Position numbers and translations under genes: made by a program
Notes under the pieces: generated by a model
Databases searched by the model: none
Seen by the model: only the letters and a program-made list of their open reading frames with translations
What the model was told of the DNA's origin: nothing
Origin: Planctomycetota bacterium
GTDB taxonomy: Bacteria; Planctomycetota; MHYJ01; JACPRB01
Direction of reading: 5' to 3'
Length of the DNA stretch: 37,754 bases
Assembly (NCBI GenBank): GCA_035574235.1
Contig: DATLZA010000134.1
Location: 1-37,754, forward strand
In this document: piece by piece, positions 1 to 37,754 of the stretch
How positions within the stretch are numbered: position 1 is the stretch's first letter
Layout: each line of letters starts with the position of its first letter

Positions 1-851
1 TCGAGCGCGCGCAGAGCGGCGATCGGGTCGGCCGCCAGGCGCGTTTCGAAGTCGGCGGGCGCGGCGGAGGGGGCGGGGAGGCTTTTCCCGGCCGGGGCCT
101 CGGCGGCGGTCGGCGGCGGGGGAGCGGGCCGTTCGAAGAAGACGTATTCCGGCCGCTCGGTCCGAAAGGAGGTCTGGAGGCGCAGGCGGCGCGCGCCGGC
201 GGGGAGGTCGGAGTACCGCAGCCGGAAGGGCGGCCGGGCTTCGATCGCGCGCGGGGTCAAGGGCGTGCCGTCCTCGGCGATGAGGAGGAAGGACCCGGGG
301 TCCAGGGGGGCGGCGTCGGGCTCGGAGGGACGCGCCTGGATTTCCAGCTCGAACGAGCGGTCCGGGCCGGGGCGGCCGGAAGGAACGATCTCCCAGCCTT
401 CATACGGAACGGGGCGGCCCGGCGGGTGCACGCGCGGGGGCTCGTCCAGGCGGGCCACGGGCCGGCGGCGCCCGTCGGAAGCGGCCAGGTCGAGCGTTCG
501 GACGTCCGCGGGGACGATGAAGGAGAGGGCCCCGGCGGCGGGGTGGCGCCGCACGTCCCGGAGGAAGAGCTCGCGGGCGTCGGCGGGGGAGCCGCGGTGG
601 CGGCGACCCTGGTCGTCCACGAGGACGCACGTGTCGGCGGCGGAGGGGGGCGGGGAGGGGAAAAACAGGGTGATCCGCCGCACGCGGCCGGCGTCCAGGT
701 GGTGGAGGCGGAAGGAGAGCGGCGGCGGGTCGGCGGGCCGATCCGCCGCGGCGGGGCGGGGCGGAGGCGCCGCCGGAGCCGAGGCGGAGTCCCCGCAGCC
801 GAAGGCGGCCGCCAGGGTGACGGCGGCCAGCACGCGCGCGGCAAGCGCCAT
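1..851 (-). CDS. Putative exported lipoprotein, 3' end off the window
   Basis: Reading from the ATG at 851 down to the window edge gives 283 codons with no stop, so only the C-terminus is missing. The N-terminus has a short positive start, a hydrophobic Ala/Leu/Val stretch and a cysteine at residue 19 preceded by Ala-Phe-Gly. This looks like a lipoprotein signal, although the lipobox is not canonical. A proline/alanine-rich linker (about residues 24-45) follows, then a beta-rich region with many Asp/Arg residues and further proline-rich linkers near residue 240. I recognise no enzyme motif or named family. It is transcribed divergently from the signalling operon at 1007, with about 155 bases between them. 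An envelope location is inferred only from the signal. It could be a scaffold or a substrate-binding accessory protein, but no function can be assigned. Confidence 0.7.
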   Translation of the reverse strand, partial: MALAARVLAAVTLAAAFGCGDSASAPAAPPPRPAAADRPADPPPLSFRLHHLDAGRVRRITLFFPSPPPSAADTCVLVDDQGRRHRGSPADARELFLRDVRRHPAAGALSFIVPADVRTLDLAASDGRRRPVARLDEPPRVHPPGRPVPYEGWEIVPSGRPGPDRSFELEIQARPSEPDAAPLDPGSFLLIAEDGTPLTPRAIEARPPFRLRYSDLPAGARRLRLQTSFRTERPEYVFFERPAPPPPTAAEAPAGKSLPAPSAAPADFETRLAADPIAALRAL

Positions 852-969
852 GGGCGGCATTCTCTCACACGACCTGCGGCGCGCCCCAAGAATTCTACGT
901 CGCGGCGGGCCGGGCCGGGGGCCGCCGGGCGAAACGCGGCGGACGTTAGAATTGTTACGATATTTATGA

Positions 970-997
970 TTGTTATTTCCTTGGCATGCATTACAAT
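970..997 (+). promoter_or_regulatory. Predicted sigma70 promoter of the HTH-REC operon
   Basis: TTGTTA (970-975), a 16-nt spacer and TACAAT (992-997) lie in a short A/T-rich island (about 945-1005) in otherwise G+C-rich DNA. The heptamer ATTGTTA occurs twice, at 951-957 and 969-975, 18 bases apart. The repeat could be a tandem -35 element or a regulator half-site. Transcription would start near 1004, almost at the GTG at 1007. Confidence 0.5.
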
Positions 998-1006
998 AAG
1001 GTAGCT

Positions 1007-1612
1007 GTGAGGTCTTCCGAGACGCCCCGCAAGGAATTCCTGACGACCGGCGAGGTCGCCCGCTGGTGCGGCGTGAGCGCGATGACGGTGCTGCGCTGGA
1101 TCCGGCAGGGGCGGCTGAAGGCGCACGCGCTGCCCGGCCGGGGGGATCGGAGAATCCGGGTCGAAGACTTCGTGGCCTTTCTCGAGGCGCACGGCTTTCC
1201 GGTGCCGCCGTTGGGCGCCTCGGGAGAAAAGCGCGTCCTCGTGGTGGACGACGATCCGGTGTCGGTGAAGGTCGTCTCGCGCATTCTGGAGCGGGAGGGC
1301 TTTCGGATGGACTCCGCGGCCGACGGGTTCCAGGCGGGCGCGAAGCTCTACTCCTTCGCGCCCGACCTCGTGACGCTGGATCTGTCGATGCCCGGGCTGG
1401 GGGGCCTTCAGGTGATCGAGTTCATCCGCCGGTCGCCCCGGCTCGCGGGCGTCAAGATCGTGGTCGTCTCCGGGATGCCCGAGAGCCAGCTCCGCGCCGC
1501 CCGGAAGGCGGGGGCGGACGCCGCGTTCCGCAAGCCCGTGAGGCCGGCGCTTCTCCTCGAAACCGTCCGCCGGCTCCTGGAAGGCGGATCGCAACGGCCG
1601 AAAGGAAGGTAG
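1007..1612 (+). CDS. HTH_17 (excisionase/MerR-type) DNA-binding domain fused to response-regulator receiver
   Basis: This 201-residue protein has a helix-turn-helix of the excisionase/HTH_17 type at about residues 12-59 (TTGEVARWCGVS, then a recognition helix and RRIRVEDF wing). A CheY-like receiver follows at about residues 75-195. The receiver keeps the acidic cluster DDD (about 81-83), the phospho-acceptor Asp in TLDLSMPG (about 125) and the conserved Lys in RKPV. The DNA-binding domain precedes the receiver, the reverse of the usual order in OmpR or NarL regulators. I chose GTG 1007 because AAGG lies just upstream and because the predicted promoter would start RNA near 1004. The alternative is ATG 986, which adds seven residues and lacks a Shine-Dalgarno. 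It is the first gene of a signalling operon, and the sensor kinase starts 4 nt after its stop. Its DNA target is unknown. Confidence 0.88.
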   Translation: MRSSETPRKEFLTTGEVARWCGVSAMTVLRWIRQGRLKAHALPGRGDRRIRVEDFVAFLEAHGFPVPPLGASGEKRVLVVDDDPVSVKVVSRILEREGFRMDSAADGFQAGAKLYSFAPDLVTLDLSMPGLGGLQVIEFIRRSPRLAGVKIVVVSGMPESQLRAARKAGADAAFRKPVRPALLLETVRRLLEGGSQRPKGR

Positions 1613-1616
1613 CTCC

Positions 1617-2762
1617 GTGACGGGATTCGACGTGGCGGCGTTCCGGAACGGCGCGGAGGCGCTCGGCTGGGAAATCGTCGACACGGTCCGCGACCCCCTT
1701 CTGGTGCTCGACCGGGAGCTGAGAGTGAGGACGGCGAACCGGTCGTTCTACCGCTTTTTCGGGATGTCGCCCGGGGAGGCCGAGGGGCGCCGGCTTCCGG
1801 AGCTGAGCGGCGGCCGGTGGGACCTTCCGTCGCTTCGTTCCCGCCTTGAGGATCTTTTCCGCAGTCACGGGACGTTCGACGATCTCGAGATCGAGGGGGA
1901 GTTCCCGGGGATCGGGCCCAGGACGCTCCTCCTCAACGCGCGCTTCCTGGCGCGGTCGGGCGTGGAGGAGGCCTACGTTCTTCTGGCCGTCGAAGACATC
2001 ACCGACCGCCGGCGGGCGGAGCGGGCGCTGGAGGCGTACCGGGACCGCCTCGAGCGCGCCAACGCGGAGCTGGCCCGCTCGAACGCGGATCTGGAACAGT
2101 TCGCCTACGTCGCCTCGCACGACCTGCAGGAGCCGCTCCGGATGGTGGCCAGCTACACGCAGCTTTTGGAGCGCCGCTACAAGGACGCGCTCGACCAGGA
2201 CGCGCGTGATTTCATCGCCTTCGCGGTGGACGGCGCCACGCGCATGAAGGCGATGATCAACGATCTCCTGGCGTACTCCCGGGCGGGGTCCGCGCGGGGT
2301 CCGCGGACGGAGGTTTCCCTCGACCGCGTGCTCGACGACGCGCTGGCGAACCTCTCCTCGGCGATCGCGGAGAGCGGGGCCGTGGTGACGCGGGATCCTC
2401 TTCCGCGGGTGTGGGGGGACGCCTCGCAGCTTCTTCTGGTTTTCCAGAATCTCATCAGCAACGCCGTGAAGTTCCGGCGCGGTCCGGGGGTCCGGATCCG
2501 CGTATCCGCTTCTGCGGGGGCGGGCGAGTGGACGATCTCGGTGGCGGACGACGGGATCGGGATCGATCCCTCCTTCTTCGGGCGTCTCTTCGTCGTTTTT
2601 CAGAGGCTCAACAGCCGGTCGGAGTTTCCCGGCAACGGAATCGGTCTGGCGACCTGCAAACGAATCGTCGAGCGGCACGGAGGCCGCATCTGGGTGGAGT
2701 CTTCGCCGGGCAAGGGCTCCACGTTCTTTTTCACCCTGCCCGCGCAAGGAGACCGCCCATGA
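1617..2762 (+). CDS. PAS-domain sensor histidine kinase
   Basis: This 381-residue protein starts at GTG 1617 with a strong AAAGGAAGG ribosome site 7 nt upstream. An N-terminal PAS domain (about residues 15-130, ending in DITDRRRAE) is followed by a short coiled coil (about 130-160). The HisKA dimerisation domain holds the phospho-acceptor His168 in SHDLQEPLR. The HATPase domain has the N box around Asn278 and Asn282, DDGIGID at 311-317 and GNGIGLA at 339-345. No membrane segment is visible, so the kinase should be cytoplasmic. The SHDLQEPL type of HisKA is common in phytochrome-like kinases that pair with Rcp1-type single-domain receivers, and such a receiver gene follows directly. The kinase stop overlaps that gene's ATG (ATGA), which implies translational coupling. 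The sensed signal is unknown; no chromophore site was seen. Confidence 0.93.
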   Translation: MTGFDVAAFRNGAEALGWEIVDTVRDPLLVLDRELRVRTANRSFYRFFGMSPGEAEGRRLPELSGGRWDLPSLRSRLEDLFRSHGTFDDLEIEGEFPGIGPRTLLLNARFLARSGVEEAYVLLAVEDITDRRRAERALEAYRDRLERANAELARSNADLEQFAYVASHDLQEPLRMVASYTQLLERRYKDALDQDARDFIAFAVDGATRMKAMINDLLAYSRAGSARGPRTEVSLDRVLDDALANLSSAIAESGAVVTRDPLPRVWGDASQLLLVFQNLISNAVKFRRGPGVRIRVSASAGAGEWTISVADDGIGIDPSFFGRLFVVFQRLNSRSEFPGNGIGLATCKRIVERHGGRIWVESSPGKGSTFFFTLPAQGDRP

Positions 2763-3194
2763 ACGGCTTGGAACCGGGAAAGCCCGTGGAGATTCTTCTC
2801 ATCGAAGACAACCCGGGAGACGTCCGCCTGACGCAGGAGATCCTGCGAGAGACGAAGGTCCGCAACACCCTCCAGGTGGCCCGGGACGGAGTCGAGGGCG
2901 TGGACCTCCTCAAGCGCCGGGGTAAGTACGCGGCCGGACCTCATTCTCCTGGATCTCAACCTTCCTCGGAAGGACGGCCGCGAAGTGCTCCGGGAGGTGA
3001 AGGAGGATCCCGATCTCCGCAGGATTCCCGTGGTCGTCCTGACCACCTCCAAGAACGACGAGGATGTGGTTCGTTCGTACGACCTGCACGCCAACTGCTA
3101 CGTCACCAAGCCCGTCGATCTCGGGCAGTTCATCACGGTCGTCAAGGCGATCGAAGGTTTCTGGCTGACGATCGTGAAGCTCCCGAGGGAATGA
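2759..3194 (+). pseudogene. Rcp1-like single-domain response regulator, disrupted by a frameshift
   Basis: The ATG at 2759 overlaps the preceding kinase stop and begins a typical Rcp1-like receiver: VEILLIEDNPGD, then [18 protein letters not shown] up to about 2929. The rest of the same domain ([16 protein letters not shown] with the phospho-acceptor Asp, [17 protein letters not shown]) is in another frame, from about 2931 to the TGA at 3192-3194. The two halves are individually well conserved. Compared with the usual spacing in this family, about 11 bases are missing between Tyr and Arg-Pro-Asp. The upstream frame stays open and runs without a stop into the next kinase gene. The frameshift could be a true mutation, an assembly error or, less likely, recoding; no slippery heptamer was seen. 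An intact product would be about 145 residues and would be the natural partner of the PAS kinase upstream. Confidence 0.78.
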
Positions 3195-5521
3195 CCGCCG
3201 TGGAGGTTCCGAATATCCGGATTCTGGTCGTCGACGACAACCCGGGCGACCTTCGGCTCGTGCGGGAGGCTCTGGCGGAGCCTCGATTCGGGCGGTTCGA
3301 GATCGTGGCGGCCGGGACGGTCGCCCAGGCCCTGGAGAAGCTTGCCGCGGAGGAGATCGACGCCGTTCTTCTGGATCTGGGCCTTCCGGACGGCGAGGGT
3401 CTGGAGACGTTGCGAAGAGTGTACGCGGCCGCGGCCCCCTTGCCGGTGATCGTCCTGACCGGACGGGAGGACGAGCAGCTCGGCCTTCAGGCCCTCCAGC
3501 ACGGGGCGGAGGACTACCTGATCAAGGGAGCCACGGACGGGCACGCCCTGTCCCGCTCGGTCCGCTATGCGATCGAACGGAAGCTCTTTCTCAAGGCGCT
3601 GAGGTCCAGTCAGGAACGGTACCGCCTGATCGTGGAGACGGCGGAGGAGGGCATCTGGGTCACCGACCCGGCGGACCGCACGAGTTTCGTCAATCGGAAG
3701 ATGGGGGAACTCCTCGGATACGCTCCCGAGGAGATGATCGGACGTCCGTTCTACGCGTTTCTGGCCCCCGAGGAGGAATCGGCGGTCCGGGCGCGCTTCG
3801 ACCGCCATCGGCAGGGGGGGCGGGAGGGCTACGAGTTCCGCCTGCGCCGCCGGGACGGCGGGGAACTCTGGGTTCGATGCGCCGCGAGCCCGTTTTTCGA
3901 CGGCGAAGGCCGGTACGAGGGGACGCTGGCCATGATCAGCGACCTTTCGGAGCGGCGCGGGCGGGAGCGGGCCCAGGCGGAACTTGCCTCGATCGTCAGT
4001 TCCTCCGAGGACGCGATCTATTCGAAATCGCTGGACGGCGTCGTCCGTTCCTGGAATCCCGGGGCGGAGCGGATGTACGGCTACCGCGCCGAGGAAATCG
4101 TGGGGAGCCCCGTCGGCGTTCTGGAGCCGCCGGATCGGCGGGGCGAATGGGCGTCCGTATTGGCGCGCCTGAAGCGGGGCGAGCGGATCGCGCCTTTTGA
4201 GACCGTGCGGCGGGCGAAAGACGGGCGGGAGGTCGAGGTGTTCGTCTCCGTCTCCGCGGTCCTGGACGCGGAGGGCCGTCCGGCGGGGGCCTCGGCGATC
4301 GATCGGGACATTTCGGAGAAACGCAAGCTGGAGCATCAGCTCCGGCAGGCTCAGAAGATGGAAGGGATCGGGAGGCTGGCGGGCGGGATCGCCCACGACT
4401 TCAACAACCTCATCACGGTCATCACCGGATACGCCTCGGCCGCTCTCGAAAAACTGGATCCCGGGGCGCCGGCCCGCGAGGACCTCGAGGAGATCCGGAA
4501 GGCCGGCGAGCGGGCCGGAACGCTCACGGCGCAGCTTCTGGCCTTCAGCCGCCGCCAGATCCTTTCCCCGCGCGTGACGGACCTGAGGAGCATCGTCGAG
4601 GGCATGGAGAAGATGCTTCGCCGGCTGCTGGGGGAGCGGATCGCCATACGAACGTCGTTCGATTCCGACCTCGGACTCGTTCGGGTCGATCGCGGCCAGA
4701 TGGAGCAGGTTCTTCTCAATCTCGCCCTGAACGCGCGCGACGCGATCGCCGGTCCGGGGACGCTCACGATCGACGTCCGCAACGTGACCCTGGACGGAGA
4801 CTTCGAGGCGGCCCATCCCGGCGCCCGGTCGGGCCCGCACGTCTGTCTGGCGGTTTCCGACACCGGCTGCGGAATGGATGCGCCGACGCTGGCGCACCTT
4901 TTCGAGCCGTTTTTCACGACGAAGGAGCCGGGGAAGGGGACGGGGCTCGGCCTGGCGACGGTGTACGGGATCGTCAAGCAGAGCGGGGGCTACATCGGCG
5001 TCGAGAGCCGCCGCGGAGCCGGAAGCGTCTTCCGGATCTACCTGCCCCGGGTCGAGGCCGAGGGCGCTCCGTCCGAGGAGACCCGGCGGGTGGAGCGCCT
5101 CGGGGGAGACGAAACGATCCTCGTCGTCGAGGACGAGCGGGCGGTGCGTCTCCTGGCGGTGCAGATTCTGAAGCGGAACGGGTACTCGGTTCTGGAGGCC
5201 GGTGACGCCGCCGAGGCGATGGCGCTTCTGGCGGGCCGGTCCGAGCCGATTCACCTGATCCTGACCGACATCGTGATGCCCGGGCCGAGCGTCCACGAGC
5301 TGATTCGCGCGGCCCGGGACCGTCTGGGCGAAGTGAAGGTGCTTTACATGACGGGGCACAGCGAGGATGAGCTTCTTCGCGAGCAGGTGAGCCGGAACGT
5401 CCGCCGCGTCCTCCGGAAGCCCTTTTCGCCGGGCGATCTCCTGCGCCAGGTCCGCAAGGCCTTGGAGGAGGAGTCTCGGACGCCGGACGGCGCGGGGTCG
5501 CCGCGGCGCGCGTCCGGCTAA
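3191..5521 (+). CDS. Hybrid sensor kinase REC-PAS-PAS-HisKA-HATPase-REC
   Basis: This 776-residue cytoplasmic hybrid kinase starts at ATG 3191, which overlaps the stop of the preceding receiver gene (ATGA). The domains in order are: a receiver (about 8-128, acidic pair Asp15/Asp16 and phospho-acceptor Asp62 in LLDLGLPDG); PAS 1 (about 140-255); PAS 2 (about 262-378, with the typical [11 protein letters not shown]); HisKA with His402 in AHDFNN; HATPase (about 500-620, with DTGCGMD and GTGLGLAT); and a C-terminal receiver (about 640-760, phospho-acceptor Asp693 in LTDIVMPG, conserved Lys in RKPF). Receivers at both ends imply a phosphorelay in which the first may be controlled by a partner kinase and the last may be an autoinhibitory or relay domain. 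No dedicated output domain is present. Its stop overlaps the nrdJ stop on the other strand by 3 bases. Confidence 0.94.
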
Positions 5522-7872
5522 CAGCGGCTGTACCCGCAGGGGCAGCGCACGCAGGCCTCTTCGAAGCGCAGCGGGGATCCGCAGTCGGGGCAGAAAGCTC
5601 CGGTTTCCCGGGCGGGCGATTCCGGCGGCTTCCCGAGGTCGCGCAGGAGCGCGCGGCCGACGGCGTCCGGGAGGGATTTCACCCAGCCTCCCTCGAAGGG
5701 CACCGGCTGCGAAGTGATGCCGAGAAGCTGCCGGGCGATGTCCTCGGGGGGAACGCCGTACGCCAGGGACGTCGAGATCACGCGGCTCAAGGCCTCCGTG
5801 AGGGCGGCCACGTCGCTTCCGCACTTTCCGAGACCGGTGAAGACTTCGCGGGGTCCCTTCGAATCGCGGGTGATCGTGATGTAGGCGTGGCCGAGGTTCG
5901 TGGGGTAGCGGTAGCGCACGGCCGGGGCTTCGCGGGGGACGGGTCGGCGGGCCGCGGCGGCGCCCTGATCCGCACGGGCGGCCGCTTCCGGGGAGAGCGC
6001 CATCGGCTGCTCGGCGCGGGAGCCGTCGCGATAGACGGTGATCCCCTTGAGTCCGAGCTCCACGGCCAGGTCATAAACCCGCCGGACGTCCTCGGGGCGG
6101 GCGTCCCGGGGAAGGTTGACGGTCTTGGAGACGCCGTTGTCGGTGAACTCCTGGAAGGCGGCCTGCATGCGGACGTGTCCTTCGGGGGGCACGTCGTGGG
6201 CGCAGGCGAAGATCTCGCGCCACGGGGCGGGGATCTCGGGGATCCCGCGGCAGCTTCCTTCGGCCAGAAGCCGCTCGAAAAGCTCCGGCGAGGCGAAGCC
6301 TTCGCGTTCGGCGACCTCGCGGAAGTAGGGATGGACTTCGAGGAGGCGTTCGCCGTCGAGGACCTGGCGGACGAAGGCGAGGGAGTAGAGGGGCTCGATG
6401 CCCGGCGAGCAGCCGGCCAGGATCGAGATCGTTCCCGTGGGGGCGACGGTCGTCACCATCGCGTGGCGCATCGGGGCGGGGGCGGAAAAGTAGGGATGGC
6501 CCGCGGTCCAGGCGCTGTCCGGGTAGTTGGGGAAGGGCCCCCGTTCGCGCGCCAGGTCCATGGAGGCCTTCCAGGCTTCCTCCTTGACGAACCGCATCAG
6601 GGTGCGGCCGAGCGCCAGGGCGGCCGGGGAGTCGTAGCGCACGCCCAGAAGAAAAAGCATGTCCGCCCAGCCCATCACGCCGAGGCCGATTTTCCGGTTG
6701 CCGCGCACGATTTCCTCGATGCGCGACTTGGGGTAGACGTTGACGTCGATGACGTCGTCGAGGAAGCGCACGGCGAGGTGGATGGCGTCCGCGAGGAGTT
6801 TCCAGCGGATGCGGCTTTCGGGGGAAGAGGCCCGTCCGGCGGCGCCCTCGGCGGGTTCGACGAAGCGCGCCAGGTTGATGGAGCCGAGGTTGCAGGCTTC
6901 CCAGGGGAGCAGGCTCTGCTCGCCGCACGGGTTGCAGGCCTCGATGTCGCCCAGGCGGGGGGTGGGGTTGAAGCGGTTGACGCGGTCGATGAAGAAAAGC
7001 CCCGGTTCGCCGGACTCCCAGGCGCGGCGGACGATGAGATCGAAAAGTTCCCGGGCGGTCCATTCGTGGTCGCCGTATCCGACCAGTTCGCCGTGGGCGT
7101 CGCGGATCTTCTCGCGCAGGGGCAGGGCGCGTCCGGTATGAGGTTCGACGACGACGTGCTTGAGGTTTCCGCGGACGGCGCGGAGGAATTCGTCGGTGAC
7201 GGCCACGGAGAGGTTGAAGTTGGCCATCTCGCGCGGGTCGGCCTTGAGGTTGACGAAGTCGAGGATATCGGGGTGATCGACGCGGAGGATGCCCATGTTG
7301 GCGCCGCGGCGGAAGCCGCCCTGGTGGATGGCGTCGGTGGCGGCGTTGTAGACGCGAAGGAAGCTGACGGGGCCGCTGGCGCGGCCGCCGGTGGAGGCGA
7401 CGAGCGCGCCTTCCGGACGCAGGCGGGAGAAGCTGAAGCCGGTGCCTCCGCCGGTCTGGTGAATGGCGGCCGCGGAGCGCAGCGTGTCGAAAATCCCTTC
7501 GTCCTTGTCGTCGGTGATGGCGTCGGCGACGGGCAGGACGAAGCAGGCGAAGCACTGTCCGAGGGGCCGGCCGGCGTTCATGAGGGTGGGGGAGTTGGGG
7601 AGGAATTCCAGGCCGGCCATGAGGCGGTAGAAGCGTTCGGCGGTCCGGGCGACGCGGTCGTCGTCGGCTCCGTAGAGGCGTTCGGCCTGGGCGACATGGA
7701 CGGCCACGCGCCAGAAAAGCTCCTCCGGGGTTTCGGCGGGGCGGCCTCGATCGTCCTTGCGGAGGTAGCGCTTTTCGAGGACCCGGAGGGCGTTTTCGGA
7801 CAGTCGGACGTCCAGGGCGGGGCGCGGCAGGCGCCGCGCCGCGGGAAGGGTCCCTTCCGGGCGCTCGGGCAT
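5518..7872 (-). CDS. nrdJ: Adenosylcobalamin-dependent (class II) ribonucleoside-diphosphate reductase
   Basis: This 784-residue enzyme reduces ribonucleotides to deoxyribonucleotides using a B12-derived radical, so it works with or without oxygen. The glycyl/cysteinyl-radical barrel carries LPNSPTLMNAG, a redox cysteine at about 107 (GQCFACF), the catalytic NPCGEQ at 314-319 and its partner cysteine at about 327 (EACNLGS). TVAPTGTISILAGCSPGIEP lies near 475-493. A TSCPD domain (about 655-725) follows, and a cysteine-rich tail (C761, C764, C774, C777, C779, C784) probably re-reduces the active site or binds zinc. ATG 7872 is preceded by AGAAGG. A GTG at 7926 would extend the frame by 18 codons but lies within or upstream of the predicted promoter's start region. 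No NrdR box or cobalamin riboswitch was recognised in the short upstream gap. Confidence 0.96.
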   Translation of the reverse strand: MPERPEGTLPAARRLPRPALDVRLSENALRVLEKRYLRKDDRGRPAETPEELFWRVAVHVAQAERLYGADDDRVARTAERFYRLMAGLEFLPNSPTLMNAGRPLGQCFACFVLPVADAITDDKDEGIFDTLRSAAAIHQTGGGTGFSFSRLRPEGALVASTGGRASGPVSFLRVYNAATDAIHQGGFRRGANMGILRVDHPDILDFVNLKADPREMANFNLSVAVTDEFLRAVRGNLKHVVVEPHTGRALPLREKIRDAHGELVGYGDHEWTARELFDLIVRRAWESGEPGLFFIDRVNRFNPTPRLGDIEACNPCGEQSLLPWEACNLGSINLARFVEPAEGAAGRASSPESRIRWKLLADAIHLAVRFLDDVIDVNVYPKSRIEEIVRGNRKIGLGVMGWADMLFLLGVRYDSPAALALGRTLMRFVKEEAWKASMDLARERGPFPNYPDSAWTAGHPYFSAPAPMRHAMVTTVAPTGTISILAGCSPGIEPLYSLAFVRQVLDGERLLEVHPYFREVAEREGFASPELFERLLAEGSCRGIPEIPAPWREIFACAHDVPPEGHVRMQAAFQEFTDNGVSKTVNLPRDARPEDVRRVYDLAVELGLKGITVYRDGSRAEQPMALSPEAAARADQGAAAARRPVPREAPAVRYRYPTNLGHAYITITRDSKGPREVFTGLGKCGSDVAALTEALSRVISTSLAYGVPPEDIARQLLGITSQPVPFEGGWVKSLPDAVGRALLRDLGKPPESPARETGAFCPDCGSPLRFEEACVRCPCGYSRC

Positions 7873-7916
7873 CGCGGTTTTCCTTCTGAAGCCCAAGGAT
7901 TTGGGTTTCAAGCGGG

Positions 7917-7945
7917 ATTTTACCACAAGGGGTGGGGGGCCGCAA
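7917..7945 (-). promoter_or_regulatory. Predicted nrdJ promoter
   Basis: On the minus strand TTGCGG (7945-7940), a 17-nt spacer and TAAAAT (7922-7917) form a good sigma70-type promoter. RNA would start near 7910, giving a leader of about 38 nt that contains the AGAAGG ribosome site of nrdJ. This supports the ATG at 7872 and lets nrdJ be transcribed apart from the upstream genes. Confidence 0.5.
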
Positions 7946-7965
7946 GGCGGGGCGGCTTTGCGGCG

Positions 7966-8709
7966 TCAGCGCGGGGTGAAGCTCGTGTGGCAGGCGGGGC
8001 AGCGGACGCGGCCGGTGGTATCGAGAGCCTCTTCGAAGACGTTTTCGCAGATGACGCAGGTGACCTTGACGGTGCGGGGGACGGCGGGCATGCGCCGGGT
8101 TTCGGGGCGCAGGGGGGCGGGGAGCTCGCTTTTGACCATGCGGAAGACCTGAGTCGCGAATTCCGCGTCGGTGCGGATGGAGTCCGAGGGCTTGCCTTCC
8201 TGGAGGGGGCCCTTGCATCGGGGGCAGGCGACGCTCTTGTTGCGGGAAAGGGTCAGGACGGTGAAGGAGAGCCGGCAGGCGGGGCAGTGCATGATCTTCT
8301 TGAGCTGCCGGGCCAGGAGCGTTTTGACCTGGTCGGCGGTGAGATAGCCCCGGGCGATCATGATCTCGCCGAGGGACCGGGTTTCGCCGGGCTGGGCCTG
8401 GAGGCGCAGGCATTCGTTGACCTGATCCAGGGTGGCGAGTCCCTCCCGCACGGCGAGTTTGCCGAAGAGGATGTCCTCCTTGCGGCGCTGGGAAGCGGGG
8501 TCCACGGCCTGCAGGTTCTCTTTCTGGGCGCGCAGGACCTCGGCGTGCTGCTCGGGGGTCAGATAGCCCTTGTAGAGGAGGATTTCCCCGAGGGGCGGGG
8601 CGGGATTTTCCTGGGCCTGGAGGCGCAGGCATTCCTGGATCTGCTCGGCGGTGCAGAATTTCCGGGCGAGGGCGATCTTTCCGAAGAGGAGATCTTCGTC
8701 GGCCGGCAC
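7966..8709 (-). CDS. MshEN-like repeat protein with two zinc ribbons
   Basis: This is a 247-residue protein. Residues 7-63 and 80-135 each hold two copies of a roughly 25-residue motif of the form LG-x2-L-x3-G-x(2)-T-x3-(L)-x3-L-x2-Q, which matches the repeat seen in the GspE/MshE N-terminal (MshEN) domain. A first zinc ribbon has cysteines 142, 145, 162 and 165, and a second has cysteines 218, 221, 237 and 240. Some MshEN domains bind cyclic-di-GMP through an Arg-Leu-Gly start; here the Arg is absent, so binding is doubtful. I chose GTG 8709 because GGAG lies 7 nt upstream; a TTG at 8727 would overlap guaA and lacks such a site. The gene follows guaA by 4 nt and precedes nrdJ. It has no catalytic domain, and its role is unknown. 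Confidence 0.85.
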   Translation of the reverse strand: MPADEDLLFGKIALARKFCTAEQIQECLRLQAQENPAPPLGEILLYKGYLTPEQHAEVLRAQKENLQAVDPASQRRKEDILFGKLAVREGLATLDQVNECLRLQAQPGETRSLGEIMIARGYLTADQVKTLLARQLKKIMHCPACRLSFTVLTLSRNKSVACPRCKGPLQEGKPSDSIRTDAEFATQVFRMVKSELPAPLRPETRRMPAVPRTVKVTCVICENVFEEALDTTGRVRCPACHTSFTPR

Positions 8710-8713
8710 GGGG

Positions 8714-10258
8714 TTACTCCCATTCAATGGTGCTGGGCGGCTTCGACGTGATGTCGTAGACCACTCGGTTGACGCCTTTGACCTCGTTGACGATGCGGGA
8801 GCTGATTGCGGCCAGGACGTCGTGGGGGACGCGGCTCCAGTCGGCGGTCATTCCGTCGAGGCTCTCCACGATGCGGACGGCGACGGTTTCCTGGTACGTG
8901 CGTCCGTCGCCCATGACGCCGACGCTTCGGACGGGGAGCAGCACGGCGAAATACTGCCACAGGCGGTCCTGGAGCTTGGCCTTTTCGATCTCGTGGACGA
9001 CGATGTCGTCGGCTTCGCGGAGGATCTCGAGCCGTTCGGGGGTGACGGGGCCGACGCAACGGACCGCCAGGCCCGGGCCGGGGAAGGGCTGGCGCCGGAC
9101 GAGTTCCTCGGGGAGACCCAGCTCGCGTCCGATGCGGCGGACTTCGTCCTTGAAGAGGAACCGGAGCGGCTCCAGGAGCTTGAAGCCGAGTTCCTTGGGG
9201 AGTCCGCCCACGTTGTGGTGGGTCTTGATCTTGGCCGAGGGGCCGCCGTGGGCGGAGCGGGACTCGATGACGTCCGGGTAGAGCGTCCCCTGGGCCAGGA
9301 ACTTGACCTGTTTGAGGGGGCGGGCGGCCTGCTTGAAGACCTCGACGAAGGTATGGCCGATGCGGGTGCGCTTGATCTCGGGGTCGGTGACGCCCTTGAG
9401 GGCCTTGAGGAAGCGGGCGGCGGCGTCCACGACCACGAGGTTGACGTGCATGCGCCGCTCGAAGAAGTCGCGCACCTTTTTGGCTTCGCCCTTGCGGAGG
9501 AATCCGTTGTCCACGAAGACGCAGGTGAGGCGGTTGGAGACGGCCTTGTGGACGAGGGCGGCCACCACGGCCGAGTCCACGCCGCCGGAGAGGGCGCACA
9601 GGACGTGGTCCTTGCCGGCGGTGCGGCGGATTTCGGCGATGGCGTTGTCCACGTAGGACTTCATTTCCCAGTCGCCGCGGCAGCCGCAGATGGCGTAGAG
9701 GAAATTCCGCAGGATCTGGGCGCCGAAGGGCGTATGGTGCACCTCGGGGTGGAACTGGACGCCGTAGAAGGGGCGCTTCTTGTGCCGGACGGCGGCGGTG
9801 GCGCAGTTGCGGGTGCTGGCCAGGACGTCGAAGTCGCGCGGGTTGGCTTCCACGCGGTCCCCGTGGCTCATCCAGACCTGGGTATCGTGGGGAACGCCGC
9901 GGAAGAGGCGGTCGCCGTTCTTGACGGTGATGTCCGTGCGGCCGTACTCGCGGTCGGCGGCGGGGCTCACCTTGGAGCCCAGAAGCTTGGCTCCGAGCTG
10001 CATGCCGTAGCAGATGCCCAGGACGGGGACGCCGAGCTCGAAGATGCGGGGGTCGCAGGTGGGGGCGCGGCGCTGGTAGACGCTGGCGGGCCCGCCGGAG
10101 AGGATGATTCCCTTGAGGCGGTGCTTCTTGAGCTCGTCGGGGGAGACGTCCGGCGGGAGGATTTCGCAGTAGACGCTCGCCTCGCGGGTCCGCCGCGCGA
10201 TGAGCTGGGTGTACTGCGAGCCGAAGTCGAGGATCGCGACGTAGTCGTTATCGGGCAT
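8714..10258 (-). CDS. guaA: GMP synthase (glutamine-hydrolysing)
   Basis: This 514-residue enzyme makes GMP from XMP, glutamine and ATP, the last step of guanine nucleotide synthesis. The class I glutamine amidotransferase half has the oxyanion segment LSGGPASV (53-60), the nucleophile Cys83 in GICYGMQ and the His170/Glu172 pair in QFHPEV. The ATP pyrophosphatase half begins near 200 with the P-loop SGGVDSA at 224-230. The C-terminal dimerisation domain includes RQPFPGPGLAVR and ends with the typical IEWE. Length and all motifs are normal. It lies 74 nt after a HAD hydrolase gene, with no clear promoter in the gap, so the two are probably co-transcribed. It is followed within 4 nt by the MshEN/zinc-ribbon gene. 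Confidence 0.98.
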   Translation of the reverse strand: MPDNDYVAILDFGSQYTQLIARRTREASVYCEILPPDVSPDELKKHRLKGIILSGGPASVYQRRAPTCDPRIFELGVPVLGICYGMQLGAKLLGSKVSPAADREYGRTDITVKNGDRLFRGVPHDTQVWMSHGDRVEANPRDFDVLASTRNCATAAVRHKKRPFYGVQFHPEVHHTPFGAQILRNFLYAICGCRGDWEMKSYVDNAIAEIRRTAGKDHVLCALSGGVDSAVVAALVHKAVSNRLTCVFVDNGFLRKGEAKKVRDFFERRMHVNLVVVDAAARFLKALKGVTDPEIKRTRIGHTFVEVFKQAARPLKQVKFLAQGTLYPDVIESRSAHGGPSAKIKTHHNVGGLPKELGFKLLEPLRFLFKDEVRRIGRELGLPEELVRRQPFPGPGLAVRCVGPVTPERLEILREADDIVVHEIEKAKLQDRLWQYFAVLLPVRSVGVMGDGRTYQETVAVRIVESLDGMTADWSRVPHDVLAAISSRIVNEVKGVNRVVYDITSKPPSTIEWE

Positions 10259-10332
10259 GCCGGGGGATCCCCACCAAGAGCGGAAGCGGCCGGAAGCGCG
10301 GGAAAACGTGAGCCAAGGAACCTATCCCCGTT

Positions 10333-11049
10333 TCAGACGCGTACATTAAAGTCTTTCCGCAGCACCGTCAAGAGTTCTTTGAAGTTCTTGAGCGTGTAGG
10401 TGGGCTTCGTGCGCCCCTGTTCGGGCGCGTGCTTACCGCGGCGGACGTGGACGGTGATCATGCCGAGCGCGTTGGCGGGATCGACGTCGTGGGTGGGGTG
10501 GTCGCCGACGTACATGGTTTCCCGCGGGGCGACGCCCACCTCGTCGCAGGCCCGCTGGAAAAGTTTCGAGTTGGGCTTGGAGATTCCGATCTGGTCGGAG
10601 ATGAAGATGGCGGTGGGGGTGAAGTAGTCGTAGAGGCCCAGCCGCAGGAGTTTGTCGGCCTGTTTCACCTCGAGGCCGGCGGTGATGACGCCGCGGACGA
10701 GGTCCGTGCGGGCCAGGCGTGCCAGCACCGGGGGGACGTCGGGGTAGGGACGCAGCTGGTGGAATTTGGCGTCGTGGTAGGCCTGGACTCCGGCGGCCAC
10801 GAGAATGGCGGGATTGACGCCGTCCCAGGAGCGCCGCGGCAGCCGCAGGAGGAGCTTGTCGAAGTGGTGCTCGTGGTTGGAGGAGAATTCGGCGATCACT
10901 TCCTGGAGTTCCCGGAGGATGTGCTCGGTGGGCAGGCGCAGGCCCCGGCGGCGCATGGCCTCCACGGCGGCCCGGCGGGCCTTGGAGGCGAAGTCGGTGG
11001 TGGAAAAGAGGGTGTCGTCGATGTCGAAGAAGACCGCCTTGAGGCTCAT
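10333..11049 (-). CDS. HAD-family hydrolase (subfamily IA)
   Basis: This 238-residue cytosolic phosphatase-like protein has the HAD core motifs: Asp9 nucleophile and Asp11 acid/base in FFDIDDTLF, a Thr in VITAG (motif II), Lys in GISKPN (motif III) and the acidic pair in YVGDHPTHDV (motif IV). The helical cap between residues about 18 and 95 places it in subfamily IA. The sequence resembles the HAD group often annotated as TIGR02253 (small phosphatases of uncertain substrate). It precedes guaA on the same strand, so a nucleotide-related substrate is possible but unproven. The ATG at 11049 is only 9 nt from the predicted -10 box, so the mRNA may have almost no leader. Confidence 0.9.
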   Translation of the reverse strand: MSLKAVFFDIDDTLFSTTDFASKARRAAVEAMRRRGLRLPTEHILRELQEVIAEFSSNHEHHFDKLLLRLPRRSWDGVNPAILVAAGVQAYHDAKFHQLRPYPDVPPVLARLARTDLVRGVITAGLEVKQADKLLRLGLYDYFTPTAIFISDQIGISKPNSKLFQRACDEVGVAPRETMYVGDHPTHDVDPANALGMITVHVRRGKHAPEQGRTKPTYTLKNFKELLTVLRKDFNVRV

Positions 11050-11058
11050 GGCCGCAAG

Positions 11059-11087
11059 ATCGTAACCGAGCCGGGAGGGGGAATCAA
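11059..11087 (-). promoter_or_regulatory. Predicted promoter of HAD-guaA operon
   Basis: On the minus strand TTGATT (11087-11082), a 17-nt spacer and TACGAT (11064-11059) are found just after the stop of the secretin gene. The -10 box ends 9 nt before the ATG at 11049, which predicts a leader of about 0-4 nt. Confidence 0.5.
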
Positions 11088-11105
11088 GGAACCCCGGCGG
11101 GCGGC

Positions 11106-13760
11106 TTAGAACTGGCGGTCTTCGTGTTCGGCCAGGTCGATGATCTCCGGCGTCACCAGCATGAGCAGGCGCCGTCGTTCATCCGCCTTGGATTTCCGGG
11201 TGAAGAAGAAGTTGAGGACCGGGATGTGCTCGAGGAACGGCACCCCGGACTGCATGTCCTTCATCAGGAGATCCTTGAAGCCCGAGACGATCAGGGTTCC
11301 GCGGTCGGGGACCTGGACGGTGGTTTCGGCCTTCTGGAGGACCACCCAGGGAAGCTGCAGGAGGATATTCAGGCCGGGACGAATGTTTACCGTCCGCATG
11401 GTCTGCAGCTGCGCCAGGGAGGGCCGCAGTTCGAGGGTTACGTACTTGCGGTCGTTGGACACGATGGGCCGCACGTCGAGGACCACGCCGTGGGTGAGGA
11501 TGCCGATGATGGGGTCGTAGGCCGCGGCGAGGGTCGAAACCTGGGGTTCGTAGTCCTGAATGTAGGCCACCTGGGTCAGGAACATGACGTGGGAGCGTTG
11601 CGTGTTGAAGACCGTCACGCGCGGCGCCTGAACGAGCGTGGCCTTGAGGCCCTTGTGGAGGGCCCGGAGGGCGATCTGGAGCGCCTGTTCGCCGATCCAC
11701 TGGTACTGAAGCCCCAGGCCGCCCTGGCTGACGAGGCGGTTCTGAAGGGGGTCGATGCCGATGCCGGTCAGGGGGTCGAACCGCAGCAGCGTGTGGAACG
11801 TCTGCGCCCGCAAATCGTAGGATTCCAGCCGGGCCGACTCGTTGGTCGTGAAGCCGGGGCCGATCTGGGCGCTGGGTTCGTTGATCGAGGGGGTGTTGGG
11901 CTGACTGAGGCCGCCGACCCCGGTGTAGTCGATGCCCGGCAGCGACTGGTTGGCGCGGTTGATGATGTCCACGCCGACGTCGTCGAGGAAGTCGTCGTAG
12001 GCGGCCACGAACCGGCAGGTCACCGAAACCATGGTGCCCGTGTAACTGCGGAGCTTGCCCAGAAACTCCCGGAGCTCCCGGTGGACCTTGGGGGGGGCGT
12101 TGACGAGGAGCTGCTGGTTGGGGGTTTTCTCGATCGTCTGGTCCCCTTCCCAGGTGTTGGGGGCGATGTTTTCCTTGATGAGGTCGACGATCTGCTCCTC
12201 GCCGACGGAGGACTCCCGCGGCTCGTCGAGCGTGAAGGTCGCCCCCGTCAGCGCTCCGCCGCCCTGGGCCGAGGGGGACACCAGCTCCACTTTGGGGCCG
12301 GCGAAGTCCTGAAGCTTCACGAGAATGTCCCGGATGTCGTGCAGCTCCAGGACGTTGCCGCCCCCGGCGCTCTTGGGGTCGGTGATCAGGACCACCTTCT
12401 CTTCCGTGATCCGGTAGTCCAGGCCCACCTGACTGAGGAGAAGCTTCAGGACGTTGCGCAGCGTCGCGTCTTTGAGCTTGAAGTTGAGCGTCTTGGCCGG
12501 ATCGATGTTCGCGAGGACGGCCCCGTCGATGTGGATGTTGAGCCCCGAGAAGTCCCGGATGAAATCCAGGATGTCCTGGAGCTTCGTCTCCTCGAAGGCG
12601 AGATCGATTTTCATCGTGTCGAGCTTGCGCTCGATGGCCAGGATGTCCGGATCCTCCTCGCCGCGGGTTCCGCCCTCGGTCTTGATGACGCTCTCGGTGA
12701 TGCGCTTGGAGATTTCCGCCCATTCTTCGCGGGAGGGAAAGCGGACCGACTGGGAATACGGGATGACCGCCTCCTCGTCGTCATCCGTCAGCTGCTTCCA
12801 GTGTTCGACCTTCTTGGCCAGGATGTTGAAGTACTCTTCCTTGTGCCGGGTGCGCTGGGCGTCCTCCTTGAGCTCCTTGGCGACCGTGTAGTGGGGGTCG
12901 ATGAGAAGGATTTCGTCGCAGAGCTTGATGCAGCGGTCGAACTTCTTCTGGTCGAAGGCCATGTAGGCCAGCTCCAGGAGATGGGCGATCTTGCGGGTGA
13001 CCTCCCGCCGGTAGGCGATGTCGTGGGCGGCGGCCTCGGCCTCCGCGGCCTTGCGCTTCTCCTCTTCGACGCGCTTTTCCTCCTCGATCTTGGCGTTACG
13101 GGCCTTGACGATCGCCTCCCGCACGCGGGGGAGGAGGTCGTTCATGGCCTTCACCTCGTAGGGGATGTGGACGATTTTGAATTCGGCGTTTTCGAGTTCG
13201 CGGATCGCCTCGTCGTACATCCGGGCGTTGAAGTAGCGCTCGCCCTCGCGGATGTGGCGCGTGATCTCGATCTGAGCCTGCTCGATCTGGACGCGGAAGG
13301 CCTGGACGCTCTGGTCGGCGATGGACCGGGCGCCGAATTCGGCGCGCCCGCCGACCAGCATCTGCTGGATGTCGGCCAGAAGCTTGCGCGCGGCGAGATT
13401 TTCGGGCCACACCTGGAGCGCCTTTTCGGCCTCGACGCGGGCCTTTTCGAAGTCGCCCCGGTCGTGGTAGCGCAGCGCCACCTCGTAATGCTGCTGGGAG
13501 GCCACGCGCCGCTGCTGCTCGTCCCGCGAGCCTCCGCGGGCCAGCTCCTGAGCGATCTTCTCCATTTCCGGCGTGGTGGCCTGGATCGTGAGGGGCTTCT
13601 TCTCGGGCTCGGGCGCGGGAGGAGGCGGCGCCGGCTCGGTCTGAGCGGGCGGTTCCGGCGCGGGTTCCTCGGGCGCGGGCTCGGACGTGCTGCACCCGAT
13701 TCCGGCGGCCAGGGCCACCGCCCCGATCGCGGCCGACAGCCGAAGAAGGCGATGCGTCAT
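11106..13760 (-). CDS. TPR-containing secretin lipoprotein (GspD/PilQ family), copy 1
   Basis: This 884-residue putative outer-membrane channel starts at ATG 13760, with GGAGG 9 nt upstream. Residues 1-22 form a signal peptide before Cys23, and a proline/glutamate-rich linker follows (27-55). TPR-like helices occur at about 85-130 and 255-310, and a charged coiled coil (EEEKR repeats) lies near 218-250. The region from about 395 to 480 resembles the secretin N0/STN domain (TLNFKLKDATLRNVLKLLLSQVGL). The C-terminal secretin domain (about 600-875) has FNTQRS, VPDRGTLIVSGF, VPFLEHIPVLNFFF and the closing LLMLVTPEII. Ordinary PilQ or GspD proteins lack the N-terminal TPR/coiled-coil half. It is a paralogue of the gene at 20237-22870. 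It follows the Exb genes but has its own promoter beyond a terminator. Confidence 0.9.
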   Translation of the reverse strand: MTHRLLRLSAAIGAVALAAGIGCSTSEPAPEEPAPEPPAQTEPAPPPPAPEPEKKPLTIQATTPEMEKIAQELARGGSRDEQQRRVASQQHYEVALRYHDRGDFEKARVEAEKALQVWPENLAARKLLADIQQMLVGGRAEFGARSIADQSVQAFRVQIEQAQIEITRHIREGERYFNARMYDEAIRELENAEFKIVHIPYEVKAMNDLLPRVREAIVKARNAKIEEEKRVEEEKRKAAEAEAAAHDIAYRREVTRKIAHLLELAYMAFDQKKFDRCIKLCDEILLIDPHYTVAKELKEDAQRTRHKEEYFNILAKKVEHWKQLTDDDEEAVIPYSQSVRFPSREEWAEISKRITESVIKTEGGTRGEEDPDILAIERKLDTMKIDLAFEETKLQDILDFIRDFSGLNIHIDGAVLANIDPAKTLNFKLKDATLRNVLKLLLSQVGLDYRITEEKVVLITDPKSAGGGNVLELHDIRDILVKLQDFAGPKVELVSPSAQGGGALTGATFTLDEPRESSVGEEQIVDLIKENIAPNTWEGDQTIEKTPNQQLLVNAPPKVHRELREFLGKLRSYTGTMVSVTCRFVAAYDDFLDDVGVDIINRANQSLPGIDYTGVGGLSQPNTPSINEPSAQIGPGFTTNESARLESYDLRAQTFHTLLRFDPLTGIGIDPLQNRLVSQGGLGLQYQWIGEQALQIALRALHKGLKATLVQAPRVTVFNTQRSHVMFLTQVAYIQDYEPQVSTLAAAYDPIIGILTHGVVLDVRPIVSNDRKYVTLELRPSLAQLQTMRTVNIRPGLNILLQLPWVVLQKAETTVQVPDRGTLIVSGFKDLLMKDMQSGVPFLEHIPVLNFFFTRKSKADERRRLLMLVTPEIIDLAEHEDRQF

Positions 13761-13839
13761 GATTCCCATCCTCCACGCGGTCCCGGCCGAGACGCCGGAA
13801 CTATCTAGGAGACGAAGGAGACGGGCCAAACCCTGCACG

Positions 13840-13867
13840 ATTCTACAGGAAGCAGGAGGGGGCGCAA
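13840..13867 (-). promoter_or_regulatory. Predicted promoter of secretin copy 1
   Basis: On the minus strand TTGCGC (13867-13862), a 16-nt spacer and TAGAAT (13845-13840) form a strong match to the sigma70 pattern. It lies directly downstream of the Exb operon terminator. RNA would start near 13833, giving a leader of about 73 nt. Confidence 0.55.
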
Positions 13868-13950
13868 GAAAAAGAGAGAAGGCGACGCCGGGGGCAAACG
13901 GGACGGCGCGGGATTCGGCCTCCGTGCGGCGCCGCGGCCGGAAGGTCGGA

Positions 13951-13986
13951 AAGAAAAACGCCCCTTTCTCGGAGGGGAAAGGGGCG
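13951..13986 (-). terminator. Rho-independent terminator of the exbB-exbD-exbD operon
   Basis: On the minus strand a perfect 9-bp stem (CGCCCCTTT pairing with AAAGGGGCG, 13986-13978 with 13967-13959) and a 10-nt loop are followed at once by TTTTTCTTT. It starts about 24 nt after the stop of the second exbD. This is the clearest intrinsic terminator in the window. Confidence 0.85.
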
Positions 13987-14009
13987 CGGAAGCGCTCGAG
14001 GGACGGGGC

Positions 14010-14627
14010 TTACTTGCGCTGGAATTGCCCCTTCTGGTAGGAACCGTAGTACTTGTCGTGCCGCGGATTTCCCACGAACTCGACGTTGTCGATCCCCACG
14101 GCCTTGCACGCGTTGACCGCGCCGATGATGTGCTCGTAGGGGACCTCGCTGTCGGCGTCCAGGATCACCGGCGGCTTCTTGCCTTCGCCGCGGCTCGAAG
14201 GAATCGTCTGGTAGAGTTCGAGGGTCTTCTGCCCGAGGGCCTGGAAGACCGCCTTGTTCTGGGCGGCCTTGCCGGGGTTGGTCTCGGTCTTGTAGACGTC
14301 GCCCACCTCGATCTTTTCGACCATCACCTTGCAGACGTCGTTGGGTTTGTCGGCCTTCTCGTGGCGGCCCTTGTCCTGAAGGTGGGTGCGGGTATCGCCT
14401 CCCGCGCAGATGACGATCCGCACCTCCTGAAGCTCCGGCTGGAGCTGGTGCGTGGGCGCCAACCCCTTGTCCTTCGGGAGCTGGGAGAGGAGCTTGCCCT
14501 CGATCTCCTTGAAGTGCATCGACAGCATGAAGAAGATCAGCAGCTGGAACACGACGTCGATCATCGGCGTCATGTTGAGCTGTTCGGTCTTGACGTCGTC
14601 CGCCTGGCGTCGCCTTCTGCGGGCCAT
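14010..14627 (-). CDS. ExbD/TolR-family motor protein, long form
   Basis: This 205-residue single-pass inner-membrane protein has a basic cytoplasmic start (MARRRRRQ). The conserved NMTPMIDVVFQLLIFFML segment (about 18-35) contains Asp24, the proton-pathway residue of ExbD/TolR. The periplasmic part is longer than in typical ExbD (about 140 residues), with an extra charged section around 75-150. The end (VILDADSEVPYEHIIGAVNACKAVGI) matches the conserved ExbD C-terminal domain. It is the last gene of an exbB-exbD-exbD operon, 1 nt after the previous stop, with GGAGG inside that gene's end. An intrinsic terminator follows. It should work with ExbB as a proton-driven stator. No TonB was seen in the window. 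Confidence 0.93.
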   Translation of the reverse strand: MARRRRRQADDVKTEQLNMTPMIDVVFQLLIFFMLSMHFKEIEGKLLSQLPKDKGLAPTHQLQPELQEVRIVICAGGDTRTHLQDKGRHEKADKPNDVCKVMVEKIEVGDVYKTETNPGKAAQNKAVFQALGQKTLELYQTIPSSRGEGKKPPVILDADSEVPYEHIIGAVNACKAVGIDNVEFVGNPRHDKYYGSYQKGQFQRK

Positions 14628-14628
14628 C

Positions 14629-15105
14629 TTACTTACCCTCCTGCTTGGCGCCCAGCTGGACGCGCGTGACGCCCCCGTGGTGCGTGGCGATCATGAGGAT
14701 CTTCTGGATGTGCTCGAAGGGGGTCGATCGGTCCGCGCGGATGAGGACGGGGTACTTCACCCAGTCCGCTTTCCCCGGCACCTCCTGGTACTTCTGGTTC
14801 TGACGGTAGGACTCGAAGAGGTCCTCGAGTTTCTTGTTATCGTCCCCCATCTTCGAGGACCAGAAGGTCTTGCCGTTGATCTTGATGGTCCCGTCCTTCA
14901 TGATGTTGACGACCAGCGTCAGCGGGTCCTCGACCTTCTCTTTGATGGCTTTGTGGGCGTAGGGAAGGACCACGGGCTCCAGCTGAGCCTTCGACATGTC
15001 GGTGACGATCATGAAGAAGATGATCAGCTGGAACGTGACGTCGATCATCGGCGTCATGTCGAAGCCGTCGTTTTCCACCTCGGAGGGCAGCTTCCTGCGG
15101 GCCAT
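14629..15105 (-). CDS. ExbD/TolR-family motor protein, short form
   Basis: This 158-residue single-pass inner-membrane protein has a basic start (MARRKLP). The DMTPMIDVTFQLIIFFMI membrane segment (about 16-33) carries the proton-pathway Asp22, and a periplasmic domain ends in VLIRADRSTPFEHIQKILMIA, typical of ExbD. An AAGGAGG ribosome site precedes the ATG by 5 nt. It sits between exbB and a longer exbD paralogue, so the motor may be a heteromer of two different ExbD chains on an ExbB pentamer. Similar exbB-exbD-exbD arrangements are known in several Gram-negative phyla. The partner here may be the nearby secretin/Pil proteins, but that is inferred from position only. Confidence 0.94.
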   Translation of the reverse strand: MARRKLPSEVENDGFDMTPMIDVTFQLIIFFMIVTDMSKAQLEPVVLPYAHKAIKEKVEDPLTLVVNIMKDGTIKINGKTFWSSKMGDDNKKLEDLFESYRQNQKYQEVPGKADWVKYPVLIRADRSTPFEHIQKILMIATHHGGVTRVQLGAKQEGK

Positions 15106-15123
15106 GGGGGCCTCCTTCCTTCG

Positions 15124-15909
15124 TTACTTGCCCTGAGCCCCGCCCTCGGCCACGGGCTTGAAGCGCTCCACGATCTCCATGGCCACGCCGGAAAGCTCGA
15201 AGGAGAGCTTCTGGACCTTCACCTTGAAGAGGTAGCTGAAGAACGTCGCCGGCATCGCCACGATCAGGCCCCACACGGTCGTGACCAGGGCGGTGAAGAT
15301 GCCCTGCGCCAGTTCCTGGGGCGAGGGGGTGCCCGTGGACATCGCGATCTGCGTGAAGGCCATCACCATGCCGGTGACCGTGCCGAAGAGGCCCATGAGC
15401 GGCCCGATGTTGCCCAGGAGCGGGAGCCAGCTGATCTTGTGCTGGAGCTTGAGGTTCTGCTCGTCGGTGGCGGCTTCGGCCGCGGCGACCATGGCGTCAT
15501 ATCCCTCGCCCACGCGGGCGATCGCGGCGCCGACGATGTTGGTGATATAGTTTTTCGTCGCCTCGCAGAGGTTGATGGCCTCCTCGTACTGCTCTTCATC
15601 GAGGAGCGTTTCGAGCTCCACCACCACCTCGGGCGGGACGAGTTTGTCGCGCTGGATCGTAACGAAGTGCTCGATGATGAAGGCGACCGTGGCGATCGAG
15701 GCGACTTCGATGGGCAGGAGGAAGATGAAGCCCACGCCGCCGCCGCCGAGGATCCAGACGGTGAAGAAGCTGAAATCCGCGGAAGAGGCCTTCGAGCCTC
15801 CGCCTTCCTCTTGCGCGAACGCGAGGGCGGCCACCGCGAGATTCAACCCGGCGACGGCCAGAGCGGACCCGACCCACGAACGAAGCGACGGCAGCTTGAA
15901 CGACCTCAT
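15124..15909 (-). CDS. MotA/TolQ/ExbB proton channel protein
   Basis: This 261-residue polytopic inner-membrane protein starts at ATG 15909. An N-terminal signal-peptide-like helix ending near Ala-Phe-Ala-Gln is followed by a Gly/Ser-rich linker. A first membrane helix (about 47-75) follows, then a cytoplasmic domain with LDEEQYEEAINLCE, then two long helices with the ExbB signature LLGNIGPLMGLFGTVTGMV and TALVTTVWGLIVAMPATFFSYLF. These are the conserved pore-lining segments. Upstream codons in the same frame could add 29 residues, but they lie in the predicted leader and look non-native. It has its own promoter about 90 nt upstream and heads the exb operon. The extra signal peptide is common in ExbB proteins of PVC-type bacteria. 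Confidence 0.95.
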   Translation of the reverse strand: MRSFKLPSLRSWVGSALAVAGLNLAVAALAFAQEEGGGSKASSADFSFFTVWILGGGGVGFIFLLPIEVASIATVAFIIEHFVTIQRDKLVPPEVVVELETLLDEEQYEEAINLCEATKNYITNIVGAAIARVGEGYDAMVAAAEAATDEQNLKLQHKISWLPLLGNIGPLMGLFGTVTGMVMAFTQIAMSTGTPSPQELAQGIFTALVTTVWGLIVAMPATFFSYLFKVKVQKLSFELSGVAMEIVERFKPVAEGGAQGK

Positions 15910-15996
15910 CCCAGCACCCCCACAAAGATCCCGCTCGGTGACGGTTTCCGGGCGCCGGCGGGTGCGGCGCCGGAATCGGCCTGCCCCAGACCTCAA

Positions 15997-16025
15997 ACTC
16001 TAGCAGCGGGGCCGGGCCGAATCAA
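15997..16025 (-). promoter_or_regulatory. Predicted exbB promoter
   Basis: On the minus strand TTGATT (16025-16020), a 17-nt spacer and TAGAGT (16002-15997) lie in the 160-nt gap between the TPR gene and exbB. RNA would start near 15990, giving a leader of about 81 nt. Confidence 0.5.
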
Positions 16026-16069
16026 GCTCTACGCTCTGGACGCGCCCAGGCCCTCATTTCCCTGCGGGC

Positions 16070-17197
16070 TTATTGCTTGCGCGGCTCGGTCTTGTCGTCC
16101 TTGGGTTCGTATTTCGCGGCCTTGGCCACGGCCTCCTCGCGGTACCGCCCGGAGGGATACTCGATCGAGACCTCGCGGAAGGCGCCCGAGGCCTGTTGCG
16201 CGAGAAACTCCCGCGCCTTGGGATCTTTGGCGGCCTCGAGAAGCTCTTCGTAACAGCGCGCCAGGCGGTAGAGCGCGTGCTCGTGTTCGCGCTCCAGTCC
16301 TCCGCCCCGGCCGGGGTAATAAAGGACGACGCTTCGCACGTAGAAGTCGCGCGCCTGGGCGAACTGCTTCTTCTCGAACCGCAGGTCCCCGAGGGCGTTG
16401 GAGGCGATCAGAAGGAGCGCCGGTTGCGTGGCGGTCGTGAGCACGCCGTTGCAGAAGGTCTCCAGCCCCTGAGCGTCCTTGAGGCCCCGGAGGCACCGGA
16501 TCACGCCCGCCGTGGCTTCCGCGGCGGTCTCCGGATCGGCGGAGCTCTTGAGGGCTTCGAAGAGCTTGCGGGCTTCGTCGTACCGGTTCTTGTCGTAGAG
16601 AAGTTCGGCTCGCTGGCGGCGGGCCTGGTTGACGAGGTCCGTGCGCAGCTCCGCCGGCGCCTGCTCGATCTCCTTCTCCACCGCCTCCATGCCCTTTTCG
16701 TCGCCTTTCTCGCGGTGCGCCTGAAGGGCCAGCGTGTAGGCGTCCGCCAGGAATCGGGAGTCCTTGAAGTCCTTGCGGATCCGGGCGAACTCCGGAATCG
16801 CCTGGTCGAGCCGCCCGAGGTTGAGCTCGCAGAGCCCGCGATAGTAGGCCACGTAGGCGGGGAACCATCCCCGGGGCTTGACGACGCCCTTCTCCTTGGA
16901 GTTGGCGTATTCCTCGGCGCTCTTGAGGGAGGAGAGGGCTTCCGACCACTTCTCACCCTCGATCTGGGCCATGGCGCCCTTGAAGGCCAGGGGGGCGTCG
17001 GCGTATTCGATCCGGCGGACGTCCTGCGGGCGGAAGGTCTGGGAGCCTCCGGCCGTCTGGACGACGACCTCTTTCCAGGTGTCTTTCTGGACCGTGCCTT
17101 CCACGGGATTACCGCGGTGAAGGACCACGCGGTCCCGCGCCGGAGGCGCCTGGGCCGCCGCCAGGAGCGCCGCCAGTCCGATCGTGGCCACGTTCAT
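16070..17197 (-). CDS. Exported TPR-repeat protein, small
   Basis: This 375-residue protein starts at ATG 17197, with AGAGGTGA 4 nt upstream and the stop of the larger TPR gene 10 nt upstream. A short signal peptide (about 1-17) is followed by a small beta domain at 22-65 (VVLHRGNPVEGTV to QDVRRIEY) that resembles domains found in planctomycete exported proteins. The rest is helical, with tetratricopeptide-type repeats (for example YRGLCELNLGRLDQAIPEFA, DKNRYDEARKLFEAL, EKKQFAQARDFYVRS). It should be periplasmic or envelope-associated and act as a protein-protein scaffold. Its place between secretin copy 2 and exbB suggests it belongs to the same envelope assembly. Confidence 0.88.
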   Translation of the reverse strand: MNVATIGLAALLAAAQAPPARDRVVLHRGNPVEGTVQKDTWKEVVVQTAGGSQTFRPQDVRRIEYADAPLAFKGAMAQIEGEKWSEALSSLKSAEEYANSKEKGVVKPRGWFPAYVAYYRGLCELNLGRLDQAIPEFARIRKDFKDSRFLADAYTLALQAHREKGDEKGMEAVEKEIEQAPAELRTDLVNQARRQRAELLYDKNRYDEARKLFEALKSSADPETAAEATAGVIRCLRGLKDAQGLETFCNGVLTTATQPALLLIASNALGDLRFEKKQFAQARDFYVRSVVLYYPGRGGGLEREHEHALYRLARCYEELLEAAKDPKAREFLAQQASGAFREVSIEYPSGRYREEAVAKAAKYEPKDDKTEPRKQ

Positions 17198-17207
17198 GGG
17201 TTCACCT

Positions 17208-20123
17208 CTAGCGCTTCTTCGGGAGAATCTCTTCGAGTCTCTTGCGCAGGCTCTCGAACTTTGGGCGGAAGCCCCACCGGCTCTGACCCTTCTCGTCGGC
17301 ATCCCACGAGGGGGCGTAGCCCCGCAGCTCCATGGTGTCGAAGAAGCGGGCCAGCGCGTCGGGGTCGAGCTCGAAGAGGCACTCCGCGCGCTTGTAGAGG
17401 AGCCGGTACGTGTGCTCGTTGAAAACCTGGCTGGACATCAGAAGACCGGCCAGCTCCGCGTAGGTGCTTTCGGCCCGGCGCAGGAGTTCGTTCCGCGGTC
17501 CGCCTTTGGGCATGGACATGGCCTGAGCCACGTAGCAGTCGGACAGGTCCTCCCAGGAGCTGCCGTCGCGCTTCTGAGGGTCGTTGCGGACGATCTCCTC
17601 GTAGATCTTGACCGCGTCCTCGAACTGGCCCACGCGGAGCATGCAGCGGGTGAGCCGCGACTTGATCGCGCGGATCTGGTCCTTGGGAAGCTGGGCTTCT
17701 TTTTCCAGGAGGAACCCCTTGTACAGCTCGAGCGCTTTGGTATAGATCCGGCGGACCTCCTCCATGCCCTCCTTGCCGAGCTTCGCTTCGCCCAGTTTGA
17801 AGCGCTGCTCGGCGGCCATGAAGAGCTTGTCCGCCATCGCTTCCATCTGTTCCGGGCGGGCGACGGCGCTCGGATTGAGGTTGTAGTACTCGTAGTAGTA
17901 GGTGGCGGCCTTGACCGCGTAGAGGTCGTAGAGCTCCGGGTTCTTGTCGCGTTCCTTTTCGGCCGCTTCCTCGAAGGCGTTGGCCAGGACCGCCAGGGCC
18001 CGGGCGTAGTGGTCCATGCCCAGGCCGCCTTCCTTCTCATAACGCTCCTTGAGGGTGCGCAGATCGTCTTCCGCCTCCTGGACCTGGCCCAGGCGGATCT
18101 TGGCGTCGATCCGGCTGGAGAGGATCGCCATGAGGAGCTTGGGGTCGGCGTTGGGGAAGCGCTTGTCGGCGTCGTTGGAAATGGCCAGCGCCTCCTGGGG
18201 GCGGCCGATGCGTTCATGGGAGAGGATCTTGGCGGAGAAGTAGACCGATCCGATGGCGCGGCGCACGACGCGCGGTTCCTTCCCGGTCATCTTCTCGACG
18301 AAGTCGAGGTGCCGGCGGAAGGATTCCAGGGCCCGCTTCCAGGCGTCGGCCGCCTGGGCCAGGAGCCGGTCGCGTTCGGCGGCGGTCTTCCCGCGCGCCT
18401 GATCCATGAGCTGAAGCCCGTAGTTGTAGAGGCTGAAGCCCACGCTGAAGGTCGCCTCCTCGTAGGCGTCGCGTCCGGGCTGAGCCAGTTTTCCCCACTC
18501 GGCGGCGGCCTTGTCGAACTGGCGCTTGTCGTCGTAGTCGATGGCGGTCTGGCGGATGAGCTGATCGCTGGCCTGGTTGGGGAAGGCCTTGGTCACCCAG
18601 ACGCGGTAGTCCTCGAAGGCTTTCTGATCGGCCTTGTCGCCGGTGGCCTGGGCGATCTTGCCGAGGGAGGTGAGCTTGCGGAGGGCCGCCTCAGGGGCCT
18701 TCTCGTGCTGGTTGAACGGAGGCTTTTCGAGCATCGAGAGGGCGGCGACCGCCTCGTAGTGGCGGCCCAGGAGGAAGTAGCACTTGCCGAGCTGGGCCCA
18801 GCAGTAGGGGACGAACTTCTGGTCTTCCGGCCGGCGGATGGACTGAAGCGCCCGGCGATATTTCTGGATGGCCCGGTAGACGTAGGCGGGGCCGCGCTCC
18901 AGGAAGTTGTCGGCCGCCTCGATGGCCAGCTGGACGGAGTCGTTGGCGGCGTACTCGCCCAGGTAGTCGATCGCGAGGCTCTCGACCCAGGTGTCCTTGT
19001 ATTTGGTCTTGAGTTCCTGGAGGAGTTTGGCTCCCTTGTCGGTCTGGCCGGCCTTGCAGTAGGCCCGCGCCTGTTCCAGGAGGAGCGCCTTGCCGATCTC
19101 CTCGAGGCGGGCCTGGGGGAACATCTTGAAGAAGTCCTCGGCCAGGCGGGCGGCGTCGGCGTAGTGCTTGACGGCGGCCTGTCCGCGGCGCGCGTCGCCG
19201 TAGGCCAGCCGCGCCTTCATCTCGAACAGCAGCGCGTGCGCGGCCACGTCGCGGACATCCTCGCTCTTTCGGTTCTCGGGATCGCTCAGGAGGCTGCGCG
19301 GCCGGCCCAGGTTCATGAAGGCCTGCCTCCAGTATTCCTCCGCCTTCTCCCGATCCGCGGATTCCGCCAGGAGCTGGTAGGCCCGTCCCACGTACACCGA
19401 CGCGTCGTACGCCAGAAGATAGCGCTCGTACTGCCACATGAACTCGTCGGTGATGAACTTGATCATTTTTTCCAGGAGACGCTTCATGTCGGCGTGCTTG
19501 GAGGCGTTCTCCCGGTAGGTTTCGGCGTGGTTGAAGAGCGCGATGCCATAGTTGTACTTGGCCAGCATCATGCGTTCGTCCCACCGCTCGTACTCCTCCT
19601 GCGCCTTGGGATCCTTGCGCGGATCCTCGGGGGGACGTTTCTCTTCCTTCTGGAGCTGCGCGATCAGGTCGGTGAAAAGCTTTTCGGCGGCGGCGAAGGC
19701 TTTTTCCGCCTCCTCGGCTTTGGAGGGATCGACCTTGGCCGCCGCCATGAGGGCCTTGCCCTTGGCCTGATAGAGATCGCCGATATCCGAGAGGGCCTCG
19801 CCCTTGCGGCGGTGGTTGGGGTGTTTGGCCAGGAGGGCCTCGACTTCCTTGACCGCGCGGTCGATCAGCTTGGCCTTTTCCTCGGGAGCGTCAGCACGGT
19901 TGGCCATGAGGATTTTCAGGCGGGCCAGGCCGTACTCCCCGTCGGCTTTAATCTCCGGGGTGGCGCCGGAGTCGCGGATCCTGGAGAAAACCTCCTCGGA
20001 GAGATCCCACCAGCCGCGCTCGGCCAGGGCGCTGCCGAGCTCGTAATCCTGGGCGGCCGGGGCGGGCAGGGCGGCGGCCAGGAAGGCGGCCGCGAAGACC
20101 GGAATCGCCGGGACGGCTTTCAT
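17208..20123 (-). CDS. Exported TPR-repeat protein, large
   Basis: This 971-residue protein has a clear signal peptide (MKAVPAIPVF..., hydrophobic to about residue 20, cleavage near Pro-Ala-Ala-Gln). The mature chain is almost wholly helical, with many tetratricopeptide-like pairs, for example around KAGQTDKGAKLLQEL, LGKCYFLLGRHYEAVAAL and VGQFEDAVKIYEEIV. No enzyme motif or other membrane segment was seen. A GGGGGTGA ribosome site precedes the ATG. It follows secretin copy 2 after 113 nt and is tightly coupled to the smaller TPR gene. TPR proteins of this kind often stabilise secretins or pilus subcomplexes (compare PilF/PilW and BamD), which fits the context, but the exact role is unknown. 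Confidence 0.9.
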   Translation of the reverse strand: MKAVPAIPVFAAAFLAAALPAPAAQDYELGSALAERGWWDLSEEVFSRIRDSGATPEIKADGEYGLARLKILMANRADAPEEKAKLIDRAVKEVEALLAKHPNHRRKGEALSDIGDLYQAKGKALMAAAKVDPSKAEEAEKAFAAAEKLFTDLIAQLQKEEKRPPEDPRKDPKAQEEYERWDERMMLAKYNYGIALFNHAETYRENASKHADMKRLLEKMIKFITDEFMWQYERYLLAYDASVYVGRAYQLLAESADREKAEEYWRQAFMNLGRPRSLLSDPENRKSEDVRDVAAHALLFEMKARLAYGDARRGQAAVKHYADAARLAEDFFKMFPQARLEEIGKALLLEQARAYCKAGQTDKGAKLLQELKTKYKDTWVESLAIDYLGEYAANDSVQLAIEAADNFLERGPAYVYRAIQKYRRALQSIRRPEDQKFVPYCWAQLGKCYFLLGRHYEAVAALSMLEKPPFNQHEKAPEAALRKLTSLGKIAQATGDKADQKAFEDYRVWVTKAFPNQASDQLIRQTAIDYDDKRQFDKAAAEWGKLAQPGRDAYEEATFSVGFSLYNYGLQLMDQARGKTAAERDRLLAQAADAWKRALESFRRHLDFVEKMTGKEPRVVRRAIGSVYFSAKILSHERIGRPQEALAISNDADKRFPNADPKLLMAILSSRIDAKIRLGQVQEAEDDLRTLKERYEKEGGLGMDHYARALAVLANAFEEAAEKERDKNPELYDLYAVKAATYYYEYYNLNPSAVARPEQMEAMADKLFMAAEQRFKLGEAKLGKEGMEEVRRIYTKALELYKGFLLEKEAQLPKDQIRAIKSRLTRCMLRVGQFEDAVKIYEEIVRNDPQKRDGSSWEDLSDCYVAQAMSMPKGGPRNELLRRAESTYAELAGLLMSSQVFNEHTYRLLYKRAECLFELDPDALARFFDTMELRGYAPSWDADEKGQSRWGFRPKFESLRKRLEEILPKKR

Positions 20124-20150
20124 CAGTCACCCCCTTCGGGAAGGACGAAA

Positions 20151-20172
20151 CCCGCGGCCCGAGGTCCGCGGG
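20151..20172 (-). other. Hairpin between secretin copy 2 and large TPR gene
   Basis: A perfect 7-bp inverted repeat (CCCGCGG/CCGCGGG) with an 8-nt loop is followed on the minus strand by TTTCG. It could reduce read-through from the secretin gene into the TPR genes or protect an RNA end. The T-run is too short for a confident terminator call. Confidence 0.4.
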
Positions 20173-20236
20173 ATCTCCCGCCCTATCTTAACGGGCCGGA
20201 CCCGGCCGGGGTTCGCCGCCGCGGGAATCCGCGCGG

Positions 20237-22870
20237 CTAGAACCGGCGGCGCTCCTCTTCGTCGGGGATGATGATGCGGACCCGCACGATGATGAGCGTC
20301 TGCTGGCGCTGGAGGCCCTTGACCTTCATGGATCCGAGGTTGCCCACGATGGGGATCGAGCGCCAGATCGGGATCGAGCTTTCCGCGTCCTCGTCGAACA
20401 TGACCGTGAGGCCGCCCAGCATGAGCGTGCCCCGGTCCGGCACGACGACGGTCGTGCGGATGCGCTGGATGTTGATGATCGGCGTTTCGATGTTGACGGG
20501 CAGGGGGTCCGTGACGACCGCGCCCGGAGCCGTGACGTTGGTCGTGATCGTGAAGATGTTGGGCGGCCGCGGGAAGAGGGTGGCGATCGTGGGCCGGAGT
20601 TCCAGCGTCACGAACCGCCGGTCCGCGCTGACCACGGGACGCACGTCCAGCGAGATGCCGTCGGAGACCACGTCCACGATGGGATCGAGCGCCACGGCGG
20701 CCGTGGCGATCTGGACGTCGTAGTCCCGCACGTAGGCCATCTGGTTGGAAATGCGGAAGTTGCCGCGCTGGGTGTTGAAGAGCGTGAGCTTGGGCGCGGT
20801 CAGGACGTGGCTGCGCTCGCTCTTGGAGATGAGCCGGATGATCGTCTCCAGCGAAATGTCGTCGAGCAGCGTGTACTGGAGCGTGGCCCCGCCCAGGGGG
20901 GAAAGCACGGTGTTGAAGAACCGCTGGACGAGGAAGTCGCCCGTCATGATCTGCTGGATGCGGGCTCCCATCGAGCGCTGGACCGAATCTCCGAAGACGC
21001 CGGTGATGCCCGCCGAGGTCGCCGGCAGCGTCACCACCGAGCCGGCCGGGAGGAACGGCGGGTTGATCGCCATCGTCGGGTTGATATCCGCCAGCGTCGT
21101 GATGCCCTGGACCCGCGCGCCGTTGACGTCGCGGAAGTCCATGCCCACCTGCTGGAGGAAGTCGTCCTCCACCAGGAGGAACCGCGCTTCCACGGCCACG
21201 AGCATGCTCGTCGAGGCCCGAAGGTCCGAGAGGAACTTCCGCACCGCCCGGTGCACCTCGATCGAGTTGCGCACGATGAGCAGACCGCTGCTGAACTGGA
21301 TGGATTTCCCGTCGGCTTCCTCCCACTCGTTCTTGTGGATCGTGTTCTTGATGAGGGTGGCCAGGTCCTCGCCCGTGAACTGGGCGCGCGTCTCCTCGCC
21401 CTGGGCGATCGTGGTGCCGATGGCGTCCTGGGCGAGCGAGATGTCCACGCCCGGGAAGTCCTGCATGCCGTAGGTCAGGTCCTGCACGTCGTACAGCTCG
21501 AGCTTGACCGCCTTCTTGAGCTGGTCGAGCGGGGTGATCAGGACGATTCCGTCGCGGACCGTGTGGCCGAGCTGTCGGGGCCCGAGCATGAGCTTGAGCG
21601 CGGCGTCGATCGGGATGTCCGTCACCTTGAACGACTGGATGCGGGTTTCCTGCGGATTCTCGACGCCGGCGATGTGGAAGTTCAGGCCGCTGATGTCGCG
21701 GATGTAGTTGACCACCTCCGTCAGCGGCGCGTCCTGCATGTCGATCGTGATCCGCAGCGCCCTGAGCTTGTCGAGGATCTCCTTGTCCTCGGGCTTGATG
21801 TCTTCGTCGAGCTGGGCGATCCCCTTGGGCTTGCGCTTGGAGACGAGCTCCTTCCAGGTCTCCATGTCCGGGAATTCCAGATCCTGAGCCTGGACGATGC
21901 CGTTGAGTTCGATCTGCTCGAAGGTCCGCTTCCACTCCTCGACGTAGTTCTTCAGGTTTTCGCGCGCGGCGCGGCTGTGCCGGAGCCGCTGGGCCACGTT
22001 GCGCATCTCCGCGACGGACGTGACGTTCGGGTTGATGTAGAGGATCTTGTCGCAGACCATGATGCAGCGCTCGTATTCCTCGCGCTCGAAATGCATCTGC
22101 GCCTGGCCGAACAGGAGCTCCAGCTCCCGCTTCTGGTCGATGAGGCGGCGGAGGTCCTCGCGCGCCTTTTCCTCCTCGATCATCTTCTGGCGCGCCTTTT
22201 CCTCCTCGATCGAGCGGTTCTTGCTCGCTTCCTTGGTCCGCTCCAGCATTTCCAGGGCCTGCTTTCGGCGCGTTTCCAGCTCGACCCCCGTGGGCATCCA
22301 CTTGGCGTATTCGAGGATCTTGCGGAACTCGCGCTCGGCGGCGTCGTATTCGCCCCGGTTGTAGTGCCGGGTTCCCCGCGAGAGGGCTCCGTCGATCTCC
22401 AGGATCGTCTGCTGGTGCCGGACCTGAGCCTCCCGCATGAACTTGTCGTACTCGGCCGTGACGGGGGTGACGGCGCCGCGTCCCAGGAGGAAATTCACTT
22501 CCTTGAGAAGCGCCTGCGCGCCGAGATGGTTCCCGTTGATCTGGAGGGCCTTTTCGCACTCGCGGGCGGCCTTGTCGAAATCTCCCGCCTCGTAGTAGCG
22601 CATGGCCAGGCGGTAGTGCTCATCCGCCTGCGCGCCCTTCTGCTGCTCGCTCACCTCGTGGGAGGAACGAAGCTTGCGGAGGATCTCCTCCCACTCCGCC
22701 CCGGCCGCCTGGCCGGCGGGCGCTCCCGCCGCGGGCTCCGGCATCCTCTGGGGCTCGCGCTCCGGCGGCGCGGACGGCGCGGGCTCCGCCGAGGACGACG
22801 GCGCGGCGCCCGACGAACAGGCCGCCAGCGCGACCGCGAGGGCGAGGGCGAGGATCCGAATCGGCATCAT
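20237..22870 (-). CDS. TPR-containing secretin lipoprotein (GspD/PilQ family), copy 2
   Basis: This 877-residue lipoprotein starts at ATG 22870, with AAGGAG 6 nt upstream. The signal peptide ends in a textbook lipobox, LAAC, with Cys18. A proline-rich linker follows, then TPR-like helices (about 80-150 and 260-300), a glutamate/lysine-rich coiled coil (about 205-250), and an N0/STN-like domain (about 380-470, LNFHIAGVENPQETRIQSFK then IDAALKLML). The C-terminal secretin domain (about 570-870) includes LTLFNTQRGN, VVVPDRGTLMLGGL and SIPIVGNLG. It has the same architecture and size as the secretin at 11106-13760, so the pair arose by duplication and then diverged. It lies downstream of pilMN, pilO and the FN3-like gene, where PilQ sits in type IV pilus operons. 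Confidence 0.92.
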   Translation of the reverse strand: MMPIRILALALAVALAACSSGAAPSSSAEPAPSAPPEREPQRMPEPAAGAPAGQAAGAEWEEILRKLRSSHEVSEQQKGAQADEHYRLAMRYYEAGDFDKAARECEKALQINGNHLGAQALLKEVNFLLGRGAVTPVTAEYDKFMREAQVRHQQTILEIDGALSRGTRHYNRGEYDAAEREFRKILEYAKWMPTGVELETRRKQALEMLERTKEASKNRSIEEEKARQKMIEEEKAREDLRRLIDQKRELELLFGQAQMHFEREEYERCIMVCDKILYINPNVTSVAEMRNVAQRLRHSRAARENLKNYVEEWKRTFEQIELNGIVQAQDLEFPDMETWKELVSKRKPKGIAQLDEDIKPEDKEILDKLRALRITIDMQDAPLTEVVNYIRDISGLNFHIAGVENPQETRIQSFKVTDIPIDAALKLMLGPRQLGHTVRDGIVLITPLDQLKKAVKLELYDVQDLTYGMQDFPGVDISLAQDAIGTTIAQGEETRAQFTGEDLATLIKNTIHKNEWEEADGKSIQFSSGLLIVRNSIEVHRAVRKFLSDLRASTSMLVAVEARFLLVEDDFLQQVGMDFRDVNGARVQGITTLADINPTMAINPPFLPAGSVVTLPATSAGITGVFGDSVQRSMGARIQQIMTGDFLVQRFFNTVLSPLGGATLQYTLLDDISLETIIRLISKSERSHVLTAPKLTLFNTQRGNFRISNQMAYVRDYDVQIATAAVALDPIVDVVSDGISLDVRPVVSADRRFVTLELRPTIATLFPRPPNIFTITTNVTAPGAVVTDPLPVNIETPIINIQRIRTTVVVPDRGTLMLGGLTVMFDEDAESSIPIWRSIPIVGNLGSMKVKGLQRQQTLIIVRVRIIIPDEEERRRF
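22161..22211 (-). repeat. Short in-frame repeat in secretin copy 2 coiled coil
   Basis: A 21-nt sequence at 22161-22181 is repeated exactly at 22191-22211, a 30-nt period. It encodes two copies of IEEEKAR in the coiled-coil stretch. It is a coding repeat and may vary in copy number between strains. Confidence 0.7.
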
Positions 22871-22894
22871 CGGGCGCTCCTTTGGAACCATCTC

Positions 22895-22922
22895 AATATA
22901 GAGGGCTCCCTCGAACGGGCAA
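22895..22922 (-). promoter_or_regulatory. Predicted promoter of secretin copy 2
   Basis: On the minus strand TTGCCC (22922-22917), a 16-nt spacer and TATATT (22900-22895) form a good sigma70-type match. RNA would start near 22888, giving an 18-nt leader that includes the AAGGAG ribosome site. Confidence 0.5.
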
Positions 22923-22985
22923 GAAATTTCAGCCCCATCTATTGGACGGGAACGGCGGGAAGGATCCCTGCAACGCGCCGCGCGG

Positions 22986-24221
22986 CTATTTCTGCGGCGC
23001 CTCCGCCTTCTCGGGCTTGTCCGGCGCGCCTCCGGCGGGACGGACGCCTCCGTGGATTTCGCAGAACTCGTCCCGGGCCCGGGGGCTGTCCTTCGGATTG
23101 GGGATCAGAAGCGTCTGCTCCGCTCCTCCTTCGGACACGACGATCTCGTAAATGTCGTGGAAGACCCGCTTCTCCTTGACGAACTGGCACTGCCCCGCCC
23201 CCTGCGCCGTGATCTGCTTCTTGCACTTCGTGATCTCGAGCGTCACGGTCGTGGGTTTGATCGATACGAGCGTCATGCCCGTGTTGAAGTCCACGGTGTG
23301 GGCCCGGCCGCCTCTGGAAATCGGGTGCATCGACGTGGGCTCGCCGCCCTGACCCTCGGGCCACCAGCCGATCTTCTCCCCGGGACGCTGGAACTGGCGG
23401 ATTTCAACGGGCCCCAGCTCGCGGTCGTGCTTCTCGATCTTCACCCACACCTGATAGGCGTCCTGTCCGGGAACGCGTCCCGGATTGATGAAAGTCACCC
23501 GGAAAATCCCCAGCGTCTGAACGGGGCTGGGGAGCGAAAGCACCACCGGATCTCCCTCGCGGGGCTTGCGGCCCTGCTTGTCGGGCTCCACGTAGGCCTT
23601 GACGCGGTAGTTGTACTTCGTCTTGGGCTCGATCCGGGTGTCCTTGAAGTTCTTGGTCGTGGGGGGCAGCTTGTCGGCCAAAATTTCCCATTTGCCGGAG
23701 CCGGCCACCTCCCGTTCGACGCTGAAGTGGCTGTACTTGAGAAGATCGAATTCCTTCTGGAGCGCCAGCTCCTCCTGGCGCGTGAAGGCTTTGACGTCCC
23801 AGCTGATCGTCACGCCGTCCAGACCCACGTCCACCGGCCCGAGCGTGACGGGCGGGACTTTGACCTCCTTGACCGCGACCTTCGGCCGCTCGATCGCCTT
23901 GGCGCGGATTTCGGGGAGGCCCGTGGCGGCGAAGTCGTTGGCGCCCCGGGCGCTGGCGATGACGTTATTCCAGGGTTCCACCGCCCGGGCCGCCCAGGGC
24001 TCGGGGGCCGGAGGGTCGTACTGCGCGTCGCCGTTCTGGCGCTCGCGCGAAAGGCGCTCCACCTCGCGCCGGACTTCCGAAGGGGCCCGGTCTTCCTGGG
24101 CCATCAGGACGCCCAGCACGAGGTAGCCCAGCAGCGCCGCGGCCGCAACGCCCAGCCCGAGCTTTTCCCCGTGGGCGGCCAGAAACGCCTGCGCCGTGCC
24201 CGCCTTCTTCGCCTCGGCCAT
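22986..24221 (-). CDS. Membrane-anchored FN3-like protein in the PilP position
   Basis: This 411-residue protein starts at ATG 24221, with AGGAAGGAG 6 nt upstream. A short cytoplasmic start and one membrane helix (about 20-40) are followed by a periplasmic linker rich in proline and charge. A beta-rich region at about 115-220 looks like a fibronectin type III domain (VTISWDVKA, then TRIEPKTKYNYRVKAYVEP). A further beta-rich domain (about 225-390) contains two or more cysteines (CKKQ, GQCQF, FCEIHG). The tail is Pro/Glu/Lys-rich. The gene follows the PilM-N and PilO genes and precedes a secretin, which is where PilP normally lies. It may link the PilNO complex to the secretin, but it has no recognisable PilP lipobox or HR domain, so homology to PilP is not claimed. 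Confidence 0.82.
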   Translation of the reverse strand: MAEAKKAGTAQAFLAAHGEKLGLGVAAAALLGYLVLGVLMAQEDRAPSEVRREVERLSRERQNGDAQYDPPAPEPWAARAVEPWNNVIASARGANDFAATGLPEIRAKAIERPKVAVKEVKVPPVTLGPVDVGLDGVTISWDVKAFTRQEELALQKEFDLLKYSHFSVEREVAGSGKWEILADKLPPTTKNFKDTRIEPKTKYNYRVKAYVEPDKQGRKPREGDPVVLSLPSPVQTLGIFRVTFINPGRVPGQDAYQVWVKIEKHDRELGPVEIRQFQRPGEKIGWWPEGQGGEPTSMHPISRGGRAHTVDFNTGMTLVSIKPTTVTLEITKCKKQITAQGAGQCQFVKEKRVFHDIYEIVVSEGGAEQTLLIPNPKDSPRARDEFCEIHGGVRPAGGAPDKPEKAEAPQK

Positions 24222-24262
24222 ACCCGGCTCCTTCCTCGAACCCCCCGTTCGGAGGATCCTCT

Positions 24263-24292
24263 ATATTAGACGCCGCCCGCGCACCCGCGCTA
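24263..24292 (-). promoter_or_regulatory. Weak candidate promoter upstream of FN3-like gene
   Basis: On the minus strand TAGCGC (24292-24287), an 18-nt spacer and TAATAT (24268-24263) lie in the 68-nt gap after the PilO-like gene. The -35 overlaps that gene's stop codon. The match is weaker than the other promoters listed. Confidence 0.3.
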
Positions 24293-25381
24293 GGGCTGCG
24301 CCTCCTCGAACTTCCGGGCCTTTTCCGGTTCGAAATCCAGGACCTGACAGGACACCGTCAGGAGCACGTCCATGGGACGGACCTTCGCGCGCTCCGCCGC
24401 TTCCTTGGCTTTCCGGTCCGCGTCCTCGCCCCGGTAGTACACGAATTCCACCTCGGGGACGACCTGGTCCCGGATCGTCAAGTGCGCCCCCACGACGTTG
24501 ACCAGCAGCCGTTCGCTGGCGCTTGTCTCGTAGGCGGGGTTGAGAATCTCCCGCAGCACCTTGGGCACTTCGCTCGGCGGGAGCTCCAGCGCGAACCCGA
24601 ACGTCATCGTCCGACCGACCTCGTGCTCGGGATCCGGAATCGCATACTCCACGTAATTGCGGGGAACGCCCGTGCCGGGATCGGCGCCCACGCCCTGGTA
24701 GAAGACCGCGTCCGGGCCCGTCGGAGGCTGCTCCCAGGGGGCGTTCTGGAGCCGGTCATGGAGCTTGCGGAAGAAGCGGAAATCGTGGATGCGGGTGACG
24801 CGGGCGCCGCCTTTGAGGATGGCGTTGGCCACCCGCTCGCGCGCCCAGTAGCGCTTCTGAAGCTCCTTGAGGACGCGCTCTTCATCTCCCGGCTGTCCCC
24901 GGCGCCGGATCTCGTCGAAGTCCCCGGGCTGCGGGTCTTCCCAGTTGAATCCGAACCGGCGCTTCTCGTCGTCGCCGACCACGCCGATCTGCACGTTCTT
25001 TTTCCGAAGCTCCTCCTCGAGCGCCCCGTAGTGCTTGCGGTACTCCGCCATGAAGAGGCCGCTGGCGGGGTTCGAGGGGAGGCCCGGAAACCAGCGCTCC
25101 AGGTGCTTGTCGCTGTCCGCGTAGAACTTCACGATCTCGCCGTACGCCTTGATCATTTGTTCGCGATACGCCCGCCAGCGTCGAATGTTGGGCTCGCCCG
25201 GAATCTTCTCCTGCTTGAGCTCGGCCAGCAGCCCGCCGCTCCCCCGCAGGCCGGCCAGCTCGCGCCGCAGGCGCTCCTTCTGGCTTCCCAGCGGCAGGAC
25301 CGCCAGGACGTAGAAGGCCGCCAGGACCGCCGCCGCGGCTCCAACCCCCACCCAGAAGGCGTTCTTCCTGATCTTGTCCAC
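24290..25381 (-). CDS. pilO: PilO-like inner-membrane protein
   Basis: This 363-residue protein starts at GTG 25381, with AGGAGGG upstream in the end of the pilMN gene and a 10-nt gap. It has a short positive cytoplasmic tail (DKIRKNAFW), one membrane helix (about 9-31, ending in VLPLGSQ), a helical segment (about 32-150) and a C-terminal alpha/beta region. This is the topology of PilO, which pairs with PilN in the periplasm. Sequence identity to PilO is not obvious by eye. The protein is longer than typical PilO (about 200 residues), with an added section around 130-230 (GFNWEDPQPGD, RVANAILKGG). The assignment rests on topology and gene order. The symbol should be read as a positional homologue. 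Confidence 0.65.
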   Translation of the reverse strand: MDKIRKNAFWVGVGAAAAVLAAFYVLAVLPLGSQKERLRRELAGLRGSGGLLAELKQEKIPGEPNIRRWRAYREQMIKAYGEIVKFYADSDKHLERWFPGLPSNPASGLFMAEYRKHYGALEEELRKKNVQIGVVGDDEKRRFGFNWEDPQPGDFDEIRRRGQPGDEERVLKELQKRYWARERVANAILKGGARVTRIHDFRFFRKLHDRLQNAPWEQPPTGPDAVFYQGVGADPGTGVPRNYVEYAIPDPEHEVGRTMTFGFALELPPSEVPKVLREILNPAYETSASERLLVNVVGAHLTIRDQVVPEVEFVYYRGEDADRKAKEAAERAKVRPMDVLLTVSCQVLDFEPEKARKFEEAQP

Positions 25382-25391
25382 GGCGTCCCTC

Positions 25392-27278
25392 CTACTTTTT
25401 CTCGCCGCCCTTGTCGGCGGCGGCCAGGGCCTTGCGCTGCTCTTCGCCCACGGGGATCTGGAGCGTCACCCGGTAGCGCCAGTAGTTCTTGCGCTCCGGC
25501 TCGTTCTCGAGCCGCTTCTGGAAGCCGCGCGGGACCGGCCAGGCGAGCGCCTCCGTGATCGGATGGTCGAGCTCCACCTGCCAGAAACCCACGGGTCCCT
25601 GCCCTTCCGCCAGCTCCCAGTAGGGATTCTTGACGGCGCAGGGCTGGGCGGGCTTGACCGGGGCCTTGCGGAGCGGATCGTAGTTGAGCAGGGTGCGGAT
25701 CACGAAGTCCCGCCCCTGCGCGTCGGTGCTTCGCTTGGCGATGACCACTTCGAGCGTCGTCACGAGGATTTTCTGGGTCGGATAGGGCTTCGGCTGGCCG
25801 GCCGTGGCGGGGTTGAAGACCGCCGGGGCGGCCCCGCCCTCGGCCGCCTTCGGACGCTCCTTCTCCTCGAATTTCCAGTCCACCACCCACAGCTTCTGGT
25901 CCGCCGGAAGCTCCCAGTTTCCGTTGTCCGGAAGGTTCGGATTCAGGAGGTCCATCACCTTGAGGATGAGGTCGCGTTCGGTCGAAATCCGCACCAGAGG
26001 CTCCAGCTGGGCGCGGATCTCGTCCACCTGGATCGCCTGCTCGTACTCGGCCTTCTGGGCGGCGGCCTCCTGCTTGGCCTGTTTGGCCCGGGTGACCGCC
26101 TTCTGGAGCTCGTCGCGCTCCGAATACTGTCTCCACCCCATCAGGCCGACCAGCGCGTAGAGCGCCGCCACGGCCGCCACGACGTAAGGCTGCTTGCGGC
26201 GCAGCTCCTTGCGGCGCCGGTGCGCCGGCGGGAGCAGGTTGATCCGGTTGACCGTCTCGCCCAGGCCCTGAAGCGCCAGCCCGAGCGCCGTCCCCAGGCC
26301 CGCCAGGTGCTCCTGAAGATCGCCGGGATCGACCTGGCCGCCCACCTGCACCGTGTTGAGCTTCTGGAGCCGGACGGCGGGAAGCTGCAGGGATTGCGAG
26401 ATGAACTTCTGGAAATTGAGCGTCTTGGTGGCGTTCCCGAGGAGCAGGATCTTCTCGAACTTCGAGGTTTTCGAGATCGACTTGTAGTACCCCGTCGAGC
26501 GGTTGATCTCGTTGACGAGGTCGCGCAGGACGGGCTGGACGGCGTTGAAGATCTTCTGGGCCTGCTGGGACTGGGCCGCCCGGAGCTTGAGTTTCTCGGC
26601 CTCCTCGAAGGGAAGATTGAAGGCCTTCTGGAGCGCTTTGGTCAGGTCGTTGCCGGTGATCGGCAGGTTCCGCACCCAGAACTTCGTGCCGTCGATGACG
26701 ATGAGATCCGTGTTCTCCGCCCCCATGTCGAGCGCCACGGTGGGGCCGGACAGCTCCTGGTCCCGCACCAGGAAGTTGAAAAGCGCCACGGGGGCGAACT
26801 GGACCGCCTCCACGTTCAGCCCGAGGTCGGCGATGTTGGCCAGGAACTGCTCGACGATGTCCCGCTTGATGGCGAAGAGGATGACTTCCTTCTCCTCGCC
26901 GGGGACGTAGTCCCGGTCCACGTACTGGTAGTCCCAGAGGACTTCGTCCATGGGGAAGGGGATCTGGGACTGGGCCTCGTACTTGACGACCTCCGGGATC
27001 TTGGCGTCCTCCACCGGCGGGAGCTTGACGAGCCGGTTGAGGATGGAATGGCTGGGCAGCGACAGGACCACGGGCTCGCCGGCGATCTTGTACTGGGCTT
27101 TGACCTGGGCGAGGGCGGTCCGGATCTGCCGGTCCACCCCCCCGGGTTCGCCGGAACCCGATTCCTCGTAAGGGAACACCCCCACGTGGGTGAGGGTGAC
27201 GCCCCGCCCGGATCCCTCGAGCCGCGCGACCTTGATGCTGTACTTGCTGACGTCGATGCCCCAGACGCCTCGTGCCAT
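25392..27278 (-). CDS. pilM: PilM-PilN fusion protein (type IV pilus/secretion alignment complex)
   Basis: This 628-residue protein joins two usually separate pilus proteins. Residues 1-340 are PilM, an actin-like cytoplasmic ATP-binding protein: WGIDVSKYSIKVARL at the start, VKLPPVEDAKIPEVVKYEA, the second phosphate motif ALDMGAENTDLIVIDG (182-197) and the adenosine motif ILLLGNATK (277-285). Residues from about 341 are PilN: the INLLPP signature (346-351) that normally lies at the PilN N-terminus and anchors PilM, a membrane helix (about 365-382), a coiled coil (about 383-420) and a periplasmic domain. In canonical operons PilM binds the PilN tail as a separate chain, so fusion fixes a 1:1 ratio. 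It heads the pil-like cluster, after a leader of about 230 nt if the TATAAT at 27521-27516 is used. Confidence 0.92.
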   Translation of the reverse strand: MARGVWGIDVSKYSIKVARLEGSGRGVTLTHVGVFPYEESGSGEPGGVDRQIRTALAQVKAQYKIAGEPVVLSLPSHSILNRLVKLPPVEDAKIPEVVKYEAQSQIPFPMDEVLWDYQYVDRDYVPGEEKEVILFAIKRDIVEQFLANIADLGLNVEAVQFAPVALFNFLVRDQELSGPTVALDMGAENTDLIVIDGTKFWVRNLPITGNDLTKALQKAFNLPFEEAEKLKLRAAQSQQAQKIFNAVQPVLRDLVNEINRSTGYYKSISKTSKFEKILLLGNATKTLNFQKFISQSLQLPAVRLQKLNTVQVGGQVDPGDLQEHLAGLGTALGLALQGLGETVNRINLLPPAHRRRKELRRKQPYVVAAVAALYALVGLMGWRQYSERDELQKAVTRAKQAKQEAAAQKAEYEQAIQVDEIRAQLEPLVRISTERDLILKVMDLLNPNLPDNGNWELPADQKLWVVDWKFEEKERPKAAEGGAAPAVFNPATAGQPKPYPTQKILVTTLEVVIAKRSTDAQGRDFVIRTLLNYDPLRKAPVKPAQPCAVKNPYWELAEGQGPVGFWQVELDHPITEALAWPVPRGFQKRLENEPERKNYWRYRVTLQIPVGEEQRKALAAADKGGEKK

Positions 27279-27578
27279 GGCATGGGCCTTTCAAAAAGGG
27301 ACGCCGAAACGCCGGCCCGTCCGCCGCGGGAAGGGAGGGGCTGTCGCACGGCGCGGAAGCGATCGGCGCGCGTGTCGCGCGAGGGGCCGCCCGAGGGCAT
27401 CGGAAATTTTCGACGTCGCCTTCGGGACCCGGGGTCCCGAACCCGGCCGCGTCTCGCGGGCATCGCCGCCCGAGGATCGCATTCCCGCCCGGCCACTCGT
27501 TCCGCCGGCCGGAGAATTATACCCCAACGGGCCTCTACTTCCGAGGACGTAAAGAGCGCACCCGCCCCGTGCGGGCCA
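27279..27578 (-). other. Long upstream region of the pil-like cluster with palindrome
   Basis: These 300 bases between the glycosylase gene and pilMN hold no credible gene. They contain a perfect TATAAT on the minus strand (27521-27516) without a good -35, predicting a leader of about 230 nt. A perfect 10-bp inverted repeat with one central base lies at 27421-27441 (TTCGGGACCC/GGGTCCCGAA). A weak hairpin (CCCGC/GCGGG) lies just after the glycosylase stop. The palindrome could be a dimeric-regulator operator or an RNA hairpin in the leader. No known riboswitch fold was recognised. Confidence 0.5.
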
Positions 27579-28316
27579 TTAAATATTTTTTTCCGGTCCC
27601 TGCAAGCTTCCGGCGCCCGTTTCCCCCAGAAGGCCCGCGTCCCGGCAGACGGTCCGCAGGTCCGCTTCGAACAGCGGAAGGTCTCCCATGTTCCTCAGGA
27701 CGTAGGCGGGATGAAACGTGCAGAAGATCCGCCGCCCGTGGGCCTCCCCGTACTTGCCCCGCAGGCGGGTGATTCCCGTCCGGGTCCCCAGGAGCGTCTG
27801 GGCGGCGATGTTGCCCAGGGCGCAGAGAATTCCGGGACCCACGAACTGGATCTGCCGCAGCAGCCACGGCATGCACGCCGCCATCTCGTCGAACTGCGGG
27901 GTGCGGTTGCCGGGAGGGCGGCATTTGAGAATGTTCGCGATGTAAACCCGTTCCCGCCCGACGCCCAGCTTCTTCAAGGTCTTCGTCAGAAGCTGCCCCG
28001 CCCGGCCCACGAAGGGCTCGCCCTGCCGGTCCTCGTCCTCCCCCGGAGCTTCGCCCACGAACATGAGCGGCGCTCCGAGCGGCCCCACGCCGAAGACCAC
28101 CTGCGTGCGCGTCCCCGCCAGGCCGCACTTCGTGCAGGAAAGAACCTGCCGCCGGAACTCGAGGAACTCGGGCGGCCCGCTCCCGCACGCCTCCGCCTTC
28201 GGACGCTCGGCGGCCGGCCGCGCGGCCGGACGGGAGGCCCGCGCGCGGGACAGGGGCAGGAAGTCCGCTCCGAAGAGACGTTCCATCTCCAGGTGCCGGC
28301 GCGCGTGACGATTCAT
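27579..28316 (-). CDS. Uracil-DNA glycosylase, family 4 (iron-sulfur)
   Basis: This 245-residue DNA-repair enzyme removes uracil from DNA. The 4Fe-4S ligands are Cys61 and Cys64 (SCTKCGL), Cys132 ([11 protein letters not shown]) and Cys148 (ACMPW). The active-site motif is [20 protein letters not shown] (88-107), and the second motif is the FHPAY segment with His202. These are the family-4 hallmarks also found in thermophile UDGa. A roughly 45-residue Arg/Ala-rich N-terminal extension lacks conserved features. The ATG at 28316 overlaps the stop of the DHH gene (ATGA). A longer in-frame version would run deep into that gene and is rejected. It is the last gene of the mtaB-DHH-UDG operon. Confidence 0.95.
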
Positions 28317-29290
28317 CCCCGCCGCCCGTCGAGAAACCGCACCGTTTCCCTCAGGACTTCCCGCTCCGCCTGCGCCAGCGTCCCGGGAACCGTGGCGCCC
28401 GACGCCCTCGGGTGTCCCCCGCCGCCCCAACGCGCCGCCAGCGCGATCCCGTCCACGCCGGGGTCCGTCCGCCAGGAAACCTTCACCTTGCCCGGGGCGT
28501 CCGCCTCCCGAAGCAGCACCGCGACCTGGACGCCCTTGATCGATTTGACCTGATCGATGTACTCCTGCGTGTCCCCGGGCGCGTAGCCCGTCTTGCGCGA
28601 CAGGTCCTTCGAGAGGACCAGCCATCCCACCCGCCCGCCCGCGGTCAGACGGATCCGCCGCAGCGCCTCCGCCAGATAGCGAAGCTGCTCCGGCGTCTTC
28701 TGGCGGAAAAGCGCCCGGTGGATCTCCGCGGGCTTGACGCCGCAGGCCAGAAGCTCGGCGGCGTCGAGGTGCGTCTGGACCGTCGTGTTCGAGAACGAAA
28801 ACCGGCCCGTGTCGGTCACGATTCCCGTGTAGACGCAGGTCGCGATCCGCCGGTCCGGACGGACGCCGGACGCGCGCACCAGTTCCCAGACCATTTCCGT
28901 GCTGGACGCAAACGACGGATCCACCCAGTTGAGGTCTCCGAAGCGGTCGTTGGAGGCGTGGTGGTCCACGTTGATCACGGTGAGGCGCTCGCGGGGCAGG
29001 GCCTGCGCGATCCGCTCCAGGCGCGCCCAGGAGCCCGAATCGAAGGTGAAGACCGCCTCGTAGTCCTTCCGGAGATCCTCGGGGCCGGCCCCCACCCGGT
29101 CGCTGCCCGGCAGGAAGCGGTACTCCGGAAGCGCTCCGCCGTCGCAGACCACGTGGGAGCGCTTGCCCAGACGCCGCAGCAGGAAGTGGAAGGCGAGCTG
29201 CGCTCCGAGCGCGTCCCCGTCGCTGCGCACGTGGCCGGTGACGAGATAGCGGTCGTGCCTGCGGACGAAGTCGAGGATCCGCCGGATCAT
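28313..29290 (-). CDS. DHH-family phosphoesterase (NrnA-like)
   Basis: This 325-residue protein has the DHH metal-binding motifs: TGHVRSDGDALG (18-29, with Asp24 and Asp26), FTFDSG, VDHHASND, and a DHHA1 domain with the closing GGGGHPRASGA substrate-binding loop. This pattern is typical of bifunctional oligoribonuclease/pAp phosphatase NrnA, which degrades short RNAs or cyclic-dinucleotide products such as pGpG and removes 3'-phosphate from pAp. The exact substrate cannot be read from sequence. I chose ATG 29290, the usual NrnA start. An ATG at 29341, inside mtaB, would add 17 residues and has a fair GGTGG site. A hairpin lies directly upstream of 29290, so translation may depend on coupling to mtaB. 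Confidence 0.92.
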   Translation of the reverse strand: MIRRILDFVRRHDRYLVTGHVRSDGDALGAQLAFHFLLRRLGKRSHVVCDGGALPEYRFLPGSDRVGAGPEDLRKDYEAVFTFDSGSWARLERIAQALPRERLTVINVDHHASNDRFGDLNWVDPSFASSTEMVWELVRASGVRPDRRIATCVYTGIVTDTGRFSFSNTTVQTHLDAAELLACGVKPAEIHRALFRQKTPEQLRYLAEALRRIRLTAGGRVGWLVLSKDLSRKTGYAPGDTQEYIDQVKSIKGVQVAVLLREADAPGKVKVSWRTDPGVDGIALAARWGGGGHPRASGATVPGTLAQAEREVLRETVRFLDGRRG

Positions 29291-29291
29291 C

Positions 29292-29306
29292 GCCCGCGAA
29301 GCGGGC
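29292..29306 (-). other. Hairpin just before the DHH phosphoesterase start
   Basis: A perfect 6-bp stem (GCCCGC/GCGGGC) with a 3-nt loop ends 1 nt before ATG 29290. It would hide the ribosome-binding region unless opened by ribosomes finishing mtaB (stop at 29313). It may enforce coupling or may indicate that the upstream ATG is used. Confidence 0.45.
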
Positions 29307-29312
29307 TTCAGG

Positions 29313-30551
29313 CTATGCCGGGGCGACGCGAAGCTCGCCATGGTCCACCCGTTCCGCACGCCCGCGCACAAGGCTCCCCGGCGCTCCCGCCGCGCGGGCC
29401 TTGAGGTAGCGCTCGGTGTATCCGGCCCCGTCGCGCTCGACGAGGACCTCCACCTCGCGTCCGACGAACCGGCGGGCGAAGGCGTCCGCCAGCTCCGCCG
29501 CCAGGCGCTCCAGCCGCCGGAGGCGCTCCTTCTTGATCCGGCCGGGGAGATCCGGCAGGCGGGCCGCGTCCGTCCCCCGGCGCCGGGAATAGGGGAAGAC
29601 GTGGATCCGGGAAAAGCCGATCGCGCGGCAGAGCGACAGCGTGTTTTCGAAATGCCGCTCGGTCTCCCCCGGAAAGCCCACGATGACGTCGGTCGTCAGC
29701 CCCGGATCCGGAACCCGTTCGGCCACCCGGTCGCAGGCCGCCCGGAACTGCCGGACGTTGTACCGGCGGCGCATGGCGCGGAGGATCTCATCGTCCCCCG
29801 ACTGAAGCGGCAGGTGCAGGTGCGGGCAGAACCGCGGCTCCGCCGCCATGAGATCGAGCAGCGGATCGGAGATCTCGTTGGCCTCGATCGAGGAGAGCCG
29901 CACGCGCGCCACTCCCGGCAGCTTCAGGAGCCGCTCCACGAGATCCGGCAGAAGCGACCGGCCGGCGAGATCCTTGCCGTAGGATCCCAGGTGGACCCCC
30001 GTCAGGACGATCTCCCGGTAGCCGTTGGCGGCCAGGCGGCGCGCCTCTTCGACGGCGCTTTCGAGCGGGCGGCTGACCGCCCGTCCCCGCACCTTCGGGA
30101 TGATGCAGAACGAGCAGTTGAGGTCGCAGCCGTCCTCCACCTTGAGGAAGGCGCGCGTGTGGCCGTCGAACCGTGAGATCGAAAGCTCGAAGATCGAGGG
30201 CTTCGTGTCGGCCGGAGTCAGGCGAGGGTCCTCCGCCAGCGCGGCCTTCTCGTCGTGGGGCACCACCCGGCGGACGCCCGGAAGATTCAGGAACTCCTGG
30301 CGGTGGGAATCGGCCGCGCACCCCGTCACGGCGATCTCGGCGAAAGGGAACTTCCGGGCCAGGCGACGCACGACCCGCTGCGCCTCCGCCGTGGCGACCT
30401 CCGTGACCGTGCAGGTGTTGACGACGATGAGATCCGCCCCGCGGTCGGCCGGAACCTCCTCCAGGCCCCGCCGGGCGAACCCTTCCCGAAGCGCCTGAGA
30501 CTCGTATTGGTTGACCTTGCATCCGAAGGTCACGAAGGCGAAGGTCCTCAT
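29313..30551 (-). CDS. mtaB: tRNA threonylcarbamoyladenosine methylthiotransferase
   Basis: This 412-residue radical-SAM enzyme adds a methylthio group to t6A37 in ANN-decoding tRNAs. The N-terminal UPF0004 domain has Cys11 (TFGCKVNQYES), Cys47 (NTCTVT) and Cys78 (VTGCAAD), which hold the auxiliary 4Fe-4S cluster. The radical-SAM motif C142-x3-C146-x2-C149 lies in EDGCDLNCSFC. FGCKVNQYES is the signature that separates MtaB from MiaB and RimO. A TRAM-like C-terminal domain ends the protein. The gene is divergent from mnmA, another tRNA modification gene, across an 89-nt intergenic region. Its ATG is only 10 nt from a TATACT box, so the mRNA may be nearly leaderless. Confidence 0.96.
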   Translation of the reverse strand: MRTFAFVTFGCKVNQYESQALREGFARRGLEEVPADRGADLIVVNTCTVTEVATAEAQRVVRRLARKFPFAEIAVTGCAADSHRQEFLNLPGVRRVVPHDEKAALAEDPRLTPADTKPSIFELSISRFDGHTRAFLKVEDGCDLNCSFCIIPKVRGRAVSRPLESAVEEARRLAANGYREIVLTGVHLGSYGKDLAGRSLLPDLVERLLKLPGVARVRLSSIEANEISDPLLDLMAAEPRFCPHLHLPLQSGDDEILRAMRRRYNVRQFRAACDRVAERVPDPGLTTDVIVGFPGETERHFENTLSLCRAIGFSRIHVFPYSRRRGTDAARLPDLPGRIKKERLRRLERLAAELADAFARRFVGREVEVLVERDGAGYTERYLKARAAGAPGSLVRGRAERVDHGELRVAPA

Positions 30552-30561
30552 GAGCGGCGTC

Positions 30562-30590
30562 AGTATAGTGGAACGCGCCCGCCCGCGCCA
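30562..30590 (-). promoter_or_regulatory. Predicted mtaB promoter
   Basis: On the minus strand TGGCGC (30590-30585), a 17-nt spacer and TATACT (30567-30562) are seen. The -10 ends 10 nt before the ATG at 30551, leaving a leader of about 4 nt and no room for a Shine-Dalgarno. Confidence 0.5.
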
Positions 30591-30605
30591 GAGACGGCGC
30601 GACCC

Positions 30606-30634
30606 TTGTCCCGCCGGACGGGCTCTGGTACCGT
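30606..30634 (+). promoter_or_regulatory. Predicted mnmA promoter
   Basis: TTGTCC (30606-30611), a 17-nt spacer and TACCGT (30629-30634) lie just before mnmA. The -10 ends 6 nt before the ATG at 30641, so the start site falls at or next to the ATG, predicting a leaderless message. Confidence 0.5.
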
Positions 30635-30640
30635 GGGGCC

Positions 30641-31699
30641 ATGGCGCGGGTTCTTCTGGCGATGAGCGGGGGCATCGACTCGAGCGTCTCGGCCCTTCTT
30701 CTGCGCCGGGCAGGCCATGACGTGGTCGGGGCCTTCATGCGCCACGGCGTCCCCGCCCCGGCCGGGTCCGCTCCGGCCCGCAAGCAGGGCTGCTGCTCGC
30801 TCGAGGACGCCTATGACGCCCGCCGCGTGGCCGACGCGCTCGGGATCCCCTTCTACACGCTCAACTTCGACAAGCCGTTCGAGCGGATCGTCGAGTACTT
30901 CGTATCGGAATACGACCGCGGCCGCACCCCCAACCCGTGCGTGGTCTGCAACCGCGACCTCAAGTTCGGCCGGCTCTTCGAATACGCCGACGCGGTGGGC
31001 GCCGAGTTCGTCGCCACCGGCCACTATGCCCGAACGGAGCGCCGCGGGGATCGCACCCTCCTTCTCAAGGGAAAGGATCCCCGCAAGGACCAGTCGTACG
31101 TCCTGTTTCCGCTCCGGCGCCGCGATCTGGAGCGGGTCCTCTTTCCCGTGGGAGGGCTCGAGAAGGCGGAGGTCCGCGCGCTGGCCCGGGAGGCGGGGCT
31201 GCGGGTGGCGGAGAAGCCCGAGAGCATGGAAATTTGCTTCGTTCCCGACCAGGATCATCGGCGGCTCCTGCGGGAACGGCTGGCGGGACGGCTCCGCGAA
31301 GGGGAATTCCGCTCGCGCGACGGCCGCGTCCTGGGCCGCCACGGGGGCCATCAGCTTTTCACCGTGGGGCAGCGCAAGGGGCTCGGAGTCGCCTTCGGGA
31401 AGCCCATGTACGTGGTGGAGATCGATCCCGACCGCAACGTGGTCGTGCTCTCCGAGGAGGACGAGCGGCGCGCCGAATTTTTCGTGCGCGACGTCAACTG
31501 GATCTCCTCGGATCCCGCTCCGGTCGAGGCCCAGGTCAAGATCCGTTCCGCGCATCCGGGGGCGCCCGCCCGGGTGGAGCCCGCGGGAGAGGGAAGGGTC
31601 CGCGTGACGTTTCGGGAGCCGCAGCGCGCGGTGACCCCCGGGCAGGCGGCCGTCTTCTACGACGGCGAAGTCGTCCTCGGGGGCGGCTGGATCGAATAG
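30641..31699 (+). CDS. mnmA: tRNA-specific 2-thiouridylase
   Basis: This 352-residue enzyme puts sulfur on U34 of the tRNAs for Lys, Glu and Gln, using ATP and a persulfide carrier. The N-terminal PP-loop motif is SGGIDSS (9-15). The catalytic cysteines are Cys103 in NPCVVCN and Cys199 in MEICFVPD. GHYAR (127-131) and KDQSYVLF (149-156) are typical tRNA and ATP contact regions. The C-terminal beta-barrel has HQLFTVGQRKGLG and ends in VLGGGWIE. Length is normal. The gene is divergent from mtaB, so two tRNA anticodon-loop modification genes share a control region. Its stop is 4 nt from the stop of the convergent histone-like gene. Confidence 0.97.
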   Translation: MARVLLAMSGGIDSSVSALLLRRAGHDVVGAFMRHGVPAPAGSAPARKQGCCSLEDAYDARRVADALGIPFYTLNFDKPFERIVEYFVSEYDRGRTPNPCVVCNRDLKFGRLFEYADAVGAEFVATGHYARTERRGDRTLLLKGKDPRKDQSYVLFPLRRRDLERVLFPVGGLEKAEVRALAREAGLRVAEKPESMEICFVPDQDHRRLLRERLAGRLREGEFRSRDGRVLGRHGGHQLFTVGQRKGLGVAFGKPMYVVEIDPDRNVVVLSEEDERRAEFFVRDVNWISSDPAPVEAQVKIRSAHPGAPARVEPAGEGRVRVTFREPQRAVTPGQAAVFYDGEVVLGGGWIE

Positions 31700-31703
31700 G
31701 CCG

Positions 31704-31910
31704 TCAGGGCGCGGGGGGCGGCGGCGCGGCCGGAGGACCCTTCTTCAGGGTCTGGATTTCGACCCGCGCCTCCTGCGCCAGGCGCTTGATTTCCTGGAGC
31801 GCCTTGCGCGCGCGGGTGGCGGCGACTTTCTTGCCCCTGAGGAACTCCTCGAACTGGGCGCGGGCCTCCCCCACCAGACGTGCCAGCGCGTCGAATTTCT
31901 CGGTCCCCAT
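31704..31910 (-). CDS. Small histone H1-like (Hc1-type) DNA-binding protein
   Basis: This 68-residue protein is helical and basic in its middle and C-terminal part. The core GKKVAATRARKALQEIKRLA matches the pattern of the Hc1/histone H1-like family of Chlamydiae and Bacteroidota (lysine, then AA-x-R-x-R, then alternating K/R every three to four residues). The tail is Lys-Gly-Pro/Ala-rich. GAGGA lies 8 nt before ATG 31910. It follows the DUF3352-pilin-like gene by 32 nt on the same strand, so the two may form one transcript. Hc1 proteins compact the nucleoid; that role is inferred from family resemblance. A coiled-coil protein of other function cannot be excluded. Confidence 0.75.
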   Translation of the reverse strand: MGTEKFDALARLVGEARAQFEEFLRGKKVAATRARKALQEIKRLAQEARVEIQTLKKGPPAAPPPPAP

Positions 31911-31942
31911 GGCGCGGTCCTCGCTTTCGATTCAAACGCCGT

Positions 31943-34333
31943 TCATTCGACCGCTTCCCATCCGTCCTGCGCGGGCGTCGGGACGGGCCAGCGATTCACG
32001 GGCTGTCCTCCCGTGTCCTTCTTCCAGATGCGGCCGTCCTCGCCCATGAGGAAGGTCAGACGGCCGGTCTGACCGTACTGGGCCGGCCAGGCCGTCACGG
32101 CGAAACGCTTGCGGTTCGTGAAGCTCTGGCCGTCTTTGTCCTCGTCCTTGGCGTAGGGCTCTCCGTCCGGGTCGGTGGTGAGCATCCGGAAGTGGTAGCC
32201 GTTTTTGGCCGCCGGCGTCAGGCCGTATCGGGGCGCGCCCTCGGGATCCGCCTGGGCCGTCGCCGGGTCGAGCAGAAAGATGGCCTGTCCCGAACGGTCC
32301 TTGAGCGCGTAGAGGCCCGCGACGTCCCGCGTCCAGTAGTCGGCCGTGCCGTTGCGGTCGCTGTCGGAATTCTTGAACGTTTCTTCCGCCTGCCGGATGA
32401 ACCGAAGGCTGATCTCGGCGAGACGCTCGTTCGCCGCAATGCCGGCCCCCGGCAGATTGCCCCGATCGGCGGCCGTGATGATTCCGGGAATGGCCACCGC
32501 CGCCACGATCGCGGCGCCGCCGATCAGGACCGTCTGCGAAATGGGCACCAAACTCACGCTTTCCACGACGATCGCGTCCGGACGCGTGGCCTTCTGGATC
32601 CGCATCGGGCCGATCAGGTCCGCCAGCGTTTCTCCCAGGGGAAGCTGGGCCAGGTCCACGATGAGATCGCCCGTCTGGGGATCTCGAGTGAAGTCCCGCC
32701 CCAGGTGCGCGAAGGGTTCCACCAGGCCGTAGAAGACCGCCACCCACCGGCCCACGTCCAGGTAATACCAGGATTCGGCGCCGTCGCGCGGGGCCACCGT
32801 GCGGAACCTCGGATCCTCTCCGATCGGCCTGCCGGGACGCTCCGAGCGCAGGATGTGGCGCTGGAGCGCATGGGGATGACTCGAGAAGTAAAGCGTGTTC
32901 CCCTCCACGAACCAGCAGGGGGCGTAACCCGTCGAACCGAACGGGAAAGGATCTTCTCCGGCGTCCAGGAGGTCGGCCGGGAGGAACGGAGAGGCCGTCG
33001 GAAGTCCGCGCGCCAGCGTCCGGATTGTGCGCCCTCGGAACGTCGCTTCCTCGAAGGCGATTCCTTCGGCGCGCGCGATTTTCCCGAGCGCCGCCTCGAA
33101 GCCGGCCGGGTCGGCCAGCTCGACCATCAGGAGGTCGTCCGGAAAAAGTCCCCGGCCCTCCGGCGCGTGACCGTAGGTCGTCCAGGCGGTCCCCAGGGTC
33201 GCCAGCGCGTCGCGGAGCGAAAGCCCCCACCGCTTCTCGAGATCGCGGATTCCCTGGGTGAGGGACTCGTCGAACGAGGGGGCGACCTTCGTGCAGGACA
33301 GAAGCGTGTCGTAGGTCCCCGGCGCGTCCAGGCGGAAGTGCATGTACGACAGAGACCCTTCGGGGACGCGGGAGGCGAAGGGATCCGGCGCCGGACGTCC
33401 GGCCAGGAAACGCAGGAGCCCGCGGTCCTGGCGCGAAGTCACGACGGCGGTTCGCTCCCGCGTCCAGACGCCCTCGTAGGAAAGACCCAGCGCCACGGCC
33501 GAGACGTCCGCCAGTCCGAGCGCTTCGATCACCTTCAACGCCTCGTCGCCGATCTCCGCTCGAAACCGCCGGAGCACGGCCTCGGTATTGAGGAAGGACA
33601 GGAGGAAGTGCCGGTTCTCCGGGGCGACGTGCCCGCGGGCGGCGGCGAACGACGCGCTCGCCCGCAGCCCCTGGAAGGCGCGGTCGGCGGCCGCGGAAAT
33701 GAGCCCCTGCATCCGCTCGGCCTGCGTGGTGACGAGGAGCGTGTTTTCGACGAAGGCCAGATAGAAACGGAAATCGTCGTTGCCGAGTTCGTGGACCGTG
33801 ACCCCCTCATGCTGGAATTCCCCCTCGTGGAGGTTTCCGTTCGGATGCCGGCGTACGGTCTTCTTGAACTCGTCCAGAGCGCGTCGGAGCCTGGCGGGAT
33901 CCGGAGCTCCCAGCGAAACGACAAGATCGATCTTGTGCTGTTCGTTCACGGGCAGGTCCAGAAGGGCGAAGCCGAGGGGCGCTCCGAGAATCTCCCAGAT
34001 TTCGTCGATCGAAAGGCCGAAGGTCTGCCGGACGGAGTCGTTCCAGGACGGCGAGACTTCCCCGGCGAACTGGACGGGCTCGGTCTTGCGCCTGTGCCAC
34101 CAGCGTTCGATGGGGCGGCGAAACGCGCGGATCTCGGGATGTTCCCAGAAGCGCGCCAGGCCCGACCGCGCGTAGTCCTGCGAAGCGGCCGGCGATTGCG
34201 GGATGGAAAGGTAGAAAAGGACGTCCGGGGGCAGCAGCCGTTCCAGGAGGTGCGGGTCCGGGGCCGCCTGGGGGCCGAAGGAAAGCGCGGCCAGGGCCAA
34301 GGCCAGGGTCGCGGTGCGCGCGAAGCGGGACAT
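31943..34333 (-). CDS. Exported DUF3352-like protein with C-terminal pilin-like domain
   Basis: This 796-residue protein starts at ATG 34333, with CAGGAGG 6 nt upstream. The signal peptide (about 1-24) is followed by a long alpha/beta region (about 25-590) that resembles DUF3352-type proteins (LLPPDVLFYLSIP near the start, IWEILGAPLGFALLDLP). Near residue 598 a hydrophobic helix ending in AVAIPGIITAAD looks like the N-terminal helix of a type IV pilin. It is followed by ANERLAEISLRFIRQAEETF and a C-terminal domain (DSDRNGTADYWTRDVAGLYAL, KNGYHFRML) typical of pseudopilin/DUF2950-like proteins. The pilin-like part has no prepilin leader because it is internal, so it cannot be processed in the usual way. 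In-frame codons upstream to 34594 are not used. A promoter lies 40 nt upstream. Confidence 0.85.
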   Translation of the reverse strand: MSRFARTATLALALAALSFGPQAAPDPHLLERLLPPDVLFYLSIPQSPAASQDYARSGLARFWEHPEIRAFRRPIERWWHRRKTEPVQFAGEVSPSWNDSVRQTFGLSIDEIWEILGAPLGFALLDLPVNEQHKIDLVVSLGAPDPARLRRALDEFKKTVRRHPNGNLHEGEFQHEGVTVHELGNDDFRFYLAFVENTLLVTTQAERMQGLISAAADRAFQGLRASASFAAARGHVAPENRHFLLSFLNTEAVLRRFRAEIGDEALKVIEALGLADVSAVALGLSYEGVWTRERTAVVTSRQDRGLLRFLAGRPAPDPFASRVPEGSLSYMHFRLDAPGTYDTLLSCTKVAPSFDESLTQGIRDLEKRWGLSLRDALATLGTAWTTYGHAPEGRGLFPDDLLMVELADPAGFEAALGKIARAEGIAFEEATFRGRTIRTLARGLPTASPFLPADLLDAGEDPFPFGSTGYAPCWFVEGNTLYFSSHPHALQRHILRSERPGRPIGEDPRFRTVAPRDGAESWYYLDVGRWVAVFYGLVEPFAHLGRDFTRDPQTGDLIVDLAQLPLGETLADLIGPMRIQKATRPDAIVVESVSLVPISQTVLIGGAAIVAAVAIPGIITAADRGNLPGAGIAANERLAEISLRFIRQAEETFKNSDSDRNGTADYWTRDVAGLYALKDRSGQAIFLLDPATAQADPEGAPRYGLTPAAKNGYHFRMLTTDPDGEPYAKDEDKDGQSFTNRKRFAVTAWPAQYGQTGRLTFLMGEDGRIWKKDTGGQPVNRWPVPTPAQDGWEAVE

Positions 34334-34373
34334 GGCGGCCCTCCTGAATGCGGGGGTAAAGTGTAGTGGGTTA

Positions 34374-34403
34374 AGTATACGGCCTGCGGACCGAACCTGG
34401 CAA
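34374..34403 (-). promoter_or_regulatory. Predicted promoter of the DUF3352-pilin-like gene
   Basis: On the minus strand TTGCCA (34403-34398), an 18-nt spacer and TATACT (34379-34374) are seen. The -35 lies inside an inverted repeat (AACCT-GGCA-AGGTT, 34395-34408), which could be an operator. Confidence 0.5.
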
Positions 34404-34439
34404 GGTTCCGGGAGTGTCCAAACAGCGGGGAGGTCGACC

Positions 34440-35249
34440 ATGAAAAGAGGCTTGTGGGGCGCGCTCGTTTTGGCGACGGGCGCCTGGAGGGTTCCGGCGC
34501 AGGAGGAGGCTCCCGACCGCGTGGGGAAGGACCGTGCCCCCGTGGTGGCCCGCAAGTCCCTCCAGGAGGTCCAGAAGCGCAGGAACTGCGCCATTCTGGT
34601 GATCCATCAGATGGGCATCGGACGCAACCAGCCGCCCCTCGAGGGAAATTTCGAGGGCGTCCTTCGAAAGGATTTCGCCGCCGTCAAAGGGACCGCGGAG
34701 ATCTACGCCCGGGGGACGTCCTACCTCGTCAATCTGGGGGGGCGTTTCGATCCGCCCGAGGAGCTGACGGGCGTCGAGGGACTTCAGGCGCAAAGCTTCC
34801 GCAATCCCGCGCTGCTTCTCAAAGAGGTGGAGCGCCTTCTGGCTTCCGCGACGTTCGGCGGGGACGAGAAGGTGGACGGGCGGGAGTGCCGGATCGTGGA
34901 CTTCGTCGCGGACGAGGCCCTGGTCAAGCAGCACCTGCGGGAGCTGGAGGCCCGGCTCAACCGGGAGTGGCGCCGTCAGGGAGGACTTATGGCGGAGTTC
35001 ATCAATCTCACCCACGCCCTCGACGCCCGCCAGAGCGTGGCCACCTACCGGATGTCGGTGGGAAAGGCGGACCTCCTGCCGTACCGGCTCGAGTATGTTC
35101 TGAGACCCAAATTCCGGCCCGGTGCGATTCCGGGAGCGGAACGGCTGCCGAATCTGGATTCACGCATCGACGTGCGCTTTTCCCGTTGGGATGAGGACGC
35201 GCCCTTCGAAATTCCTTCGGTCATCCGCGAGAAGTGGGGGATTCGTTAG
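34440..35249 (+). CDS. Exported protein of unknown function
   Basis: This 269-residue protein starts at ATG 34440, with GGGGAGG 7 nt upstream. A signal peptide (MKRGLWGALVLATGAWRVPAQ) is followed by a mature domain of mixed helix and strand. It includes VLRKDFAAVKGTAEIYARG, a stretch with GREC, and a long strand-rich end (VATYRMSVGKADLLPYRLEYVL, RIDVRFSRWDEDAPFEIP). The strand pattern is reminiscent of LolA/RseB-like lipid-binding barrels, but no signature confirms this. It is divergent from the DUF3352-pilin-like gene across about 105 nt. No clear plus-strand promoter was seen in that gap. An envelope location is inferred from the signal peptide. Confidence 0.8.
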   Translation: MKRGLWGALVLATGAWRVPAQEEAPDRVGKDRAPVVARKSLQEVQKRRNCAILVIHQMGIGRNQPPLEGNFEGVLRKDFAAVKGTAEIYARGTSYLVNLGGRFDPPEELTGVEGLQAQSFRNPALLLKEVERLLASATFGGDEKVDGRECRIVDFVADEALVKQHLRELEARLNREWRRQGGLMAEFINLTHALDARQSVATYRMSVGKADLLPYRLEYVLRPKFRPGAIPGAERLPNLDSRIDVRFSRWDEDAPFEIPSVIREKWGIR

Positions 35250-35253
35250 GCCG

Positions 35254-35940
35254 TCAGGCCTGCGCCCGCGCCGGCCGCGCCGTCGTCAAGCCGCCCTCGG
35301 TCATCGGTTCGTGGACCGAGGTCGTCAGCTGATAGAGTACGCCGAAGATGAGAAGCGGCAGGAAGATGCAGAGGTGGATGAGGATCTGCGCTTCGGTCTT
35401 GACGTCCCCGGCCAGGCGGCTGACGATCGCCGAAGAAACCCCGTAGGTCACGAACACCGCTCCGATCAGGGACGAGTTGAAGACGAAGAAGAACTTCGGG
35501 AAGATCGCCCCGAGGCCGCCCCCCAGGAGGAACGCCAGGCAGATCGAGGCCAGAGTATGGTCCCCCGGCCGGAAGGTCTGCGGGAAGAACACGGTCCCCA
35601 GGACCGCCACCGTGAAGCCCCCGAGAAGAATTCCGACGAAGCGCCGCCAGCACGTGGCCACGAACGCTCCGGCCACGGCGCAGACGGCCAGGTAGAGCAT
35701 CGGGGTCACGCCCCCCCCGGCCGGCTGCAGGTGGCTCTTGAGGAGAAGTCCCGCCCAACCGCCCGCCAGAAAGCCGGTCACTCCGAGGAAGTAGGAGTGG
35801 TGTTTCCACGCGAAAAGAAGAAACGAACCGCCGAAGACGATCGACAGGAGTGCCACGATCTCGGGGAAGTGGGCCCCCACGAGGTTCTTGTGGGCCGAAA
35901 GGTTCAGCCTCTGGACGAGTTCCACCAGTTCGCGGATCAT
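35254..35940 (-). CDS. Multipass membrane protein (DUF4203-like)
   Basis: This 228-residue inner-membrane protein has about six to seven hydrophobic helices (about 27-45, 50-68, 78-95, 98-118, 126-148, 152-172, 183-203). The pattern of small residues (FLAGGWAGLLL, FVGILLGGFTVAVLG, AFLLGGGLGAIF) resembles DUF4203/TM198-like proteins, whose function is not known. The start has a short amphipathic segment (IRELVELVQRLNL) and the end is a soluble tail. GGGGAG lies 9 nt before ATG 35940. The stop is 4 nt from the stop of the convergent exported-protein gene. No transport motif was seen. Confidence 0.85.
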   Translation of the reverse strand: MIRELVELVQRLNLSAHKNLVGAHFPEIVALLSIVFGGSFLLFAWKHHSYFLGVTGFLAGGWAGLLLKSHLQPAGGGVTPMLYLAVCAVAGAFVATCWRRFVGILLGGFTVAVLGTVFFPQTFRPGDHTLASICLAFLLGGGLGAIFPKFFFVFNSSLIGAVFVTYGVSSAIVSRLAGDVKTEAQILIHLCIFLPLLIFGVLYQLTTSVHEPMTEGGLTTARPARAQA

Positions 35941-36035
35941 GCCGGCACTCCCCGCCTATGAGGACTTATCGGCAGGCCCGCCCGTTCTCTTCAGACCCTC
36001 AAATCGCGGGAATCGAATCCCGGACGCGAGGTCAT

Positions 36036-36064
36036 TTGATCCGGCCGGCCCGGCGGGCTATAAA
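36036..36064 (+). promoter_or_regulatory. Predicted pfkA promoter
   Basis: TTGATC (36036-36041), a 17-nt spacer and TATAAA (36059-36064) form a very good match. The -10 ends 8 nt before GTG 36073, so RNA probably starts at about 36071. An AAAGGA motif overlaps the -10 and would not be transcribed. Confidence 0.6.
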
Positions 36065-36072
36065 GGAACCCC

Positions 36073-37044
36073 GTGGCTCGGCGGATCGGCATCCTGACCG
36101 GCGGCGGCGACGCGCCGGGACTTAACGCCGCGATCCGCGCCGCGGCCAAGACGCTCCTCCTCCGGGGCGCTTCCGTTCTGGGGATCCTCGACGGCTTTGA
36201 AGGGCTCGTCCACGGCCGCGGACGGGAACTCACCTTCGACGACGTTTCCGGCATCCTGGCGCGCGGGGGCACGATCCTCGGGACGGCCAACCGGGGGGAC
36301 GCGCCCGCGCGGATGGACGAGGCGGTCCGCCGATTCCGCCGGTGGAAGCTCGATGCGGTGCTGGTCCTCGGAGGGGAAGGGACGCAGCACCTGGCGCATG
36401 CCTTCGAGAAGCGCGGCGGCCGCGCGATCGGCGTGCCCAAGACGATCGACAACGACCTGCCCGCGACGGATCTGAGTTTCGGATTCGACACGGCGGTCTC
36501 GGTCGCCGCCGGAGCGCTCGACGTCCTCCACAGCACGGCGGACGCCCACGGCCGGATCATGGTGATGGAGGTCATGGGCCGCCGCGCGGGATGGATTGCG
36601 CTCTATGCGGGCGTGGCCGGCGGCGCCGACGTCATCCTCATTCCGGAGATTCCGCACGATCTTGAGCGCGTGGCGGCGTTCGTCCGGCGGCGCCACCGGC
36701 GACGCCGCTTCACGCTGGTTTCTCTGGCGGAAGGGGCAGGTTCGGCGCCGGATCTGGCGCGATGGCTGGAATCCGCCACGGGGATCGAAGCGCGGCCGGT
36801 CGTTCTGGGACATCTGCAGCGCGGAGGCCCGCCGACCGCGTTTGACCGTCTCCTGGCCACGCGGTTCGGCCACGCGGCCGCCGACCTGGCCTGGTCGGGA
36901 CGTCACGGCGTGATGGTGGCCCTCCGCGGCGGGCGGGTCGTCGCCGTCCCCCTGGCCCGCGCCGCCCGCGGACCCCGCCGGGTCCCGCCCGATCATCCCC
37001 TCGTGCGCGCCGCCGAAGCCCTCGGGGTTTCGTTCGGCCGGTGA
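36073..37044 (+). CDS. pfkA: 6-phosphofructokinase, group III (ATP or pyrophosphate)
   Basis: This 323-residue glycolytic enzyme phosphorylates fructose 6-phosphate. It has the nucleotide loop GGGDAPGLN (10-18), LGGEGTQ (99-105), PKTIDNDLPATD (122-133) with the catalytic Asp126, the MEVMGRRAGWIAL segment (165-177) and HLQRGGPPTAFDR (237-249). Sequence and length match the group III enzymes of actinobacteria and others. Gly103 corresponds to E. coli Gly104 (a sign of ATP use), while Lys123 corresponds to the Lys found in PPi-dependent enzymes in place of E. coli Gly124. ATP use is favoured but not certain. The start is GTG 36073. The promoter is so close that the message is probably leaderless. 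Confidence 0.95.
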   Translation: MARRIGILTGGGDAPGLNAAIRAAAKTLLLRGASVLGILDGFEGLVHGRGRELTFDDVSGILARGGTILGTANRGDAPARMDEAVRRFRRWKLDAVLVLGGEGTQHLAHAFEKRGGRAIGVPKTIDNDLPATDLSFGFDTAVSVAAGALDVLHSTADAHGRIMVMEVMGRRAGWIALYAGVAGGADVILIPEIPHDLERVAAFVRRRHRRRRFTLVSLAEGAGSAPDLARWLESATGIEARPVVLGHLQRGGPPTAFDRLLATRFGHAAADLAWSGRHGVMVALRGGRVVAVPLARAARGPRRVPPDHPLVRAAEALGVSFGR

Positions 37045-37059
37045 CCGGCGCGCGAAGGC

Positions 37060-37088
37060 TTGCGCCGTTCGCTTTTATGCTTTATAAT
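37060..37088 (+). promoter_or_regulatory. Predicted promoter of MerR-like gene
   Basis: TTGCGC (37060-37065), a 17-nt spacer and a perfect TATAAT (37083-37088) make this the best promoter match in the window. RNA would start near 37095, giving a leader of about 37 nt with the GGGAGGA ribosome site. Confidence 0.65.
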
Positions 37089-37131
37089 TTGTGTTGCCGC
37101 GGACGCTCCGGAACGGGTCCGGGAGGAATCC

Positions 37132-37398
37132 ATGGAAACGCCGCCCCGAAAGCTCTACAAGATCGGAGAAGTCATTCGTTACAGCGGTCTCTCCCGCCAG
37201 ACCATCCATAACTACACCATGATGGGGCTCATCGCCGAAGAGGAACGCACCGAATCCGGACACCGCCTCTATCCGGAAAGCGTCTTCGAACGGCTCAAGA
37301 AGATCCAGATGCTCTCCCGCCACCGGCCGCTCCGCGAGGTGGCGGAAATCCTGCGCAAGGAAGATCAGGCCGCGAAGGCCTCCGCGAAAAGTTCGTAA
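37132..37398 (+). CDS. Minimal MerR-family transcriptional regulator
   Basis: This 88-residue protein starts at ATG 37132, with GGGAGGAATCC directly upstream. It is almost only a MerR DNA-binding domain: YKIGEVIRYSGLSRQTIHNY (helix-turn-helix), MMGLIAEEERTESGHRLYPE (wing) and the second helical pair FERLKKIQMLSRHRPLREVAEIL. The C-terminal coiled coil and effector-binding domain of classical MerR proteins are absent. It may dimerise weakly, work with a partner or bind a simple operator. The strong promoter suggests steady expression. Its targets are unknown. Confidence 0.9.
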   Translation: METPPRKLYKIGEVIRYSGLSRQTIHNYTMMGLIAEEERTESGHRLYPESVFERLKKIQMLSRHRPLREVAEILRKEDQAAKASAKSS

Positions 37399-37443
37399 CG
37401 CCCGTCCCGCGGTCCGCGGGCCCGGTTCGGAGAGAGGGGGGAC

Positions 37444-37754
37444 ATGCAGGCCAGCCGTTGGTGGCGGCGGGCGCTCCGGGAGTGGCCGCTCCTGGGAGCC
37501 GCGCTCGGCCTTCTTTCCCTGCTCGCGCTTCCGCGCTTCGTCGCGCGGCCCCGCGCTCCGGAACGGCCCGATCCGGTCCTCCGCGCCGAACGCCTGGTGA
37601 CCCCCTCCGCCTCCGAAGCGGATCTCGCGGAAGCCGCCGCGCTTCTGGACCGGGCGCGCGCGGCCGGCGCCGCCGACTCCGCCCGCCTGGACGCCGTCGA
37701 ACGCCTCATCGCCCGAAGGCTTCTCGGGCTCGGCCGCCTCGAAGAGGCCGTTTC
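37444..37754 (+). CDS. Membrane-anchored protein, 3' end off the window
   Basis: From ATG 37444, preceded by an AGAGGGGGG ribosome site, the frame is open to the window edge (103 full codons). It has a basic start rich in Trp and Arg (QASRWWRRALREW) and one hydrophobic helix (about 15-32). A Pro/Arg-rich linker follows, then an Ala/Leu/Arg-rich helical region with a TPR-like spacing (AEAAALLDRARAAGAAD, then RRLLGLGRLEEAV). It may be a membrane-tethered TPR protein, but too little is visible to assign a family. It lies 45 nt after the MerR-like gene and may be co-transcribed with it. Confidence 0.75.
   Translation, partial: MQASRWWRRALREWPLLGAALGLLSLLALPRFVARPRAPERPDPVLRAERLVTPSASEADLAEAAALLDRARAAGAADSARLDAVERLIARRLLGLGRLEEAV

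Follow-up and report, generated by a model that had tools for sequence, protein, structure and literature searches.

The window, which is the whole stretch of DNA analysed (37,754 nucleotides), belongs to contig C134 of a planctomycete genome of 4.06 Mb in 203 contigs, estimated to be 99.3% complete and 4.7% contaminated. Ten minus-strand genes at positions 11106-27278 encode, in order, a PilM-PilN fusion (PilMN), a PilO-like protein, an FN3 membrane protein, TPR-secretin A, the exported TPR proteins TPRa and TPRb, ExbB, ExbD1, ExbD2 and TPR-secretin B (Table 1). A gene set of this composition, on one strand, had been proposed from the DNA letters alone, and all ten members were confirmed in place by domain matches, profiles or folds.

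Table 1. Features of the window, with the evidence for each.
Feature	Position	Strand	Evidence and remarks
PilM-PilN fusion, 628 aa	25392..27278	-	PF11104 (PilM_2) E 3e-37; PDB PilM E 4e-26
PilO-like protein, 363 aa	24290..25381	-	TM, coiled coil, alpha-beta domain; fold comparison
FN3 membrane protein, 411 aa, in the PilP/GspC position	22986..24221	-	TM, FN3 domain, second beta domain
TPR-secretin A, 884 aa	20237..22891	-	PF00263 E 2e-21, TPR, weak STN; lipoprotein signal (lipobox LAAC)
TPRa, exported TPR protein, 971 aa	17208..20123	-	TPR/PPR-type repeats; signal-peptide-like N-terminus
TPRb, exported TPR protein	16070..17197	-	TPR_6 E 1.5e-9; likely start 17197, not 17302
ExbB/TolQ-type motor protein	15124..15909	-	PF01618 E 3e-24; likely start 15909; extra N-terminal TM or signal segment
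ExbD1/TolR-type motor protein	14629..15105	-	PF02472 E 2e-17; Asp22 of MTPMID invariant
ExbD2/TolR-type motor protein, second kind	14010..14627	-	PF02472 E 3e-18; Asp invariant; EGKL...LPK signature
Terminator-like hairpin between exbD2 and secretin B	13958..13987	-	11 pairs, T-rich tail; consensus match only
TPR-secretin B, probable lipoprotein	11106..13769	-	PF00263 E 8e-23, TPR, weak STN
Response regulator	986..1612	+	MerR/HTH_17-type DNA-binding domain; adjoins the next gene
PAS histidine kinase	1617..2762	+	
Open frame, 908 aa	3098..5824	-	No Pfam match; overlaps another long frame on the opposite strand; maybe spurious (GC-rich sequence)
Protein, 253 aa	7966..8727	-	Weakly similar to GspE (E 7e-8) and DUF4388
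Protein, 883 aa	31943..34594	-	Only recognised part is a C-terminal DUF2950 stretch

Gene layout and domain composition

After correction of three starts (TPRb, ExbB and secretin B, the last to near 13769 or 13760), the intergenic gaps within the cluster range from 1 to 249 bp, and the flanks are unrelated housekeeping genes, namely radical-SAM, DHH, UDG and MnmA-type genes at one end and, at the other, genes for HAD, GuaA and ribonucleotide reductase. Secretin B may be transcribed separately from the rest of the cluster, given the terminator-like hairpin that precedes it, although such matches are in total no more frequent than in shuffled sequences.

The PilM-PilN fusion is composed of a cytoplasmic actin-like PilM, an INLLP motif, a single transmembrane segment (about residues 364-382) and a PilN-like periplasmic part. 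The PilN half has no Pfam PilN match and is recognised by the conserved INLLP motif and by the NCBIfam Amuc_1101 profile (NF045709), which reaches residue 455 and matches the protein with an E-value of 2.7e-77 and 261 bits, against a cut-off of 650 bits. The PilO-like protein was assigned from its AlphaFold2 model (pLDDT 76.5), for which the top 10 Foldseek matches in the PDB were all Akkermansia Amuc_1100 (best E 5e-5, prob 1.00), with Pseudomonas PilO (2rjz; E 0.27, prob 0.96) ranked lower. The third protein matches FN3 domain profiles (E 2e-19), and its model (pLDDT 72.6) retrieves FN3 tandems in Foldseek. Its C-terminal domain looked similar to PilP/GspC by eye, a kinship that was unsupported when checked.

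In both secretins the secretin domain is C-terminal, and neither gives a Secretin_N match. The secretins match the Amuc_1098 family (NF042912), secretin A with an E-value of 8e-22 and 77 bits, the cut-off being 750 bits. In a tree of 19 pairs, the copies group according to their place upstream or downstream, with 2 label changes where shuffles give 13 and none of 500 shuffles as low, implying an old duplication of which both copies have been retained; lipoprotein-type signals are usual in members of both lineages. As for the motor, the proton-path Asp of the MTPMID motif is kept in 20 of 20 ExbD1 and ExbD2 sequences, in line with the original prediction of a proton motor, and residues T206 and T240 of ExbB are invariant in 15 sequences.

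Conservation across the Planctomycetota

The named database records of PilMN relatives are Planctomycetota, and inspection of neighbourhoods at 40 places in relatives recovered the gene order of the cluster in many families. The phylum was surveyed with a spread of 118 well-assembled genomes, each at least 90% complete, in which PilMN was called at E<=1e-100 and was present in 66. In 29 of these 66 genomes, belonging to 17 families, PilMN and the best cluster-type ExbB lie on one contig and strand less than 20 kb apart, whereas about 0.2 genomes would be expected from chance position. The same linkage was seen in three more families among the fetched neighbourhoods, giving a range of 17 to 20, or about 20 families, and with this recurrence the order is neither chance nor a binning error. 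The Exb and pil-like genes are true, conserved neighbours in relatives, so a lack of such adjacency, named beforehand as a refutation, did not occur. Further counts come from 35 loci with a cluster-type ExbB, several of them cut by contig ends. A TPR gene stands directly upstream of ExbB in 34 of them, two ExbDs follow it in 32, and a TPR-secretin lies upstream at 27 loci and downstream at 19. Those ExbB loci that were picked on ExbB only provide independent evidence through the TPR, ExbD and secretin genes around them. The position of TPRa upstream of TPRb is likewise conserved in relatives.

The link between PilMN and ExbB was not seen in the remaining 37 of the 66 genomes, some cases being due to contig ends, and several complete genomes (families f32 and f11) have truly unlinked modules, which argues against strict operon conservation. 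In the split cases examined, both modules are retained in the same genome. Members of genus g10 carry PilMN-PilO-FN3-FN3-secretin-TPRb-secretin at one locus and ExbB-ExbDs-TPRa elsewhere; the FN3-type genes are in tandem, and the detached motor locus holds two or three ExbDs (loci L046, L048, L049, L050; L091-L094, L097). In Ca. Uabimicrobium amorphum, a planctomycete able to engulf other cells, PilMN-PilO-secretin and TPRa-TPRb-ExbB-ExbD-ExbD stand at separate places, so that both halves of the set are kept (L237, 2806000-2825900, and L113); the Ca. Uabimicrobium paper mentions neither pili nor Exb. Some families have a secretin-TPR-TPR-ExbBDD-secretin block without a recognisable adjoining PilMN, and at one such block (L232) a divergent PilM-like gene (E 7e-33) lies alongside. 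Two loci titled Ca. Kuenenia stuttgartiensis (L117) and Actinomycetota (L160) contain typical planctomycete clusters and may come from mislabelled MAGs.

The separability of the halves in genus g10 and Ca. Uabimicrobium is what two independent operons lying merely side by side would produce. However, adjacency has been retained across the 17 to 20 families, TPR-secretins occur on both sides of the ExbBD block, and both halves persist where they are split, which makes such a coincidence very improbable. The products of the cluster quite probably form one machine and would assemble into one complex.

ATPases, TonB and Tol components of the genome

No ATPase had been noticed in the window, and for the cluster this extends to every relative examined: a search of 59 loci found neither PilB/GspE nor PilC/GspF in their clusters, whereas in control loci these queries matched 14 and 4 times. 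The lone weak GspE match in that search is the separate 253-aa window protein of Table 1; its other partial likeness, DUF4388, is found again in other genes of the same genome near envelope loci. A genome-wide lack of ATPase is ruled out, as six full-length GspE/PilB-type ATPases (G000 contigs C24, C33, C56, C100, C128 and C130) and several PilT-like ATPases are encoded on other contigs, and these may be shared with the cluster. The genome further contains a separate type II secretion locus, with GspE, F, J and K and a PilM+PilN protein. It also encodes two classical secretins that carry Secretin_N, and another two PilM genes are present. A complete separate pilus locus with ATPases and no partner secretin had been named as the finding that could account for pilMNO; type II secretion and type IV pilus ATPases do exist elsewhere in the genome, but so do classical secretins and other PilM and PilN proteins, and this refuting result did not occur. 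The same facts bear on the idea of a type IV pilus-like fibre that is served by the platform and secretins but has its ATPase and pilins encoded elsewhere, with ExbBD stabilising or opening the gate. Such fibres use PilMNO-secretin as their alignment module, the ATPases are at hand, crateriform structures bear 12-nm fibres (PMC5394234), and the Akkermansia kin of the kind encoded by Amuc_1098-1102 have been named pili proteins (PMC4960237). On the other hand, the lack of any PilC or ATPase relative at the 59 loci and the possession by the classical loci of their own secretins make a pilus accessory unlikely.

TonB is absent from the cluster, as originally noted, but not from the cell, since four TonB_C genes are present on four other contigs; a genome-wide lack of TonB is thereby ruled out, and these proteins could couple to the ExbBD motor of the cluster. 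The affinities of the motor proteins lie closer to TolQ/TolR than to ExbB/ExbD in NCBIfam comparisons (the window ExbB scores 61 bits for TolQ and 41 bits for ExbB, both under the cut-off). This suits a proton-driven connector which, in relatives without TolB, would tether the inner and outer membranes to each other or constrict the outer one, as does the TPR protein adjoining the motor, which recalls Tol-Pal. TolB, searched as TolB_N, was not found in 30 genomes of the phylum, PilM is FtsA-like, and crateriform structures fasten the membranes (PMC5394234). Nevertheless, TolA, TolB and Pal are missing from the cluster (three OmpA-type genes are present in the genome, none of them within it), and two gated secretins are hard to account for in a mere tether, so a purely Tol-like role appears distinctly unlikely.

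Kinship and proposed role

Both the platform and the secretins are distantly related to the Amuc_1098-1102 products of Akkermansia muciniphila, another member of the PVC superphylum, whose genes form one cluster (PMC5332112). That cluster likewise encodes a TPR-secretin of about 900 aa (Amuc_1098), a PilM-like protein (Amuc_1101) and a PilO-fold protein (Amuc_1100), whereas the planctomycete proteins score far under the equivalog cut-offs of the corresponding profiles. As published, the Akkermansia cluster has one secretin and no Exb genes, to which the planctomycete cluster adds a second secretin, the FN3 protein, TPRa and TPRb, and ExbBD. No paper in the literature searched brings PilM and ExbD together in Planctomycetes. 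The system had been put forward as one not recognised as described, but its parts are not wholly undescribed, PilMN, PilO and the TPR-secretins having distant kin in Amuc_1101, Amuc_1100 and Amuc_1098. The mucin-import gene list of Davey et al. 2023 for Akkermansia reportedly includes an Exb locus near Amuc_0543-0550. Amuc_0546 is termed a biopolymer transporter (PMC11480725), and Akkermansia has been reported to import large pieces of mucin, for which genes for pili and a periplasmic complex are needed (PMC12418764; PMC11790493).

Other known systems share parts of the proposed machine. The alignment modules of type IV pili and type II secretion (PilMNOP-Q and GspLMC-D) are alike in having PilM, PilN, PilO, a transmembrane protein in the PilP/GspC place and a secretin, while the planctomycete locus differs in its lack of an ATPase or PilC/GspF and in secretins that carry TPRs instead of Secretin_N. 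TonB-ExbB-ExbD and Tol-Pal share the motor protein families and key residues; neither TonB nor TolA, TolB and Pal accompanies them here. AglRQS-Glt, the gliding motor of Myxococcus, likewise has a single protein of the TolQ/ExbB type and two of the ExbD type (PMC3169522), and it includes TPR proteins. The cluster proteins gave no NCBIfam match to a gliding family, and Glt proteins were not recognised with a profile set that contains none specific to Glt. AglRQS-Glt itself is not known to include PilMNO or a secretin.

The anatomy of the locus is well supported, namely its gene content and conserved gene order, the ancient pairing of the secretins, the conserved motor residues and the lack of ATPases on the spot. 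In the proposed machine, PilM-PilN, the PilO-like protein and the FN3 protein would form an inner-membrane platform, the two TPR-secretins would build outer-membrane gates of one kind or two, and ExbB with its two different ExbDs would act as a proton-driven motor whose force could be relayed by the exported TPR proteins or by the platform. It would thus resemble the alignment body of a pilus or type II secretion system in which a TolQR/AglRQS-like motor has replaced the cytoplasmic ATPase. The earlier suggestion of a channel driven or gated by proton motive force is plausible, and half of its parts have known kin. It is somewhat probable that the ExbBD motor acts on or gates the secretins, by a transmission of force that we infer.

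Regarding the direction of transport, most secretins serve export, and proton motors are able to power secretion, as GldLM does for type IX secretion. Two observations count against a proton-powered machine secreting proteins or polymers: the surroundings of the cluster contain no recognised conserved gene for a cargo, a signal or a pseudopilin, and its kinship is with Akkermansia envelope proteins tied to mucin import. Export is accordingly a reading to which we give little credence. The likeliest job would instead be to bring large molecules such as polysaccharides or glycoproteins into the periplasm by an energised passage through the secretin gates. That uptake is the main role is a tentative assignment, both in direction and in cargo, and the best explanation of the whole, an envelope-spanning uptake machine driven by a proton motor, is held with slightly less than even confidence.

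Physiology known from the phylum is compatible with such uptake. Gemmata and Planctopirus take dextran up into the periplasm, and dextran binds the fibres on crateriform structures, which link the outer and inner membranes (PMC5394234). Uptake was recorded in 23% of 1,065 Gemmata cells and in 0 of 816 cells with the protonophore CCCP, and the responsible system was described by the authors as 'still to be characterized' (PMC5394234). As CCCP lowers ATP too, this loss does not single out ExbBD. A gated, proton-driven and membrane-spanning complex, conserved in much of the phylum, would fit the Gemmata uptake, a connection that we infer. The further step of regarding the cluster as the macromolecule uptake machine of the phylum and the core of the crateriform structures, with a two-secretin channel powered by ExbBD instead of an ATPase, is rather doubtful.

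For the energy-dependent uptake of whole polymers and proteins by planctomycetes, the cluster offers a concrete and conserved set of genes for knock-out. If the proposed coupling is true, a pilus or secretion platform can be joined to a proton motor rather than to a traffic ATPase.
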